From NCBI RefSeq assembly GCF_003627815.1, contig NZ_CP032698.1, positions 4,340,001 to 4,404,000 of the forward strand: DNA of 64,000 nucleotides, written 5' to 3'. The notes below the pieces were generated by a model, which searched no databases, had not been told where the DNA came from, and was given only the letters and a program-made list of their open reading frames with translations. The translations under genes and the position numbers were made by a program. Positions 1-64,000 of the stretch are shown here, piece by piece. Source of the DNA: Streptomyces hundungensis. GTDB lineage: Bacteria > Actinomycetota > Actinomycetes > Streptomycetales > Streptomycetaceae. How positions within the stretch are numbered: the first letter of the stretch is position 1; every line of letters begins with the position of its first letter.

Positions 1-680
1 ATCGGGATCAGGACCTCAGCCCCCGCGACCAGGGCGTTCACCGTCAGCAGCCCCAGCGAGGGCGGGCAGTCGATGAGGATGTAGTCCAGCGGCTGCTCGT
101 ACGCCTGGATGGCGCGCTGGAGTCGGCTCTCCCGGGCCACCAGGGAGACGAGCTCGATCTCCGCACCGGCGAGGTCGATGGTGGCCGGTGCGCAGAAGAG
201 GCCTTCGACGTCCGGGACGGGCTGGACCACTTCGGAGAGCGGCCTGCTCTCGACCAGGACGTCATAGATCGAAGGGACGTCGGCGTGGTGGTCGATACCC
301 AGTGCCGTCGAGGCGTTGCCCTGCGGATCGAGGTCGACCACCAGGACCCGAGCGCCGTGCAGCGCGAGGGAAGCGGCGAGGTTGACCGTGGTGGTGGTCT
401 TTCCTACGCCGCCCTTCTGGTTGGCGACGACCATGATGCGGGTCTGCTCCGGCCGGGGCAGACCCTCGCCGGCCCGGCCGAGGGCTTCCACCGCCAGCTG
501 GGCAGCACGACCGATAGGGGTGTCGTCCATCGGGGGCGGTGTTTCACGTGAAACATCCTCCCCCGCCGATTCGGTACGGGGACCGGGGACCGGATCGGTC
601 ATCGGTCCCGCGATGTTGGCGTCGGACCGCAAGGATTCACTCTCCTCGACTTCAGGCTCGCAATGAACAGAGCCTCCCAT
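1..680 (-). CDS. parA: Chromosome partitioning ATPase ParA (3' end beyond window)
   Basis: ParA is a Walker-type ATPase that, with ParB bound at parS, segregates chromosomes during sporulation septation. The deviant Walker A motif KGGVGKTTT is at about residues 89-97, preceded by IMVVANQ, and the later DLDPQGNAS motif is also encoded. About 226 codons are inside the window; the C-terminus and presumably parB lie to the left. I chose the ATG at 680 (MGGSVHCEPEVEESES) because the reading matches the long N-terminus I recall for Streptomyces ParA. ATGs at 600 and 530 are in frame and possible, and none has a strong ribosome binding site. The frame stays open upstream of 680. A parS site (541-554) lies inside the coding sequence and encodes VSRET. 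Confidence 0.9.
   Translation of the reverse strand, partial: MGGSVHCEPEVEESESLRSDANIAGPMTDPVPGPRTESAGEDVSRETPPPMDDTPIGRAAQLAVEALGRAGEGLPRPEQTRIMVVANQKGGVGKTTTTVNLAASLALHGARVLVVDLDPQGNASTALGIDHHADVPSIYDVLVESRPLSEVVQPVPDVEGLFCAPATIDLAGAEIELVSLVARESRLQRAIQAYEQPLDYILIDCPPSLGLLTVNALVAGAEVLIP
541..554. promoter_or_regulatory. parS site 1 (ParB-binding centromere element)
   Basis: Perfect 14-bp palindrome GTTTCACGTGAAAC, flanked as tGTTTCACGTGAAACa. It is identical to the Streptomyces parS consensus and lies inside the 5' part of parA. Confidence 0.96.
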
Positions 681-971
681 GTCTTCGGGGTCGTGAACCA
701 GCGAGGCCCTGTCTTCTGTGGACGAATCCACCTCTGTGGACAACTCCGTAGCCCTCACGGGGGACTCTGGGCCCCCTGCGAAGGGCCTGCGGTCGCGCGG
801 CGAGGAAGCCGCACGGCCGCGGCTGATGATTCCATGCAGCAGTGAGCGACGTTTCACGTGAAACACGATGCATCCGCGCTACCCAGCCGCCGTTACGACA
901 CTCCGAAATGCGTACGTATACGGCCTTCTATGGACCATTCGCCCATCGAATCCCCAACCAGGGACCGGTTC
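681..971. promoter_or_regulatory. parA upstream region with a parS site and a perfect DnaA box
   Basis: This 291-bp gap between rsmG and parA holds parS site 2 and, at 735-743, TGTGGACAA, a perfect Streptomyces DnaA box. The parAB promoters should be here, but I cannot assign -35/-10 hexamers with confidence. The box suggests that parAB expression might respond to DnaA, which is inference. Confidence 0.6.
851..864. promoter_or_regulatory. parS site 2
   Basis: Perfect GTTTCACGTGAAAC palindrome in the parA upstream region, 310 bp from site 1. ParB loading here would place the nucleoprotein complex over the parAB promoter. Confidence 0.96.
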
Positions 972-1697
972 TCAGCGGCGACGTCGGGTTCGGCTGGTGC
1001 GGGCGGCCTTGGCGCGCTTCGCGGCGAACCGCACCCCGCCCGGGCTCTCCCCGACCTCGACCCGTACGACCGTGGAGAGCGGGTCCACCACGCCCTCGCC
1101 CACGTGCAGCACGGACGTCTCCACCACACCGAGCTTGCTCAGCGCGGCGCGCGCGCCGACGATCTCCTCTTCCGCCGTGTCGCCCTTGAGCGCCAGCATC
1201 TCGCCGTAGGGACGCAGCAGCGGAACACCCCACCCGGCCAGCCGGTCCAGCGGTGCCACCGCGCGGGCCGTCACCACGTGAACCGGGGTGACCTTGCCCA
1301 GCATCTCCTCGGCGCGGCCGCGCACCACGGTGACATGGTCGAGGCCGAGGAGCTCCACGACCTCCTGGAGGAAATTGGTGCGGCGCAGCAGCGGCTCAAG
1401 AAGCGTGATCTTCAGGTCCGGGCGCACCAGCGCCAGCGGGATACCGGGCAGCCCCGCGCCGGAGCCGACGTCGCAGACCGTGACGCCTTCGGGGACGACC
1501 TCGGAGAGCACCGCGCAGTTCAGCAGGTGTCGCTCCCACAGGCGCGGCACCTCACGTGGACCGATCAGACCGCGCTTGACCCCCGCATCCGCGAGCAGCT
1601 CCGCATACCGCACGGCCTCGGGGAAGAACTCCCCGAACACCGCCCGCGCCTCCTCGGGCGCCGGGGGAAGCTCCGCTGCTGCCTCTGCCTCCGTCAC
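972..1697 (-). CDS. rsmG: 16S rRNA (guanine-527-N7)-methyltransferase RsmG
   Basis: RsmG (GidB) methylates G527 of 16S rRNA using S-adenosylmethionine. The SAM-binding segment CDVGSGAGLPGIPLAL is at about residues 85-100, and the 241-aa length is normal with a basic C-terminal tail (SRTRRRR). Loss of RsmG gives low-level streptomycin resistance and can raise antibiotic production in Streptomyces (family knowledge). It follows jag on the minus strand, but a hairpin at 1763-1792 separates them, so it probably has its own promoter. Position between jag and parA is the usual actinobacterial synteny. Confidence 0.95.
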   Translation of the reverse strand: MTEAEAAAELPPAPEEARAVFGEFFPEAVRYAELLADAGVKRGLIGPREVPRLWERHLLNCAVLSEVVPEGVTVCDVGSGAGLPGIPLALVRPDLKITLLEPLLRRTNFLQEVVELLGLDHVTVVRGRAEEMLGKVTPVHVVTARAVAPLDRLAGWGVPLLRPYGEMLALKGDTAEEEIVGARAALSKLGVVETSVLHVGEGVVDPLSTVVRVEVGESPGGVRFAAKRAKAARTSRTRRRR

Positions 1698-1762
1698 GGG
1701 GACCGTCCTTCCCTAGCTACGCGTTGCCGCACTGTGGTGGCTGACTATCAGGCTGACAAAGA

Positions 1763-1792
1763 TCGGCCCCGCCTGCGAACAGACGGGGCCGA
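1763..1792 (-). terminator. Hairpin downstream of jag
   Basis: Inverted repeat TCGGCCCCG...CGGGGCCGA with an inner CTG/CAG pairing, just after the jag stop. It fits an intrinsic terminator or attenuator between jag and rsmG; there is no clear U-tract, which is common in streptomycetes. Confidence 0.6.
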
Positions 1793-1807
1793 CAAAGCAA
1801 TGACCGC

Positions 1808-2317
1808 TCAGGCGGGCAGTACGACGACGAAGCGCTGCGGCTCCTCGCCCTCCGATTCGCTGCGCAGCCCCGCCGCGGCGACGGCGTCGTGGACGACCTT
1901 GCGCTCGAACGGCGTCATCGGGTCCAGCTTCACCGGTGCCCCGGTGCTCTTGACCTCGTCCGCCGCCTTGGCGCCCAGCTCCGCGAGCTCCGTGCGCTTC
2001 TTGGCCCGGTAGCCGCCGATGTCCAGCATCAGCCGGCTGCGGTCACCGGTCTCGCGGTGCACGGCCAAGCGCGTCAGCTCCTGGAGAGCCTCCAGCACCT
2101 CACCGTCGCGCCCGACCAGCTTCTGAAGATCACGGTCGCTGTCGCTGATGATCGAGACCGCGGCTCGGTCCGCCTCGACGTCCATGTCGATGTCGCCGTC
2201 GAGGTCGGCGATGTCGAGCAGGCCCTCGAGGTAATCGGCGGCGATCTCCCCTTCCTGCTCCAGGCGGGAGAGGGTGTCGACGCCCTCAGCGGCCGGGGAG
2301 GTGGTGCCTTCCGTCAC
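1808..2317 (-). CDS. jag: Jag/KhpB-type RNA-binding protein (KH and R3H domains)
   Basis: Predicted cytoplasmic RNA-binding protein of the Jag/SpoIIIJ-associated family. The central KH-like region contains LVGRDGEVLEALQELTRLA (about residues 68-86), and the C-terminal R3H region has MTPFERKVVHDAVA. The acidic N-terminus (LDGDIDMDVEADRA) is typical of actinobacterial members. The length of 169 aa is normal for this group. The GTG start at 2317 has a good ribosome binding site (AAGGAG) that overlaps the end of yidC 14 bp upstream, so the pair is probably co-transcribed and translationally linked. Confidence 0.93.
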   Translation of the reverse strand: MTEGTTSPAAEGVDTLSRLEQEGEIAADYLEGLLDIADLDGDIDMDVEADRAAVSIISDSDRDLQKLVGRDGEVLEALQELTRLAVHRETGDRSRLMLDIGGYRAKKRTELAELGAKAADEVKSTGAPVKLDPMTPFERKVVHDAVAAAGLRSESEGEEPQRFVVVLPA

Positions 2318-2331
2318 GGATGGACTCCTTC

Positions 2332-3624
2332 TTACTTCTTGGTCGGGTGCTTGGGCCGCTGCTGACCCTTGCGCTGGCCCGACTTGGCTCGTGCCTGGCC
2401 CGCGGTGGGCTTGCCCTGCTTCGGCTTGGCTTCCTGCTGCGGCTTGGCGTCCTGCGGCTCGGCCTTCGTCTCCGCGGGCACCACGTCCGAGGGCTCGGCG
2501 GCCTCCTTCGACAGCGAGGTCTTCGCCGCCGCGTCCTCCTGCTGAACCGCGCCGGCCTGGCGCTGCGCCTTGGTCTGCCGCTTGGGCTGCTGACGCCTGG
2601 GCGTCGCTCCGCCCTCGGCCTCGGCCAGCGCCACGTCGCTCTTCACCACGGAACCGTCGGCCTGGGCCACGAAGCCCTGCTTGGAGAGGCCGGTGACGAA
2701 CTTGCGCTCGATGTCATTGCGGTCCGGGCCCTTGGCCACGATCGCCTGGACGACCGCGCGCCGCCGCTTGCCGCGCACCTCGCTGTGCAGCGCGACGCTC
2801 TTGAGCAGCCGGTCCAGGTAGTGCTCCTGGGCCTTGGAACCCGGCGTCGGGTTCTGGTTGATGACGTACATCTGCTGGCCCATGGTCCACACGTTGGTGG
2901 TCAGCCAGTAGACGAGGACACCTACGGGGAAGTTGATGCCCATCACGGCGAACATGATGGGGAAGACGTACATCAGCATCTTCTGCTGCTGCATGAACGG
3001 CGTCTTGACCGACAGGTCGACGTTCTTCGTCATCAGCTGGCGCTGGGTGAAGAACTGCGAGGCGGACATCAGCACGATCATGATCGCGGTGACGACGCGG
3101 ACGTCGGTCAGCGTCGCGCCGAGGCCTTCGACCTTGGAGGCGCTGTCCATGAACTTCGCGGCCAGCGGGGCGCCGACGATGTGGGCCTTCTGGGCGCTCT
3201 CGAGGAGCGGCTGGTTGATGACGCCGATGGTCTTGCCGTTGGCGATGCCCGACAGCACGTGGTAGAGCGCGAAGAAGAACGGCGACTGAGCGAGGATCGG
3301 AAGGCACGAGGAGAGCGGGTTGGTGCCCGTCTCCTTGTACAGCTTCATCATCTCTTCGGACTGACGCTGCTTGTCGCTCTTGTAGCGCTCCTGGATCGCC
3401 TTCATCTTCGGCTGGAGCGCCTGCATGTTCCGGGTCGACTTGATCTGCTTCACGAAGAGCGGGATCAGGCAGATACGGATCAGCACCACGAGGGACACGA
3501 TCGACAGGCCCCAGGCCCAACCCGTGTCCGGCCCGAAGATCGCGCCGTACAACTTGTGGAACTGGACGATGACCCAGGAAACGGGCCAGGTGATGAAGCT
3601 GAACAGACTGGCAATCGTGTCCAC
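2332..3624 (-). CDS. yidC: Membrane protein insertase YidC
   Basis: YidC/Oxa1 insertase places membrane proteins into the lipid bilayer with or without SecYEG. Hydrophobic segments are visible near residues 5-25, 38-60, 110-130 and 170-245, with the conserved cytoplasmic loop rich in K/R/E ([20 protein letters not shown]). The C-terminal ~130 residues are a hydrophilic Lys/Gln/Ala-rich tail, the usual basic ribosome-contacting tail of Gram-positive YidC. It is 430 aa from a GTG start at 3624. It sits in the rpmH-rnpA-yidD-yidC-jag operon, 3 bp after yidD. Confidence 0.96.
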
Positions 3625-3627
3625 TAA

Positions 3628-3963
3628 TCAGGCTCCTTGAGCATTGGGCGGGGTCTCTGCGGCCGGGCTTGTCTCGGTCTCAGCGGCGGACTGCCCGCCC
3701 TTGTCGCCGCGCCAGGCAGCGCGCAGCGCCTCGTGCCAACGAGGTCGCTTGCGCTCCGGCACGTAGTCCACACCGCCCGGCGACCACGGATTGCACCGCA
3801 GAATGCGCCAGGCGGTCAGGGCTGTGCCTTTGACGGCACCGTGCCGGTCGATCGCCGTATATCCATAGTGGGAACACGACGGGTAGTACCGGCAGACGGG
3901 CCCCAGAAGTGGGCTGATCGTCCACTGGTACAGCTTGATCAGGGCCAGCAGCGGGTACTTCAT
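3628..3963 (-). CDS. yidD: Membrane protein insertion efficiency factor YidD
   Basis: YidD is a small membrane-associated protein that helps insert membrane proteins via YidC. The family signature is clear: [31 protein letters not shown] at residues 9-39, with its cysteines, followed by [24 protein letters not shown]. The tail after residue 75 is poorly conserved. Its ATG at 3963 overlaps the rnpA stop by 4 nt (ATGA), indicating translational coupling. Confidence 0.95.
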
Positions 3964-4331
3964 CGCGCGCCCCCTCCCAGCAGCCGCGCGAGGGCGGCGT
4001 CCAGGTCTCGGGCCAGCTGTGCATGGTCGGCATCGCCCGCACCGGGCAATGCCCGTACGACCACAAGGCTACCGGGGGGCAACTGGGACAGCCGTTCGCG
4101 CATGAGGTGGCGAAGCCTGCGCTTCACCAGGTTGCGGACGACTGCCACGCCGACGGCCTTGCTGACAACGAAACCCGCACGCGTCGGGGGAGCGCTCTCC
4201 CCAGGCGCGTGCGGGTCCGTTGTACCGCTGCGTAGATGGACGACGAGGAGCGGGCGGCCGGCCCGGCGTCCTCGGCGTACCGCGGTCGCGAAGTCCTCGC
4301 GCCGCCTCAGCCGATTCTCGGTAGGCAGCAC
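3960..4331 (-). CDS. rnpA: Ribonuclease P protein component
   Basis: RnpA is the basic protein cofactor of RNase P, which matures the 5' ends of tRNAs. The protein starts [27 protein letters not shown]; the family's RNR-type motif appears as [18 protein letters not shown] (about residues 63-80). It has 123 aa and a GTG start 18 bp after rpmH. A cluster of arginines throughout fits RNA binding. Confidence 0.95.
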
Positions 4332-4349
4332 GTCATGACCTGTCGGCTA

Positions 4350-4487
4350 TTACGCGGACAGGCTCGCGCGACCCTTGCCACGGCGGTTCGCGAGAATCGC
4401 GCGGCCGGCACGGGTACGCATCCGCAGGCGGAAGCCGTGGGTCTTGGCGCGGCGACGGTTGTTCGGCTGGAAGGTGCGCTTGCTCAC
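4350..4487 (-). CDS. rpmH: 50S ribosomal protein L34
   Basis: A 45-codon gene encoding [19 protein letters not shown]... and ending GKGRASLSA, a full-length and highly basic L34. The start is GTG at 4487 with GGAG about 8 nt upstream. It is first in the minus-strand operon rpmH-rnpA-yidD-yidC-jag and divergent from dnaA, the usual arrangement at actinobacterial origins. Confidence 0.97.
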
Positions 4488-4868
4488 TCGGGGGCTCCAG
4501 AAATGATTCGTTGGCGGCGGGACATCGCCTGGCTGTCACCGTGCGCCCACGAGTAGCTCGCGTATACGCCCGTGTGCACCGCTTCACGACCACAGATCGT
4601 GATCTTTGCCCATCGGAGGCAGGCGGCAGCAGCCATCGACAACTCGACCTGGTTACGGTACGCGCGGCTACGCCATCCGGTCAAACCGGCCTCTCCCAGG
4701 GGCCCGGTATGCACAGGCTGTGGACAACAACTTGAACCACGTCAGTGGGCCCGACTACCGTGGCCGAACTCCCGAACTTTTCCCCATCTGTCCTTGCCTG
4801 TCTGTCTGAGCCATCCCATCCCGTCCCGAGAACCACACATTCGTGGGACCAGCGAGAGAGCGTGCCCT
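4488..4868. promoter_or_regulatory. rpmH-dnaA divergent intergenic region with a DnaA box
   Basis: This 381-bp region must contain both the rpmH and dnaA promoters. At 4719-4727 is TGTGGACAA, a perfect DnaA box, within the palindrome-like CACAGGCTGTGG. A box here fits the known autorepression of dnaA in Streptomyces. I cannot identify reliable -35/-10 pairs by eye. Confidence 0.7.
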
Positions 4869-6683
4869 GTGGCTGACGTACCTGCCGATCTTGCCGCAGT
4901 GTGGCCACGAGTGCTGGAGCATCTCCTCGGAGAGGGGCAGCAGGGCATCGAGCCCAAGGACAAGCAGTGGATCGAGCGCTGCCAGCCGCTCGCCCTGGTC
5001 GCCGACACCGCACTGCTCGCCGTTCCCAACGAATGGGGCAAGCGCGTCCTCGAGGGCCGGCTCGCCCCGCTGATCAGCGAGACCCTCAGCCGGGAGTGCG
5101 GTCGCACCATCCGGATCGCGATCACCGTCGACGACTCGGTGGGCGACTCCGCGCCGCCCGCCCCGCAGCAGCCCTCCGGCCAGCAGCGCTACCAGGAAGA
5201 CCCATACGGCCGGCCCGCCGACGACGGCCTGCCGACCGTGCGCCCCGCCTACCCCGGCGAGTACCAGCAGCGTCCTGAGCCCGGTTCCTGGCCGCGCTCC
5301 CAGGAGGACCTCTGGCAGCAGCCGCGCCTCGGCGGCTTCCAGGACCGCGATTCCTCGAACGACCAGTGGCGCGAGCCCTACGGCGGCTCCCGCCCCCAGC
5401 AGCCCCAGCACGATTACCGCTCGCCGCAGCTGCCCGACCGCGGCCAGTACGACCAGGACCACGGCCAGTACGACCAGGGCCGGGGCGGCTATGAGCAGCC
5501 CAAGCCCCAGCCGTACGAGCAGCAGCGCCACGAGCAGCGGTCCGAGCGGCGCGAGCTGCCGGACGGGCAGCCCCCGCAGCGCGGCGGTTCCGGGCATCTC
5601 GCGCCGTCCCCGTCGGGCGGGGCCCCCGCGAAGGGCGGCCCGGGCGAGCCGCACGCACGGCTGAACCCGAAGTACCTCTTCGACACCTTCGTCATCGGCT
5701 CCTCGAACCGGTTCGCGCACGCCGCGGCCGTCGCGGTGGCCGAGGCGCCGGCGAAGGCGTACAACCCCCTGTTCATCTATGGGGAGTCGGGGCTCGGCAA
5801 GACGCACCTGTTGCACGCGATCGGGCACTACGCGCGCAGCCTGTACCCCGGCACGCGGGTGCGCTACGTGAGCTCCGAGGAGTTCACCAACGAGTTCATC
5901 AACTCGATCCGCGACGGCAAGGGCGACACCTTCCGCAAGCGGTACCGCGATGTCGACATCCTCCTGGTCGACGACATCCAGTTCCTGGCGAGCAAGGAGT
6001 CGACGCAGGAGGAGTTCTTCCACACCTTCAACACGCTCCACAACGCCAACAAGCAGATCGTGCTGTCCTCGGACCGGCCGCCCAAGCAGCTGATGACCCT
6101 GGAGGACCGGCTGCGCAACCGCTTCGAGTGGGGCCTGACCACCGATGTGCAGCCGCCCGAGCTGGAGACGCGTATCGCGATCCTCCGTAAGAAGGCGGTG
6201 CAGGAGCAGCTCAACGCCCCGCCGGAGGTGCTCGAGTTCATCGCGTCCCGGATCTCGCGCAACATCCGTGAGCTGGAGGGCGCGCTGATCCGGGTCACGG
6301 CGTTCGCCTCGCTGAACCGGCAGCCGGTGGATCTCGGGCTCACCGAGATCGTGCTGAAGGACCTGATCCCCGGCGGCGAGGACTCGGCTCCCGAGATCAC
6401 CGCGAGTGCCATCATGGCGGCGACCGCCGACTACTTCGGGCTGACGGTGGAGGACCTCTGCGGATCCTCGCGCAGCCGGGTCCTGGTGACGGCCCGCCAG
6501 ATCGCCATGTATCTGTGCCGCGAGCTGACCGATCTCTCGCTGCCCAAGATCGGGGCGCAGTTCGGCGGCCGCGACCACACGACCGTGATGCACGCCGACC
6601 GCAAGATCCGGGCCCTGATGGCGGAGCGTCGCTCCATCTACAACCAGGTCACCGAGCTCACCAACCGCATCAAGAACGGCTGA
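4869..6683 (+). CDS. dnaA: Chromosomal replication initiator protein DnaA
   Basis: DnaA binds 9-mer boxes and melts oriC. The start is GTG at 4869 ([20 protein letters not shown]), preceded by GCGAGAGAG; the 604-aa product is typical of Streptomyces, which have an unusually long domain II. Domain II here (about residues 95-260) is rich in Gln, Pro, Gly, Tyr and Asp, with repeated GQYDQ units. The AAA+ domain has Walker [10 protein letters not shown] (305-313) and Walker B LLVDDIQF (365-372). The domain IV signature [12 protein letters not shown] is at about 569-580 and contacts the DnaA box. It is followed by a strong terminator and oriC. Confidence 0.98.
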
Positions 6684-6703
6684 CGCGGCCGGCACGGACG
6701 CCT

Positions 6704-6743
6704 CCGAGGGCGCCCGGGGATCCCCTCCCCGGGCGCCCTTCGG
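6704..6743 (+). terminator. Terminator after dnaA
   Basis: Long GC hairpin: GGGCGCCCGGGG (6708-6719) pairs with CCCCGGGCGCCC (6727-6738), extended by a near-match at the base. It lies 20 bp after the dnaA stop and would isolate oriC from dnaA transcription. Confidence 0.85.
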
Positions 6744-7631
6744 CGTTCCCGGCCCCCTCTGGAACACGCTCAGAAGCCTCCGAGAGGGCTCCCGGACGGC
6801 GTCGCGAGCGCTCCCGGACGCCTCCGAGGGGCTCCAAAATCCGCGCGTACGCCCCGGAAGGAAGCGTGTGTACGACCCCGACGGAGCCGCCGGTGTTCGA
6901 ATACCGGCTGGTCAGAGGGGGTTCTCCACAGATCAGGGGACTTTTCTCCGTCCACACCCTGGGGACTGGGAAGTTGTCCAGATTGCTTCCACAGGCACGG
7001 CGGCTGATACTCCATCACCCCAGGTCAACCGCCTGTGGATTTGTGGGCAGAGCCGCTCCACAGCTTGTGGACGAATCCTCTGTCCACAGCCTGTGGGCAA
7101 AGTTTTCCACCGACGGCCCACAGGCTGCGATCCGTTGTCCCCAGCTTCTCCACAGAGCTGTCCACTGTTCGGCAACGAAACACCCGGAACCACCGGACCG
7201 AGTGAAAGCCGTCACACCAAGGAGACGGGTTGGGCTGTGGGGAACCGGGGTAAAGCTGGGGACAGCGCTGGGGAGAACTACCCCTGTCCTGTGCACGGGA
7301 TGTGCAGAACTTTCGGGCGTCCACAGAAACCCCGAGTTGTCCACCGGCTCCACCCACAGGGGCAGTGGATAAAAAAGCGGGTGTGACCTGCGAAAACGGG
7401 GTTATCCACGGTTTCCACAGCCCCTACTACTACTCCCACTTAGAGTTAGCTAGGAATCCGTTTGGAAGTGGGGCCTGTGCACAACTGGCCGCCGGAGCTC
7501 CCGCCGCCGCTCGACGCGACTTGACCGCGACGCGCACCGACTGTCAGCGGCGTACGTCAGACTGGTCCCCGGCGATACAGCCGACGACGAAAGCCAGCAG
7601 GGCGAGCCAGCAACAGCAGGAGGCGGTTCCG
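6744..7631. other. oriC: Chromosomal origin oriC with many DnaA boxes
   Basis: Non-coding region between dnaA and dnaN. Boxes close to TTGTCCACA that I can read include TTCTCCACA 6922-6930, TTGTCCAGA 6974-6982, TGTGGATTT 7034-7042, TGTGGACGA 7066-7074, CTGTCCACA 7080-7088, TGTGGGCAA 7092-7100, TTGTCCCCA 7135-7143, TTCTCCACA 7146-7154, CTGTCCACT 7158-7166, TGTGGGGAA 7236-7244, TTGTCCACC 7337-7345, AGTGGATAA 7364-7372, TTATCCACG 7402-7410 and GTTTCCACA 7411-7419. Several are on opposite strands in closely spaced pairs. Every box read here differs from the 9-mer consensus by at least one base. A short A-run at 7371-7376 is the most AT-rich spot. The dnaN promoter must lie in the right-hand part. 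Confidence 0.95.
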
Positions 7632-8762
7632 GTGAAGATCCGGGTGGAGCGCGATGTACTCGCGGAGGCGGTGGCCTGGGTGGCCCGCAGCCTCCCGGCC
7701 CGTCCGCCCGCGCCCGTACTCGCGGGCCTTCTTCTGAAGGCGGAGGACGGCGCGCTCAGCTTCTCCAGCTTCGACTACGAGGTCTCGGCGCGGGTCTCGG
7801 TCGACGCCGAGGTCGACGAGGACGGCACGGTGCTCGTCTCCGGCCGCCTCCTCGCCGACATCTGCCGCGCCCTGCCCAACCGGCCGGTGGAGATTTCCAC
7901 AGACGGTGTACGGGCGACCGTGGTCTGCGGCTCCTCCCGCTTCACCCTCCACACCCTGCCGGTGGAGGAGTACCCGGCCCTGCCGCAGATGCCGACCGCC
8001 ACGGGCACCGTTCCCGGTGAGGTCTTCGCCTCGGCCGCCGCCCAGGTGGCCATCGCGGCCGGCCGGGACGACACGCTGCCCGTCCTGACCGGTGTGCGCA
8101 TCGAGATCGAGGGCGACAGGGTCACCCTTGCCTCCACCGACCGTTACCGCTTCGCGGTCCGCGAGTTCCTGTGGAAGCCGGAGAACCCGGACGCCTCGGC
8201 GGTCGCCCTGGTGCCCGCCAAGACGCTCCTGGACACCGCCAAGGCGCTCACGAGCGGCGACACGGTCACCCTGGCGCTTTCCGGCTCCGGCGCCGGTGAG
8301 GGCCTGATCGGCTTCGAGGGCGCGGGCCGCCGTACGACGACCCGGCTGCTCGAGGGCGACCTGCCGAAGTACCGGACCCTGTTCCCCACCGAGTTCAACT
8401 CGGTCGCGGTGATCGAGACCGCTCCGTTCGTCGAGGCCGTCAAGCGCGTGTCCCTGGTGGCCGAGCGCAACACCCCGGTGCGGCTCAGCTTCGAGCAGGG
8501 CGTCCTCATCCTGGAGGCCGGTTCCAGCGACGACGCACAGGCTGTGGAAAGGGTCGACGCCAGCCTGGAGGGCGACGACATCTCGATCGCCTTCAACCCG
8601 ACCTTCCTGCTCGACGGCCTGAGCGCGATCGACTCGCCGGTCGCCCAGCTCGCCTTCACCACCTCGACCAAGCCGGCGCTGCTGAGCGGCAAGCCCGCGC
8701 TGGACGCCGAGGCGGACGACGCGTACAAGTACCTGATCATGCCGGTGCGTCTCTCCGGCTGA
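7632..8762 (+). CDS. dnaN: DNA polymerase III sliding clamp (beta subunit)
   Basis: The beta clamp tethers DNA polymerase III to DNA. The start is GTG at 7632 (MKIRVERDVLAEAVAWVARS), with a strong AGGAGG 8 nt upstream. The 376-aa product contains three clamp folds and ends with the conserved YKYLIMPVRLSG. It is the first gene right of oriC, and a perfect hairpin follows (8775-8802). Confidence 0.97.
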   Translation: MKIRVERDVLAEAVAWVARSLPARPPAPVLAGLLLKAEDGALSFSSFDYEVSARVSVDAEVDEDGTVLVSGRLLADICRALPNRPVEISTDGVRATVVCGSSRFTLHTLPVEEYPALPQMPTATGTVPGEVFASAAAQVAIAAGRDDTLPVLTGVRIEIEGDRVTLASTDRYRFAVREFLWKPENPDASAVALVPAKTLLDTAKALTSGDTVTLALSGSGAGEGLIGFEGAGRRTTTRLLEGDLPKYRTLFPTEFNSVAVIETAPFVEAVKRVSLVAERNTPVRLSFEQGVLILEAGSSDDAQAVERVDASLEGDDISIAFNPTFLLDGLSAIDSPVAQLAFTTSTKPALLSGKPALDAEADDAYKYLIMPVRLSG

Positions 8763-8774
8763 GCGGCTTGAATC

Positions 8775-8802
8775 CGTACGCCCCGGGCACCCGGGGCGTA
8801 CG
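8775..8802 (+). terminator. Terminator after dnaN
   Basis: Perfect inverted repeat CGTACGCCCCGGG / CCCGGGGCGTACG with a 2-nt spacer, 12 bp after the dnaN stop. Confidence 0.85.
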
Positions 8803-8892
8803 TCTGAGCGGCTGACCCCGCAGGTGTGTACCAGGGCCCCGGCGTAGGCTCGGACGCGGGTACGAAACGCCTCAACGTCAAAGGATTCTGTG

Positions 8893-9768
8893 ATGGAGCT
8901 CGGTCTCGTCGGCCTCGGCAAGATGGGCGGCAACATGCGCGAGCGCATCCGCCGCGCAGGCCACACCGTCATCGGTTACGACCGCAACCCGGACGTCGCT
9001 GATGTCCACAGCCTCAAGGAGCTTGTGGACAGCCTCAAGGGCCCCCGCGTCGTGTGGGTGATGGTCCCGGCGGGCGCCGCGACGCAGTCCACCATCGACG
9101 AGCTCGGCGAGCTCCTGTCGCCCGGCGACATCGTCGTGGACGGCGGCAACTCCCGCTGGACGGACGACGAGAAGCACGCCGTCGAGCTGGGCCTCAAGGA
9201 CATCGGCTTCGTCGACTGCGGCGTCTCCGGTGGTGTCTGGGGCCTCGAGAACGGCTACGCCCTGATGTACGGCGGCGACGCCGAGAACGTCGCGAAGGTC
9301 CAGCCGATCTTCGACGCGCTCAAGCCCGAGGGCGACTTCGGCGCGGTCCACGCGGGCAAGGTCGGCTCCGGCCACTTCTCGAAGATGGTCCACAACGGCA
9401 TCGAGTACGCCATGATGCAGGCCTACGCCGAGGGCTGGGAGCTCCTGGAGAAGGTCGACTCGGTCACCGACGTCCGCGAGGTGTTCCGCAGCTGGCAGGA
9501 GGGCACGGTCATCCGTTCCTGGCTGCTCGACCTCGCGGTCAACGCCCTCGACGACGACGAGCACCTCGACAAGCTCAAGGGCTTCGCGCAGGACTCCGGC
9601 GAAGGCCGGTGGACGGTGGAGGCGGCGATCGACAACGCCGTGCCGCTGCCCGCGATCACCGCCTCGCTGTTCGCCCGCTTCGCCTCCCGCCAGGACGACT
9701 CCCCGCAGATGAAGATGATCGCCGCGCTGCGCAACCAGTTCGGCGGCCACGCGGTCGAGTCCAAGTAG
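8893..9768 (+). CDS. gnd: 6-phosphogluconate dehydrogenase, decarboxylating (short form)
   Basis: Oxidatively decarboxylates 6-phosphogluconate to ribulose-5-phosphate in the pentose phosphate pathway. The N-terminal Rossmann motif [12 protein letters not shown] is at residues 4-15, and the substrate-binding segment [23 protein letters not shown] is near residue 112. At 291 aa it belongs to the short GndA/YqeC-type, often NAD-dependent, family rather than the 470-aa NADP enzyme; cofactor preference is inference. A GTG directly before the ATG is an alternative start. Its place between dnaN and recF is a Streptomyces-specific synteny. Confidence 0.93.
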
Positions 9769-9809
9769 CAGCACCAGCAGTAGGTCAGCCGGGGGAGGTC
9801 GGCGACACC

Positions 9810-10931
9810 ATGCACGTCACGCATCTCTCGCTGGCCGACTTCCGCTCGTACGCCCGGGTCGAGGTTCCGCTCGACCCGGGCGTCACCGCGTTCGTGGGTG
9901 CCAACGGGCAGGGCAAGACCAACCTCGTCGAGGCCGTGGGCTATCTCGCCTCGCTCGGCAGCCACCGGGTCTCCTCGGACGCGCCGCTTGTGCGCATGGG
10001 CGCCGAACGCGCCGTGATCCGCGCCGCCGTCACCCAGGGCGAGCGCTCCCAGCTGATCGAGCTCGAACTGAACCCGGGCCGCGCCAACCGGGCCCGGATC
10101 AACCGGTCCTCGCAGGTCAGGCCGCGCGACGTGCTGGGGATCGTACGGACCGTGCTGTTCGCGCCGGAGGATCTTGCGCTGGTCAAGGGCGACCCCGGCG
10201 AGCGGCGTCGTTTCCTCGACGAGCTGATCACCGCGCGCTCGCCCCGGATGGCGGCCGTACGCTCCGACTACGACCGCGTCCTCAAGCAGCGGAACACCCT
10301 GCTGAAGTCCGCCGCGATGGCCCGCCGGCACGGCGGCCGCGGCATGGACCTGTCCACGCTCGACGTGTGGGACCAGCACCTCGCCCAGGTCGGCGCCGAA
10401 CTGCTCGCCCAGCGCCTCGACCTGATCGCCGCCCTGCAACCGCTCGCGGACAAGGCGTATGAGCAACTCGCCCCGGGCGGCGGCCCGTTGGCGCTCGAAT
10501 ACAAGCCGTCGGCGCCCGGCGGCGGCCACACCCGCGAGGAGCTGTACGGCCAGCTCATCGCGGCCTTCGCGGACGTCCGCAAGCAGGAGATCGAGCGCGG
10601 CGTGACCCTGGCCGGGCCGCACCGCGACGACCTCCTGCTGCGCCTGGGCGAGCTGCCCGCCAAGGGATACGCGAGCCACGGCGAGTCCTGGTCGTACGCG
10701 CTGGCGCTGCGGCTCGCCTCGTACGACCTGCTGCGGGCCGAGGGCAATGAGCCGGTGCTCGTGCTCGACGACGTGTTCGCGGAGCTGGACGCCAAGCGGC
10801 GCGAGCGCCTGGCGGAACTGGTCGCCCCGGGCGAGCAGGTCCTGGTGACGGCCGCGGTGGACGACGACGTTCCGGGGATCCTCGCGGGCGTCAGGTACGA
10901 GGTCGCGGCGGGCGAGGTGGCGCGGGTATGA
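9810..10931 (+). CDS. recF: DNA replication and repair protein RecF
   Basis: RecF is an SMC-like ATPase that loads RecA at gapped DNA. The start is ATG at 9810 ([19 protein letters not shown]), with GGGGGAGG upstream. Walker [10 protein letters not shown] begins at residue 30; the ABC signature region is around [10 protein letters not shown], and Walker B is in [12 protein letters not shown] (about 310-321). The 373-aa length is normal. The stop overlaps the start of the DUF721 gene (ATGA), so the two are translationally coupled. Confidence 0.96.
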
Positions 10932-11470
10932 GCGAGGCTTCGGGGCCGGCCGAGCCGCCCAAGGTGCCGGAGGTCTCCGGCATCGACCTGGCGCGCGTCG
11001 CGCTGCACGCGGCGCGGGAGCAGGCCAAGGCGCGCGGTGAGGCGGCGCAGCAGCGCAAACAGGCGCGCAGGGGCGGCGGACTGCGTTCCGGCGCCCGGGC
11101 CGACGGGCGCGACCCGCTGCCGCTGGGCGCGGCGATCAACCGGCTGATCAGGGAGAGCGGCTGGGAGACGCCGACGGCGGTGGCCGGGGTGCTGGGCCGC
11201 TGGCCGGAGATCGTTGGCGAGGAGCTCGCCAAGCACACCGTGCCCGGCCCGTACGACAAGGAGGACCAGGTCCTCGTCGTGCGGTGCGACTCGACGTCCT
11301 GGGCGACCCAGCTGCGGCTGCTCGCGCCCCAGCTGGTGGCGCGCATCAACACCGACCTCGGCCACGGCACCGTCCGCCTGATCAAGGTGTACGGGCCGAG
11401 CGGGCCGCCGCAGCGCTACGGCAAGCTGCGCGCGCCGGGAAGCACCGGCCCCGGCGACACCTACGGCTGA
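10928..11470 (+). CDS. DUF721 family protein (DciA-like)
   Basis: A 180-aa protein with a basic, disordered N-terminal half ([20 protein letters not shown]) and a C-terminal DUF721 domain ([18 protein letters not shown]...[17 protein letters not shown]). DUF721 proteins next to recF are the actinobacterial counterparts of DciA, the ancestral loader of the replicative helicase DnaB. A helicase-loading role is family knowledge plus inference here. It is coupled to recF by a 4-nt overlap and followed by a terminator. Confidence 0.9.
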
Positions 11471-14066
<2,596 letters not shown>

Positions 14067-14110
14067 CTCGGTCTGTCGCTGACCGCTTCGAAAGGACTTG
14101 AGAACCAGCA

Positions 14111-16708
<2,598 letters not shown>

Positions 16709-16711
16709 AGC

Positions 16712-17347
16712 GTGAGTGGAGCCACGGGCGCCGGAGCGGCCGCTTCCGGAGCGAACGGTGCCCGTGGCCCTGCCGCGGACTCCCAGGGGGTAACGGTGAC
16801 GGAGACCCGGGGCCCACAGGGCCGCGCGGAGTATGAGAGCGGGACGCTGCCCGGCGAGCGCGACAAGTCCGCGCCCGGCGGCCAGCAGCCCTACCACCCG
16901 CCGCAGGCGTATCCGGCGCCCCAGCGTGGCGCCGACGGCGTACGCCGGCCGCGCACCGGGGCACGCACGACGCCCCGTACGCGCAAGGCGCGCCTGCGGG
17001 TGGCCAAGGCCGACCCGTGGTCGGTGATGAAGGTCAGCTTCCTGCTGTCCATCGCGCTCGGCATCTGCACGGTCATCGCGGCCGCCGTGCTGTGGATGGT
17101 CATGGACGCCATGGGCGTGTTCTCCACGGTCGGCGGCACGATCAGCGAGGCCACGGGCTCGAACGACTCCAACGGCTTCGACCTCCAGTCGTTCCTGTCG
17201 CTGCCGAGGGTGCTGCTCTTCACGTCGATCATCGCGGTGATCGACGTGGTGCTCGCCACGGCGCTGGCGACGCTCGGCGCGTTCATCTACAACCTCTCGG
17301 CCGGGTTCGTGGGCGGCATCGAGCTCACGCTCGCCGAGGACGAGTAG
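16712..17347 (+). CDS. DUF3566 domain membrane protein
   Basis: A 211-aa protein with a low-complexity, hydrophilic N-terminal ~95 residues, then a DUF3566 domain with two transmembrane helices (about 108-132, VSFLLSIALGICTVIAAAVLWMVM, and about 165-200). The gene directly after gyrA in actinobacteria usually encodes this family; the mycobacterial counterpart follows gyrA as well. Function is unknown. The GTG start is 3 bp after the gyrA stop, so it is likely translated from the same mRNA. Confidence 0.9.
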   Translation: MSGATGAGAAASGANGARGPAADSQGVTVTETRGPQGRAEYESGTLPGERDKSAPGGQQPYHPPQAYPAPQRGADGVRRPRTGARTTPRTRKARLRVAKADPWSVMKVSFLLSIALGICTVIAAAVLWMVMDAMGVFSTVGGTISEATGSNDSNGFDLQSFLSLPRVLLFTSIIAVIDVVLATALATLGAFIYNLSAGFVGGIELTLAEDE

Positions 17348-17377
17348 CCCCTGTTCACGGCCGCGCGGCTATCGATT

Positions 17378-17406
17378 TTGGGACTGGCCGTCCCGTGCGC
17401 TAATCT
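17378..17406 (+). promoter_or_regulatory. Promoter of tRNA-Ile
   Basis: TTGGGA (17378-17383), a 17-bp spacer and TAATCT (17401-17406) lie 38 bp before the tRNA. The same -10 hexamer, TAATCT, precedes tRNA-Leu at 38597-38602. Confidence 0.65.
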
Positions 17407-17444
17407 TCAGAGGTCGGCGCGCGGGACATCCCGCAAAGCGCGGC

Positions 17445-17518
17445 GGGGCTATAGCTCAGTTGGTTAGAGCGCATCCCTGATAAGGATGAGGCCACAGGTT
17501 CAAATCCTGTTAGCCCCA
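17445..17518 (+). tRNA. tRNA-Ile (GAT anticodon)
   Basis: 74-nt cloverleaf: acceptor GGGGCTA/TAGCCCC, anticodon stem CATCC/GGATG with loop CTGATAA (anticodon GAT), and T-loop GGTTCAAATCC. The discriminator is A; CCA is not encoded. A terminator follows. Confidence 0.96.
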
Positions 17519-17524
17519 CAGTGA

Positions 17525-17560
17525 CGAAGACCCCCGAGGCGAAAGCCCGGGGGGTCTTCG
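17525..17560 (+). terminator. Terminator after tRNA-Ile
   Basis: CGAAGACCCCC (17525-17535) pairs with GGGGGGTCTTCG (17549-17560), starting 7 nt after the tRNA. Confidence 0.88.
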
Positions 17561-17703
17561 GCGTTTCCGGGGGCGGAGGCGGGGGCTGGGCGGACTGGGG
17601 GCGGTCGGGGGCTGGGGCCTCGCCCCCTCGCCGGGGGCGGGGTGCAGCACGCCCACTCCCTCGCGCCGGGGCCGTATGACATCCACGCGCACACGCCACA
17701 CAT

Positions 17704-17772
17704 CCGTACGCCCCGCCTCCGTACGCCCCGCCTCCGTACGCCCCGCCTCCGTACGCCCCCCTCCGTACGCCC
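17704..17772. repeat. 15-bp tandem repeat
   Basis: Three exact head-to-tail copies of CCGTACGCCCCGCCT followed by two shortened copies (CCGTACGCCCCC, CCGTACGCCC). It lies in the 340-bp gap between the tRNA-Ile terminator and the end of the minus-strand gene at 17901. No gene is supported in the gap. Confidence 0.85.
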
Positions 17773-17844
17773 ACGTCGATACGCCACGCACCGCAGCGCC
17801 CTGTCGGCGGGTCTGGGCGGCTCGGGGCGGGTCGGGACACCGAA

Positions 17845-17876
17845 GAGCCCGGCAACTCGGGGGAGTTGCCGGGCTC
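17845..17876 (-). terminator. Terminator of the minus-strand secreted-protein gene
   Basis: Perfect inverted repeat GAGCCCGGCAACTC / GAGTTGCCGGGCTC, 25 bp beyond the stop codon at 17901. Confidence 0.8.
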
Positions 17877-17900
17877 GCAGCTCGGGCAGAGCGGGGTGCG

Positions 17901-18269
17901 TCAGGGGGAAGGGGTCTCGGTGGGGGCTTCGGCCGGGTCTTCCGCGGTGGCGTCGGTGCCCTTTGCCGGGTCGTCAGTCATGTCGCGTACGTCCGCGCGG
18001 TGGCGCGAGGAGGGCGAGGAGCCGTGGGCCTCCGCGCGGATGCGCTGCTTCATCGTGGGCGGCAGGGCCGAGGGGGCGGGCAGGGCCCAATGCACGCTCG
18101 GCGCAACGGAGGTGGCCGGTTCGCTGCGGTTGTACGTGGCGTCGTGCTGCGGTACGGAAGCCACCGGGGCGGCGGCCGTGGCCTGGCCGGCCAGGCCGAG
18201 CGATGCGAGGAGGGCGACGAGCGCGCCGATGAGTGCGGTCCACCAGGTCGTGATCTTGCTCGTAGCCAT
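17901..18269 (-). CDS. Small secreted protein, possibly DUF6344 family
   Basis: A 122-aa protein starting MATSKITTWWTALIGALVALLASLGLAG, a signal peptide or N-terminal anchor with an AXA site (ATAAAP). The rest is hydrophilic and ends in an acidic Pro/Thr/Glu tail (DPAEAPTETPSP). The start ATG at 18269 has GAGGAAG 5 nt upstream; longer starts upstream lack such a site. It resembles a conserved Streptomyces family that I believe is DUF6344; that name is a memory-based guess. Function unknown. Confidence 0.72.
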   Translation of the reverse strand: MATSKITTWWTALIGALVALLASLGLAGQATAAAPVASVPQHDATYNRSEPATSVAPSVHWALPAPSALPPTMKQRIRAEAHGSSPSSRHRADVRDMTDDPAKGTDATAEDPAEAPTETPSP

Positions 18270-18491
18270 GACTTCCTCGCTTCTTCCGTAAGCAGTACGT
18301 GCTGTGGGGTTGCCCGAATTGCGTTGTATCCGACTATGTGCGGGGGGTACCGGGGAGGCGAGGAGCGACGCACCGTATCGACGGATCTTCCGATGAACTA
18401 CACACGGATGGAGCATCACCGGTTGATATCGATCGGTGTGTATAGTCGGGCGGCAGAGGTCCCTTACGTCAAGGAAAGACGAGGTCGCGCG

Positions 18492-18626
18492 GTGAAGAAG
18501 CTTCTCCTGGTCGCACTGGCTGCCATCGGCGGGCTCCTCGTGTACCGCCAGATCCAGGCGGATCGCGCCGAGCAGGACCTGTGGACGGAGGCGACCGACT
18601 CCGTGCCCGCAGGTTCGGGTGTGTGA
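18492..18626 (+). CDS. DLW-39 family small protein
   Basis: A 44-aa protein from GTG 18492: MKKLLLVALAAIGGLLVYRQ is a single N-terminal membrane anchor, followed by the family signature EQDLWTEATDSV (DLW). These very small proteins are conserved across actinobacteria downstream of gyrA and tRNA-Ile. Function unknown. A strong hairpin follows at 18645. Confidence 0.9.
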   Translation: MKKLLLVALAAIGGLLVYRQIQADRAEQDLWTEATDSVPAGSGV

Positions 18627-18644
18627 GACCGAAAGACCCGGTTG

Positions 18645-18679
18645 CGAAGCCCCGGCCCCACTAGGTGGCCGGGGCTTCG
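18645..18679 (+). terminator. Terminator after the DLW-39 gene
   Basis: CGAAGCCCCGGCC (18645-18657) pairs with GGCCGGGGCTTCG (18667-18679), 18 bp after the stop. Confidence 0.85.
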
Positions 18680-18762
18680 TGCTGTCCCGGGGGTGCCCCG
18701 GGCACCGGTGAGTTCACGTGAGCGAATAGTTGACTTGCGAGGGCAAAGGCGGGTGGGGCGAC

Positions 18763-20070
18763 GTGCGGACCAGGTGGGGCAGGTCCGGGGCGGGGGCACG
18801 AAGGATCGGAGCGGCGGCGGCCGTGCTGGGCGCGCTGCTGGCGGCGCCGGGCACCGCGCACGCGGCCGGGCCGCCCTCCCCCTCCTACCGGTTTCCCGAC
18901 GGCGTACGGGATGTGGTCGGGGGCCAACGGGACAAGGACGGCCCGGTACTTGAGGCCAACGCCGCCTATAGGTCGAGCATCAAGCCCGGCGGCAAGCTCT
19001 ATTTTCAGCTGGTTCTGGACGGGAAGAACGACGCCTACGCATCGGCGGTCGCCCTGCCGGGACCGGCGGGCGCGAAGCTCGCCTACAGCGACTCCATCAA
19101 GGTGTCGATCCAGGACGCGGGCGGCGAGGACTGCGATTCCCAGCGGCGTTCGATCGGCTCGGCGCAGTATCCCCACCCCTTCGCCGCCTCGGCCTACCGC
19201 GCCCTGCGCAAGGGCCTGTCGTCCTGTCAGGAGCCCGGCACCTACTACATGGTGATTGAGCGTCAGAGCGATCCCTCCTCGACCCGCTCCGACTGGGGGC
19301 TCGACCTGCGCTACACGACCGAGCCCACCCGCAGTGACGCAGGGCCCGGCACGGCGCCCTCATCCCGGCCCACCGCGTCGCCCGCCCCGCCCCCCGGAAG
19401 CCCGCGCCAGGTCCATGGCGGGACCGGTTTCCACGACGCGGCCGAGCTGTCCGAAGGGCAGTGGAGGGACTCCATCCGGCCGGGCGAGACCCTCTTCTTC
19501 CGGGTACCGCTCGACTGGGGCCAGCACTTCTCCGCCGGAGGAGGTTTGGCAGGCATGGCCGCGCCCAAGGACGGCTATGTGGGCACCGCCCTCTCGCTCC
19601 AGCTCTACAACCCCGCCTGGGGACCGGTCACCGGGGCGTCGGCTCCGTACGACGGGCGGCGCAAGGAGACCGTGCTCGACCCGCTCGCGCCGGTCGCGTA
19701 CGAGAACCGTTTCTCCCCCTCGGACGACACCTCGGCGATGCGGGTCGACGGCCCCTACTACCTGGCGGTGTCGCTCAGCCCCGAGGTCGGGCAGACCTTC
19801 GGGGCCACGCCGTACGACCTGACGCTCTGGCTGACCGTACGGGGAGAGGCGAAGGCCGGCCCCTCGTATGCCGGGCGCGCACCCGACTTCGGCTCCGGCG
19901 GCCCTTCAGCCGGCGACGGCTCGATGAAACTTCTCGCCGCCCTCGGAATCGGCACGGGAACGGTGCTGGTGTCCGGGCTCGGCGTGTGGAGGCTGCTGGC
20001 CCGCAGGCGGGCGGCCATGCCTGACCCGGGCCCGGGCCACCACGGTTTCGGGCCGCCAGGGACCCGGTAG
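18763..20070 (+). CDS. Membrane-anchored surface protein with two repeated domains
   Basis: A 435-aa protein of unrecognised function. The N-terminal signal peptide (about 14-36) ends TAHAAG. The C-terminus has a transmembrane helix (LLAALGIGTGTVLVSGLGVW, about 391-415) followed by LLARRR, so the body is predicted to be extracellular with a short cytoplasmic tail. Two halves look duplicated: SIKPGGKLYFQLVLD / SIRPGETLFFRVPLD and GTYYMVIE / GPYYLAVS, joined by a Pro/Ser-rich linker. GTG 18763 was chosen because GGTGGGG precedes it and it leaves a clean signal peptide. It converges on a Ser/Thr kinase gene with 7 bp between them. Confidence 0.8.
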   Translation: MRTRWGRSGAGARRIGAAAAVLGALLAAPGTAHAAGPPSPSYRFPDGVRDVVGGQRDKDGPVLEANAAYRSSIKPGGKLYFQLVLDGKNDAYASAVALPGPAGAKLAYSDSIKVSIQDAGGEDCDSQRRSIGSAQYPHPFAASAYRALRKGLSSCQEPGTYYMVIERQSDPSSTRSDWGLDLRYTTEPTRSDAGPGTAPSSRPTASPAPPPGSPRQVHGGTGFHDAAELSEGQWRDSIRPGETLFFRVPLDWGQHFSAGGGLAGMAAPKDGYVGTALSLQLYNPAWGPVTGASAPYDGRRKETVLDPLAPVAYENRFSPSDDTSAMRVDGPYYLAVSLSPEVGQTFGATPYDLTLWLTVRGEAKAGPSYAGRAPDFGSGGPSAGDGSMKLLAALGIGTGTVLVSGLGVWRLLARRRAAMPDPGPGHHGFGPPGTR

Positions 20071-20077
20071 CCGGGGC

Positions 20078-21508
20078 TCAGATCTGGGTCAGCGCCCAGA
20101 TGCCCACGGCGAAACACACCAGCGCGAGCAGGAGCACCGGGACGGCGACCTTGGCGGTCGGCCCGGTCCGGGGGCGTGGTTGTGGTGGCAGGGGTTGCGG
20201 CGGCTGAGGTTGTGGCCCAGCGGATGACCCGAAAGAGGAGCCCTGAAAGGGAACTTGGGGCGCCTCGGCCGCATAGGGGTACGGCGTGGTGTAGGGGGTC
20301 GTCGCCGGGGTCGGAGGCGTAGGCGTCCCGTCGTAGTGCTGCGGCGCATGGGCGGCGGCTGGGGCGGCCGGCGGCGGGGCCTGGGTCGAAGGGGTAGGCG
20401 GTTGCCGCGGGGCGGGCGGGAAGGTTCCGGTGCCGAAGCTGTGAGGGGCCGGGGCCGGGGACGGTGCCGGTGCTGCGTGGCCCTGGGTGCCCTGGCCGGG
20501 CGCCCCGGAGTCATACGCCCCAGAGCCACCCTCCCGGGAGACAAGGCCCCCCGAGCCAGACGTCGCAGCGTCATACCCCACCCCCTCCCTCCTTACGGAG
20601 GCCGATGCCTCCGCGAGGCGGGACGGCTGGGCGGGACCTTCGGCGGTGCAGCCGGGGGGTAGGGGGCCGATCTGGTCGAAGACTTCGACGGGCTCCTCGT
20701 CGGGGTCGGGGTCGGGCAGCAGCTCCACCGCCGAGGCCAGCGCCTTGCGCGCCCCCGTCGCGGTGCGGAACCGGTTCTGCGGGTTCGGCTGGAGGAGCCC
20801 TGCCAGGACCTGCCAGAGGGGCTCGGGGATGCCCTGAGGGGCGCCGGGGGTGCCGTGGGCGGCGAAGTACTCGACGAGGGCCCGCGCGTCCGGCTTGCTT
20901 CCCTCCAGGAGGTACAGCGCGACCAGGCCGACGGCGAACAGATCGGCGGGGAAGTCCGGTTCGGCGCCCATCATCTGCTCCGGCGCGAAGTAACCCGGCG
21001 TCCCCACCACGTAGTTGGTCTCGGTGAGCCGCGGCTCGTCCTTGCGCAGGGAGATGCCGAAGTCGGAGAGCCGCAGATGGGGGCGGCCGCTGCCGGTGGC
21101 CTCCAGCAGGATGTTGGCCGGTTTGATGTCGCGGTGCACGACGCCCTCGGCGTGGACGGCGGCGAGGCCGGCCAGGAGCTGGTCGAGCAGGATGCACACG
21201 AACCGGGGCGGCAACGGCCCGTAGTCGCCGATCAGATGGGCCAGCGAGCCGCCGCTCACCAGGTCCATGGTGAACAGGACCTTGTTGTCGTCGGCGGCCC
21301 AGCTGGCCGGCGCCAGCACATGGGGATGGTCGATCCTGAGGGCCTGCTCGCGGACGAACCGCAACAGGGTGTGCGCGTCGCTCTGCTGAAGCACCTTCGC
21401 CGCCACGTAGCGGCGTCTGCGCCGGTCCCAGGCGCGCCAGACGGCTCCGGCCCCGCCCCGTCCGACCGGGTCGATCAGCTCGTACCGACCGGCGAAGACC
21501 TCGCCCAC
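20078..21508 (-). CDS. Ser/Thr protein kinase (PknB-like, without PASTA domains)
   Basis: Hanks-type kinase: glycine loop GRGGAGAVW (17-25), the VAIK-type lysine in VAAKVL (about 39), catalytic loop HRDIKPANI (about 126-134), DFG (about 151-153), and GTPGYFAPEQ in the P+1 region. All catalytic residues are present. The region from about 285 to 445 is Pro/Ala/Thr-rich and low-complexity. A final helix VPVLLLALVCFAVGIWAL ends the protein with almost nothing outside, so no sensor domain is visible. Its target is unknown; the convergent surface protein is only a neighbour. Confidence 0.92.
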   Translation of the reverse strand: MGEVFAGRYELIDPVGRGGAGAVWRAWDRRRRRYVAAKVLQQSDAHTLLRFVREQALRIDHPHVLAPASWAADDNKVLFTMDLVSGGSLAHLIGDYGPLPPRFVCILLDQLLAGLAAVHAEGVVHRDIKPANILLEATGSGRPHLRLSDFGISLRKDEPRLTETNYVVGTPGYFAPEQMMGAEPDFPADLFAVGLVALYLLEGSKPDARALVEYFAAHGTPGAPQGIPEPLWQVLAGLLQPNPQNRFRTATGARKALASAVELLPDPDPDEEPVEVFDQIGPLPPGCTAEGPAQPSRLAEASASVRREGVGYDAATSGSGGLVSREGGSGAYDSGAPGQGTQGHAAPAPSPAPAPHSFGTGTFPPAPRQPPTPSTQAPPPAAPAAAHAPQHYDGTPTPPTPATTPYTTPYPYAAEAPQVPFQGSSFGSSAGPQPQPPQPLPPQPRPRTGPTAKVAVPVLLLALVCFAVGIWALTQI

Positions 21509-21539
21509 CCGACGCCCCCCAGGATCGATCGGACCGTTG

Positions 21540-22088
21540 TCAGCTCTGGTGCGCCTCGTAGTGCGAGACCGCCTCCGCGGTGCGCCCGGCGCCGTACACC
21601 CGGAGGAACTCTGCCAGTTCGGGGTGGGCGGGGGCGAGGGTGTCGGCCGCGTCGATGATGTCGCCCGCGGCCGCGACGGAACGCAGCAGCGACTGGATCT
21701 CGCGCACGACGCGGCGCACGGTCGGGGCGCCGGAACTGGACGTGGTCTGGCCGGTGTTGGTCAGCACCGAGCCTCCTTGCGACTTCTTGATCTCTTCCAT
21801 CCGGTCGGTGGCCTCCACGGCACTCACGCTGCCGTCGGCGACCTGTCCGGCCAGGTCCTGGAGGGCCTGGACGCGCTGCACCACGGCCGGATTGCCGATC
21901 TTGGCGCGCTGTCCGCTCATCAGCTGCGACAGCATGGGCGCCGAGAGCCCGAGAACAGCGGCGAGCCGGGCCTGGTTGAGCCCGAGGTCGTCTATCAGTC
22001 GGCGGAAGAGCGCCCCCAGCGGCTCCCCGTACCAGCTTCGCTGAAGCTCCCTGGCTCTGGCGGTCGCTTCCTGCTGTGCTGCGTCCAT
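21540..22088 (-). CDS. Helix-turn-helix DNA-binding protein
   Basis: A 182-aa regulator whose HTH lies at about residues 30-60 (LNQARLAAVLGLSAPMLSQLMSGQRAK), a Xre-like fold. A helical, acidic C-terminal half (LLRSVAAAGDIIDAADTL) may dimerise. The ATG at 22088 was chosen because GGGGAGA sits 7 nt upstream; an upstream ATG at 22103 is less likely. It is 31 bp upstream of the kinase gene on the same strand, so the two may form an operon. The conserved Streptomyces position suggests a core regulator; its target is unknown. Confidence 0.85.
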   Translation of the reverse strand: MDAAQQEATARARELQRSWYGEPLGALFRRLIDDLGLNQARLAAVLGLSAPMLSQLMSGQRAKIGNPAVVQRVQALQDLAGQVADGSVSAVEATDRMEEIKKSQGGSVLTNTGQTTSSSGAPTVRRVVREIQSLLRSVAAAGDIIDAADTLAPAHPELAEFLRVYGAGRTAEAVSHYEAHQS

Positions 22089-22240
22089 TGCGCGTCTCCC
22101 CATCGCTTCCCCAGTGAGGCCGCTTCACGGGTGCGAACCTCGACGAGCATCTTACGGAGAGTGGTCGTTCACCGGGAGTCCCAATCCTTTTGCGAGATCC
22201 CCGGTTTCACCCGGTACTCTGGTCCCGCACCACCTCACCC

Positions 22241-22313
22241 GGGGCCTTAGCTCAGTTGGTAGAGCGCTGCCTTTGCAAGGCAGATGTCAGGAGTTCGAAT
22301 CTCCTAGGCTCCA
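22241..22313 (+). tRNA. tRNA-Ala (TGC anticodon)
   Basis: 73-nt cloverleaf: acceptor GGGGCCT/AGGCTCC, anticodon stem CTGCC/GGCAG with loop TTTGCAA (anticodon TGC), T-loop AGTTCGAATCT. Discriminator A; CCA is not encoded. Confidence 0.96.
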
Positions 22314-22320
22314 CATCATG

Positions 22321-22362
22321 AGAGGCCCCCTGACCTGCGGAAACGCGGGTCAGGGGGCCTCT
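22321..22362 (+). terminator. Terminator after tRNA-Ala
   Basis: AGAGGCCCCCTGACC pairs with GGTCAGGGGGCCTCT, followed by TTTCTGTT, a relatively good T-tract for this genome. Confidence 0.9.
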
Positions 22363-22416
22363 TTCTGTTGCCTCGCGGGAGCTCATGGCGAGCCGGGGCT
22401 CACTCGGGGCGAGAAC

Positions 22417-22460
22417 GCCGGACGCCCGGCGGCCCCTCGAAGGGCCGCCGGGCGTCCGGC
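22417..22460 (-). terminator. Terminator of the DUF5324 gene
   Basis: GCCGGACGCCCGGCGGCCC (22417-22435) pairs perfectly with GGGCCGCCGGGCGTCCGGC (22442-22460), 14 bp past the stop at 22475. Confidence 0.85.
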
Positions 22461-22474
22461 GCGTTCGGTACCGC

Positions 22475-23185
22475 TCAGTGCCGCTCGTCGCCGTCCGTGG
22501 CGTCGGCCTCCGCCTCGGCCTGCTTGGCCTCCACCTCGGGGTCGAGGGCGTCGGCGTTCGTACCGTCCACGGAGGTGAGCGGCGGGCGGTCGGCGACCTC
22601 GGTCGGCTCCGGGGGCTCGACCAGCCAGTCCGGGTTGGCCTGCTTGTCCCACCAGCGCCACGCGGCGAACGCGCCGCCCGCGAGGACGCCGAAGACCAGG
22701 AAGCCCTTGGCGGCGCGGGCCGTCCTGGCCCGACGCCGGTGCTTGCGCGCCAGCTTCTCGATCTCCTTGGTCGTCACCTGCCCGCGCAGTGCGGCCAGCG
22801 CAGCCGCGGAGCGGGCCATGGCCTCCTCGCGCAGCGGCCCGGCGGCGGCGACCGCCTGTTCCACCCGGGGCGCCGCGTAGTCGGCGGCCTGGCGGGCGGC
22901 GCGGCGGGAGCGCTCCGCCGCCTGGTGGGCGACCTCGTCCACCTTCGACGGGACGCGGGGTGCCACGTGGGCGTCGTACTGGTTCCGTGCCTGGTGGCGG
23001 GCCTGTGCCGCGGCCTTCGTCACCTTCGGCCCGACCCGTACGCGCGCTTCCTTGGCGTAGTGCTGTGCGTACTGTGCGGCCTGCTGCTTGGCCGAGTCGG
23101 CGTAGGGCGCCACCACTTCCGCGGCGTGCAGCACGCTCTCCTTCGCCGTTCCGGTTGCGGCGCGCACGCTCTCCATGCGGGTCAC
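22475..23185 (-). CDS. DUF5324 family protein
   Basis: A 236-aa protein. Residues 1-150 are an Ala/Gln/Arg-rich helical stretch (AKQQAAQYAQHYAKEARVRV) likely to form amphipathic or coiled-coil helices. A single transmembrane segment (GFLVFGVLAGGAFAAWRWW) lies near 165-185, and an acidic tail ends DATDGDERH. The GTG at 23185 has AAGGAGGAGG upstream, which fixes the start. I recognise the pattern as the Streptomyces-specific DUF5324 family of unknown function. It is divergent from the cyclophilin gene. Confidence 0.82.
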   Translation of the reverse strand: MTRMESVRAATGTAKESVLHAAEVVAPYADSAKQQAAQYAQHYAKEARVRVGPKVTKAAAQARHQARNQYDAHVAPRVPSKVDEVAHQAAERSRRAARQAADYAAPRVEQAVAAAGPLREEAMARSAAALAALRGQVTTKEIEKLARKHRRRARTARAAKGFLVFGVLAGGAFAAWRWWDKQANPDWLVEPPEPTEVADRPPLTSVDGTNADALDPEVEAKQAEAEADATDGDERH

Positions 23186-23501
23186 GTGATCCTCCTCCTT
23201 GGTGGCGGTTCGGTATGTCGCCTTTCCACCCAGCTCGAAATCATGCCTGTCCTGCGGGTACCCGGCATGTGCGGAAAGGCATCCGGGTGGGCGTCGCGTG
23301 TTGGAAAGATTTGGGGGGCGGGGTGTGGAGCGCGGTACTGAAGGGGAGTTCGTGCACGACAATGCCACGGTTGGGGGCGGTACGGCACTGTTCGGCGGGT
23401 ATCTGTCGCAAGCCGGGCGGTTTTCCACCCGTCGGCGGTGTCCGTGCGAGGATCGTGGGACGTCAGAGCAGACCTTTGCAGAGCTTTAAGGAAGGCAGAT
23501 C
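23186..23501. promoter_or_regulatory. Divergent DUF5324-ppiA intergenic region
   Basis: 316 bp without a supported gene. It ends with the cyclophilin ribosome binding site AAGGAAGG at 23489-23496. I see no convincing promoter hexamers or operators. Confidence 0.5.
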
Positions 23502-24035
23502 GTGGCCGAGCAGCTTTACGCCACCCTGAAGACCAATCAGGGCGACATCGAGATTCGGCTCCTGCCGAACCACGCACCCAAGACGGTCAAGAACTTCGTG
23601 GAACTCGCCAAGGGCGAGCGCGAGTGGACGAACCCGGCGACCGGCCAGAAGACCACGGACCCGCTGTACGACGGCACCGTCTTCCACCGCGTGATCAGCG
23701 GCTTCATGATCCAGGGCGGCGACCCGCTGGGCAACGGCACCGGCGGCCCGGGCTATGAGTTCGCCGACGAGTTCCACCCCGACCTGGCCTTCAACAAGCC
23801 GTACCTGCTGGCCATGGCGAACGCCGGCCCGGCCACCAACGGCTCGCAGTTCTTCATCACCGTGTCGCCCACCGCGTGGCTGACCGGCAAGCACACCATC
23901 TTCGGCGAGGTGTCCAACGACGCCGGCCGCAAGGTCGTGGACGCCATCGTGCACACCGAGACCAACCCGCGAACCGACCGCCCGGTCAGCGACGTCGTCA
24001 TCGAGTCGGTCGTCGTGGAGAGCCGCGAAGGCTGA
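23502..24035 (+). CDS. ppiA: Peptidyl-prolyl cis-trans isomerase (cyclophilin)
   Basis: Cytoplasmic cyclophilin that isomerises X-Pro bonds. Catalytic and substrate-binding signatures are present: FHRVISGFMIQGGDP (about residues 64-78), MANAGPATNGSQFFIT (about 106-121) and LTGKHTIFGEV (about 126-136). It has no signal peptide; 177 aa is normal. The position corresponds to mycobacterial ppiA near gyrA. The start is GTG 23502, and a hairpin follows the stop. Confidence 0.95.
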   Translation: MAEQLYATLKTNQGDIEIRLLPNHAPKTVKNFVELAKGEREWTNPATGQKTTDPLYDGTVFHRVISGFMIQGGDPLGNGTGGPGYEFADEFHPDLAFNKPYLLAMANAGPATNGSQFFITVSPTAWLTGKHTIFGEVSNDAGRKVVDAIVHTETNPRTDRPVSDVVIESVVVESREG

Positions 24036-24059
24036 ACTTCGGCTCCGCAGGGAACCTTT

Positions 24060-24092
24060 CCGCCCCGCTCGTCCGTATGACGAGCGGGGCGG
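24060..24092 (+). terminator. Terminator after ppiA
   Basis: CCGCCCCGCTCGTC pairs with GACGAGCGGGGCGG around a 5-nt loop, between ppiA and the rhomboid gene. Confidence 0.85.
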
Positions 24093-24120
24093 AGCTGCTG
24101 CATGAGGACGAAGGAGCCCG

Positions 24121-25011
24121 ATGAACCAGGACCAGGACCAGGTGCGGCAGTCCGGCCTGCCCGGCTGCTACCGCCACCCCGGAGTGGCGACGGGCATCAG
24201 CTGCGCCCGCTGTGAGCGGCCGATCTGCCCGGAGTGCATGATCAGCGCGTCGGTCGGCTTCCAGTGTCCCGACTGCGTCCGATCCGGTTCCGGCACCGGC
24301 CACGCCCCGTCGGCGAACCAGCCGCGGACCGTGGCGGGCGGGGTGCTCGCGGCCGGCGACCCCCAGCTGGTCACGAAGATCCTCATCGGCATCAACGCGG
24401 TCGCTTTTCTGGTGCAGCAGATCGTCGGGGAACGTTTCACCAATGCGTTCTGCCTGCTGGGCCGGGCAGTCGTGCCGGGCTTCGACGACGTGCAGGGCCT
24501 GGCCGAGGGCCAGTGGTACCGCCTGGTCACCTCGATGTTCCTGCACGGCGGCATCGCGCACATCGCCTTCAACATGCTCAGCCTGTGGTGGCTCGGCGGC
24601 CCCCTGGAGGGCGCGCTCGGCCGGGCCCGCTATCTGGCGCTGTACTTCGTGTCGGGCCTGGCAGGCGGAGCGCTGACGTACTTGCTGGCCGCGCCCTATG
24701 AGCGTTCGCTCGGCGCCTCCGGCGCGATTTTCGGCCTGTTCGGTGCCATGGCCGTCCTGATGCGCCGCATGAAGTACGACATGCGCCCGGTCATCGGGCT
24801 GCTCGTGGTCAACCTGGTCTTTACGTTCAACCCGTGGGTGGGCATCGCCTGGCAGGCCCATGTGGGCGGTCTGGTCGCGGGCGTCCTGGTCGGGATCGGC
24901 ATGGTCCACGCCCCGGCCCAGCGGCGCTCCCTGGTGCAGTGGGGCAGCTGTGCGCTGGTGCTCGCCCTGTCGGTCGCGTTCGTGTTGATCCGTACGGCTG
25001 AACTCACGTAA
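24121..25011 (+). CDS. Rhomboid family intramembrane serine protease with zinc-binding N-terminus
   Basis: A 296-aa membrane protease. The catalytic serine is S200 in LGASGAIFGLFGA and the catalytic histidine is H247 in AHVGGLVAGVLVG; about six or seven membrane helices span residues 80-292. The cytoplasmic N-terminus carries a B-box-like zinc site, CYRHPGVATGISCARCERPI followed by CPECM and CPDC (about residues 16-57). The substrate is unknown. It sits downstream of ppiA but behind its terminator. Confidence 0.93.
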   Translation: MNQDQDQVRQSGLPGCYRHPGVATGISCARCERPICPECMISASVGFQCPDCVRSGSGTGHAPSANQPRTVAGGVLAAGDPQLVTKILIGINAVAFLVQQIVGERFTNAFCLLGRAVVPGFDDVQGLAEGQWYRLVTSMFLHGGIAHIAFNMLSLWWLGGPLEGALGRARYLALYFVSGLAGGALTYLLAAPYERSLGASGAIFGLFGAMAVLMRRMKYDMRPVIGLLVVNLVFTFNPWVGIAWQAHVGGLVAGVLVGIGMVHAPAQRRSLVQWGSCALVLALSVAFVLIRTAELT

Positions 25012-25302
25012 CCCCGGCCCGCGACCACAGCGGGTACGAGCTTTCCCCAGAGTTGTCCACAGAGGGTGCCCGACCTTGTGCACCGGGTGGGGAACGCCTG
25101 CGCCCCTCGGCCCTGACCTGGTGCTTTCCAGGCGGGACAAGGGGCGCATGAGGCAGAGGGGCTGGCGGAGCCAGTCACACCGGCGTCAACATCCCGGAAG
25201 TTATCCACAGATGGTCTGAGTTATCCACTCCCCGTGGATAGCGCTGTGGATAACTAGGGGCAGAGCTTGCTTTCGGCCTCGGATCGCGCTGGGGTCGAAG
25301 CG
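25012..25302. other. Intergenic DnaA-box cluster next to crgA
   Basis: This 291-bp gap between two converging genes holds TTGTCCACA (25053-25061), TTATCCACA (25201-25209), TTATCCACT (25221-25229) and TGTGGATAA (25245-25253), plus a looser CCGTGGATA at 25232-25240. Three match known DnaA-box consensus sequences exactly, so the cluster is a candidate DnaA-binding locus outside oriC. No gene is supported in the gap. Confidence 0.75.
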
Positions 25303-25557
25303 CTACTTCCACTGCGTGGAGACGCCGAAGCCACCCGCGATGAAGCCGAAACCGACGACGATGTTCCAGTTCCCGAGCGACTTGAGCGGCAGATCCCCCT
25401 CGGTCACATAGAAGAGGACGATCCAGGCCAGCCCGATGAGGAAGAACGCCAGCATCACCGGGGCAACCCAACTGCGGTTGCCCAGTTTGATGGCGGTCGC
25501 CTGCTTCGTGGGCGGCGGCGTGAAATCGGCCTTCTTGCGGATACGTGACTTCGGCAC
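25303..25557 (-). CDS. crgA: Cell division protein CrgA
   Basis: CrgA is a small membrane protein that affects Z-ring formation and sporulation septation in Streptomyces. The 84-aa product begins [16 protein letters not shown] and has two membrane helices (about 31-53, [20 protein letters not shown], and about 65-80). The GTG start at 25557 is set by the conserved PKSRxRKK N-terminus. It is divergent from the DUF881 gene. Confidence 0.96.
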
Positions 25558-25694
25558 GAGGGACTCTCCTGTCGATGCGCTGCGTGACCGCGCAGGGAAC
25601 TGTGGCGGCGCCGGGGGACGGGGCTGCGGGGGAGGCCTCCCCCAAGCGTCCGTTAGCGTAGTGCTTCCGTGGCGTCGAAGGAGATAAGGGTACG

Positions 25695-26474
25695 TTGAGC
25701 AATTCTGCCGACTCCCCCGGCGGGGTCCTTGAGCAGCCCCCGCGGCGCCCGCGCGCCCGGCCGGTACGGCTGCTCTCCGCCGCCGCCTTCGCGCTCGCCG
25801 GCCTCATCTTCGTCACGAGCTTCAACACGGCCAAGGGCACCAACATCCGTACGGACGCCTCCCTGTTGAAGCTGTCGGACCTCATCAAGCAGCGCGACCA
25901 CAAGAACAAGGAACTCGGCGACACCACCGCGACCCTGCGCGGCGAGGTGGACGCGCTCGCCCAGCGCGACGACGGCTCCACCAAGGCCCAGGACCAGCTC
26001 CTCAACGCCCTCAAGGACGCCTCGGGCACCGCCCCGGTCTCCGGAAAGGGCCTGAGCGTCACGCTCAACGACGCCCCGCCCAACGCCACCGCGGCCCCCG
26101 GCTACCCCGCTCCGCAGGCCAACGACCTCGTCATCCACCAGCAGGACCTCCAGGCCGTGGTCAACGCGCTGTGGCAGGGCGGCGCCCAGGGCATCCAGGT
26201 CATGGACCAGCGTCTGATCGCCACCAGCGCGGTGCGCTGCGTCGGCAACACCCTCATCCTCCAGGGCCGCGTCTACTCGCCCCCGTACAAGATCACCGCC
26301 GTCGGGGACACCGGCAAGCTGCGCGGGGCGCTGGGCGCCTCCAAGGCGATCCAGAACTACCAGCTGTATGTGAAGGCCTACGGGCTCGGCTGGAAAGTCG
26401 ACGAGCACAGGACGATGACTCTCGCCGCCTACTCGGGCACAGTGGATCTCCACTACGCGAAACCGGTGCAGTAG
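25695..26474 (+). CDS. DUF881 family membrane protein
   Basis: A 259-aa protein with one N-terminal membrane helix ([18 protein letters not shown], about 25-42), a coiled-coil stretch ([20 protein letters not shown]) and an extracytoplasmic DUF881 domain (residues ~110-255, with [23 protein letters not shown]). The homologue beside crgA in mycobacteria is likewise of unknown role. A TTG start at 25695 is required because no ATG/GTG in frame leaves an intact N-terminus; GAAGGAG and AAGGG lie upstream. A sortase follows after 23 bp. Confidence 0.88.
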
Positions 26475-26497
26475 CGGCGCGGGAGGAGGCACCGCCG

Positions 26498-27181
26498 ATG
26501 TCCGTGCGGGTCCTCGTCCGGTCCCTCAGCGAACTGTGCATCACCGTCGGCGCCCTGATCGTCCTGTTCGTCGCCTACCTCCTGTACTGGACCGGGGTGA
26601 AGGCCGACCACGCGGCCGGCGACCAGATCAGCGGCCTCACCGCGCGGTGGGCCCAGAGCCCGCCGCCCCGCCCCGCGGCCCCGCAGAAGGCCGCGCCCGC
26701 GCCCCCCTATGCCGAAGGCCGCTCCTTCGCCGTCATGTACGTGCCCCGGCTCGGCAAGGACTGGCACAAACCGGTCCTCGAAGGCACCGCCGTCAAGGAC
26801 CTCCAGAAGGGCCTCGGCCACTACGCCAACACCACCCGGCTCGGGCAGCAGGGCAACTTCTCGGTGGCGGGCCACCGGCGCACCTACGGCGACCCGTTCA
26901 AGGACTTCCCCGACCTGCGGCCCGGCGACGCGGTCGTGCTGCGGGACGACACCACCTGGTACACCTACCGCCTCGACAACAGGCCGTACCGGACCGTGCC
27001 CGGTGACATCGGCGTCATCGATCCCGTCCCCGCCAAGTCGCCGTTCCGCGCCCCGGGCCGCTATCTCACCCTCACCACCTGCGACCCGGAGTGGGGCAGC
27101 AGCCACCGGCTGATCGCCTGGGGACACCTGGAGGCCACGCAGCCCGTGACGCGGGGCGAACCCGCGGCTTTGGACGGCTGA
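26498..27181 (+). CDS. Class E sortase (first of three)
   Basis: Cysteine transpeptidase of 227 aa with an N-terminal anchor (LCITVGALIVLFVAYLLYW, about 13-31). The catalytic triad is visible: H126 in AGHRRTYG, C195 in TLTTCDPEW and R204 in SSHRLIAWG. Class E sortases in high-GC actinobacteria prefer LAXTG-type signals. The ATG at 26498 has GGGAGGAGG upstream. It is followed by a small membrane gene and the amidotransferase, and resembles but is not identical in role to the two sortases downstream. Confidence 0.92.
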   Translation: MSVRVLVRSLSELCITVGALIVLFVAYLLYWTGVKADHAAGDQISGLTARWAQSPPPRPAAPQKAAPAPPYAEGRSFAVMYVPRLGKDWHKPVLEGTAVKDLQKGLGHYANTTRLGQQGNFSVAGHRRTYGDPFKDFPDLRPGDAVVLRDDTTWYTYRLDNRPYRTVPGDIGVIDPVPAKSPFRAPGRYLTLTTCDPEWGSSHRLIAWGHLEATQPVTRGEPAALDG

Positions 27182-27249
27182 CCCCACTGCACAGTCCGGC
27201 CCCTTAGTCTGGTGCCGTAACGATCGTCGGAAGGGACAGCGGGGACCGC

Positions 27250-27429
27250 ATGTACGGCTGGATCTGGCGGCATCTGCCGGGCAACGCGTGGCTGCGGGCG
27301 TTGATCTCGCTCGCGATGGTGCTCGTGATCGTCTACGTGCTCTTCCAGTACGTCTTCCCGTGGGCGGAGCCGCTGCTCCCGTTCAACGACGTGACGGTGG
27401 ACCAGGGAATGGGGACGACAGCCCGGTGA
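27250..27429 (+). CDS. Small membrane protein (59 aa)
   Basis: A 59-aa product MYGWIWRHLPGNAWLRALIS... with one hydrophobic helix (LISLAMVLVIVYVLFQYVF, about 18-36) and a short outer tail. The codons are strongly G/C-ending, and the stop overlaps the amidotransferase start (GTGA), supporting translation. I do not recognise a named family; it is a conserved-looking Streptomyces small protein. Confidence 0.8.
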   Translation: MYGWIWRHLPGNAWLRALISLAMVLVIVYVLFQYVFPWAEPLLPFNDVTVDQGMGTTAR

Positions 27430-28064
27430 ACGCGCGCATTCTCGTGGTCGACAACTACGACAGCTTCGTCTTCAACCTCGTCCAGTACCTGTACCAGCTC
27501 GGCGCCGAGTGCGAGGTCGTCCGCAACGACGAGGTCTCCCTGGGCCATGCCCAGGAAGGCTTCGACGGCGTTCTGCTCTCCCCCGGGCCCGGCGCACCCG
27601 AACAGGCGGGCATCTGCGTCGACATGGTGCGCCACTGCGCCGCAACCGGTGTCCCCGTCTTCGGCGTCTGTCTCGGTATGCAGTCGATGATGGTCGCGTA
27701 CGGCGGTGTCGTGGGGCGGGCCCCCGAACTGCTGCATGGCAAGACGTCCCCGGTGCTGCACGAGGGCACCGGTGTCTTCTCGGGCCTTCCCTCCCCCTTC
27801 ACGGCGACCCGCTACCACTCGCTGGCCGCCGAGCCGGCCACCCTGCCGGGCGAGCTCGAGGTCACCGCGCGCACCGAGGACGGCATCATCATGGGGCTGC
27901 GCCACCGTGAACTGCCGGTGGAGGGCGTTCAGTTCCACCCGGAGTCGGTGCTCACCGAGCACGGCCACCGGATGCTGGCCAACTGGCTGGTGCGATGCGG
28001 GGACGCGGGGGCCGTCGGGCGCTCCGCGGGGCTCGCGCCGGTGGTGGGCAAGGCCGCGGCGTGA
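27426..28064 (+). CDS. Glutamine amidotransferase, aminodeoxychorismate/anthranilate synthase component II
   Basis: Class I amidotransferase supplying ammonia to a chorismate-using partner (PabB or TrpE). It has the N-terminal ILVVDNYDSFVFNLVQYL, the oxyanion segment LLSPGPGAPEQAG, the nucleophile cysteine in VFGVCLGMQ (about residue 82), and the His/Glu pair in VQFHPESVLTEHG. The 212-aa length fits TrpG/PabA. Sequence alone does not tell trpG from pabA, so no symbol is given; no synthase partner is adjacent. GTG 27426 overlaps the upstream stop, and its own stop overlaps the next gene. Confidence 0.92.
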   Translation: MNARILVVDNYDSFVFNLVQYLYQLGAECEVVRNDEVSLGHAQEGFDGVLLSPGPGAPEQAGICVDMVRHCAATGVPVFGVCLGMQSMMVAYGGVVGRAPELLHGKTSPVLHEGTGVFSGLPSPFTATRYHSLAAEPATLPGELEVTARTEDGIIMGLRHRELPVEGVQFHPESVLTEHGHRMLANWLVRCGDAGAVGRSAGLAPVVGKAAA

Positions 28065-29298
28065 CTTCGGCCCGCCCGGAGCACGAGTACGACCCGCTGA
28101 CGGACCCCCTGCCACCGGGTGGGCACGCATCGCCCTGGTTCCGGTCCGGCAACCTGCCGCCCCAGCCGTCAGCCCCCGCACAGGAGCCCGGATACGAGCC
28201 CGTGGACCGGCCGGGGTACGAGCCCGTGCGGGAGCCGGTGGCGGCCTCCCAGGAGTGGTACGAGTCCGGGCCCGCGCCGACGCCCCAGGAGTGGCCCGGG
28301 CCGGGCCCTGTGGCCCCTGGCCAGGACTGGTATCCCGCACCCACACCCGCACCCGCCCCGGAGCCGATGGCCGCACCCGAGCCGATGGCCGCACCAGGGC
28401 CGACAACCGGCCCGGCCGGACCGGCCACGGCCGCGATACCCCTGACCGATGCGGGGGCTGTCCCCCCGGCCACGGCCGTCCCCCGGCCACCGGCGGGCGC
28501 GCCGAGCGGCGCAGAGCGGCCAAAGGCAGAGGGCGCGCGGCCCCCGCACCCCCTCCCGCCCCCGCTGCCGCGCCGGACGGGCGGCGGTTGACCCGGGCCG
28601 AGGCGCGACGGGCGGCGAAGGCGCGCAAGGACAGCGCCGCGGTGATAGCCAGCCGGGTGCTGGGCGAAGCGTTCATCACGCTGGGCGTGGTGATGCTCCT
28701 GTTCGTGACGTACCAGCTGTGGTGGACCAATGTCCGCGCCCACCAGGAGGCGGGCAGCGCCGCCAAGAAGATCGCGCAGGACTGGGCGGACGGCCGCAAG
28801 CCGGGCGCGTTCGCGCCGGGCGAGGGATTCGCCCTCATGCACATCCCCAAACTCGACGTCGTCGCCCCGATCGCGCAGGGCACCAGCAAGGCGAAGGTCC
28901 TCGACAAGGGCATGATCGGCCACTACGACGAGGCCGGCCTCAAGACGGCGATGCCCTCCGACGCGACCGGCAACTTCGCGGTGGCGGCCCACCGCAACAC
29001 CCACGGCGAGCCGTTTCGCTACATCAACCGGCTGAAGGCCGGCGACAAGGTCGTCGTCGAGACGCAGGACGCGTACTACACCTACGAGATCACCAGCGAG
29101 CTGCCGCAGACTCCGCCGTCCAATGTGTCGGTGCTGAAGCCGATCCCCGCGGGCTCGGGGTTCACCAAGCCGGGCCGCTATCTGACGCTGACGACCTGCA
29201 CGCCGGAATTCACGAGTACCTACCGATTGATCGTGTGGGGCAAGATGGTCGACGACCGACCGCGCAGCAAGGGCAAGCCCGACGCGCTCGTGGGATGA
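28061..29298 (+). pseudogene. Class E sortase, SrtE1-like, split by a frameshift
   Basis: The N-terminal part starts at GTG 28061, overlapping the amidotransferase stop (GTGA), and reads MTSARPEHEYDPLTDPLPPG with a long Pro-rich leader; this frame stops at 28591. The sortase core is in the -1 frame and reads GRAERRRAAKGRG...LTRAEARRAAKAR, a membrane helix (FITLGVVMLLFVTYQLWW), His codon 28990 (AAHRNTHGE), Cys codon 29197 (LTTCTPEF) and Arg codon 29224 (STYRLIVWG). A single missing base near C-runs at 28463-28468 or 28479-28484 would explain the split. By gene order this is the counterpart of S. coelicolor SrtE1, which helps anchor chaplins. It may be a real mutation, a sequencing error, or an enzyme restarted at an internal codon such as TTG 28588. 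Confidence 0.8.
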
Positions 29299-30059
29299 CC
29301 GAACGGACAGCAGGGGCGGGTGCGGTGGCGACGGGAACCGACCACGAGGAGCGGACCGGGGAGTCCGGGCCGACCCCGGCCCCGCGCGGGGGCGCCATCG
29401 CCACCGCCGTCAGCGTCTTCGGTGAACTCCTCATCACCGCCGGCCTGTTGCTGGGCCTGTTCGTCGTCTACTCGCTGTGGTGGACCAATGTCATGGCCGA
29501 CCGCGAGGCGTCCGCGCAGAGCGACAGCGTGCGCCGCGGCTGGGCGGCCTCCACGGGCCCCGGCGCGCTCGACACCAAGGGCGGCATCGGCTTCCTGCAC
29601 GTCCCGGCGATGAAGAACGGCGAGGTGCTCGTCAAGAAGGGCACGGACACCGACGTCCTCAACGGCGGGGTGGCCGGCTACTACACGGACCCGGTCAAGG
29701 CCTCGCTTCCCGGCGCGGCCAAGACCGGCAACTTCACGCTCGCCGCCCACCGCGACGGCCACGGCGCCAAGTTCCACAACATCGACAAGCTGAAGGACGG
29801 CGACCCGATCGTCTTCGAGACCAGGGACACCTGGTACGTCTACAAGGTGTTCGCCGAGCTGCCCGAGACCTCGAAGTACAACGTCGACGTGCTCCAGCCG
29901 GTCCCGAAAGGCTCGGGTGCCAAGAAGCCCGGCCCGTACATCACCCTGACGACGTGCACCCCCGTCTACACCTCGAAATACCGCTACATCGTGTGGGGCG
30001 AGCTGGTGCGCACCGAGAAGGTCGACACCCGGCGCACCCCGCCCGCCGAGCTGCGCTAG
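29295..30059 (+). CDS. Class E sortase, SrtE2-like
   Basis: A 254-aa sortase with a cytoplasmic N-terminus, membrane helix (VFGELLITAGLLLGLFVVYSLWW, about 42-64) and triad H152 (LAAHRDGHG), C221 (TLTTCTPVY) and R230 (SKYRYIVWG). The ATG at 29295 overlaps the preceding sortase stop (ATGA). Gene order just before pknB matches S. coelicolor SrtE2. A bidirectional hairpin separates it from the convergent pknB. Confidence 0.93.
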   Translation: MTERTAGAGAVATGTDHEERTGESGPTPAPRGGAIATAVSVFGELLITAGLLLGLFVVYSLWWTNVMADREASAQSDSVRRGWAASTGPGALDTKGGIGFLHVPAMKNGEVLVKKGTDTDVLNGGVAGYYTDPVKASLPGAAKTGNFTLAAHRDGHGAKFHNIDKLKDGDPIVFETRDTWYVYKVFAELPETSKYNVDVLQPVPKGSGAKKPGPYITLTTCTPVYTSKYRYIVWGELVRTEKVDTRRTPPAELR

Positions 30060-30083
30060 CGGGCCCCGAGACCGATCCCGTAC

Positions 30084-30128
30084 GGCACTGAGCCCAGGCA
30101 CCCTGTGAGGGGGCCGGGGCTCAGTGCC
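30084..30128. terminator. Bidirectional terminator between the sortase and pknB genes
   Basis: GGCACTGAGCCC (30084-30095) pairs with GGGCTCAGTGCC (30117-30128) between two converging genes. Confidence 0.8.
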
Positions 30129-30145
30129 ACGCGCGGTGGGGAGAG

Positions 30146-32161
30146 TCAGTCCTGTGGTGAGCCCGAAGGCCCGCCGAAGAACACCGGGCCACCGTTGTCG
30201 CCGGCGCGCATGGTGGTCAGGGTGACGGGCTGGTTGGGATCGGCCATGGTGCCCGAGTTGGGCGTGACCATCACGACCCGCGCCTTGCCGTCGTCCGAAC
30301 TGCCCGGCGTGAACTGGATGTTGTTGAAGCCCGCGCCGTTGAGTGTCTGCGTGGCCTTCTTCACCGTCATCCCGTTCAGGCCCTGCGGAATCGCCACCTG
30401 CCCCGGCGGTGTCGGCGGTGTCTGCGACTGCGGGCCCTTGGAGACCTTCAGGGTGATCTGGACGTCCTTGGACTGGCTGGTGTTGCCGTTCGGGGACATC
30501 GAGACGACCTGGTCCAGCGGGCTCTGGTCGTCCACGTTCTGGCGGACCACATTGGTGAAGCCGACGCTGTTGAGCTGCGCGAGCGCGGACGTGTAGTCCT
30601 TGCCCGTCACATCGGGCAGGTTCACGGTCTGCTTCTTGGCGATCGTGAGCGTGACCGTCGAGTTCTTCTCCGCCTGCGAGCCGCCCGCCGGGTCCTGCTT
30701 GTCGACCGTGCCCGGAGTCGAGCTGGACTCGACCTCCTTGGTCTTCACCTGGAAGCCCTTGTTCTGGAGCAGCTGGGTCGCGCTGTCCTTGTCCTTCTGC
30801 GTGACGTCCGGGACCTCGATCTTGGGCGCGCCCGTGGAGACGGTGACCAAGATCGTCTCGCCCTTCTTCATGGTGCCGCTGGCCGGAGACTGGGTGCAGA
30901 TGTTGCCCTTGGGCTGGTCCGCACACGGCTCGTTCTTGGTGACGGACATCTTGACGCCGGCGTTGATCGCCAGCTTCTCGGCGTCGCCCTGACTGCTGCC
31001 CACCAGCTGGGGCACGTCCATCGAGCTGCTGTCGGCGCTGTTGCTGAACACCGCCTTGCCGATCAGGATCGCGCCGACCAGCACCAGGACGCCCGCCAGG
31101 ATCAGCAGCACCGTCGAGGTGTGGGACTTCTTCTGGCGGCGCCGGTCGGGCCGGTCGTCATAGCCGTAGCCGCCGTCGTCGGGGTTGACCGGCGGCAGCA
31201 TCGAGGTCTGGCCGGCGCCCGGGTCGGCGTGACGCAGCGCGGTGGTCGGCTGGTCGTTGCCATAGCCGTCGTACCCGCCGCCGTACCCCACAGCTCCCAG
31301 GGTGGCGGTCGCGGCGACGGGCTGGCCGTCGAGGTAGGCCTCGATGTCGGCACGCATCTCGTCGGCCGACTGGTAGCGGTAGGCCGGGTCCTTGACCAGC
31401 GCCTTCAGGACGATGGCGTCCATCTCGGGCGTGATCTCGGAGTCGAAGTTCGAGGGGGCCTGCGGCTCCTCGCGTACGTGCTGGTAGGCCACCGCGACCG
31501 GCGAGTCCCCGACGAAGGGGGGCCGGACGGTGAGCAGCTCGTACAGCAGACAGCCCGTGGAGTAGAGGTCGCTGCGCGCGTCGACCTGCTCGCCCTTGGC
31601 CTGCTCCGGGGAGAGGTACTGGGCGGTGCCGATGACGGCCGCGGTCTGGGTCATCGTCATGCCGGAGTCGCCCATGGCGCGGGCGATGCCGAAGTCCATG
31701 ACCTTGACCTGGCCGGTGCGCGTCAGCATGACGTTCGCCGGCTTGATGTCGCGGTGGACGATCCCGTTGCGGTGCGAGTACTCGAGGGCCTGGAGGATGC
31801 CGATGGTCATTTCCAGCGTGCGCTCGGGCAGCAGCTTGCGCCCGGAGTGCAGCAGCTCACGCAGGGTCGAGCCGTCGACGTACTCCATCACGATGTACGG
31901 GATGGAGACGTTGTCGACGTAGTCCTCGCCCGTGTCATAGACAGCGACGATCGCCGGGTGGTTGAGCGAGGCGGCCGACTGGGCCTCACGGCGGAACCGG
32001 GCCTGGAAGGACGGGTCGCGGGCGAGGTCGGCCCGCAGCGTCTTCACGGCGACGGTGCGGCCGAGCCGGGTGTCGTGCGCGAGGTAGACCTCCGCCATGC
32101 CACCACGGCCGAGCACCTGGCCCAGCTCGTACCGCCCGCCGAGGCGACGCGGCTCTTCCAT
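30146..32161 (-). CDS. pknB: Ser/Thr protein kinase PknB with PASTA repeats
   Basis: Membrane kinase that senses peptidoglycan fragments or lipid II and phosphorylates cell-wall and division proteins. The kinase domain (about 11-275) has GRGGMAEVY, the lysine in VAVKTL, HRDIKPANV, MDFG and an activation loop TMTQTAAVIGT with phosphorylatable threonines. A membrane helix (VLLILAGVLVLVGAILIG) follows at about 347-368, then four PASTA repeats with starts at MDVPQLVG, IEVPDVTQ, VNLPDVTG and VAIPQGLN. The ATG at 32161 was chosen over an upstream ATG because the family begins right at the kinase fold. It is last in the fhaA-pknB cluster, after a gap with two parS sites. Confidence 0.95.
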   Translation of the reverse strand: MEEPRRLGGRYELGQVLGRGGMAEVYLAHDTRLGRTVAVKTLRADLARDPSFQARFRREAQSAASLNHPAIVAVYDTGEDYVDNVSIPYIVMEYVDGSTLRELLHSGRKLLPERTLEMTIGILQALEYSHRNGIVHRDIKPANVMLTRTGQVKVMDFGIARAMGDSGMTMTQTAAVIGTAQYLSPEQAKGEQVDARSDLYSTGCLLYELLTVRPPFVGDSPVAVAYQHVREEPQAPSNFDSEITPEMDAIVLKALVKDPAYRYQSADEMRADIEAYLDGQPVAATATLGAVGYGGGYDGYGNDQPTTALRHADPGAGQTSMLPPVNPDDGGYGYDDRPDRRRQKKSHTSTVLLILAGVLVLVGAILIGKAVFSNSADSSSMDVPQLVGSSQGDAEKLAINAGVKMSVTKNEPCADQPKGNICTQSPASGTMKKGETILVTVSTGAPKIEVPDVTQKDKDSATQLLQNKGFQVKTKEVESSSTPGTVDKQDPAGGSQAEKNSTVTLTIAKKQTVNLPDVTGKDYTSALAQLNSVGFTNVVRQNVDDQSPLDQVVSMSPNGNTSQSKDVQITLKVSKGPQSQTPPTPPGQVAIPQGLNGMTVKKATQTLNGAGFNNIQFTPGSSDDGKARVVMVTPNSGTMADPNQPVTLTTMRAGDNGGPVFFGGPSGSPQD

Positions 32162-32305
32162 AGCTAATCCAGCCCTCTCCGTCTGTCCCGACCGTACCCA
32201 TGGGTGGTCCGGCGGTGTGCTGTTCGCGCATACGCTACCGGGCACCGCGAGCCGATCAGCTCGCGACCGTCACCTGATACCGGACCGGTACAGGGCACGT
32301 GTGAT

Positions 32306-32319
32306 GTTTCACGTGAAAC
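32306..32319. promoter_or_regulatory. parS site 3
   Basis: Perfect GTTTCACGTGAAAC between pknB and pbpA. Its centre is 22 bp from site 4. Confidence 0.96.
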
Positions 32320-32327
32320 GGGCGAGC

Positions 32328-32341
32328 GTTTCACGTGAAAC
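32328..32341. promoter_or_regulatory. parS site 4
   Basis: Perfect GTTTCACGTGAAAC ending 7 bp from the pbpA stop. Sites 3 and 4 are spaced about two helical turns apart, on the same face of the DNA. Confidence 0.96.
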
Positions 32342-32348
32342 AGCCCGG

Positions 32349-33812
32349 TCACTTCTTGCCGTCGAGTACCGCCTTCATGACGTTCTTGGCGATGGGAGCG
32401 GCGAGCTTGCCGCCCGCGATGTCGTCACGGGTCGTGTCGGAGCCTTCGATCACCACGGCGACCGCGACCGGGGAGCCGTTGTCGGTCTTGGCGTAGGAGA
32501 TGAACCAGGCGTACGGGTTGTCCTTGTTGTTCACACCGTGCTGGGCGGTACCGGTCTTGCCGCCGACGGTCACGCCGGGGATCTGCCCCGCCTTGCCGGT
32601 GCCGTCGGTGACCACGAACTCCATCATCTTCTGGAGTTTCTGGGCGTTGGCGGCCGACAGCGGCTGGCTCATCTGCTCCGGCTGGGTCTTGGAGAGCACG
32701 TCCACGTTGGGCGCCTGGAGCTGGTCGACCATGTACGGCTTCATCAGCTTGCCGTCATTGGCGACGGCGGAGGCGACCATGGCCATCTGGAGCGGGGTCG
32801 CACGGTTGGAGGCCTGCCCGATGCCCGCCATGGCGTTCTGCGGGCGGTTGTCCTTCGGGTAGATGCTGGCGTCGGTGCGCACCGGGTTGAAGATCTGCTT
32901 GTTGAAGCCGAACTTCTCGGCCTCGGTCTTCATCTTCTCGTTGCCCAGGTCGGCGCTGATCTTGCCGAAGACGGTGTTGCAGGAGTACTGGAGAGCCACC
33001 TTGAGCGTGGCGTTCTCGCAGGGGATGGGGCCTTCGTTGTTCAGCGGCTGGTTGGCGGTGTCCGGCAGGATGTACGGCACCGGCGACTTCGTCGGCTCGT
33101 CGATCCCGGAGTACAGGCCGTTCTCCAGCGCCGCGGCGGCGGTGACCACCTTGAAGGTCGAGCCGGGCGGATAGGTCTGGCGCAGCGCCCGGTTCAGCAT
33201 GGGCTCGTTCTTGTCGTCGAGCAGCGTCTTGTACGCCTTGCTGTCCTTGTTGCTGCTGCCCGCGAACACCGACGGGTCGTACGAGGGGGTGGAGGCCAGC
33301 GCGAGGATGGCGCCGGTCTGCGGGTTGATGGCCGCGACCGCGCCCTTCTTGTCGCCGAGGCCCTCGAAGGCGGCCTTCTGGGCGGCGCTGTTCAGGGTGG
33401 TGACGACATTGCCGCCCTGCTTCTTCTCGCCGGTGAACATCGACAGCGTCCGGTCGAAGAAGAGCCGGTTGTCGGTGCCGGACAGGATGCCGTCCTCGAT
33501 CTTCTCCAGCTGGGTGGCGTCGAAGATCTGCGAGGCGTACCCGGTGACCGGCGACCACATGGCGCCGTCCTTCCAGACCCGCTTGTACTTGAAGTCGGTG
33601 CCCGTCGACTCGGCGGAGCCGGTGATCGTCTGCCCGTCGGCCGTGATGATGTTGCCGCGCTCATGGGCGAAGCGCTCGATCTGGACGCGGCGGTTGTACT
33701 TGTGCGCGTTCAGCTCGTCGGCACGCACGTACTGGAGCCAGTTGTCGCGGATCATCAGCGAGAGGACGAGCAGTCCGCAGAAGATCGCGATCCGGCGCAG
33801 GGGCTTGTTCAC
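32349..33812 (-). CDS. pbpA: Penicillin-binding protein 2 family transpeptidase PbpA
   Basis: Class B PBP that cross-links peptidoglycan. It has an N-terminal anchor (IAIFCGLLVLSLMIRDNWL), a PBP dimer region, then the transpeptidase motifs SxxK (GSTFKVV, near residue 217), SxN (YSCNTVFG) and KTG (VGGKTGTAQHG). The length of 487 aa matches mycobacterial PbpA. The GTG start at 33812 overlaps the rodA stop (GTGA). Confidence 0.95.
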   Translation of the reverse strand: MNKPLRRIAIFCGLLVLSLMIRDNWLQYVRADELNAHKYNRRVQIERFAHERGNIITADGQTITGSAESTGTDFKYKRVWKDGAMWSPVTGYASQIFDATQLEKIEDGILSGTDNRLFFDRTLSMFTGEKKQGGNVVTTLNSAAQKAAFEGLGDKKGAVAAINPQTGAILALASTPSYDPSVFAGSSNKDSKAYKTLLDDKNEPMLNRALRQTYPPGSTFKVVTAAAALENGLYSGIDEPTKSPVPYILPDTANQPLNNEGPIPCENATLKVALQYSCNTVFGKISADLGNEKMKTEAEKFGFNKQIFNPVRTDASIYPKDNRPQNAMAGIGQASNRATPLQMAMVASAVANDGKLMKPYMVDQLQAPNVDVLSKTQPEQMSQPLSAANAQKLQKMMEFVVTDGTGKAGQIPGVTVGGKTGTAQHGVNNKDNPYAWFISYAKTDNGSPVAVAVVIEGSDTTRDDIAGGKLAAPIAKNVMKAVLDGKK

Positions 33813-35230
33813 GGGCGGACCACCTGGGTCATCTCGGCGTCGGAGGACGGGGCGGGGGCCGGGGCGGGGCGGCGAGCGGTGTCGCTGATCCGGATCAGGA
33901 TGCCGATCAGCGCCCAGTTGGCGATGACGGAGGAACCACCCTGCGCGACGAACGGCATCGTCATACCGGTCAGCGGGATCAGGCCCATCACGCCGCCGGC
34001 GACGACGAACACCTGGAGCGCGAACGCGCCGGACAGGCCGATCGCGAGCAGCTTGCCGAACGGGTCGCGGGCGGCGAGCGCGGTGCGCACGCCCCGCTCC
34101 ACGATCAGGCCGTACAGCAGCAGCAGCGCCATCATCCCGGCCAGGCCGAGCTCCTCACCGACGGTGGAGAGGATGAAGTCGGCGTTGGCGGCGAAGCCGA
34201 TGAGGTCGGAGTTGCCCTGGCCGAGCCCGGTGCCGAGGGTGCCGCCGGAGCCGAACGACATGATCGCGTCGCCGATCTGCTGGCAGGCGCCGGTCTTGTC
34301 GGTCTTGTAGCAGGCGAACGGGTCGAGCCAGGCGTTCACACGCGACTGGACGTGCGGCTCGAACGAGGCCACCGCGACCGCGCCGACCGCCGACATCACC
34401 AGGCCGAACACGATCCAGCTGGTGCGCTCGGTGGCCACGTACAACATCACGACGAACAGGCCGAAGAACAGCAGCGAGGTACCGAGGTCGGTCTCGAAGA
34501 CCAGGATCAGGATCGACAGCGCCCAGATCACCAGGATCGGCCCGAGGTCGCGGCCGCGCGGCAGATACAGGCCCATGAAGCGGCGGCTGGCCAGCGCCAG
34601 CGCGTCCCGCTTCACCATCAGATAGCCGGAGAAGAAGATCGCGATGATGATCTTCGCGAACTCGCCGGGCTGGATGGTGCCGAGGCCGGGGATCGAGATC
34701 CAGATCTTCGCGCCGTTGACGGCGGGGAAGAACATCGGCAGCACCAGCAGGAACAGCGCCACCGCCATCGAGATGTAGGTATAGCGCTGAAGGATGCGGT
34801 GGTCCTTGAGCAGCAGCAGGACGCCGATGAACAGGGCCACACCGATCGCGGTGTAGAGCAACTGGTGGGGGGCGTCCGGAGAGAACTTGCCCCAGGCGCC
34901 CTTGGCGCGCTGGATCAGCCGCGGCGACTGGTCGAGCCGCCAGATCAGCACCAGGCCGAGCCCGTTGAGCAGCGTCGCGAGTGGCAGCAGCAACGGATCG
35001 GCGTACCGGGCGAACTTGCGCACCACCAAGTGCGCCACACCCGCCATCAGGCCGAGGCCCAGACCGTATCCGAGCATGCCGGAGGGAAGCTTGCCGGTCA
35101 TGGCAAGCCCCACGTTGGCGTACGCGAACACCGGGATGGCCACCGCGAAGATCAGCAGGGCCAGCTCGGTGTTGCGGCGGCTCGGTGCTTCGATCGCGCC
35201 AATGGTGGTGGTGTTGGTGACAACGCTCAT
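33809..35230 (-). CDS. rodA: SEDS family peptidoglycan glycosyltransferase (FtsW/RodA type)
   Basis: Polytopic membrane glycosyltransferase that works with the class B PBP encoded next. About ten hydrophobic helices are visible; the SEDS signature near the C-terminus includes GLIPLTGMTMPFVAQGGSS, and GLGQGNSDLIGFAANADFI is in the large outer loop. It is 473 aa. The symbol rodA is assigned from synteny with the mycobacterial pstP-rodA-pbpA-pknB order; ftsW is the alternative name. A short Pro/Ala tail ends at the pbpA overlap. Confidence 0.93.
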   Translation of the reverse strand: MSVVTNTTTIGAIEAPSRRNTELALLIFAVAIPVFAYANVGLAMTGKLPSGMLGYGLGLGLMAGVAHLVVRKFARYADPLLLPLATLLNGLGLVLIWRLDQSPRLIQRAKGAWGKFSPDAPHQLLYTAIGVALFIGVLLLLKDHRILQRYTYISMAVALFLLVLPMFFPAVNGAKIWISIPGLGTIQPGEFAKIIIAIFFSGYLMVKRDALALASRRFMGLYLPRGRDLGPILVIWALSILILVFETDLGTSLLFFGLFVVMLYVATERTSWIVFGLVMSAVGAVAVASFEPHVQSRVNAWLDPFACYKTDKTGACQQIGDAIMSFGSGGTLGTGLGQGNSDLIGFAANADFILSTVGEELGLAGMMALLLLYGLIVERGVRTALAARDPFGKLLAIGLSGAFALQVFVVAGGVMGLIPLTGMTMPFVAQGGSSVIANWALIGILIRISDTARRPAPAPAPSSDAEMTQVVRP

Positions 35231-35256
35231 GGTGTGGAAAGGCCCCCTACGGCTGC

Positions 35257-36738
35257 CTACTGCTTACCGCACTGCGAGACCAGCTTCTGCTCGTCCTCCG
35301 AGAAACTGGGGCCGGGTGTGGGAGATGCGGTGGTGGCGGTCTTGTTGGACGGGGCGCTGGTGGCGCCCGTGCCGGGCTTCTGGACGTTGTTGCCCTCGGT
35401 GGCCCGGCGCTCCTCCTCCTTCTTGCAGGCGGACGCCTGCGTCGCGAACTCCTTGATCTTGGCCTGCGCCTTGTCGAGGCTGCTCGCGGCGATCGTCGAG
35501 TCGATCTGGTTGCGCTGGTACTGCGGGAGGTACTTGAGTTCGATCTCGGGATGATCGGTCTCCACCGTGGAGAGCTTCACCCACGCCAGGTCCTGGCTGA
35601 TGCCCCGATACAGCGCCACGTGCGGAGTGCCGTCGCTGTTGGTGCCGATGAAGTACTGCGTCTGCGTCCAGCGGTAGCCGCCGTACAGGCCGCCGCCGAC
35701 GACCGCGAGAGCCAGCACGATGTACAGCGACCGCCGGATCCAGCGGCCCTTGCCACGCCTGCGCGGCTTGACGAAGTCCTCGTCCGTGTACGCGCCGAAC
35801 GCGCCCTCGGGCGGGGCCCCGTAGCCGCCGCCGTCCTCCCCGCTGCCGGGCGGGCCGAAGCCACCCGGGGGCGAGGGGGCGGGGCGGCCGAGCCCGGAGG
35901 CCCGGCCCGCCGGCGTCTGCATGGCGCCGCCGTCGTTCAGCTGCAACTGGTTCTCGGCGACCGCGCCGACGATGACCGGGGTGTCGTTGAGCTGCCCCGC
36001 CAGGGTGTCCCCGGAGTCGACGTCCAGCACATCGGCGATGATCACCGTGATGTTGTCGGGGCCACCACCGCGCAGCGCGAGCTGGATCAGCTCCTGCACG
36101 GTCTCCTGCGGGCCCTGATAGCTGGCGAGGGTCTCCTCCATCGTCTGGTGGGAGACCACCCCCGACAGACCGTCGGAACAGATCAAGTACCGGTCCCCGG
36201 CCCGCACTTCACGGATCGACAGATCGGGCTCGACGTGGTCACCACTGCCCAGGGCACGCATCAGGAGCGAACGCTGGGGGTGTGTGGTGGCCTCTTCCTC
36301 GGTGATGCGGCCCTCGTCGACCAGACGCTGCACCCAGGTGTGGTCCTGGGTGATCTGGGTCAGGACGCCGTCGCGCAGCAGATAGGCCCGCGAGTCACCG
36401 ACGTGCACCAGACCCAGGCGCTGGCCCGTCCACAGCAGAGCGGTGAGCGTGGTGCCCATGCCCTCGAGCTGCGGATCCTCCTCGACCATCATGCGCAACT
36501 GGTCGTTGGCCCGCTGCACGGCCGTGCCGAGCGAGGTCAGGATGTCGGAACCGGGTACGTCGTCGTCGAGCGTGACCAGGGTGGAGATCACCTCGGAGGA
36601 GGCGACCTCACCGGCGGCCTGACCACCCATGCCGTCGGCGATCGCCAGGAGACGGGGACCGGCGTAGCCGGAGTCCTCGTTCCCCTCGCGGATCATGCCC
36701 TTGTGCGATCCGGCGGCGAAACGCAGGGAGAGACTCAT
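35257..36738 (-). CDS. pstP: PP2C-type protein phosphatase PstP
   Basis: Metal-dependent phosphatase that reverses PknB-type phosphorylation. Catalytic motifs are NEDSGYAG, AIADGMGG (residues ~33-40), HVGDSRAYLL, ICSDGLSGVV and GGPDNITVIIAD. A Pro/Gly-rich linker leads to a single membrane helix (LYIVLALAVVGGGLYGGYRW) and a ~150-residue outer domain. The 493-aa product starts at ATG 36738 with GAGGTG upstream. It is between fhaB and rodA in the signalling operon. Confidence 0.95.
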   Translation of the reverse strand: MSLSLRFAAGSHKGMIREGNEDSGYAGPRLLAIADGMGGQAAGEVASSEVISTLVTLDDDVPGSDILTSLGTAVQRANDQLRMMVEEDPQLEGMGTTLTALLWTGQRLGLVHVGDSRAYLLRDGVLTQITQDHTWVQRLVDEGRITEEEATTHPQRSLLMRALGSGDHVEPDLSIREVRAGDRYLICSDGLSGVVSHQTMEETLASYQGPQETVQELIQLALRGGGPDNITVIIADVLDVDSGDTLAGQLNDTPVIVGAVAENQLQLNDGGAMQTPAGRASGLGRPAPSPPGGFGPPGSGEDGGGYGAPPEGAFGAYTDEDFVKPRRRGKGRWIRRSLYIVLALAVVGGGLYGGYRWTQTQYFIGTNSDGTPHVALYRGISQDLAWVKLSTVETDHPEIELKYLPQYQRNQIDSTIAASSLDKAQAKIKEFATQASACKKEEERRATEGNNVQKPGTGATSAPSNKTATTASPTPGPSFSEDEQKLVSQCGKQ

Positions 36739-36867
36739 GCGCACCTCGCCTGTCGGCTCGGGGTACGGCCGGTCATGTCGAGCCACACTGCCCACCCTCC
36801 GGTCGGGAGCCCGTCCCGGTCCCTGAGGACCGCCGCGGCTCGCTCGCTCCGCTCGCTCATTGTCGTA

Positions 36868-37404
36868 CTACTTCCGCAGCTCGATGACGGTCTTGCCGAT
36901 GCGGATCGGCGAGCCCAGCGGAATCGGGGTCGGGGTGGTGAGCCGGGTCCGGTCCAGATAGGTGCCGTTGGTGGACCCGAGGTCCTCGACGATCCAATTG
37001 CCGTCCCGGTCCGGGTAGATCCTGGCATGGCGGCTCGACGCGTAGTCGTCGTCCAGGACGATCGTCGAATCGTGCGCCCGGCCCAGCGTGATGGTCTGGC
37101 CCTGAAGGGCGACCGTGGTGCCGGTGAGGGTGCCCTCGGAGACCACCAGCTTGGAGGGGGCGCCACGGCGCTGCCGCCCGCCACCCCCCTGCTGCTGGCC
37201 GCGCTGGGGCGGCGGCGCGGCGGCCGCGGCGGCCTGCCGGCCGGTCTGCTGCTGCCGGTTGGCCTCATTGCCCCGGCGCGAACCGCGCTGGGTGACGCGC
37301 GTTCCGAACAGATCACTGCGAATGACCTGAACGGCCACGATGACGAACAGCCACAGTACGGCGAGGAAACCCAACCGCATGACCGTGAGGGTCAGCTCTG
37401 ACAT
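36868..37404 (-). CDS. fhaB: FHA domain protein FhaB (FipA-like)
   Basis: A 178-aa membrane protein. The N-terminal helix (LTVMRLGFLAVLWLFVIVAVQVI) is followed by a Gln/Arg-rich linker and a C-terminal forkhead-associated domain (about 105-175) with the phospho-Thr binding residues in ITLGRAHDS, SSRHARI and LGSTNGTYLD. In mycobacteria FipA binds FtsZ after PknA phosphorylation; the same role here is inference. The start ATG 37404 lies 11 bp after fhaA. Confidence 0.93.
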   Translation of the reverse strand: MSELTLTVMRLGFLAVLWLFVIVAVQVIRSDLFGTRVTQRGSRRGNEANRQQQTGRQAAAAAAPPPQRGQQQGGGGRQRRGAPSKLVVSEGTLTGTTVALQGQTITLGRAHDSTIVLDDDYASSRHARIYPDRDGNWIVEDLGSTNGTYLDRTRLTTPTPIPLGSPIRIGKTVIELRK

Positions 37405-37414
37405 TGCCCCCGCT

Positions 37415-38272
37415 TCACCCTTCGGCTTGCCGGTAAACGATGGTGGTGCTGCCCACGACGATCCGCGAGCCGTCGCGGAGCGTAGCGCGGGTGGTGTGCT
37501 GCCCGTCCACCACGATGCCGTTGGTGGACCCGAGATCCTGGATCGTCGGGGGCGTTCCGGTCCGGATCTCACAGTGCCGGCGCGAGACGCCGGGATCGTC
37601 GATCCTCACATCCGCATCGGTGCTGCGGCCAAGGACCAGAGTCGGGCGGGAGATCTGGTGGCGGGTGCCATTGATCTCGATCCAGCGTCGCACTTGGCCG
37701 TGGCCGCCCGGCATCGGCCCCGGACCCGCCGGACGGCGGTCGGCGGGCGAAGCGGTCGGACGGCCCGGAGGCGGCGCAGCGGGCATGGGCGGGGCCGCGG
37801 CCGGCGGATAGCCGTAGCCACCACGACCGCCCTGCGGAGCCGCCGGAGCGGGACGCTGACCGGCGCCCGGACCGGGGCCCGGGCCCTGCTGGTCGGTACT
37901 GGACGCGAGCGTACGGCTGCGCACCCGGTACAGACCGGTGTCCAGGTCCTCGGCCTTCTCCAGGTGCACCTTGATCGGGCCCATGAAGGTGTAGCGCTGC
38001 TGCTTGGCGTAGTCACGCACCAGGCCGGACAGTTCGTCACCGAGCTGACCCGAGTACGGGCTGAGCCGCTCGAAGTCCGGAGCGCTCAGCTCGACGATGA
38101 AGTCGTTGGGGACGACCGTGCGGTCCCGGTTCCAGATCGACGCGTTGTTGTCGCACTCGCGCTGGAGCGCGCCGGCGATCTCGACGGGCTGGACCTCGGA
38201 CTTGAAGACCTTCGCGAAGGTGCCGTTGACCAGGCCTTCGAGACGCTGCTCGAAACGCTTCAGGACTCCCAT
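37415..38272 (-). CDS. fhaA: FHA domain protein FhaA (DUF3662 plus FHA)
   Basis: A 285-aa protein whose N-terminal DUF3662 domain (MGVLKRFEQRLEGLVNGTFAKVFKSEVQP; residues ~1-120) is followed by a Pro/Gly-rich linker and a C-terminal FHA domain (about 195-280) with LVLGRSTDAD, SRRHCEI and LGSTNGIVVD. In mycobacteria FhaA binds phosphorylated MviN/MurJ and slows peptidoglycan synthesis. It is the first gene of the minus-strand cluster. Confidence 0.95.
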   Translation of the reverse strand: MGVLKRFEQRLEGLVNGTFAKVFKSEVQPVEIAGALQRECDNNASIWNRDRTVVPNDFIVELSAPDFERLSPYSGQLGDELSGLVRDYAKQQRYTFMGPIKVHLEKAEDLDTGLYRVRSRTLASSTDQQGPGPGPGAGQRPAPAAPQGGRGGYGYPPAAAPPMPAAPPPGRPTASPADRRPAGPGPMPGGHGQVRRWIEINGTRHQISRPTLVLGRSTDADVRIDDPGVSRRHCEIRTGTPPTIQDLGSTNGIVVDGQHTTRATLRDGSRIVVGSTTIVYRQAEG

Positions 38273-38659
38273 GGGGCACCTCCTCCGTCGTTGTCGTCCT
38301 GGTCTTGCTGCCGGTTGTGCCGGTTCTGCTCTGGGTCGCTCTCTTGGTACTGCTTACTGATCGTATCCACGCGTCGGGAAATCGGCTGGTTCCCCTTCTG
38401 TGCCCTGTGGACGAGTGTCACCTCTCACACGCACCTCTCGTACGGATCGTAGAGGTGGCTTCCCGACAGTGTCCCGCACCTCGGGTGCACTCAGGAGGAG
38501 CGGGTAACCATGCCGGGGGTTGCCTCTCTCCTGACCTCCTCCTCCCCACCAGGGTCACCGCAAACAACGGATGTGAATCCACCCTGTCCAGCGTGCTAAT
38601 CTTCTCGACGTCGCCAGGCAATCGCACCGAAAAGTGAGAGAGCCCAGCACACCACTCTT
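38273..38659. promoter_or_regulatory. Divergent fhaA / tRNA-Leu intergenic region
   Basis: 387 bp with no supported gene. It contains an inverted repeat ACCTCT (38434-38439) / AGAGGT (38452-38457), a one-mismatch DnaA box TGTGGACGA at about 38406, and a likely tRNA-Leu -10 hexamer TAATCT at 38597-38602 whose -35 is poor. The fhaA promoter must be here but I cannot place it. Confidence 0.5.
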
Positions 38660-38742
38660 GCGCGAGTGGCGGAACGGCAGACGCGCTGGCTTCAGGTGCC
38701 AGTGTCCTTCGGGACGTGGGGGTTCAAATCCCCCCTCGCGCA
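38660..38742 (+). tRNA. tRNA-Leu (CAG anticodon)
   Basis: 83-nt class II tRNA: acceptor GCGCGAG/CTCGCGC, anticodon stem CTGGC/GCCAG with loop TTCAGGT (anticodon CAG), a long variable arm TGTCCTTCGGGACG, and T-loop GGTTCAAATCC. CCA is not encoded. Confidence 0.96.
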
Positions 38743-39141
38743 CAAGTCGGAAGCTCCGCAGATCCCCGGATCTGCGGAGCTTCCGTCGTCTCCGGGGTTT
38801 TTGTGGACCTCGCGAAGTCCGCGGGGTGTCCGAAGCGTCTCCCGTTCGGGTGTCCGCGTGGTCTCCGTCCGGGTGTCCCCGTGGTGTCCCCGTGACTTCC
38901 GAGGCGTTCGCGTGGTTTCCGTCGTCTCACCACTCCTCGTACCTGGTACGTGTCCCAGCACATGTGCCGGGGACGCTCCTGGTCCGTGTGCCCAGACCCA
39001 GCGTTTTGTGTCACGCGGAACCTCGCCTTCTTCCTCGCCTTCTTCCACGGAGACCCTTTCTGCCATCGGGAGACCTTCGTCGCGGCCAGGCGCGACGAAA
39101 GAGAACCGTGCGGCACGGCATGCGCTGCCTAGGGTGCGGGC
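38743..39141. other. Non-coding gap after tRNA-Leu
   Basis: 399 bp. It begins with the tRNA terminator. The stretch 38820-38935 has loose repeats around GGGTGTCC and CGTGGTNTCCGT. I see no gene with ribosome binding site or codon bias in it. Confidence 0.5.
38749..38784 (+). terminator. Terminator after tRNA-Leu
   Basis: Perfect 17-bp stem GGAAGCTCCGCAGATCC / GGATCTGCGGAGCTTCC with a 2-nt spacer (effective loop slightly larger). Confidence 0.9.
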
Positions 39142-40719
39142 GTGAACGTGTCATCGAGGGCCCGGACCGCAGGACGCCTGCTGAAGGGGCCCGACCCCTG
39201 GACGCGGCGCCGGATCGTCGGCGAGGCCGCGCTCGCCCTCGCGCTCGCCCTCCTGGCGGGCGCGCTCGCGCTGCTCGCCGGAGGGCCCCTACGAGTCGCG
39301 GGCGTGGCCGTCGGCATCGCGCTGCTGTCGCTGCTGCGCCGCTCCCTGCCCACCGCCGTGCTGCTCGCGGCCACCGTCCTGTCCGTGACCACCCCGGAAT
39401 CCGCGCCGCTCCTGATGGTGGCGGCCTGGTCGGCGGGCCGGCGCGTCATCGGCGCCGGGCGGGCCCTCGCCGCCTTCACCGGCGCCTTCGTCATCTACCA
39501 GGCGCTCGGCGTCATCACCCTGTGGCCCATCCCACAACCCATCCTGATGGGCGTCTTCAGCACCCTGTTCTTCCTGGCGGTGGCCGTCGTACCCGGACTC
39601 ACCAGCCGGTACTGGTCGCAGCGGCGCACCCTGCTGCGCGCCATGCGCGAGCACAACGCCCAGCTGCTGCGCGAACGCGCGATGGTCGCGGGGCAGGCCC
39701 GGCTGCGTGAACGCCAGCGCATCGCCCAGGACATGCACGACAGCCTCGGCCACCAGCTGGCCCTCATCTCCGTGCACACCGGCGCCCTGGAGGTGGACCC
39801 CGAGCTGACCGGCCGCCAGCGCGAAGCCGTCGGGGTGCTGCGGCAGGCGTCGGTGACCGCCATGCACGAACTGCGCGAGGTCGTCGGCATCCTGCGGGAC
39901 GGCGTCGAAGCCCCCGCCGCACCCGACGGCGCGCAGCCCGCGGCCCGGGGCACCGCCGGAATCCACGCGCTGGTGGCGGCCGCGCGGGCTGCCGGAAACA
40001 CCGTCGAACTGCGCACCGGGGGCGACCCCCGGCCACTGGCCGCCGCCGGTGACCATGCGGCGTACAGGATCGTCCAGGAAGCCCTCACCAACGCCTACAA
40101 GCACGCGCCCGGGGCCCCCATCACCGTGGAACTGCGCTACGAACCGGACTCCTTCGTCGTGGAGGTGGTCAACGGCGTCGTCGACCGCACCGCCCTCGAC
40201 CAGGCCGGCGAAGTCGTCAGTGGAGGCCAGGGCCTGACCGGACTGCACGAGCGGGCCCGCCTCGTCGGCGGCATGGTGCACACCGGCCCCACCGACGACG
40301 GAGGCTTCCGCGTCGCGGGCGTACTGCCTTACGGGACGGCCGACGCCGCGACCTTCGGCGACACCTTTGACGACTTCCGGCAGCAGTCGCCCGGCGCGGC
40401 GCCCGGCGACGGTGATCCGGTCGTGGACTGGAACATCGCGGAGAAGGAGCTGGGCATGGGCGGCAGGAACAAGACCGGTGGCGTCGCGCTGGGATGCGGC
40501 ATCGCCCTGGGGGCGGTGGTGCTGCTGGCGATCGCGGCCGGAGTCGGGCTGTTCTTCCTCGCCGGGTCGGCCGAGAAGGGCATGATCGACCCGCCCGAGT
40601 ACGAGAAGATCAAGGTCGGCAGCTCCGAGGCGGAGGTCCGCCGGCAACTGCCGGACGGTGACACGGTGCTGATCGCAGGCCTCGCCGGAAAAGGCCCCGC
40701 GGAACCGGAAGGCTCCTAG
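39142..40719 (+). CDS. Two-component sensor histidine kinase, C-terminus cut by an in-frame TAG
   Basis: NarL-partner kinase (HisKA_3 type) with about five N-terminal membrane helices (residues ~28-150), the phospho-acceptor His in QDMHDSLGHQLALIS (about 202), and ATPase motifs EALTNAYKHA and GQGLTGLHERARLVGG. Unusually, another membrane helix (VALGCGIALGAVVLLAIAAGVGLF, about 449-472) and an outer domain follow the kinase. A TAG at 40717-40719 stops this domain after PAEPEGS. The same frame then continues with coding-like G/C-ending codons to TGA 40834-40836, including VFRFCFRDGKLIEKKSY. So the gene appears 38 codons short. The response regulator follows. Confidence 0.88.
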   Translation: MNVSSRARTAGRLLKGPDPWTRRRIVGEAALALALALLAGALALLAGGPLRVAGVAVGIALLSLLRRSLPTAVLLAATVLSVTTPESAPLLMVAAWSAGRRVIGAGRALAAFTGAFVIYQALGVITLWPIPQPILMGVFSTLFFLAVAVVPGLTSRYWSQRRTLLRAMREHNAQLLRERAMVAGQARLRERQRIAQDMHDSLGHQLALISVHTGALEVDPELTGRQREAVGVLRQASVTAMHELREVVGILRDGVEAPAAPDGAQPAARGTAGIHALVAAARAAGNTVELRTGGDPRPLAAAGDHAAYRIVQEALTNAYKHAPGAPITVELRYEPDSFVVEVVNGVVDRTALDQAGEVVSGGQGLTGLHERARLVGGMVHTGPTDDGGFRVAGVLPYGTADAATFGDTFDDFRQQSPGAAPGDGDPVVDWNIAEKELGMGGRNKTGGVALGCGIALGAVVLLAIAAGVGLFFLAGSAEKGMIDPPEYEKIKVGSSEAEVRRQLPDGDTVLIAGLAGKGPAEPEGS

Positions 40720-40836
40720 TGCCTGGTCCTGATGTCCTCCGAGACCGGCGACACCCTCAAGACCGAACCGGTGTTCCGCTTCTGCTTCCGGGACGGCAAG
40801 CTGATCGAGAAGAAGTCGTACGACGTGGCGCGCTGA
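40720..40836 (+). other. In-frame remnant of the sensor kinase C-terminus
   Basis: 38 sense codons in the same frame as the kinase, directly after its TAG, beginning CLVLMSSETGDTLKTEP and ending KSYDVAR before TGA. Nearly all codons end in G or C, as in a real gene. It would be translated only by readthrough, or if the TAG is a mutation or sequence error. Confidence 0.7.
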
Positions 40837-40985
40837 CGGCGCCGCGAGGTGGCCTGGAAACGGGCCCGGGGCGGTCGGTGGATGGCCGGGCGGCGGCCTG
40901 AGGACAGTCCTCAGGACGGTCGGGGTCGGCCCGGGTGGCCCGGCGGCGCAATGGACGCGGGACGCGGGCGGAACGGAATGTGGGT

Positions 40986-41660
40986 ATGGGCGTGACGGGC
41001 GTGACGGGACCACAGATCAGAGTGGTGATCGCCGACGACGAGCCCCTCATCCGGGCCGGAATCCGCATGATCCTCACCTCGGACCGGGAGATCGACGTCG
41101 TCGCGGAGGCCGCCAATGGCCGTGAAGCCGTCGAACTCGCCCGCTCCCACGACGTGGACGTGGTCCTGCTCGACATTCAGATGCCCGAGATGGACGGGCT
41201 GAGCGCGCTGGCCGAGCTGCGCCGGACCGTACCGGCGGCACGGGTGATCATCCTCACGACGTTCGGCGAGCGGGAGAACGTCCTGCGCGCGCTGGAGCAC
41301 GGGGGAGCGGGATTCCTCCTCAAGGACACGGCCCCAGCGGAGCTGATCCGGGCGGTACGGGCGGCCGCGGCCGGCGATGCCTACCTCTCACCCGGCGCCA
41401 CCCGGCACGTCGTCGACCAGCTCGCAACGGGTCGGGCCGCGGCCCGCGCGGAAGAGGCGCGGCGCCGGGTCGGCGTCCTGTCCGAGCGCGAGCGAGACGT
41501 CCTGGCCCTGCTCGGCGAGGGGCTCTCGAACGCGGACGCGGGCAAGCGGATCCACATGAGCGAGGCCACGGTGAAGACGTACGTCAGCCGGATCCTGGCG
41601 AAGCTGGACTGCGAGAACCGGGTCCAGGCAGCGCTGCTCGCCCGCGACGCGGGGCTGTAG
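40986..41660 (+). CDS. LuxR/NarL-family response regulator
   Basis: A 224-aa regulator. The receiver domain has ADDEPLIRAG, the phospho-acceptor Asp in VVLLDIQMPEMDG, and the lysine in FLLKDTAP. The C-terminal LuxR HTH reads LSERERDVLALLGEGLSNADAGKRIHMSEATVKTYVSRILAKL. Pairing with the adjacent kinase is inferred from proximity (150 bp from the kinase's apparent true end). The ATG at 40986 (MGVTGVTGPQIR) is preferred; a GTG at 40992 is possible, and the ribosome binding site is weak. Stimulus unknown. Confidence 0.92.
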   Translation: MGVTGVTGPQIRVVIADDEPLIRAGIRMILTSDREIDVVAEAANGREAVELARSHDVDVVLLDIQMPEMDGLSALAELRRTVPAARVIILTTFGERENVLRALEHGGAGFLLKDTAPAELIRAVRAAAAGDAYLSPGATRHVVDQLATGRAAARAEEARRRVGVLSERERDVLALLGEGLSNADAGKRIHMSEATVKTYVSRILAKLDCENRVQAALLARDAGL

Positions 41661-41721
41661 GGCAAAGGGGCGGTGGCGGCAGAGGGCGGCCGCCTCACGG
41701 CCGGCCGCGCAGGCGCTGTGG

Positions 41722-41756
41722 GCGTTGTGGGGGTCGTGGGGGTTGTGGGGGTGCGG
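41722..41756. repeat. G-rich short tandem repeat
   Basis: About four 9-bp units of the form GTGGGGGTY (TTGTGGGGG, TCGTGGGGG, TTGTGGGGG) between the response regulator and a parS site. Four G-runs on one strand make a G-quadruplex possible. Confidence 0.6.
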
Positions 41757-41769
41757 TTGAAGTCGCGTC

Positions 41770-41783
41770 GTTTCACGTGAAAC
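41770..41783. promoter_or_regulatory. parS site 5
   Basis: Perfect GTTTCACGTGAAAC, 147 bp upstream of the DUF2252 start. A perfect TTATCCACA DnaA-type box follows at 41813-41821. Confidence 0.95.
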
Positions 41784-41929
41784 AGCGCTGCGTTTTCGGC
41801 CGTCACGCGGAGTTATCCACAGGGGCAGACGGCTTTCCGCCGACGCCGGTACCGTCAGGGGCAGTTGAGCTCCCGACCTCGATCGGGAGCACCGCACCAA
41901 GCTGCACGAGACGGGGGAGGCGACACGCG

Positions 41930-43396
41930 ATGAGCGAGGTCGAGACGGTGGTTCCGGCGCCACGGGCCGGAGCGGAGGACGGACGGGGACGGATCCCTCA
42001 CGTCCCCGGCTTCGCCCACCACGCGCACACGGCGGGCGCGGGGCGCCGCCGGGCACAGGAGTCGCCGAAGGCCGAGGGGAAGGCGCTGCGGAGCCGATTC
42101 CCGCGCTCCTCGCACGACTCGCTGCTGCTCTCGGGGGACCGGCCGGACGCCGTCCGCGCGGTGGAGGAATCCAATGCGGGCCGAGTGCCCGAGCTCGTGC
42201 CGATACGAGTCGGCCGCATGGCCGCAAGTCCCTTCGCGTTCCTGCGCGGCTCCGCGGGGCTGATGGCGCACGACCTCGTCGGCACGCCCGTCACCGGCGT
42301 CGGCGCACAGATCTGCGGCGACGCACACGCGGCCAACTTCGGCCTGTACGGCGACGCACGCGGCAACCTCGTCATCGATCTGAACGACTTCGACGAAACC
42401 GCGACCGGCCCCTGGGAATGGGACGTGAAACGGCTCGCCGCCTCCCTGGTCCTGGCCGGCCGAGAAGCGGGCGCCGATGAACACACCTGCCGGGCCGCGG
42501 CGTTCGACGCCGTCGGGGCCTATCGCCGCACCATGCGCCTGCTTGCGAAACTGCCGGTCCTCGACGCCTGGAACGCGATAGCCGACGAGGAACTCGTCTC
42601 CCACGCGGACGCCCACGACCTGGCCGGCGCCTTGGAGCGGGTCTCCGAGAAGGCTCGCAACAACACCAGCGCACGCTTCGCGGCGAAGGCCACCGAACAG
42701 AAGGAGGACGGCACCCGGAGCTTCGTCGACGCGCTACCCGTGCTGCGCCGCGTGACCGACAGCGAGGCCGCCGCCGTCGCCGCCTCCCTCGAGCCCTACC
42801 TGCGCAGCCTGCCCGAGGACCGGATACCGCTGCTCGCCCGGTACGCCATCCACGACGTGGCCTTCCGGGTGGTCGGCACCGGGAGCGTCGGAACACGGTC
42901 CTATGTGGTGCTGCTCCTCGACCACCGGGGCGAACCGTTGGTGCTCCAGGTCAAGGAGGCCAGGCCGTCGGCACTCCTTCCCCATCTGGCCAAGGCCGGG
43001 TTCAAGACGCCCGAGCCCGGGCACGAAGGCCGTCGTGTGGTGTTGGGCCAGAAGCGGATGCAGGTGGTCAGCGACATCCTGCTCGGCTGGACCACCGTGG
43101 GCGAACTCCCTTATCAGGTAAGGCAGTTCAGGAACCGCAAGGGCAGCGTGGATCCGGCCGCCCTCGCCGCCGACCAGCTCGACGACTACGGCCGCATGAC
43201 GGGCGCGCTGCTTGCCCGGGCGCACGCCCACAGCGTCGATCCGCGGCTCATAGCCGGGTACTGCGGAAAGAACGAGGAGCTTGACGAAGCGGTGGCCGCC
43301 TTCGCGGTCACCTACGCCGACCGCATGGAGGCCGACCACGCGGTCCTGGCCGCCGCCGTGCGGGACGGTCGCATCGCGGCGGAGGTGGGGGTCTGA
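41930..43396 (+). CDS. DUF2252 domain-containing protein
   Basis: A 488-aa cytoplasmic protein of the DUF2252 family, which has a kinase-like (aminoglycoside phosphotransferase-like) fold. Motifs include ICGDAHAANFGLYGDARG and LVIDLNDFDETATGPWEWD (about 122-165), resembling the catalytic HGDxHxxN and metal-binding D of that fold. The start ATG 41930 has GGGGGAGG 8 nt upstream. Substrate unknown. It lies alone between a parS site and a giant G/C hairpin, so it is likely monocistronic. Confidence 0.9.
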   Translation: MSEVETVVPAPRAGAEDGRGRIPHVPGFAHHAHTAGAGRRRAQESPKAEGKALRSRFPRSSHDSLLLSGDRPDAVRAVEESNAGRVPELVPIRVGRMAASPFAFLRGSAGLMAHDLVGTPVTGVGAQICGDAHAANFGLYGDARGNLVIDLNDFDETATGPWEWDVKRLAASLVLAGREAGADEHTCRAAAFDAVGAYRRTMRLLAKLPVLDAWNAIADEELVSHADAHDLAGALERVSEKARNNTSARFAAKATEQKEDGTRSFVDALPVLRRVTDSEAAAVAASLEPYLRSLPEDRIPLLARYAIHDVAFRVVGTGSVGTRSYVVLLLDHRGEPLVLQVKEARPSALLPHLAKAGFKTPEPGHEGRRVVLGQKRMQVVSDILLGWTTVGELPYQVRQFRNRKGSVDPAALAADQLDDYGRMTGALLARAHAHSVDPRLIAGYCGKNEELDEAVAAFAVTYADRMEADHAVLAAAVRDGRIAAEVGV

Positions 43397-43410
43397 GGGG
43401 GTGAGGAGGG

Positions 43411-43461
43411 GGGTGGGGGGCGGGGGGAGGGGGGAGGGCCCCCCGCCCCCGCCCCCCACCC
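43411..43461. repeat. Perfect G-run/C-run inverted repeat (hairpin, G-quadruplex potential)
   Basis: GGGTGGGGGGCGGGGG (43411-43426) pairs perfectly with CCCCCGCCCCCCACCC (43446-43461); the loop also holds G-runs. It starts 15 bp after the DUF2252 stop and ends 14 bp before the next start. It may serve as a terminator, and the G-rich strand could fold into a quadruplex. Confidence 0.88.
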
Positions 43462-43474
43462 GTACGCTGGACCG

Positions 43475-44383
43475 GTGACGGACGAAGCTGCCGGCGGTAC
43501 GACTGCCCGGAACGAGGACCCGCAGACCACCCCGCCCAGTGCGGGGGGCGAGCCGGAGACGCCGCCGAGTGCGGGGGGCGAGCCCGGGGCGCAGCAGGGT
43601 GGGGAGGGCGAGCGGCCCGAGGCCCGGCTTGAGCGGGCGGTGCGGGCGGCCGAGCAGGCGCTGATCGAGTTCGAGATCGCGGTGGAGACGTTCCGGGTCG
43701 AGGTGGAGAACTTCTCCCGGCTGCACCACCAGAAGCTCGGCCCGATGTATGCGCGGCTCGACGAGCTGGACGCGCAGCTCGCGGAGGCCAGGGCGCTGCG
43801 GAGCGGCGATCCCGAGGATCTGCGCAGGGCCCAGGAGGCGCGGGCGGCGGTCATGCCCATGCCGGGGGTGGAGGAACTCTTCCACGGCTGGATGGACTCC
43901 GACGGGCTGTCCCCCGAGGCTGCTTCGATGCTCACCGACCAGCCGGTGCGGCCGCCCAAGCGGGTCCGGCCGAGCGAGGAGGTGCGCAGGCTGTACCGCG
44001 AGCTGGCCCGCAAGGCGCACCCGGATCTGGCGCAGGACGAGGCGGAGCGGGAGCGGCGGGACGAGTTCATCGCCCGGGTCAACGCCGCTTACGGCCGCGG
44101 TGACGAGGCGCTGCTGCGGGAGCTGGCCGAGGAGTGGGCGGCGGGCCCGGCGCCGGCGGAGGCGGGGCCCAGTGAGAGCGACGAGCTGTATGCCCGTCTG
44201 GAGTGGCTGAGTCGGCGCAAGGAACTGCTGTCGCTGTTGGCTCGGGAGCTGGAGGACAGCGCGATCGGTTCGATGCTGCGCATGGCGCCGGACGACCCGG
44301 ACCGGCTCCTGGAGGAGATCGCGGAGCAGCTGTTGGCCGAGGTGGCCGGTCGTGAGGCGGAGCTCGCGAAGCTGGTGCAGTAG
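43475..44383 (+). CDS. J-domain (DnaJ-like) protein
   Basis: A 302-aa protein with an internal J domain: VRRLYRELARKAHPDLAQDE with the diagnostic HPD at about residues 188-190, then FIARVNAAYGRGD. N-terminal to it is a coiled-coil-like helix (RAAEQALIEFEIAVETFRVE) and a Pro/Gly-rich leader with a direct repeat TPPSAGGEPE / TPPSAGGEPG. A helical C-terminus follows. There is no G/F region or zinc finger, so it is a type III J-protein, perhaps a specialised DnaK partner (inference). It starts with GTG. Confidence 0.85.
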   Translation: MTDEAAGGTTARNEDPQTTPPSAGGEPETPPSAGGEPGAQQGGEGERPEARLERAVRAAEQALIEFEIAVETFRVEVENFSRLHHQKLGPMYARLDELDAQLAEARALRSGDPEDLRRAQEARAAVMPMPGVEELFHGWMDSDGLSPEAASMLTDQPVRPPKRVRPSEEVRRLYRELARKAHPDLAQDEAERERRDEFIARVNAAYGRGDEALLRELAEEWAAGPAPAEAGPSESDELYARLEWLSRRKELLSLLARELEDSAIGSMLRMAPDDPDRLLEEIAEQLLAEVAGREAELAKLVQ

Positions 44384-44426
44384 CGTTTGGGGGACCTGCC
44401 GGTTCGTACGAGAGAAGGCATGACCC

Positions 44427-44771
44427 ATGAATTTCGCCCAGCTTCCCTCGGTGGATGTCGCGGCGGTACCGGCCGACGCCCTGGTGCTCGATGTCCGCGA
44501 GGACGACGAGTGGGCGGCGGGGCACGTCGAGGGCGCGCTGCATGTGCCGATGAGCGAGTTCGTGGCCCGCTTCGGTGAGGTGACCGAGGCGGTGGCGGAC
44601 GGGCGCCGGGCGTATGTGATGTGCCGGGTCGGCGGACGGTCGGCGCAGGTCACCCAGTATCTGGTGCAGCAGGGCATCGACGCGGTGAACGTCGACGGCG
44701 GCATGCAGGTGTGGGAGGCCGCGGGCCGCAGGATCGTCGACGCCCAGGGCGCCCTGGGCACGGTCGTCTAG
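44427..44771 (+). CDS. Rhodanese-like domain protein
   Basis: A 114-aa single-domain rhodanese with the active-site cysteine in VMCRVGGRSAQ (Cys about 70) and the N-terminal VLDVREDDEWAAGHVEGALHVP. Likely sulfur transfer or sulfide handling; the substrate is not evident. The start ATG 44427 has GAGAAGG upstream. It follows the J-domain gene by 43 bp, possibly in one transcript. Confidence 0.93.
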   Translation: MNFAQLPSVDVAAVPADALVLDVREDDEWAAGHVEGALHVPMSEFVARFGEVTEAVADGRRAYVMCRVGGRSAQVTQYLVQQGIDAVNVDGGMQVWEAAGRRIVDAQGALGTVV

Positions 44772-44835
44772 CCCTCCCCCTCCCCGATCCCGATCCCGAT
44801 CCCTCTCCCTCTCCCCCTTCTCCCTTCTCCTGGGC
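44772..44835. repeat. Polypyrimidine tract with a GATCCC repeat
   Basis: Between the converging rhodanese and acyl-CoA dehydrogenase genes: C/T-rich sequence with CGATCC CGATCC CGATCC units and CTCCCT/TCTCCC runs. Confidence 0.6.
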
Positions 44836-44859
44836 TTCTGCGGCGGCGCCCCGCGCTCG

Positions 44860-46002
44860 CTACACGGTCTGGTTGAGGGGGTGCGCGGCGAGGAGGTCGC
44901 CCAGTGTTTCCTCGTGGGCGGCGGCCGGGCCGAGGGAGAGTTCCAGTTGCTTGGCCCAGGCGTGGTAGCGGTGCAGCGCGTAGTCGGTGTCGGCGCCGAA
45001 GCCGCCGTGCAGGTGCTGAGCGGTCTGCACGACGCGGCGTACGCCTTCCGAGGCCCAGATCTTGGCGACCGCGACGTCACCGGCGACGGGCAGGGCGCTC
45101 TGCGCGCCGGTGCTGATGCGCCAGGCCGCCTGCCACAGGGTGACCTCCATGGCGCGCAGGTCGATGTAGCGGTCGGCGGCCTGGACGGCGACGGCCTGGA
45201 AGGTGGCGACCGGATGCCCGAACTGCTCGCGCTTTCCGGTGTATTGGGCGGTCATGGCCAGTACGGCCTCGCCGAGGCCGAGGGCGAGGGCGCAGGTTCC
45301 GGTGGTGAGCAGGGTGCGCAGCCATTCCCAGGCGCCGTCCGCGTCGATGACCGACGCGGCGTCGACGCGGACCGTGTCGAGGGCGAGTGCGGCGAAGCGT
45401 TCGCCGCTGGTGGAGATCTGATCGGCGAGGGTGATGCCCTGCTGGGTGCGGGGGACCAGCGCTAGGACGGTGTGGCCGTCCGCGGTGTGGGCGGGGACGG
45501 CGATGCGGTCGCAGGTCTGGGCCCAGGGCACGCCGGTCTGGGCGCCGTCGAGTAGCCAGTGATCGCCGTCCCGGCGGGCGGTGACGGCGAGTTCTGCGCC
45601 GTCGTGGCCGGTGCGGCCGTTGGTGGCGACGGTCAGGACGAGTTCGCCCCGGCCGACGGCGGGCAGCACCTCGCGCGCCAACTCGGGCCGGCCGTACCGC
45701 TGTACGGCCAGCGCGACCGCGCTGGTCTCCAGGAGGGGCAGCCGGGCAAGGACTCGCGCCGATTCGCGTAGCACCAAGCACAGCGCGATCGGGTCCAGGC
45801 CCGCTCCGCCGTACTGGGCGTCGAGGACCAGGCCCAGCAGGTCCGACGCGGCGAGCTTGGCCCACAGTGGGCGGTCGAAGTCGTCGGCGACGGCGCCCGG
45901 GGTGAGGGCGGGGCTGGGCACCGCGTCGGGGGCGACGCCGGCGAAGACCGCCTTGGCCGCCTCGACGGCGGCTCGCTGCTCCTCGGTGAAGGTGAAGTCC
46001 AC
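44860..46002 (-). CDS. Acyl-CoA dehydrogenase family protein
   Basis: FAD-dependent acyl-CoA dehydrogenase of 380 aa. Recognisable parts are the N-terminal helical domain (FTFTEEQRAAVEAAKAVFAG), LLGLVLDAQYGGAGLDPIAL, a middle beta domain, GKREQFGHPVATFQAVAVQAAD, and the C-terminal HGGFGADTDYALHRYHAWAKQLE. The usual catalytic Glu is not evident in my reading, as in several steroid-degradation FadE subunits that work as heteromers (inference). The GTG at 46002 with GGGAGGACAAG upstream was chosen. Directly upstream is a KstR-type operator and a 20-bp repeat array, suggesting control by a TetR-type lipid/sterol repressor. Confidence 0.88.
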   Translation of the reverse strand: MDFTFTEEQRAAVEAAKAVFAGVAPDAVPSPALTPGAVADDFDRPLWAKLAASDLLGLVLDAQYGGAGLDPIALCLVLRESARVLARLPLLETSAVALAVQRYGRPELAREVLPAVGRGELVLTVATNGRTGHDGAELAVTARRDGDHWLLDGAQTGVPWAQTCDRIAVPAHTADGHTVLALVPRTQQGITLADQISTSGERFAALALDTVRVDAASVIDADGAWEWLRTLLTTGTCALALGLGEAVLAMTAQYTGKREQFGHPVATFQAVAVQAADRYIDLRAMEVTLWQAAWRISTGAQSALPVAGDVAVAKIWASEGVRRVVQTAQHLHGGFGADTDYALHRYHAWAKQLELSLGPAAAHEETLGDLLAAHPLNQTV

Positions 46003-46098
46003 GGCCTTGTCCTCCCGCACGCACCGGTTGTGTCCGGACCGAGGCGGAGCATGGAGTGAACCGCCCGCCTCACGAACGGATCTGACGGGTCGTCAAGA

Positions 46099-46112
46099 TA
46101 GAACAGGTTCTA
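46099..46112. promoter_or_regulatory. KstR-type operator upstream of the acyl-CoA dehydrogenase
   Basis: TAGAACAGGTTCTA, an inverted repeat TAGAAC/GTTCTA with a 2-nt spacer, matches the mycobacterial KstR motif TNNAACNNGTTNNA exactly. It lies 97 bp upstream of the gene start at 46002. No kstR-like gene is in the window. Confidence 0.7.
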
Positions 46113-46220
46113 CAGGAAGAGAACAGGTTCCACGGGAAGAGAAGAGCTTCTGCGGGACGGGAACAGCTTCTGCGGGACGGGAACAGCTTCTGCGGGACGG
46201 GAACAGCTTCTGCGGGACGG
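46101..46220. repeat. Six-copy 20-bp tandem repeat array
   Basis: Units start at 46101, 46121, 46141, 46161, 46181 and 46201. The last three are identical (GAACAGCTTCTGCGGGACGG), the fourth differs by one base, and the first two keep GAACAGGTTC, the core of the operator. The array therefore looks derived from the operator. A C9 run follows at 46242-46250. Confidence 0.92.
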
Positions 46221-46307
46221 GAATGGGCGCGCGGTCGTCGACCCCCCCCCGAGCCCAGCCAGCTCATGACCCCTGAGGCCGCCCCCCATGAACCGGCCAT
46301 CGGCTCC

Positions 46308-47360
46308 TCACCGGTCGAAGTCGAGCTCCACCTCCCCGGTGGCGGGGTGGGACTGGCAGGCCAGGACGTAGCCAGCTTCGGTCTCCTCCGGTTCCAGCGC
46401 GAAGTTCCGCTCCATCCGGACCTCGCCCTTGACCAGGAACGCCCGGCACGTCCCGCACACCCCGCCCTTGCAGGCGTACGGCGCGTCCGCGCGGGCGCGC
46501 AGCACCGTTTCCAGCAGGGACTCGCCCTCGCGCACCGGCCAGTTGCCCGAGCGGCCGTCCAGGGTCGCGGTGAGCGTGGCGTGTGCCGGGGCGGCGGCGG
46601 TGGCGGTGGGAGCAGGGGCCGCGTCCACGTGGAAGATCTCCTGGTGGATGCGGTTGCGGTCGACGCCGAGCGCGCCGAGGGCCTGCTCGGCGCCTTGGAC
46701 CAGGCCGAAGGGACCGCACAGGAACCAGCCGTCGATGTCCGTCACCGGCAGCAGCGCGGGCAGCAGCTCGCCAAGGCGCTCGCGGTCGAGCCGGCCGGAG
46801 GGCAGCCCGGACTGCTGCTCCTCCCGGGACAACACGGTGACCAGCTGGAACCGTTCGGGATAGCGGTCCTTCAGGTCGGCCGTCTCTTCGAGGAACATCG
46901 TCGACGCGGCGCTGCGGTCGCTGCGTATCAGACAGAACCGGGCCTCGGGCTCGCGGGCGAGCAGGGTGGCCGCGATGGACAGGACCGGGGTGATGCCGCT
47001 GCCGCCGACGATCGCCGCGAAGTGTCCGGGGCGGGGGGCCAGCACGAAGCGGCCCATCGGTTCCATGACGTCGACCGTGTCGCCGACGGCCAGTTCCTTG
47101 AAGGCGTACGTGGAGAAGGCGCCGCCCTCGACGACGCGGATGCCGACGCGCAGCACCGGCTCGTGGGGCGCCTCGACGGCCGGGGCGCAGATCGAGTACG
47201 TACGGCGGATGTCCTCGCCCAGCACGGTGCGGCGCAGGGCGAGGTGCTGGCCGGGGAGGTGGCGGTAGGCCTCGCGGAGTTCGGGCGGGACGGCGAACGT
47301 GACGGCGACCGCGTCGTCCGTGAGCTGCTCGACCTCGCTGACCCGGAGCGGATGGAACAT
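46308..47360 (-). CDS. paaE: Phenylacetyl-CoA epoxidase reductase subunit PaaE
   Basis: Passes electrons from NADPH to the PaaABC oxygenase. It is a 350-aa FAD/ferredoxin reductase: RLSYSICA-like FAD site reads RRTYSICAPAVEAP, the NADP site is GGSGITPVLSIAATLL, and the C-terminal plant-type 2Fe-2S cluster is CKGGVCGTCRAFLVKGEV with a last Cys in LACQSHP. The ribosome binding site AAGGAG lies within the end of paaD. It is the last gene of paaABCDE. Confidence 0.95.
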   Translation of the reverse strand: MFHPLRVSEVEQLTDDAVAVTFAVPPELREAYRHLPGQHLALRRTVLGEDIRRTYSICAPAVEAPHEPVLRVGIRVVEGGAFSTYAFKELAVGDTVDVMEPMGRFVLAPRPGHFAAIVGGSGITPVLSIAATLLAREPEARFCLIRSDRSAASTMFLEETADLKDRYPERFQLVTVLSREEQQSGLPSGRLDRERLGELLPALLPVTDIDGWFLCGPFGLVQGAEQALGALGVDRNRIHQEIFHVDAAPAPTATAAAPAHATLTATLDGRSGNWPVREGESLLETVLRARADAPYACKGGVCGTCRAFLVKGEVRMERNFALEPEETEAGYVLACQSHPATGEVELDFDR

Positions 47361-47864
47361 CTACAACTCCTTGAAGTGGTCGAACGGTTCACGGCACGCC
47401 ACGCAGCGGCGCAGTGCCTTGCAAGCGGTAGAGGAGAAGCGGCTGAGCAGCTCGGTGTCGGTGGATCCGCAGTGCGGGCAGCGCACCGACAGGGTGAGCG
47501 CGACGGGTCCGTCAGCGGCGTGCGAGCGCGGCGGAGCTATGCCGAACTCGGCGAGTTTGCGGCGGCCTTCGGCGCTGATGTCGTCGGTGGACCAGGCCGG
47601 AGACAGCACCCGTACGACCGAGACGTGTTCCATGCCGTGGTCGTGGAGCACGCGCTCGATGTCCGACGACATGGCTTCGACGGCGGGGCAGCCGGTGTAG
47701 GTGGGGGTGAGCTCGATGCGTACCCGGCCGGGCCCTTCGACCCGTACGCCGCGCAGGACGCCGAGCTCTTCGAGGGTCAGTACGGGCAGTTCGGGGTCGG
47801 GGACGGCGCCGGCGAGGCGTCGCAGCTCGGTCTCCAGGGGGGTGGGGGCGGTGTCGGTCACCAT
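47361..47864 (-). CDS. paaD: Phenylacetyl-CoA epoxidase accessory protein PaaD
   Basis: A 167-aa DUF59/MIP18-type protein thought to help mature the metal or Fe-S centres of the epoxidase. The DUF59 part is LAGAVPDPELPVLTLEELGV...TPTYTGCPAVEAM, and the C-terminus has a zinc-finger-like CPHCGS...CVACREPFDHFKE. The ATG at 47864 overlaps the end of paaC; paaE starts right after the stop. Confidence 0.95.
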   Translation of the reverse strand: MVTDTAPTPLETELRRLAGAVPDPELPVLTLEELGVLRGVRVEGPGRVRIELTPTYTGCPAVEAMSSDIERVLHDHGMEHVSVVRVLSPAWSTDDISAEGRRKLAEFGIAPPRSHAADGPVALTLSVRCPHCGSTDTELLSRFSSTACKALRRCVACREPFDHFKEL

Positions 47865-48577
47865 GACGCCCCCGGGTGGCTGCGGTGCAGGTGCTGCATT
47901 TCGGCGAGCATCCGACCGAACGGTTCGGTGTGCAGGCCCTGGCGGCCGGCTCCCGCGGCCCAGGCGCCGGTTCGCGGGCCTTCGGGGACGGTCAGCGTGG
48001 CCCGGCCGAGGACCGAGGTCATCGATGCCGTCCACCGCGCGTCGAGAGCCGCCCAGTCGAGGTCGAGGCCGGGCACGGGCTGGAACATCTCGCCGGTGTA
48101 GCGCCACAGCGCCTCGCAGGCCTGCCGCATCCGCCGGTGGCTCTCCTCGGTGCCGTCGCCGAGCCGTAGGGTCCACTGCTCGGCGTGGTCGCGGTGGTAG
48201 TCGACCTCCTTGACCGCCTTGGCCGCGATGGCGCTGAACTCGCCATCCCCCTCGGCGAGTTCGCCGTACAGCAGGTGCTGGTACGTCGAGAAGTACAGCT
48301 GGCGGGCGATGGTGTGGGCGAAGTCGCCGTTGGGCTGCTCGACGAGCTGGAGGTTGCGGAAGGACCGCTCCTCGCGGAGGTAGGCGAGCTCGTCCTCGTC
48401 GCCGACCTCGGAGAGCAGCAGCCGGGCCTGGCCGAGCAGGTCGAGGGCGATGTTCGCGAGGGCGACCTCTTCTTCGAGGACGGGGGCGTGGCCCGCCCAC
48501 TCCCCCAGCCGGTGCGAAAGCACCAGGGCGTCGTCGCCGAGGGCGAGAGCGGCGTCCGCCGAGACGATGGCCGTCAC
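47858..48577 (-). CDS. paaC: Phenylacetyl-CoA epoxidase structural subunit PaaC
   Basis: A 239-aa ferritin-like partner of the catalytic PaaA, needed for complex assembly. Typical segments are DDALVLSHRLGEWAGHAPVLEEEVALANIALDLLGQAR and VKEVDYHRDHAEQW. GTG start overlaps the paaB stop (GTGA). Confidence 0.95.
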   Translation of the reverse strand: MTAIVSADAALALGDDALVLSHRLGEWAGHAPVLEEEVALANIALDLLGQARLLLSEVGDEDELAYLREERSFRNLQLVEQPNGDFAHTIARQLYFSTYQHLLYGELAEGDGEFSAIAAKAVKEVDYHRDHAEQWTLRLGDGTEESHRRMRQACEALWRYTGEMFQPVPGLDLDWAALDARWTASMTSVLGRATLTVPEGPRTGAWAAGAGRQGLHTEPFGRMLAEMQHLHRSHPGASW

Positions 48578-48861
48578 AGGTGCTTCACCCCTTCCGGGAT
48601 CTCGTAGAACGTGGGATGGCGATACGGCTTGTCGGCGGCCGGGTCGAAGAAGGAGTCCTTCTCGTCGGGCGACGACGCGCTGATCGCGCTGGACGGCACG
48701 ACCCAGATCGAAATGCCCTCGGACCTGCGGGTGTAGAGGTCCCGGGCGTTCCGCAGCGCCATCTCGGCGTCCGGCGCGTGCAGGCTTCCCGCGTGGGTGT
48801 GGGAGAGCCCGCGGCGCGAGCGCACGAACACCTCCCAGAGCGGCCAGTCGTGCGTGCTCAT
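48574..48861 (-). CDS. paaB: Phenylacetyl-CoA epoxidase subunit PaaB
   Basis: A 95-aa subunit of unknown exact role in the epoxidase complex. Signature [38 protein letters not shown] and C-terminal [11 protein letters not shown] are diagnostic. Overlaps paaA by 4 nt (ATGA). Confidence 0.95.
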
Positions 48862-49886
48862 GCGGTTGCCTCTCCGTTCGCGTGCTGCGACTGCGACTGC
48901 GACTGCGACTGTGACCGTGAGCGCTGTGTTTGGTGCTTCGTCGCGTAGGAGGCGGCCGCCTCCCGCACCCAGGCGCCCTCTTCGTGGGCCCGGCGCCGCT
49001 GGGTGATCCGCTGCTCGTTGCAGGGGCCGTTGCCCTTGAGGACCTCCCAGAACTCCGTCCAGTCGATCGGCCCGAAGTCGTGGTGGCCGCGCTCCTCGTT
49101 CCAGCGCAGCTCGGGGTCGGGCAGGGTGAGACCCAGGCCCTCGGCCTGGCCCACCGCTATGTCCACGAAGCGCTGGCGCAGCTCGTCGTTGGAGTGCCGC
49201 TTGATCTTCCAGGTCATCGACTGCGCGGAGTGCGCCGATTCGTCGTCGGGCGGGCCGAACATCATCAGGGACGGCCACCACCAGCGGTTCACCGCGTCCT
49301 GCGCCATGGCGTGCTGGTCCGGCGTCCCCTGGGACAGGGCGAGCAGCAGCTCGTAGCCCTGCCGCTGGTGGAAGGACTCCTCCTTGCAGATGCGCACCAT
49401 CGCCCGTGCGTACGGGCCGTAGGAGCAGCGGCACAGGGGGACCTGGTTGGTGATCGCCGCGCCGTCCACCAGCCAGCCGATCGCGCCGACGTCGGCCCAG
49501 GTCAGGGTGGGGTAGTTGAAGATCGACGAGTACTTCTGGCGGCCCGAGTGCAGCTTGTCCAGGAGCTCGTCGCGGCCGGTGCCGAGCGTTTCGGCCGCGC
49601 TGTAGAGGTAGAGGCCGTGGCCCGCTTCGTCCTGGACCTTGGCCATCAGGATCGCCTTGCGGCGCAGGGACGGGGCGCGGGTGATCCAGTTCGCCTCGGG
49701 CTGCATGCCGATGATCTCGGAATGGGCGTGCTGCGCCATCTGCCGGACCAGCGAGGAGCGGTACTCCTCCGGCATCCAGTCGCGTGGCTCGATCCGCTCG
49801 TCCGCTGCGACGGCCGCGTCGAACACCGCCTGGTACGACGCGTCCGTCCCTGCGGCTGCCGTGGCTGTCGCGGTCACTCCGGTCAT
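48858..49886 (-). CDS. paaA: Phenylacetyl-CoA epoxidase catalytic subunit PaaA
   Basis: Di-iron oxygenase that epoxidises the ring of phenylacetyl-CoA. Iron ligands are in [12 protein letters not shown] (ExxH) and [13 protein letters not shown] (ExxH), within a ferritin-like bundle of 342 aa. The ATG at 49886 has GGGGGCCGG upstream; an upstream ATG at 49955 would overlap the operator. The C-terminus ends in an unusual (SQ)5-like run encoded by a 6-bp microsatellite. First gene of paaABCDE. Confidence 0.94.
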
Positions 49887-49928
49887 TCCGGCCCCCTGCC
49901 GAGCTGCTGTGCGGCTGTCCACCAACCG

Positions 49929-49942
49929 ACCGATCGTTCGGT
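49929..49942. promoter_or_regulatory. PaaR-type operator upstream of paaA
   Basis: ACCGATCGTTCGGT, matching ACCGNNCGNNCGGT, the core I recall for Corynebacterium PaaR. An 18-bp stretch here is identical, on the opposite strand, to the site at 55330. It lies 43 bp before paaA and 80 bp before the divergent DUF5819 gene. Confidence 0.8.
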
Positions 49943-50021
49943 TCAATGACTTCAATGGTGAGTCGACGGCCCGTAGGGTGTCAACCCTGTGGATAACTCA
50001 GTGGGTGCCGATCGGGGCGGG

Positions 50022-51596
50022 ATGGATTCGCACAAGGACGAGGCCGGAGTCGGTGGCAAGGCTGTCGGTACGGGATCCGGGCAGGTCAGGGCCGCTGCGG
50101 CCGGGTCCGGGGGCCCTGCGGAGAGCGGCCGTGGGCATTCGGCTGGACGGGTTGTGCCCCGGCGGACCGACCCCGCGTCCGGCCCTGCCGACGGCGCTGT
50201 TTTCGATTCGCCGGTGATCTCCGACCGCGATTCCGCCACCGCCCCGGCCACCGATCCGGATGCGGATCCCGCCACGGGAGCGCCAGCCGCGGTGGGCGGG
50301 GACGGGCCCGGCGGGTCTGCTGGCGGCGGGGTCTCGGCCGCAGCGTCCTCCGAGGGCCCGGCGTCGCCTGCCGATCCCTCGATGGACCGAGTCACGACTG
50401 CCGATCCCTCCGAGGGTCCGGTGTCGGCTGCCCACCCCTCGGCGGACCGAGCCACGGCGGCCGATCCCGCCGTGGACGCGGCGCCGGCTGTCGACCCGTC
50501 CGCAGACGCGGTGTCGACTGGCGACCACCCTTCCGCGGGCCGAGCCACGGCTGGCGACCACGCCGAGGGCCGCGCCTCCGCTGAGGGGCGTGCCCCAGCT
50601 GAAGGTCGCGCCTCCGCCGAGGACCGCGTCCCCGCCGAGCGTCCCGTCCCCGCTGATGACTCGTCCGCCGAATCCGCTGACCGTGCCAGGGCCCCCTGGC
50701 CGCTGGTGCGCCCGGACCGAGGCCCCACCCCGGGCCCGCGCGCCGACGGCGCCCCGGCCTCCACCCCGGCCCCCTCTACCGGCCCCGCCGCCAGTGACCC
50801 CGCCGAATCTGACCCCGCCACCCCCGGTGGCCCTGCCACCCCCAGCGACCCCGCCACCCCCGGTCACCAGGCCACCCCCGGCCCCACTCCCTCCCAGCCC
50901 CCCGGCCCTACAGGGCCCGGCGCGGGGCTTTCGGCGCGGGGGATCGCGGGGCTGCCCCGCCGGTTTCAGGTGGTGGCCGCGGTCGCGCTCGCGGTGATCG
51001 CCGTGGTCGGCTGCGCCCAGATAGGGATGGTGTTCCTGCACGTCGCACCGCCCAACACGATCAGCAAGCAGCACGGCAAGAACGTGGACGACTGGATCTA
51101 CCCCGAGTTCGAGCAGAACTGGAAGCTCTTCGCGCCCAATCCGCTCCAGCAGAACATCGACGTCCAGGCGCGTGCCGAGATCAAGATGCCCGACGGCAGC
51201 ACCAGGACCACCGCCTGGATCGACTTCTCGGCGCAGGACGGCGCCGCGATCCAGCACAATCCGCTGCCGAGCCACACCCAGCAGAACGAACTGCGGCGCG
51301 CCTGGGACTTCTTCTTGGGTTCGCATGGCGACGACAACAAGCCCAACGGTCTGCGCGGCGAACTCTCCGAGCAGTATCTGCGCCGCATCGTGATGCTCCG
51401 CCTCGGCACGCACCGCGACGGCGGAACGGTCGACCGGATCCAGGTCAGGTCGAGGACCACGGCCGTCAAAAACCCGTCGTGGAGCGACGAGAAGAGCGAC
51501 ACGCGGCCGTTCTACCGAGAAGTGCCGTGGTGGACGGTGACCCCCGCCGACCTGCCCCCGGGCGCCGGTGACGCACGCACGGAGGCGAAGCGGTGA
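50022..51596 (+). CDS. DUF5819 family membrane protein (SdpA-like)
   Basis: A ~524-aa protein. The first ~300 residues are low-complexity Pro/Ala/Ser/Asp repeats (for example EGRASAEGRAPAEGRASAED, and DPATPG units). One membrane helix (VVAAVALAVIAVVGCAQIGMVFL) is followed by an outer DUF5819 domain containing QNWKLFAPNPLQQNIDVQA, which resembles SdpA of the Bacillus sporulation-delaying-protein system. I prefer ATG 50022; GTG 49989, inside a TGTGGATAA box, is in frame. The stop overlaps the HTTM gene. No toxin precursor like SdpC is seen nearby. Confidence 0.82.
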   Translation: MDSHKDEAGVGGKAVGTGSGQVRAAAAGSGGPAESGRGHSAGRVVPRRTDPASGPADGAVFDSPVISDRDSATAPATDPDADPATGAPAAVGGDGPGGSAGGGVSAAASSEGPASPADPSMDRVTTADPSEGPVSAAHPSADRATAADPAVDAAPAVDPSADAVSTGDHPSAGRATAGDHAEGRASAEGRAPAEGRASAEDRVPAERPVPADDSSAESADRARAPWPLVRPDRGPTPGPRADGAPASTPAPSTGPAASDPAESDPATPGGPATPSDPATPGHQATPGPTPSQPPGPTGPGAGLSARGIAGLPRRFQVVAAVALAVIAVVGCAQIGMVFLHVAPPNTISKQHGKNVDDWIYPEFEQNWKLFAPNPLQQNIDVQARAEIKMPDGSTRTTAWIDFSAQDGAAIQHNPLPSHTQQNELRRAWDFFLGSHGDDNKPNGLRGELSEQYLRRIVMLRLGTHRDGGTVDRIQVRSRTTAVKNPSWSDEKSDTRPFYREVPWWTVTPADLPPGAGDARTEAKR

Positions 51597-52882
51597 GCAC
51601 GTACGACCACACCGGCCCTACCGCCGACCACCCTGTCCCCACCACCCGCGCGGCCGACGCCCCGATCACCCCCGCCCCCCAGGGCTCGCCCCCCGGGGCC
51701 CTTGACGCGGGGGAGACGCGGGCCGCGCGGGCCGTGCGGATGGTTTCGGCCGCCGCTCTCGGCCCGTACCAGAGCGCCGTCGTCCGCATCGGCTTCGCCG
51801 CGACCTGGCTGTTCTTCCTGCTGCGTGAGCTGCCGCACCGCCGTGAGCTGTACGGACCGGACGGCCCCTGGAGTTGGGACCTCGGCAACCGTCTGGTGAG
51901 CGGCAACCACGCCTTCACCGCGCTGCTGTGGAGCGACAGCACCCTCTGGTTCGAGTTCGTGTACGCGCTGGCCATCGTGTCCAGCGTGCTTCTGCTGCTC
52001 GGCTGGCGTACCCGCACCACCTCCGTCGTGTTCATGATCGGCGTGCTGTCGTTGCAGAATCGCTCCGTCTTCATGGGGGACGGCGGTGACAACGTCATCC
52101 ACCTCATGGCGATCTATCTGGTCTTCACGCGGTGCGCCCAGGTCTGGTCGCTGGACGCGCGGCGCGCCGCGCGCGGGGCGGTCCGCGACCGGGTCGGGCC
52201 GGTGTTGTGGGCGGTGTGCGGGCTGGGTCTTGCCGCCGCGACCTGGCGTACGTCCGGGTCGGGCGTTTTCGGTGGCGGCGAGTGGTGGCTGTGGGTCGTG
52301 TTCTGGGGCGCGTGGGCGGTTCAGGGCCTGTGGTGGGCGGTGGGCCGGTTCGCCGCCGCCGACGCGCGGGCGCTGCTCGATGTGATCGCCAACCTCGTCC
52401 ACAACGTGGCCATGGTCGTGATCATGGCGGAGGTCTGCCTGGTCTACGCGACCGCCGGCTGGTACAAGATCCAGGGCAGCCGCTGGCAGGACGGCACCGC
52501 GCTGTTCTACCCGCTGAAGCTCGACTACTTCTCGCCGTGGCCCGAACTCTCCTCCCTGCTGGGCACGAGCGGGGTGATCGTGATGCTGCTCACCTATGGA
52601 ACGGTCATGGTGCAGGTGGCGTTCCCGTTCACGCTGTTCAATCGGCGGGTCAAGAACGTGCTGCTGGTGGCGATGATGCTGGAGCACGCCGGCATCGCGG
52701 TCCTGCTGGGTCTGCCGTTCTTCTCACTGGCGATGATCGCCGCGGACGCCGTGTTCCTGCCGACGTCCTTCCTGCGCCGGGTGGGCGCGCTCGCGGGCCG
52801 GCTGCGGCCGGGCGCACGCCTTCCCGAGCAGCGCGGACAGCGGGCGGACGAGCCCGAACGGCCACGTACGCTCGTGGGGTGA
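51593..52882 (+). CDS. HTTM domain membrane protein (SdpB-like)
   Basis: A 429-aa polytopic protein with about eight membrane helices and an HTTM domain, the fold shared by vitamin-K gamma-carboxylase and SdpB. Useful landmarks: LRELPHRRELYGPDGPWSWD, LSLQNRSVFMGDGGDNVIHL, and TAGWYKIQGSRWQDGTALFYPL. Coupled to the DUF5819 gene by GTGA overlap and to the methyltransferase gene by another. An SdpA/SdpB-type pair for maturation of a secreted peptide is inference. Confidence 0.88.
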   Translation: MSTYDHTGPTADHPVPTTRAADAPITPAPQGSPPGALDAGETRAARAVRMVSAAALGPYQSAVVRIGFAATWLFFLLRELPHRRELYGPDGPWSWDLGNRLVSGNHAFTALLWSDSTLWFEFVYALAIVSSVLLLLGWRTRTTSVVFMIGVLSLQNRSVFMGDGGDNVIHLMAIYLVFTRCAQVWSLDARRAARGAVRDRVGPVLWAVCGLGLAAATWRTSGSGVFGGGEWWLWVVFWGAWAVQGLWWAVGRFAAADARALLDVIANLVHNVAMVVIMAEVCLVYATAGWYKIQGSRWQDGTALFYPLKLDYFSPWPELSSLLGTSGVIVMLLTYGTVMVQVAFPFTLFNRRVKNVLLVAMMLEHAGIAVLLGLPFFSLAMIAADAVFLPTSFLRRVGALAGRLRPGARLPEQRGQRADEPERPRTLVG

Positions 52883-53577
52883 GCAGCACCGAACAGCCGG
52901 CCCCGGCCGCCACGACCCCGGCCGCCACGACCCCGCCCGGCGAGCCCCTCCAGTACGACGAGGGCTTCGGGCCCGAGGTCGGGGTGGGGCCGCACGCGCT
53001 GCCCTGGCCCGAGGGCGAGCGCTACGACCCGGAGTTGCTCGCGCACGGCGACCGGCGCAACGTCGTGGACGCCTACCGGTACTGGACGCGCGAGGCGATC
53101 GTCGCCGACCTCGACACCCGCAGGCACGACTTCCACGTGGCCGTCGAGAACTGGGGCCACGACTTCAACATCGGGTCCGTGGTGCGCACAGCCAACGCCT
53201 TCCTGGCCAAGGAGGTGCACATCGTCGGGCGGCGCCGCTGGAACCGGCGCGGGGCGATGGTCACCGACCGGTACCAGCATGTGCGCCACCACCCCGACAC
53301 CGAGTCGCTGACCGCGTGGGCGCTGGAGCAGGACGTGCCGATCATCGGCATCGACAATCTGCCCGGCGCGGTGCCGCTGGAGCGGACCGAGCTGCCGCGC
53401 CGCTGTGTGCTGCTCTTCGGGCAGGAGGGGCCCGGCCTCACCGAGGAAGCCCGGAAGCACGCCCATATGGTGTGCTCCATCGCCCAGTTCGGCTCCACGC
53501 GCTCCATCAACGCGGGGGCCGCCGCGGCCATCGCGATGCACGCCTGGGTGCAGCGGCACGCCGTCGTCCCCGACTGA
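52879..53577 (+). CDS. SpoU/TrmH family RNA 2'-O-methyltransferase
   Basis: A 232-aa SPOUT methyltransferase with the three family motifs: NIGSVVRTANAFLAKEVHIVG (1), LLFGQEGPGLTEEARK (2) and SIAQFGSTRSINAGAAAAIAMH (3). The N-terminus has a PAATTPAATTP duplication. Target RNA is not predictable. The GTG overlaps the HTTM gene. Confidence 0.92.
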   Translation: MSSTEQPAPAATTPAATTPPGEPLQYDEGFGPEVGVGPHALPWPEGERYDPELLAHGDRRNVVDAYRYWTREAIVADLDTRRHDFHVAVENWGHDFNIGSVVRTANAFLAKEVHIVGRRRWNRRGAMVTDRYQHVRHHPDTESLTAWALEQDVPIIGIDNLPGAVPLERTELPRRCVLLFGQEGPGLTEEARKHAHMVCSIAQFGSTRSINAGAAAAIAMHAWVQRHAVVPD

Positions 53578-53603
53578 CGCGCCCCGCTCCGTGCGGGCCG
53601 GGC

Positions 53604-55268
53604 TCAGGCCTGCCTGCGGACCTCCACCACGCGGAACCGGTTGGACACGAACGCCCCGTCGCACAGGGCCGCGTTGGCCGCCGGGTTGCCGCCCGAGCCG
53701 TGGAAGTCGGAGAACGCGGCCGTCTGGTTGACGTACACCCCGCCCGTCAGGTTCAGCGACAGCTGGGCCGACTCGTCCAGGCAGACGTCCTCCACCGCGC
53801 GCTCCACCTCGGGGGAGGTGGTGTACGCGCCGACCGTCATCGCGCCCTTGTCGCGGACCGTGCGGCGCAGCAGCTCCACCGCGTCCGCCGTGGAGTCGAC
53901 GGCGACGGCGAAGGAGACCGGGCCGAAGCACTCCGACAGGTAGACGGATTCGGCGTCCGGCTTCGCGCCGTCCAGCTTGACGATCACGGGGGTGCGCACC
54001 ACCGCGTCCGGGAACTCGGGGTTGGTCACCTCCCGTGTGGGCAGGGCGACTTCGCCGAGGCCGGAGGCTGCTTCCAGGCGGGCCTTCACATCGGGGTTGA
54101 CCAGCGCGCCGAGCAGCGCGTTGGCGCGGGCGTCGTCGCCGAGGAGGCCGCTCACCGCGCCCGCGAGGTCGCCGACCACGTCGTCGAAGGTCTTGTGGCC
54201 CGCGTCGGTGGTGATGCCGTCGCGGGGGATCAGCAGGTTCTGCGGGGTGGTGCACATCTGGCCGCTGTACAGGGACAGCGAGAAGGACAGGTTGGCGAGC
54301 ATGCCCTTGTAGTTGTCGGTGGAGTCGATGACCACCGTGTTGACGCCGGCCTTCTCGGTGTAGACCTGCGCCTGGCGGGCGTTGGCCTCCAGCCAGTCGC
54401 CGAAGGAGGAGGAACCCGTATAGTCGATGATCTTGATTTCGGGGCGGACCGCGAGGGTCTTGGCGATGCCCTCGCCGGGCCGCTCGGCCGCGAGCGCCAC
54501 CAGGTTGGGGTCGAAGCCCGCTTCGGCGAGGACTTCGCGGGCGACCTTCACCGTCATGGCCAGCGGCAGCACCGCGCGCGGGTGCGGCTTGACCAGGACC
54601 GGGTTTCCGGTGGCCAGCGAGGCGAACAGGCCGGGGTAGCCGTTCCACGTGGGGAAGGTGTTGCAGCCGATCAGCAGGGCGATGCCGCGCCCGGCCGGCG
54701 TGAACGTCTTGGTGAGCTCCAGGGGGTCGCGCTTGCCCTGGGGCTTGGACCAGGCCGCGCTGCCCGCGGGGGTGCGGGTCTGCTCCTGGTAGGCGTACGC
54801 GACGGCCTCGAGGCCCCGGTCCTGGGCGTGCGGGCCGCCCGCCTGGAAGGCCATCATGAAGGCCTGGCCGCTGGTGTGCATGACCGCGTGCGCGAACTCG
54901 TGGGTGCGGGCGCCGATGCGCGCCAGGATCTCGACGCACACCAGGGCGCGCGTCTCGGGTCCGGCGGCCCGCCAGTCGGCCATGCCGGCCCGCATCGCGG
55001 GCAGCAGCACGTCGAGGTCGGGGTGGGGGTACTGGATGCCCAACTCGACGCCGTAGGGCGACACTTCGGCGCCCGTCCAGTCGTCGGTGCCCGGCTGGTC
55101 GAGGTCGAAGCGGCGGTTCAGGAGCGCGTCGAAGGCGGCCTTGCCGTCCTCGGCGCCCGTCTCCCCGTAGGCCTTGGGGTGCTCCGGGTGCGGCGACCAG
55201 TACGCACGGGTGCGGATCGCTTCCAGGGCCCCGTCCAGGGTGGGCCTGTGCTTCTCGGTCAGCTGCAT
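53604..55268 (-). CDS. paaN: Phenylacetic acid degradation protein PaaN (ring-cleaved product aldehyde dehydrogenase)
   Basis: A 554-aa aldehyde dehydrogenase-fold protein of the PaaN family, processing the oxepin-CoA ring-opening product. Catalytic-region motifs: IGCNTFPTWNGYPGLFASLATGNPVLVKPHP, SSSFGDWL and the nucleophile Cys in LYSGQMCTTPQNLL. The ATG at 55268 has GAGGAG upstream. It shares its divergent promoter with paaH, where a PaaR-type operator lies. Confidence 0.94.
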   Translation of the reverse strand: MQLTEKHRPTLDGALEAIRTRAYWSPHPEHPKAYGETGAEDGKAAFDALLNRRFDLDQPGTDDWTGAEVSPYGVELGIQYPHPDLDVLLPAMRAGMADWRAAGPETRALVCVEILARIGARTHEFAHAVMHTSGQAFMMAFQAGGPHAQDRGLEAVAYAYQEQTRTPAGSAAWSKPQGKRDPLELTKTFTPAGRGIALLIGCNTFPTWNGYPGLFASLATGNPVLVKPHPRAVLPLAMTVKVAREVLAEAGFDPNLVALAAERPGEGIAKTLAVRPEIKIIDYTGSSSFGDWLEANARQAQVYTEKAGVNTVVIDSTDNYKGMLANLSFSLSLYSGQMCTTPQNLLIPRDGITTDAGHKTFDDVVGDLAGAVSGLLGDDARANALLGALVNPDVKARLEAASGLGEVALPTREVTNPEFPDAVVRTPVIVKLDGAKPDAESVYLSECFGPVSFAVAVDSTADAVELLRRTVRDKGAMTVGAYTTSPEVERAVEDVCLDESAQLSLNLTGGVYVNQTAAFSDFHGSGGNPAANAALCDGAFVSNRFRVVEVRRQA

Positions 55269-55329
55269 GGCGTGCAACTCCTCGTCGAGTCTTCGAGCTG
55301 GGCAGGGAGAGCCGGACACCGTTAGAGTA

Positions 55330-55343
55330 ACCGAACGATCGGT
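55330..55343. promoter_or_regulatory. PaaR-type operator between paaN and paaH
   Basis: ACCGAACGATCGGT, a perfect match to ACCGNNCGNNCGGT, 62 bp before paaN and 125 bp before paaH. A perfect DnaA box TGTGGACAA follows at 55369-55377. Confidence 0.85.
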
Positions 55344-55467
55344 CGGGACAAGAGGGCCCGGGGAAACCTGTGGACAACTACCGGCCAAGCCCGCCGGGGC
55401 CCTGTCCTCGGGCCCCGCGAGGGGGCCCGCCGGGCCCCTGGGCGAGCCGTAGGGGAGGATCGCGTTC

Positions 55468-57012
55468 ATGACCAAAACCGCCAGCGCCTCAGCGATCGCG
55501 CCGAGCCGTACCGTCGCCGTCGTCGGCACCGGGACCATGGGCCAGGGCATCGCCCAGGTCGCCCTCGTCGCCGGACACCGCGTACGGCTCTACGACGCCG
55601 TGCCGGACCGGGCGCGCGAGGCCGCCGACGCCCTCGCCGGACGCCTGGACCGGCTGGTCGACAAGGGCCGCATGGACGCCGCCGACCGCGACGAGGCGCT
55701 GGCCCGCCTCCACCCGGCCGCCGAACTGGCCGAGCTCGCCGACGCGGCGCTCGTCGTCGAGGCCGTCCTGGAACAACTCCCCGTCAAACAGGAGCTGTTC
55801 GGAGCTCTGGAGGACGTGGTGGGCGAGGAGTGCCTGCTGGCCACCAACACCTCCTCGCTCTCCGTCACGGCGATCGCGGGCGCGCTCAGGCACCCCGGCC
55901 GCTTCGTGGGCCTGCACTTCTTCAACCCGGCGCCGCTGCTGCCCCTGGTCGAGGTCGTCAGCGGCTTCGCCACCGACGCGGAGACCGCGACCCGGGCGTA
56001 CGAGACGGCGAAGGCCTGGGGCAAGACGCCGGTGCGCTGCACCGACACCCCCGGCTTCATCGTCAACCGCATCGCCCGGCCCTTCTACGCCGAGGCCTTC
56101 GCGATCCACGAGGAGCGCGGCGCGGACCCGGCCACCATCGACGCGGTGCTGCGCGAGAGCGGCGGGTTCAAGATGGGCCCCTTCGAGCTCACCGACCTCA
56201 TCGGGCAGGACGTCAACGAGGCGGTGACCCGCTCCGTCTGGGAGTCCTTCTTCCAGAGCCCCAAGTTCACGCCGTCCCTGGCCCAGCGCCGCCTCGTCGA
56301 ATCGGGCCTGCACGGGCGCAAGAGCGGGCGCGGCTGGTACGCCTACGGGACCCCCGGCGCGCCCTCACAAGAGGCCGAGCGTCCCGCGCCGCACACCGCG
56401 CCGCCCGCGAAGGCGCCGGACGCCGTCACCGTCGTCGGTGACCTGGGGCCGGCCCGCGAACTGGTCGCGATGATGACCGAGGCCGGCATCGACGTGACCA
56501 GCGTCAACGAGGGCGGCCCCTACATCGAGCTTCCGGGGGATGGACAGCTCGTCCCGGCCGACGGCAAGACGTCCGTGGAGTTCGCGGACGTCGTCTACTT
56601 CGACCTCGCCCTCGACTACCGGGGCGCCACCCGTATCGCGCTCTCCGCGAGCGAGGACACCTCCGAGCGTGCCGTCACCGAGGCGGTGGGCCTGTTCCAG
56701 AAGCTCGGCAAGGAGGTCAGCGTCATCGGTGACGTGCCCGGCATGATCGTCGCCCGTACCGTGGCGATGCTCGTCGACCTCGCCGCCGATGCCGTCGCCA
56801 AGGGCGTCGCCACCGCCGAGGACATCGACACCGCGATGCGCCTGGGCGTCAACTACCCGCTGGGGCCGGTCGAATGGAACCGGCGGCTCGGCCAGGACTG
56901 GGCGTACGACCTGCTCTCCGCGCTGCACGAGCGCTGCCCCACCGGCCGCTACGCCCCCTCGCTCGCGCTCTACCGCCAGGCGTACGCGGGCGAGGAGGAG
57001 ACGGGCTCATGA
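55468..57012 (+). CDS. paaH: 3-hydroxyacyl-CoA dehydrogenase PaaH
   Basis: NAD-dependent dehydrogenase of the lower phenylacetate pathway, acting on 3-hydroxyadipyl-CoA. N-terminal Rossmann motif VVGTGTMGQGIAQVAL is at about residues 19-34. Two C-terminal 3HCDH domains follow, with PGFIVNRIARPFYAEA and PGMIVARTVAMLVDLA. The length of 514 aa is typical of PaaH in actinobacteria. The stop overlaps paaR (ATGA). Confidence 0.94.
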   Translation: MTKTASASAIAPSRTVAVVGTGTMGQGIAQVALVAGHRVRLYDAVPDRAREAADALAGRLDRLVDKGRMDAADRDEALARLHPAAELAELADAALVVEAVLEQLPVKQELFGALEDVVGEECLLATNTSSLSVTAIAGALRHPGRFVGLHFFNPAPLLPLVEVVSGFATDAETATRAYETAKAWGKTPVRCTDTPGFIVNRIARPFYAEAFAIHEERGADPATIDAVLRESGGFKMGPFELTDLIGQDVNEAVTRSVWESFFQSPKFTPSLAQRRLVESGLHGRKSGRGWYAYGTPGAPSQEAERPAPHTAPPAKAPDAVTVVGDLGPARELVAMMTEAGIDVTSVNEGGPYIELPGDGQLVPADGKTSVEFADVVYFDLALDYRGATRIALSASEDTSERAVTEAVGLFQKLGKEVSVIGDVPGMIVARTVAMLVDLAADAVAKGVATAEDIDTAMRLGVNYPLGPVEWNRRLGQDWAYDLLSALHERCPTGRYAPSLALYRQAYAGEEETGS

Positions 57013-57602
57013 CCACCGCCAAACGCGACACCTACACGCCCGAGACGCTGCTCACGGTCGCGGTGCGGGTCTTCAACGACCGGGGCTACGACGGCACGTC
57101 CATGGAGCACCTGTCCAAGGCGGCCGGGATCTCCAAGTCGTCGATCTACCACCATGTGGCCGGCAAGGAGGAGCTGCTCCGCCGGGCGGTGAGCCGCGCC
57201 CTGGACGGCCTCTTCGGTGTGCTGGACGAGCCGGGCGCCGTGCGCGGCCGGTCCATCGAGCGGGTCGAGTACGTCACGCGGCGTACCGTGGAAGTCCTGA
57301 TGGCCGAACTCCCCTACGTCACGCTGCTGTTGCGCGTGCGGGGCAACACCAAGACGGAACGCTGGGCGATGGAACGCCGGCGCGAGTTCGACCAGCGCGT
57401 CGCCGACCTGCTCAAGGCGGCCGTCGCGGACGGTGACCTCCGCGCCGACCTGGACATTCGCCTGGCGACCCGGCTGCTGTTCGGCATGGTCAACTCGCTG
57501 GTGGAGTGGTACCGGCCGCAGCGCGAGGGAGAGGCGGACGGGGCGCAGGTGGCGGACACCGTGGTGCGGATGGCGTTCGACGGGCTGCGGACCGGGCACT
57601 GA
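57009..57602 (+). CDS. paaR: TetR family repressor, probable PaaR
   Basis: A 197-aa TetR regulator. The HTH reads YDGTSMEHLSKAAGISKSSIYHHVAGKEELLRRAV (about residues 26-61), with a ligand-binding C-terminal half. It is translationally coupled to paaH and lies among three promoters with the ACCGNNCGNNCGGT palindrome. It is therefore the natural candidate to bind phenylacetyl-CoA and repress paa and bkd genes. That assignment is inference from context. Confidence 0.88.
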   Translation: MTTAKRDTYTPETLLTVAVRVFNDRGYDGTSMEHLSKAAGISKSSIYHHVAGKEELLRRAVSRALDGLFGVLDEPGAVRGRSIERVEYVTRRTVEVLMAELPYVTLLLRVRGNTKTERWAMERRREFDQRVADLLKAAVADGDLRADLDIRLATRLLFGMVNSLVEWYRPQREGEADGAQVADTVVRMAFDGLRTGH

Positions 57603-57646
57603 GTTCCGGCCACCGGCCCCTGTGCGAGACCCGGGCCGACGGTCCC

Positions 57647-58135
57647 CTACGCGGGGTCCAGATCGGTCTCCTCGAACACCAGCAGGGTGCGCGTCGACAG
57701 CACCTCCGGGATGGACTGGATGCGGGTCAGAACCAGCTCGCGCAGCGCCCTGTTGTCGGGGGTGTGCACCAGGAGCAGCACGTCGAAGTCGCCGCTCACC
57801 AGGGCGATGTGGGCGGCGCCGGGCAGCTTCTGGAGTTCCTCGCGGACCGTGCGCCACGAGTTCTGCACGATCTTCAGCGTGATGTACGCGGCGGCGCCCT
57901 GGCCCGCCCGCTCGTGGTCCACGCGCGCGGTGAAGCCGCGGATCACGTTGTCCTCGACGAGCCGGTTGATGCGTGCGTAGGCGTTGGCGCGCGAGACGTG
58001 CACCCGTTCGGCCACGGAGCGTATCGAGGCCCTGCCGTCGGTTTGCAGGATGCGCAGGATGTCGTGGTCGATCTGGTCCAGCGGGCGCGGCGGCACCGGC
58101 CGGTTCTCGCCGGTGGCCATTTGTTCAGCTGCCAT
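57647..58135 (-). CDS. bkdR: Lrp/AsnC family regulator, probable BkdR
   Basis: A 162-aa Lrp-type regulator with an N-terminal HTH (LDQIDHDILRILQTDGRASIRSVAERVHVSRANAYARINRLVEDN) and a C-terminal RAM ligand domain (GAAHIALVSGDFDVLLLVHTPD). Divergent from bkdABC, as in other Streptomyces bkd loci, where it usually senses branched-chain amino acids. The ATG at 58135 has GGGGGAC upstream. Confidence 0.9.
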   Translation of the reverse strand: MAAEQMATGENRPVPPRPLDQIDHDILRILQTDGRASIRSVAERVHVSRANAYARINRLVEDNVIRGFTARVDHERAGQGAAAYITLKIVQNSWRTVREELQKLPGAAHIALVSGDFDVLLLVHTPDNRALRELVLTRIQSIPEVLSTRTLLVFEETDLDPA

Positions 58136-58236
58136 GTCCCCCCGCCTTCCTGTTGTGGACGACCTGTTCCCATCCCAGGCTGTGGAGAACCGTTTGTCCA
58201 CAGGCTGGAGGCGCCTGTAGCCAAAATGCGTCCACG

Positions 58237-58250
58237 ACCGAACAATCGGT
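58237..58250. promoter_or_regulatory. Near-perfect PaaR-type operator between bkdR and bkdA
   Basis: ACCGAACAATCGGT matches ACCGNNCGNNCGGT except one base (CG to CA). A perfect DnaA box TTGTCCACA lies at 58194-58202, and TGTGGACGA-like boxes nearby. Confidence 0.7.
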
Positions 58251-58317
58251 AGGTGAGGGGCGTCACAGTCACGCGTCCCGTTCTGGATGTCCGCTCCTGA
58301 CACGGAGGTGCATTGGC

Positions 58318-59442
58318 ATGACGGTCCAAGAGCTCCCCGGGGCCGCCGCATACCGGCCGACCCCTCCGCCCGCCTGGAGGCCCCGCACCGACCCCGCGCC
58401 GCTCCTGCCGGACCCCGAGCCGTACCGGGTCCTCGGCACGGGCGCGGAGCTCGACCGCGCGCTGATGCTGAAGCTGTACGCCGAGCTGGTGCGCGGACGC
58501 CGCTTCAACGCCCAGGCGACCGCCCTCACCAAGCAGGGCCGCCTCGCCGTGTACCCCTCCTCCACCGGTCAGGAAGCCTGCGAGGTGGCCGCGGCGCTCG
58601 CCCTTGAGGAGCGCGACTGGCTGTTCCCCAGCTACCGCGACACCCTCGCCGCCGTCGCGCGCGGACTGGACCCCGTCGAGGCCCTGACGCTGCTGCGCGG
58701 CGACTGGCACACCGGCTACGACCCGCGCCGCCACCGCATCGCCCCGCTGTGCACCCCGCTCGCCACCCAGCTCCCGCACGCGGTGGGCCTGGCCCACGCG
58801 GCCCGCCTCAAGGGCGACGACGTGGTGGCGCTCGCCCTGGTGGGCGACGGCGGCACCAGCGAGGGCGACTTCCACGAGGCGCTGAACTTCGCGGCCGTCT
58901 GGCGGGCCCCGGTCGTCTTCCTGGTCCAGAACAACGGCTTCGCGATCTCCGTGCCGCTCGCCAAGCAGACCGCCGCGCCCTCCCTCGCCCACAAGGCCGT
59001 CGGTTACGGCATGCCCGGCCGCCTGGTGGACGGCAATGACGCGCCGGCCGTGCACCAGGTGCTCGGCGAGGCCGTCGCCCGCGCCCGGCGCGGTGGCGGA
59101 CCCACCCTGATCGAGGCCGTCACCTATCGCATGGAGGCGCACACCAACGCCGACGACGCGACCCGCTACCGGGGCTCCGCCGAAGTCGACGCCTGGCGCG
59201 ACCACGACCCGATCCGCCTTCTGGAGGACGAGCTGACCGCCCGCGGGCTCCTCGACGAGGACGGAATACGCGCCGCCGCGGAGGCCGCCGAGACCATGGC
59301 CGCCGCCCTGCGCGAGCAGATGAACGCCGAGCCCTCCCTCACCCCCATGGACCTCTTCGCCGAGGTCTACGCCGAACAGAGCGGTCAACTGCGCGAGCAG
59401 GCCGCCCAGTTGCGCGCCGAGCTGGAAGCCGAGGCCCGGTGA
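58318..59442 (+). CDS. bkdA: Branched-chain 2-oxo acid dehydrogenase E1 alpha subunit
   Basis: Thiamine-diphosphate-dependent E1 alpha of a 2-oxo acid dehydrogenase, oxidising branched-chain keto acids to acyl-CoA precursors for fatty acids and polyketides. The ThDP-Mg motif GDGGTSEGDFHEALNFAAVWRAPVVFLVQNN is at about 180-210; the phosphorylation-loop-like YRMEAHTNADD follows. The 374-aa product starts at ATG 58318 with GGAGGTG upstream. The enzyme could act on pyruvate instead; branched-chain preference is from locus context. Confidence 0.92.
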   Translation: MTVQELPGAAAYRPTPPPAWRPRTDPAPLLPDPEPYRVLGTGAELDRALMLKLYAELVRGRRFNAQATALTKQGRLAVYPSSTGQEACEVAAALALEERDWLFPSYRDTLAAVARGLDPVEALTLLRGDWHTGYDPRRHRIAPLCTPLATQLPHAVGLAHAARLKGDDVVALALVGDGGTSEGDFHEALNFAAVWRAPVVFLVQNNGFAISVPLAKQTAAPSLAHKAVGYGMPGRLVDGNDAPAVHQVLGEAVARARRGGGPTLIEAVTYRMEAHTNADDATRYRGSAEVDAWRDHDPIRLLEDELTARGLLDEDGIRAAAEAAETMAAALREQMNAEPSLTPMDLFAEVYAEQSGQLREQAAQLRAELEAEAR

Positions 59443-60473
59443 TGACCACCGCCACCGACAACACCACCGCCCGGCGAGCCGACAAGAAGCCCGCCACCAT
59501 GGCGCAGGCCCTCCAGCGCGCCATGCGCGACGCGATGGCCGAGGACCCGACCGTCCACGTCCTTGGAGAGGACGTCGGCACCCTGGGCGGCGTCTTCCGG
59601 GTCACCGACGGGCTCGCCAAGGAGTTCGGCGAGGACCGCTGCACCGACACCCCGCTCGCCGAGGCCGGCATCCTCGGCACGGCCGTCGGCATGGCGATGT
59701 ACGGGCTGCGTCCGGTCGTCGAGATGCAGTTCGACGCCTTCGCGTACCCCGCGTTCGAGCAGCTCATCAGCCATGTCTCCAAGATGCGCAACCGCACCCG
59801 CGGGGCCATGGCGATGCCCATCGTGGTGCGCGTGCCCTACGGCGGCGGCATCGGTGGCGTCGAGCACCACAGCGACTCCAGCGAGGCCTACTACATGGCC
59901 ACGCCCGGCCTGAAGGTCGTCACGCCCGCCACCGTGGAGGACGCGTACGGCCTGCTCAGGGAGGCCATCGCCTGCGACGACCCGGTCGTCTTCCTGGAAC
60001 CCAAGCGCCTGTACTGGTCGAAGTCCGACTGGTCGCCCGAGGCCCCGGCGCCCGTGGAGCCCATCGGGAAGGCGGTCGTGCGGCGCGCCGGACGCAGCGC
60101 CACCCTCATCACCTACGGGCCGTCGGTGCCGGTGTGTCTGGAGGCGGCCGAGGCGGCCCGCGAGGAGGGCTGGGACCTCGAAGTCGTCGACCTGCGCTCG
60201 CTGGTGCCGTTCGACGACGAGACGGTGTGCGCATCGGTGCGCCGCACCGGGCGGGCCGTCGTCGTGCACGAGTCGTCCGGCTTCGGCGGGCCCGGCGGCG
60301 AGATCGCTGCGCGCGTCACCGAGCGTTGCTTCCACCATCTGGAGGCGCCCGTGCTGCGGGTGGCCGGCTTCGACATCCCCTATCCGCCGCCGATGCTGGA
60401 GAAGCACCATCTGCCCGGCGTGGACCGGGTCCTGGACGCGGTGGCCCGGTTGCAGTGGGAGGCGGGGCACTGA
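59442..60473 (+). CDS. bkdB: Branched-chain 2-oxo acid dehydrogenase E1 beta subunit
   Basis: E1 beta, 343 aa, with LGEDVGTLGGVFRVTDGLAKEFGEDRCTDTPLAEAG at about 45-80, MQFDAFAYPAFEQLI and RVPYGGGIGGVEHHSDSSEAYY. The ATG overlaps the bkdA stop (TGATG) and its own stop overlaps bkdC. Forms the alpha2-beta2 E1 tetramer. Confidence 0.95.
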   Translation: MTTATDNTTARRADKKPATMAQALQRAMRDAMAEDPTVHVLGEDVGTLGGVFRVTDGLAKEFGEDRCTDTPLAEAGILGTAVGMAMYGLRPVVEMQFDAFAYPAFEQLISHVSKMRNRTRGAMAMPIVVRVPYGGGIGGVEHHSDSSEAYYMATPGLKVVTPATVEDAYGLLREAIACDDPVVFLEPKRLYWSKSDWSPEAPAPVEPIGKAVVRRAGRSATLITYGPSVPVCLEAAEAAREEGWDLEVVDLRSLVPFDDETVCASVRRTGRAVVVHESSGFGGPGGEIAARVTERCFHHLEAPVLRVAGFDIPYPPPMLEKHHLPGVDRVLDAVARLQWEAGH

Positions 60474-61870
60474 TGCCGAAGGTGCTGGAGTTCAAGCTGC
60501 CCGACCTCGGTGAGGGTCTCACCGAGGCGGAGATCGTGCGCTGGCTCGTCGCGGTCGGCGACGTGGTGGCCGTGGACCAGCCGGTCGTCGAGGTCGAGAC
60601 GGCCAAGGCGATGGTCGAGGTGCCCTGCCCCTACGGCGGTGTCGTCACCGCCCGCTTCGGCGAAGAGGGCACCGAACTGCCCGTGGGTGCGCCGCTGTTG
60701 ACCGTGGCCGTCGGCGCGCCGCAGGAGCGGGAGGGCGCCGGGGTCTCGAAGGACGCCGGGTCCTCCGGGGACACCGGGTCATCCAGGGGTGCTGGGTCCT
60801 CCAAGGACGCCGGGTCCGCCGAGGACGCCGCCGCCTCCGAGCATTCGGGCAATGTCCTGGTGGGCTACGGGACGGGCACGGCCACCACCCGCCGCCGCGC
60901 CCGCGTGCGGCCCGCCGCCCCCGCGCCGACCGCGTCCCCCGCCACGGTCGCGGTGGCCGCCGCACCCGCCACGGCGACGGGGCCCGTGCCCGTCATCTCT
61001 CCGCTCGTGCGCAGGCTGGCCCGCGAACACGGCCTCGATCTGCGGGAGTTGCGGGGCACCGGCCCCGAGGGGCTCATCCTGCGCGTCGACGTCGAGTCGG
61101 CCGTGCGGGCGCCCGCCGAGGCCCCGACACCCGCCGCACGCGTCGCGCCGACACCCGCCGCAGGCACCAGTGGCGCACGCACCGGGGAGCGGATCGCGCT
61201 CAAGGGCATCCGGGGCGCGGTCGCCGACAAGCTCAGCCGCAGCCGTACCGAAATTCCCGACGCCACCTGCTGGGTGGACGCGGACGCCACGGAGCTGATG
61301 GCGGCCCGCGCCGCCATGAACGCCGTGGGCGGCCCCAAGGTGTCCGTCCTCGCCCTGCTCGCCCGGATCTGCGCGGCGGCCCTCGCCCGCTTCCCCGAGC
61401 TGAACGCGACGGTCGACATGGCGGCCCGCGAGATCGTGCGGCTGCCCGAGGTGCACCTGGGTTTCGCCGCGCAGACCGAGCGCGGCCTGGTCGTTCCCGT
61501 TGTCCGCGACGCCCACGGCCGCAACGTCGACTCGCTCGGCGCCGAACTCGCCCGGCTCACCGAGGCGGCCCGCACGGGCACCCTGACCCCGGCCGAACTG
61601 ACCGGCGGCACCTTCACCCTCAACAACTACGGGGTGTTCGGCGTCGACGGCTCCACGCCGATCATCAACCACCCCGAAGCGGCGATGCTGGGCGTGGGCC
61701 GCATCATCCCCAAGCCCTGGGTGTACGAGGGCGAGCTCGCCGTCCGCCTGGTGGTGCAGCTCTCCCTCACCTTCGACCACCGGGTGTGCGACGGCGGCAC
61801 CGCGGGGGGCTTCCTGCGCTACGTCGCGGACTGCGTGGAACACCCGGCGGTCCTGCTGCGCACCCTGTGA
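60473..61870 (+). CDS. bkdC: 2-oxo acid dehydrogenase E2, dihydrolipoamide acyltransferase
   Basis: 465-aa E2 core. The lipoyl domain has the lysine in EVETAKAMVEV (about residue 43), then a linker with hexapeptide repeats SKDAGS/SGDTGS/SRGAGS/SKDAGS, a subunit-binding domain (VISPLVRRLAREHGLDLREL), and the catalytic acyltransferase with HRVCDG near the C-terminus (about 436-441). Start ATG 60473 overlaps bkdB. Confidence 0.95.
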   Translation: MPKVLEFKLPDLGEGLTEAEIVRWLVAVGDVVAVDQPVVEVETAKAMVEVPCPYGGVVTARFGEEGTELPVGAPLLTVAVGAPQEREGAGVSKDAGSSGDTGSSRGAGSSKDAGSAEDAAASEHSGNVLVGYGTGTATTRRRARVRPAAPAPTASPATVAVAAAPATATGPVPVISPLVRRLAREHGLDLRELRGTGPEGLILRVDVESAVRAPAEAPTPAARVAPTPAAGTSGARTGERIALKGIRGAVADKLSRSRTEIPDATCWVDADATELMAARAAMNAVGGPKVSVLALLARICAAALARFPELNATVDMAAREIVRLPEVHLGFAAQTERGLVVPVVRDAHGRNVDSLGAELARLTEAARTGTLTPAELTGGTFTLNNYGVFGVDGSTPIINHPEAAMLGVGRIIPKPWVYEGELAVRLVVQLSLTFDHRVCDGGTAGGFLRYVADCVEHPAVLLRTL

Positions 61871-61939
61871 CGAAGGTCCCCGAGCGTTCGGGACGTGCGC
61901 GGGGGTGGTGGCGGTCGAGCGGCGGCCCATACTCGGAGG

Positions 61940-62866
61940 ATGACCGCGTATGACGCCGCGACGCCCGCGCACGACGCGCCGGGCACCGCCCAGGGCGCCG
62001 CAACACCCGCGTACGACGCCGTAGTTCTGGCCGGAGGAGCCGCCAAGCGCCTCGGCGGCGCCGACAAGCCCGGGCTCAGCGTGGGCGGCCGCCGGCTCCT
62101 CGACCGGGTGCTCACCGCCTGCGCCGGCGCGGCGACGACGGTGGTGGTCGGTGGGCGGCGGCCGACCGCGCGGCCCGTGGTGTGGACCCGGGAGGAACCG
62201 GTCGGCGGAGGGCCGCTGGCCGCGCTGGGCGCCGGAGTGCGCCACACATCGGCCGACCGCGTCGCTGTGCTCTCGGCCGATCTGCCGTTCCTGGCGGCCG
62301 GCACCGTCAGGGACCTCGTCGACGCACTGGAACGCACCGGCGGCGAGGGCGCGCTCTGCACCGACGCCGACGGCCGTGACCAGCCCCTGGTCGCCGTCTA
62401 CCGCGCCGAACCACTGCGCCGCGAGCTCGCCCTGCTCGCCACCGAACACGGCTCGCTCGCGGGCCTTCCGCTGCGGCTGCTCGTACGCGAACTCGACCTG
62501 ACCCGCGTCACCACGGACCCCCTCGCCTCGTTCGACTGCGACACCTGGGAGGACCTCGCCGCCGCCCGGGCCCGGATCAGGGACCATGGGGGCGTGCTGG
62601 ACGAATGGATCACCGCAGTCAAGAACGAACTCGGCATCGAGCTGGACGTCGACACCGGCGTCCTGCTCGACCTGGCCAGGGACGCCGCCCACGGTGTCGC
62701 CCGGCCCGCCGCCCCGCTCACCACCTTCCTCGTCGGCTACGCGGCCGCGAAGGCGGGCGGTGAGGGCAAGGACGTGGCGGATGCGGCCCGCAAAGCGGCC
62801 GCGCTCGCCAACCGCTGGGCGGCAGAGGCAGAGGCCGGCGACGGTCCGAAGAACGACGCCGGATGA
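61940..62866 (+). CDS. Molybdenum cofactor guanylyltransferase-like protein fused to DUF6457
   Basis: A 308-aa protein. The N-terminal ~205 residues are a MobA-type nucleotidyltransferase (YDAVVLAGGAAKRLGGADKPGL; ADLPFLAAGTVRDL; GRDQPLVAVYR). The C-terminal ~95 residues (LDEWITAVKNELGIELDVDT...LLDLARDAAHGVARPAAPL) are DUF6457. This suggests Mo-cofactor maturation. The N-terminus carries an extra imperfect duplication, YDAATPAHDA...ATPAYDA, before the core. ATG 61940 follows GGAGG almost directly. Coupled to moeA (ATGA). Confidence 0.88.
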   Translation: MTAYDAATPAHDAPGTAQGAATPAYDAVVLAGGAAKRLGGADKPGLSVGGRRLLDRVLTACAGAATTVVVGGRRPTARPVVWTREEPVGGGPLAALGAGVRHTSADRVAVLSADLPFLAAGTVRDLVDALERTGGEGALCTDADGRDQPLVAVYRAEPLRRELALLATEHGSLAGLPLRLLVRELDLTRVTTDPLASFDCDTWEDLAAARARIRDHGGVLDEWITAVKNELGIELDVDTGVLLDLARDAAHGVARPAAPLTTFLVGYAAAKAGGEGKDVADAARKAAALANRWAAEAEAGDGPKNDAG

Positions 62867-64000
62867 CCGCCGAAAGCACGGGCGCGGACGACGGATCCGA
62901 CGAGGCTCTCGCCCTGCTGCGCGAAGCCCGGCCCGCGGCGGCCAGCGATCGAGAGGCCCGGCCCGCGGCGGCCCGCGAACGCGACGCCCGGCCCACGGGC
63001 GAAGGCCACACGGGTGCTTCCCCGTCCGCCGCTCGCAAGGCCCCCCGTCCCCGAGCCGCCGCCTGGGCCGACGCCCGCGCCATTGCCGCGAGGGCGGGCC
63101 GCGCCGCCCCGGCCCGCTCCCATCGGGTGCCGCTGGAGCGGGCCCTGGGCGAGATCCTCACCGAACCGCTCACCGCCCTCACCGACCTGCCGTCCTTCGA
63201 CACCTCTGCCATGGACGGCTGGGCGGTCGCGGGCCCCGGCCCCTGGACGGTGCAGGACGGCGGCATCCTCGCCGGACACGCCGCTTCCGGCGCCCTCGCC
63301 GACGGCGAAGCCGTCCGTATCGCCACCGGCGCCCGCATCCCCGCAGGCGCCACCGCGGTCATCCGCAGCGAGCACGCCCGCAGCGACGAGGCCCGCACCC
63401 AGCTCCAGGCCGACCGCGTGGTGCTGCACGGCCAGGACATCCGCCCGCGCGGCCAGGAGTGCCGCTCGGGCGATGTCCTGCTGCCCGCCACCGCGCTCGT
63501 CACCCCGGCAGTGCTCGGGCTGGCCGCGGCCGCCGGATACGACGAGCTGGACACCGTGCCGAGGCCCCGGGTCGAGGTCCTGGTGCTGGGCGACGAACTG
63601 CTCACCCAGGGGCTCCCCCACGACGGGCTGATCCGTGACGCGCTCGGACCGATGCTCGGGGTCTGGCTGCGGGCGCTCGGCGCCGACGTCATCGGGACCC
63701 GGCGGCTGAAGGACGACGCGGGGGCGCTGCTCGCCGCCGTCACCGGCTCCCCGGCCGATGTCGTGATCACCACCGGCGGCACCGCGTCCGGGCCGCTCGA
63801 CCATGTCCACCCCGTGCTGCACAGCGCCGGAGCCGAGCTACTCGTCGACGGAGTCGCGGTACGGCCCGGCCATCCGATGCTGCTGGCAGGGATCGGGGTG
63901 GGAAAGCACCTGGTGGGGTTGCCCGGAAATCCCCTCGCGGCGGTCTCCGGCCTTCTGACCCTGGCCGAGCCGCTGCTGTGCGAACTCGCCCGCAGGCCAA
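62863..64000 (+). CDS. moeA: Molybdopterin molybdenumtransferase MoeA (3' end beyond window)
   Basis: Inserts molybdate into molybdopterin. 379 codons are present. Motifs: LPSFDTSAMDGWAV, IATGARIPAGATAVI, RGQECRSGDVLLP and TTGGTASGPLDHV, then LPGNPLAAVSG. The TTGG motif here lacks the usual VSxGxxD, so this copy may be a MoeA-like paralogue. The N-terminal ~70 residues are a Pro/Ala/Arg-rich leader with RPAAA repeats. Confidence 0.88.
   Translation, partial: MTAESTGADDGSDEALALLREARPAAASDREARPAAARERDARPTGEGHTGASPSAARKAPRPRAAAWADARAIAARAGRAAPARSHRVPLERALGEILTEPLTALTDLPSFDTSAMDGWAVAGPGPWTVQDGGILAGHAASGALADGEAVRIATGARIPAGATAVIRSEHARSDEARTQLQADRVVLHGQDIRPRGQECRSGDVLLPATALVTPAVLGLAAAAGYDELDTVPRPRVEVLVLGDELLTQGLPHDGLIRDALGPMLGVWLRALGADVIGTRRLKDDAGALLAAVTGSPADVVITTGGTASGPLDHVHPVLHSAGAELLVDGVAVRPGHPMLLAGIGVGKHLVGLPGNPLAAVSGLLTLAEPLLCELARRP

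Follow-up and report, generated by a model that had tools for sequence, protein, structure and literature searches.

Background

Among the closest described counterparts of the regulator considered here is PaaR of Streptomyces pristinaespiralis (SSDG_03033; Zhao et al. 2015), a TetR-family protein that lowers paa expression, as cited in PMC10933834 and PMC7089894. The putative site listed for it, AACGA-N4-TCGGT, is laid out over 14 bases just as the ACCGA-N4-TCGGT of the present locus is, and differs from it at one fixed base; the likeness of SSDG_03033 to the protein described below is one of family, role and listed site. The passages of those two papers that deal with it name neither bkd nor paaK as a target. 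The PaaR proteins of Burkholderia cenocepacia, Thermus thermophilus and Corynebacterium glutamicum are likewise TetR repressors of phenylacetate (PAA) genes, the validated B. cenocepacia operators being ACCGACCGGTCGGTT (PMC9493321). According to the same source they are released by a 'compound II', presumably phenylacetyl-CoA, as the Thermus paper cited there uses this name in its title. The relevant passages of the source name only PAA targets (paaA, paaH, paaZ).

Branched-chain keto acid catabolism has described regulators of its own. PccD of Saccharopolyspora erythraea, likewise of the TetR family, is said to be a direct regulator of an operon for a branched-chain keto acid dehydrogenase (PMC8176718); however, it is listed with a different site (table in PMC10933834), and the passages on it in these two papers make no link to PAA. 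In Streptomyces, BkdR (SCO3832) is described in part of PMC8176718 as regulating a branched-chain dehydrogenase complex, and no word with the stem 'phenylac' occurs in that paper. We met no link between PaaR and bkd in the literature searched, which did not cover Zhao et al. 2015 itself, and the main text of the S. coelicolor iModulon paper gave no match for the terms sought on PaaR and bkd. A PaaR in Streptomyces is already known; it is bkd as a PaaR target that appears new.

Results and discussion

Genes of the locus

The window is the whole stretch of DNA analysed, 64,000 nucleotides of the Streptomyces hundungensis genome, and coordinates below refer to it. The preliminary description had placed a TetR gene between the second and third of three palindromes, and it is there, at 57009-57602 (+). 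Its product carries the Pfam domains TetR_N and TetR_C_24, with an N-terminal helix-turn-helix, and matches SCO3833 (PDB 2iai; 2iai_A, E 6.8e-89); we infer that it is the streptomycete PaaR. Its reading frame is overlapped by four bases, ATGA, by that of a paaH-like 3-hydroxyacyl-CoA dehydrogenase gene (55468-57012, +), whose product scores 629.7 bits with NF006124 and passes this subfamily cut-off, but falls below the PaaH equivalog cut-off (TIGR02279, 590.5 against 669.4 bits). Divergent from it is paaN (53604-55268, -; TIGR02288, 963 bits, over the NCBIfam cut-off). Further off lies paaA, for a phenylacetyl-CoA epoxidase subunit (48858-49886, -; TIGR02156, 522 bits, over the cut-off), followed by paaB, paaC, paaD and paaE (46308-48861, -), recognized by the Pfam domains PaaB, PaaD zinc ribbon and the Fer2/FAD/NAD domains of an E-type reductase and, for PaaC, by TIGR02158, whose NCBIfam cut-off it passes.

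On the other side of paaR stands bkdR (57647-58135, -), encoding an Lrp/AsnC-family regulator by Pfam (HTH_24, AsnC_trans_reg), a different family from that of PaaR; from gene order we presume that it occupies the position of SCO3832. Divergent from bkdR are bkdA, bkdB and bkdC (58318-61870, +), which by NCBIfam and Pfam encode the E1 alpha, E1 beta and E2 components of a 2-oxoacid dehydrogenase and are read here as branched-chain. The bkdA product is barely above the PDH_E1_alph_x cut-off (419.3 against 411.35), the bkdB product lies below its NCBIfam model cut-offs, and the family models matching these proteins do not separate branched-chain keto acids, pyruvate and phenylpyruvate as substrates. 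The name bkd is given without a BKD-specific model, from the gene order beside the Lrp gene and from the S. coelicolor bkd locus, which we take to be the counterpart of this region. The same genome holds a second bkd-like operon (G000:C1:4414314, 42% identity), and ACCGNNYRNNCGGT matches nowhere in the stretch read around it.

Putative operator sites in the window

A palindrome had been reported ahead of paaA, between paaN and paaH and, with one mismatch, between bkdR and bkdA, and a pattern search of the window bears this out: ACCGNNCGNNCGGT is perfect at 49929-49942 and 55330-55343 and has one mismatch at 58237-58250. The PaaR-type operator 5' of paaABCDE (49929-49942, -), ACCGAACGATCGGT, is exact in all 75 of the Streptomyces loci that hold paaA; the one in the divergent paaN/paaH-paaR region (55330-55343, +), also ACCGAACGATCGGT, is exact in 80 of 80; and the one in the divergent bkdR/bkdABC region (58237-58250, +), ACCGAACAATCGGT, is identical to the letter in 79 of 79, these loci having been chosen by PaaR similarity. 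The first two have the 18-bp stretch AACCGAACGATCGGTCGG in common on opposite strands, as had been noticed. With starts as read, the bases between site and start codon number 42 for paaA (start 49886), 61 for paaN (55268), 124 for paaH (55468), 101 for bkdR (58135) and 67 for bkdA (58318), in agreement with the 43-125 bp given earlier, which counts start to start. A further perfect match, at 23973, had gone unmentioned.

The window holds no excess of the palindrome: allowing up to one mismatch, we found 13 matches where 10.2 are expected, and 26 of 100 shuffles reach 13. We dropped enrichment as evidence, and because the pattern alone is not enriched, the case for these sites as operators is carried by their conservation.

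Genome-wide search and PaaR orthologues outside the order

The preliminary description had proposed searching the whole genome for the palindrome. A wide pattern, ACCGNNCRNYCGGT, matched 92 times, counted by strand, and its reversed control 30 times, many of the matches being GC-rich; the narrower ACCGANYRNTCGGT occurs at eight places against two in the control. Four of the eight lie away from the four PAA/bkd regions. The search brought to light a fourth such site, 5' of paaK and 3 Mb from the window, and this site is present in all 30 of the paaK loci read, from 54 genomes with a match. The idea that the bkd site is a weakened operator was given up once we met sites at paaN and paaK with CA and TG centres; because CG, CA and TG centres all occur at PAA promoters, the bkd "mismatch" falls within the normal range.

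One motif match (G000:C1:6745306) lies near a gene for a TetR protein 30% identical to PaaR. Palindromes of this kind may thus be recognized by related regulators too, and such a paralogue could be what binds all of the sites, or the bkd site. We consider this very improbable, since PaaR is the TetR protein of the conserved locus and since its orthologues elsewhere keep company with the same motif. Outside the order we found 53 PaaR loci and read 46, in 36 of which paaA or paaN lay within the fetched stretch; the motif, with at most one mismatch, stood within 300 bp upstream of paaA, paaN or paaR in 35 of the 46, where 0.7 would be expected. The PAA promoters of the present genome (paaA, paaN/paaH, paaK) carry the palindrome as ACCG...CGGT.

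Conservation of the bkd site

Absence of the bkd site from close relatives, named in the preliminary description as a refuting outcome, would have spoken against PaaR control of bkd; the survey of relatives did not refute it. The exact string adjoins bkdA in 111 of 121 Streptomycetaceae genomes, adjacency being judged from coordinates and, for two genomes (G432, G435), from the DNA. Among genomes with a bkdA orthologue it is kept in 111 of 115, and among the 113 that have both this orthologue and a PaaR match (one a fragment) in 111. In the order sample, all 132 genomes of the genus have at least two matches to ACCGAACRATCGGT, and 13 of the 15 genomes outside the genus have none; of the other two, one (G002) carries its match at bkd, whereas that of the other (G011) lies apart from every PAA or bkd gene identified. 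Among the loci read, the bkd site is the least variable of the putative PaaR operators and does not stand at the pathway for which the regulator is named, which, if PaaR controls both pathways, offers a testable case of such an arrangement.

In G379 (93% complete, 200 contigs) PaaR and paaA were not found, bkdR-bkdABC is kept and the operator is eroded. Neither of the two genomes that keep bkd without PaaR, G379 and G399, has the site at bkd; these are two cases only, and the genus of G399 is generally without the site. A counterexample is G389 (genus g111), in which PaaR adjoins bkd and the paaA and paaN sites are present, yet bkd has no site; in the same genus, G405 has a PaaR fragment and no bkd site.

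As it lies between bkdR and bkdA in all 79 Streptomyces loci, the palindrome might instead be the operator of the neighbouring Lrp/AsnC-family BkdR, its likeness to the PAA sites being due to chance. That is highly improbable: paaA, paaN/paaH and the unlinked paaK have sites of this class too, G379 retains bkdR while its site is eroded, and a separate inverted repeat 5' of the operator (58177-58206) is a better candidate for BkdR. Scarcely credible is the suggestion that the site is a functionless passenger in a block inherited whole, for although paaR and bkd lie near each other in most family loci read, the exact string is also kept in three loci with paaR and bkdR some 3-7 kb apart (L202-L204), and the flanks have turned over to 41-47% pairwise identity (except the next three bases, AGG, at 98%) in 29 loci outside the genus that were picked for holding the string, whose presence there is by choice.

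Proposed mechanism

From the conservation of the bkd site, its erosion in G379, the orthologues outside the order and the paaK site, we conclude, with a probability of roughly 0.8, that PaaR controls bkdABC, paaABCDE, paaN/paaH-paaR and paaK through one operator class to which it is predicted to bind, as the preliminary description had proposed for bkd. PaaR would recognize approximately ACCGANYRNTCGGT at paaABCDE, at paaN and the divergent paaH-paaR, at bkdABC and the divergent bkdR, and at the unlinked paaK. Conserved blocks, TTGTCC-N18-TAGCCA (58194-58223, +), are read from their conservation as a putative bkdA promoter; no E. coli-type promoter was found at these blocks. The putative promoter ends 13 bases before the operator, and because the operator lies just downstream of this presumed promoter, the most likely action of PaaR on bkdABC is repression, most likely relieved by phenylacetyl-CoA, to which other PaaR proteins respond.

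Because the likely PaaR site sits unchanged before the bkd genes in Streptomyces and most of its relatives, one switch probably controls phenylacetate and branched-chain keto acid catabolism. Both pathways provide precursors of fats and antibiotics: the branched starter units of fatty acids and polyketides come from the bkd complex, and acetyl-CoA and succinyl-CoA from the breakdown of PAA. If both are under PaaR, strain engineers would have a single switch, since the two supplies would rise together when this repressor is deleted or induced.

The earlier suggestion that this control coordinates aromatic and branched-chain carbon entry stands as one of at least two readings. In the other, which we hold tentatively and think rather unlikely, the complex would by analogy also act as a phenylpyruvate dehydrogenase, making phenylacetyl-CoA directly from phenylalanine-derived phenylpyruvate; PaaR would then govern the maker of its own ligand, and phenylalanine would have a route into ring cleavage without PaaK. 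PglB/C is proposed to make phenylacetyl-CoA from phenylpyruvate in pristinamycin biosynthesis (in the relevant part of PMC7089894).

Published expression data

Shared control of bkd and paa by PaaR would fit their joint rise in HP126, a heavily mutated oxytetracycline hyperproducer of S. rimosus (PMC10612213), a comparison between expression in a species outside our operator survey and sites from other genomes. That paper makes no mention of PaaR. As read from its Table 2, the log2 changes are 5.0, 4.6 and 4.7 for bkdA, bkdB and bkdC, 4.1, 3.5 and 3.3 for paaE, paaD and paaC, and 3.1 for paaK, with -1.7 for valine dehydrogenase; the second data column, for HP126 delta-v3, speaks against a shared response, with paaC at 0 and the bkd genes at -2.9 to -2.7.

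Layout of the paa-bkd region

The window (C1:4340001-4404000 of the 8,393,044-bp chromosome) carries leftward paaABCDE, followed in gene order by a rightward pair encoding a DUF5819 protein and an SdpB-like protein that falls below the SdpB cut-off (49989-52882, between paaA and paaN), probably a membrane pair unrelated to its neighbours. Next come leftward paaN, rightward paaH-paaR, which overlap by ATGA, leftward bkdR and, divergent from it, rightward bkdABC. The TetR protein of the region (paaR, 57009..57602, forward strand) is a match to SCO3833 of S. coelicolor, a protein of solved structure (2iai, E 6.8e-89). The three palindromes of the preliminary description are present at its positions before paaA (49929), paaN/paaH (55330) and bkdR/bkdA (58237), and the 18-bp identity reported between the first two was reproduced. 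The palindrome pattern as such is not enriched within the window, so the evidence must rest on position and conservation.

Conservation of the site at bkd

It had been proposed that PaaR also controls the bkd operon, and the site before bkdA was accordingly checked in relatives. Among 80 named Streptomyces loci, the best 80 of 410 by PaaR similarity and hence close relatives, the site is exact at paaN/paaH in 80/80, at bkd in 79/79 (L049 lacks bkd) and at paaA in 75/75 (five loci lack paaA). In an order-wide sample ACCGAACRATCGGT is present in 134 of 147 genomes, that is, in all 132 of the genus and in 2 of the 15 others.

Across 121 Streptomycetaceae genomes from 17 genera, a PaaR match is found in 114 and a bkdA orthologue, defined as a best match at about 59% identity or more, in 115 (among the matches listed). 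The exact bkd string occurs in 113 and lies directly upstream of bkdA in 111 (coordinates compared by eye; G432 and G435 from DNA), while G374 and G399 carry it elsewhere. Where both PaaR and bkdA are found (bkdA among the matches listed), the site stands at bkd in 111 of 113 genomes; it is lacking in G389 and in G405, whose PaaR is a fragment, and both belong to one genus. Neither of the two genomes with bkdA among the matches listed and no PaaR match, G379 and G399, has the site at bkd. Six genomes have no orthologous bkdA among the matches listed: G371, in which PaaR is present, G374, G384, G387, G397 and G401.

We compared 29 intergenic regions from outside the genus, chosen for holding the string. 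Pairwise identity is 47% over the left flank (70 bp) and 41% over the right flank (30 bp), and the only nearly fixed flank bases are AGG, the three that follow the string. At paaN, these loci show at least four versions of the site, whose centres are CG, CA or TG. Because the flanks turn over around a kept string and the paaN site varies, the operator at bkd appears to be under the tightest constraint among the PaaR-type sites, and the single mismatch that separates it from the initial pattern falls inside the range of the operator class.

Site loss and distant paa genes

In G379, where bkdR-bkdABC are present and searches for PaaR and PaaA gave no match, the left blocks CGTTCGTCCA and TATGGCC are recognisable in the alignment; the operator retains its left half and is altered in its right half. 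G389 is a counterexample, with PaaR, bkd and sites at paaA and paaN, but none at bkd. In its genus, g111, bkd genes stand without the operator in L195 from G389 (PaaR present), L196/L197 from G405 (PaaR fragmentary) and L198 from G399 (no PaaR match). PaaA is present without a PaaR match in G399 and G401.

Twelve Streptomyces loci (L182-L193), most chosen for having only two matches per genome in the order-wide sample, hold the paaN and bkd sites, with paaA absent from the stretch read. Several Streptomyces have a divergent paaA-E set (PaaA 73-75% identity) away from paaR, suggesting that the native set was replaced. Some of these seven distant loci (L244-L250) carry PaaR-type sites: within about 300 bp of paaA in four, and near thiolase, paaK or paaI genes in L247 and L248; one has no site.

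Matches elsewhere in the genome and in other loci

Across the whole genome the pattern ACCGANYRNTCGGT is found at eight places and its reversed control at two. One, ACCGATCATTCGGT (G000:C1:7416917-7416930; L234:6917, L252:2829), is a fourth putative PaaR-type operator, 3 Mb from paaR; the sole gene over the PaaK cut-off (720 bits) has its match 75 bp downstream. Searching 61 Streptomyces genomes gave paaK matches in 54; in all 30 loci read, G000 included, a site lies 48-245 bp upstream of the match, in three forms (27, 2 and 1 loci). Of the other four places, two lie within likely genes (ORFs passing the GC3 filter) and one has no gene assigned. The remaining match, CA-centred (G000:C1:6745306-6745319; L242:4306), lies 38 bp upstream of a gene pair (APH-domain/acyl-CoA dehydrogenase) and may be the operator of a TetR paralogue, 30% identical to PaaR, encoded about 2 kb away.

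Stray exact bkd-type or paa-type strings were seen at L205:5429, L206:5994, L199:9914 (between SIS-domain and GntR genes), L200:9603 (inside a likely gene) and L135:9982, with no PAA or bkd gene found near. In L168 (2407), near a distant paa cluster, an exact bkd-type string lies 107 bp upstream of a gene for an MFS metabolite/H+ symporter.

Proposed regulation of bkdABC

Upstream of the bkd operator the alignments show two conserved blocks, TTGTCC and TAGCCA, separated by 18 bp. They form a candidate bkdA promoter, which would place the operator near the transcript start, a usual location for a TetR repressor. Over the presumed first promoter block lies an inverted repeat, AGGCTGTGGA...TCCACAGGCT (58177-58206), perfect in L210 and conserved in Streptomyces and several near genera, which may be a BkdR site. 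In other organisms the effector of PaaR is taken to be phenylacetyl-CoA (PMC9493321). On this reading bkdABC would be under two regulators, BkdR and PaaR.

Streptomyces PaaR and its effect on paa have been described before (Zhao et al. 2015, as cited in PMC10933834 and PMC7089894). In the literature searched we saw no naming of bkd as a PaaR target, and the main text of a 2026 survey of the phenylacetate pathway contains neither 'bkd' nor 'branched-chain' (PMC13186573). Table 2 of PMC10612213, as read, lists log2 changes in S. rimosus HP126 of 5.0, 4.6 and 4.7 for E1 alpha, E1 beta and E2 (SRIMR7_19995, 20000, 20005), 4.1, 3.5 and 3.3 for paaE, paaD and paaC (19935-19945), 3.1 for phenylacetate-CoA ligase (35410) and -1.7 for valine dehydrogenase. 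For HP126 delta-v3, in the second column, the values as listed are -2.9 to -2.7 for bkd, -1.4 for paaE, -1.0 for paaD, -1.3 for the ligase and 0 for paaC. The adjacent locus tags suggest that these genes are ordered as in the window, and the changes are largely those of the predicted regulon moving together, in a strain that carries many mutations; that paper does not name PaaR.

PaaR and the motif outside the order

Outside the order, 53 genomes gave a PaaR match, and 46 of these loci were read. The fetched stretch includes paaA in 31 and paaN in 5 more. The motif, with at most one mismatch allowed, lies no more than 300 bp ahead of paaA, paaN or paaR in 35/46 loci, against 0.7 predicted by its density in the rest of these loci (11 versus 0.1 with no mismatch; 36 versus 6.5 with two). 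Since the motif accompanies PAA genes here and bkd genes occur in the fetched stretch of only one of the 46 loci (L169), the PaaR-PAA link looks older than the PaaR-bkd link, which seems to belong to Streptomycetales. The identical string also stands at bkd in G002, which represents a different family within the order, in a locus chosen because of the string.

A possible independent pairing of the PAA and bkd pathways is seen in L169 (11773-18346; G349, of a different order). There, paaZ and an Lrp gene are arranged back to back, bkdABC-like genes come after the Lrp gene, and a PaaR-like palindrome lies just a few bases upstream of where the Lrp gene starts.
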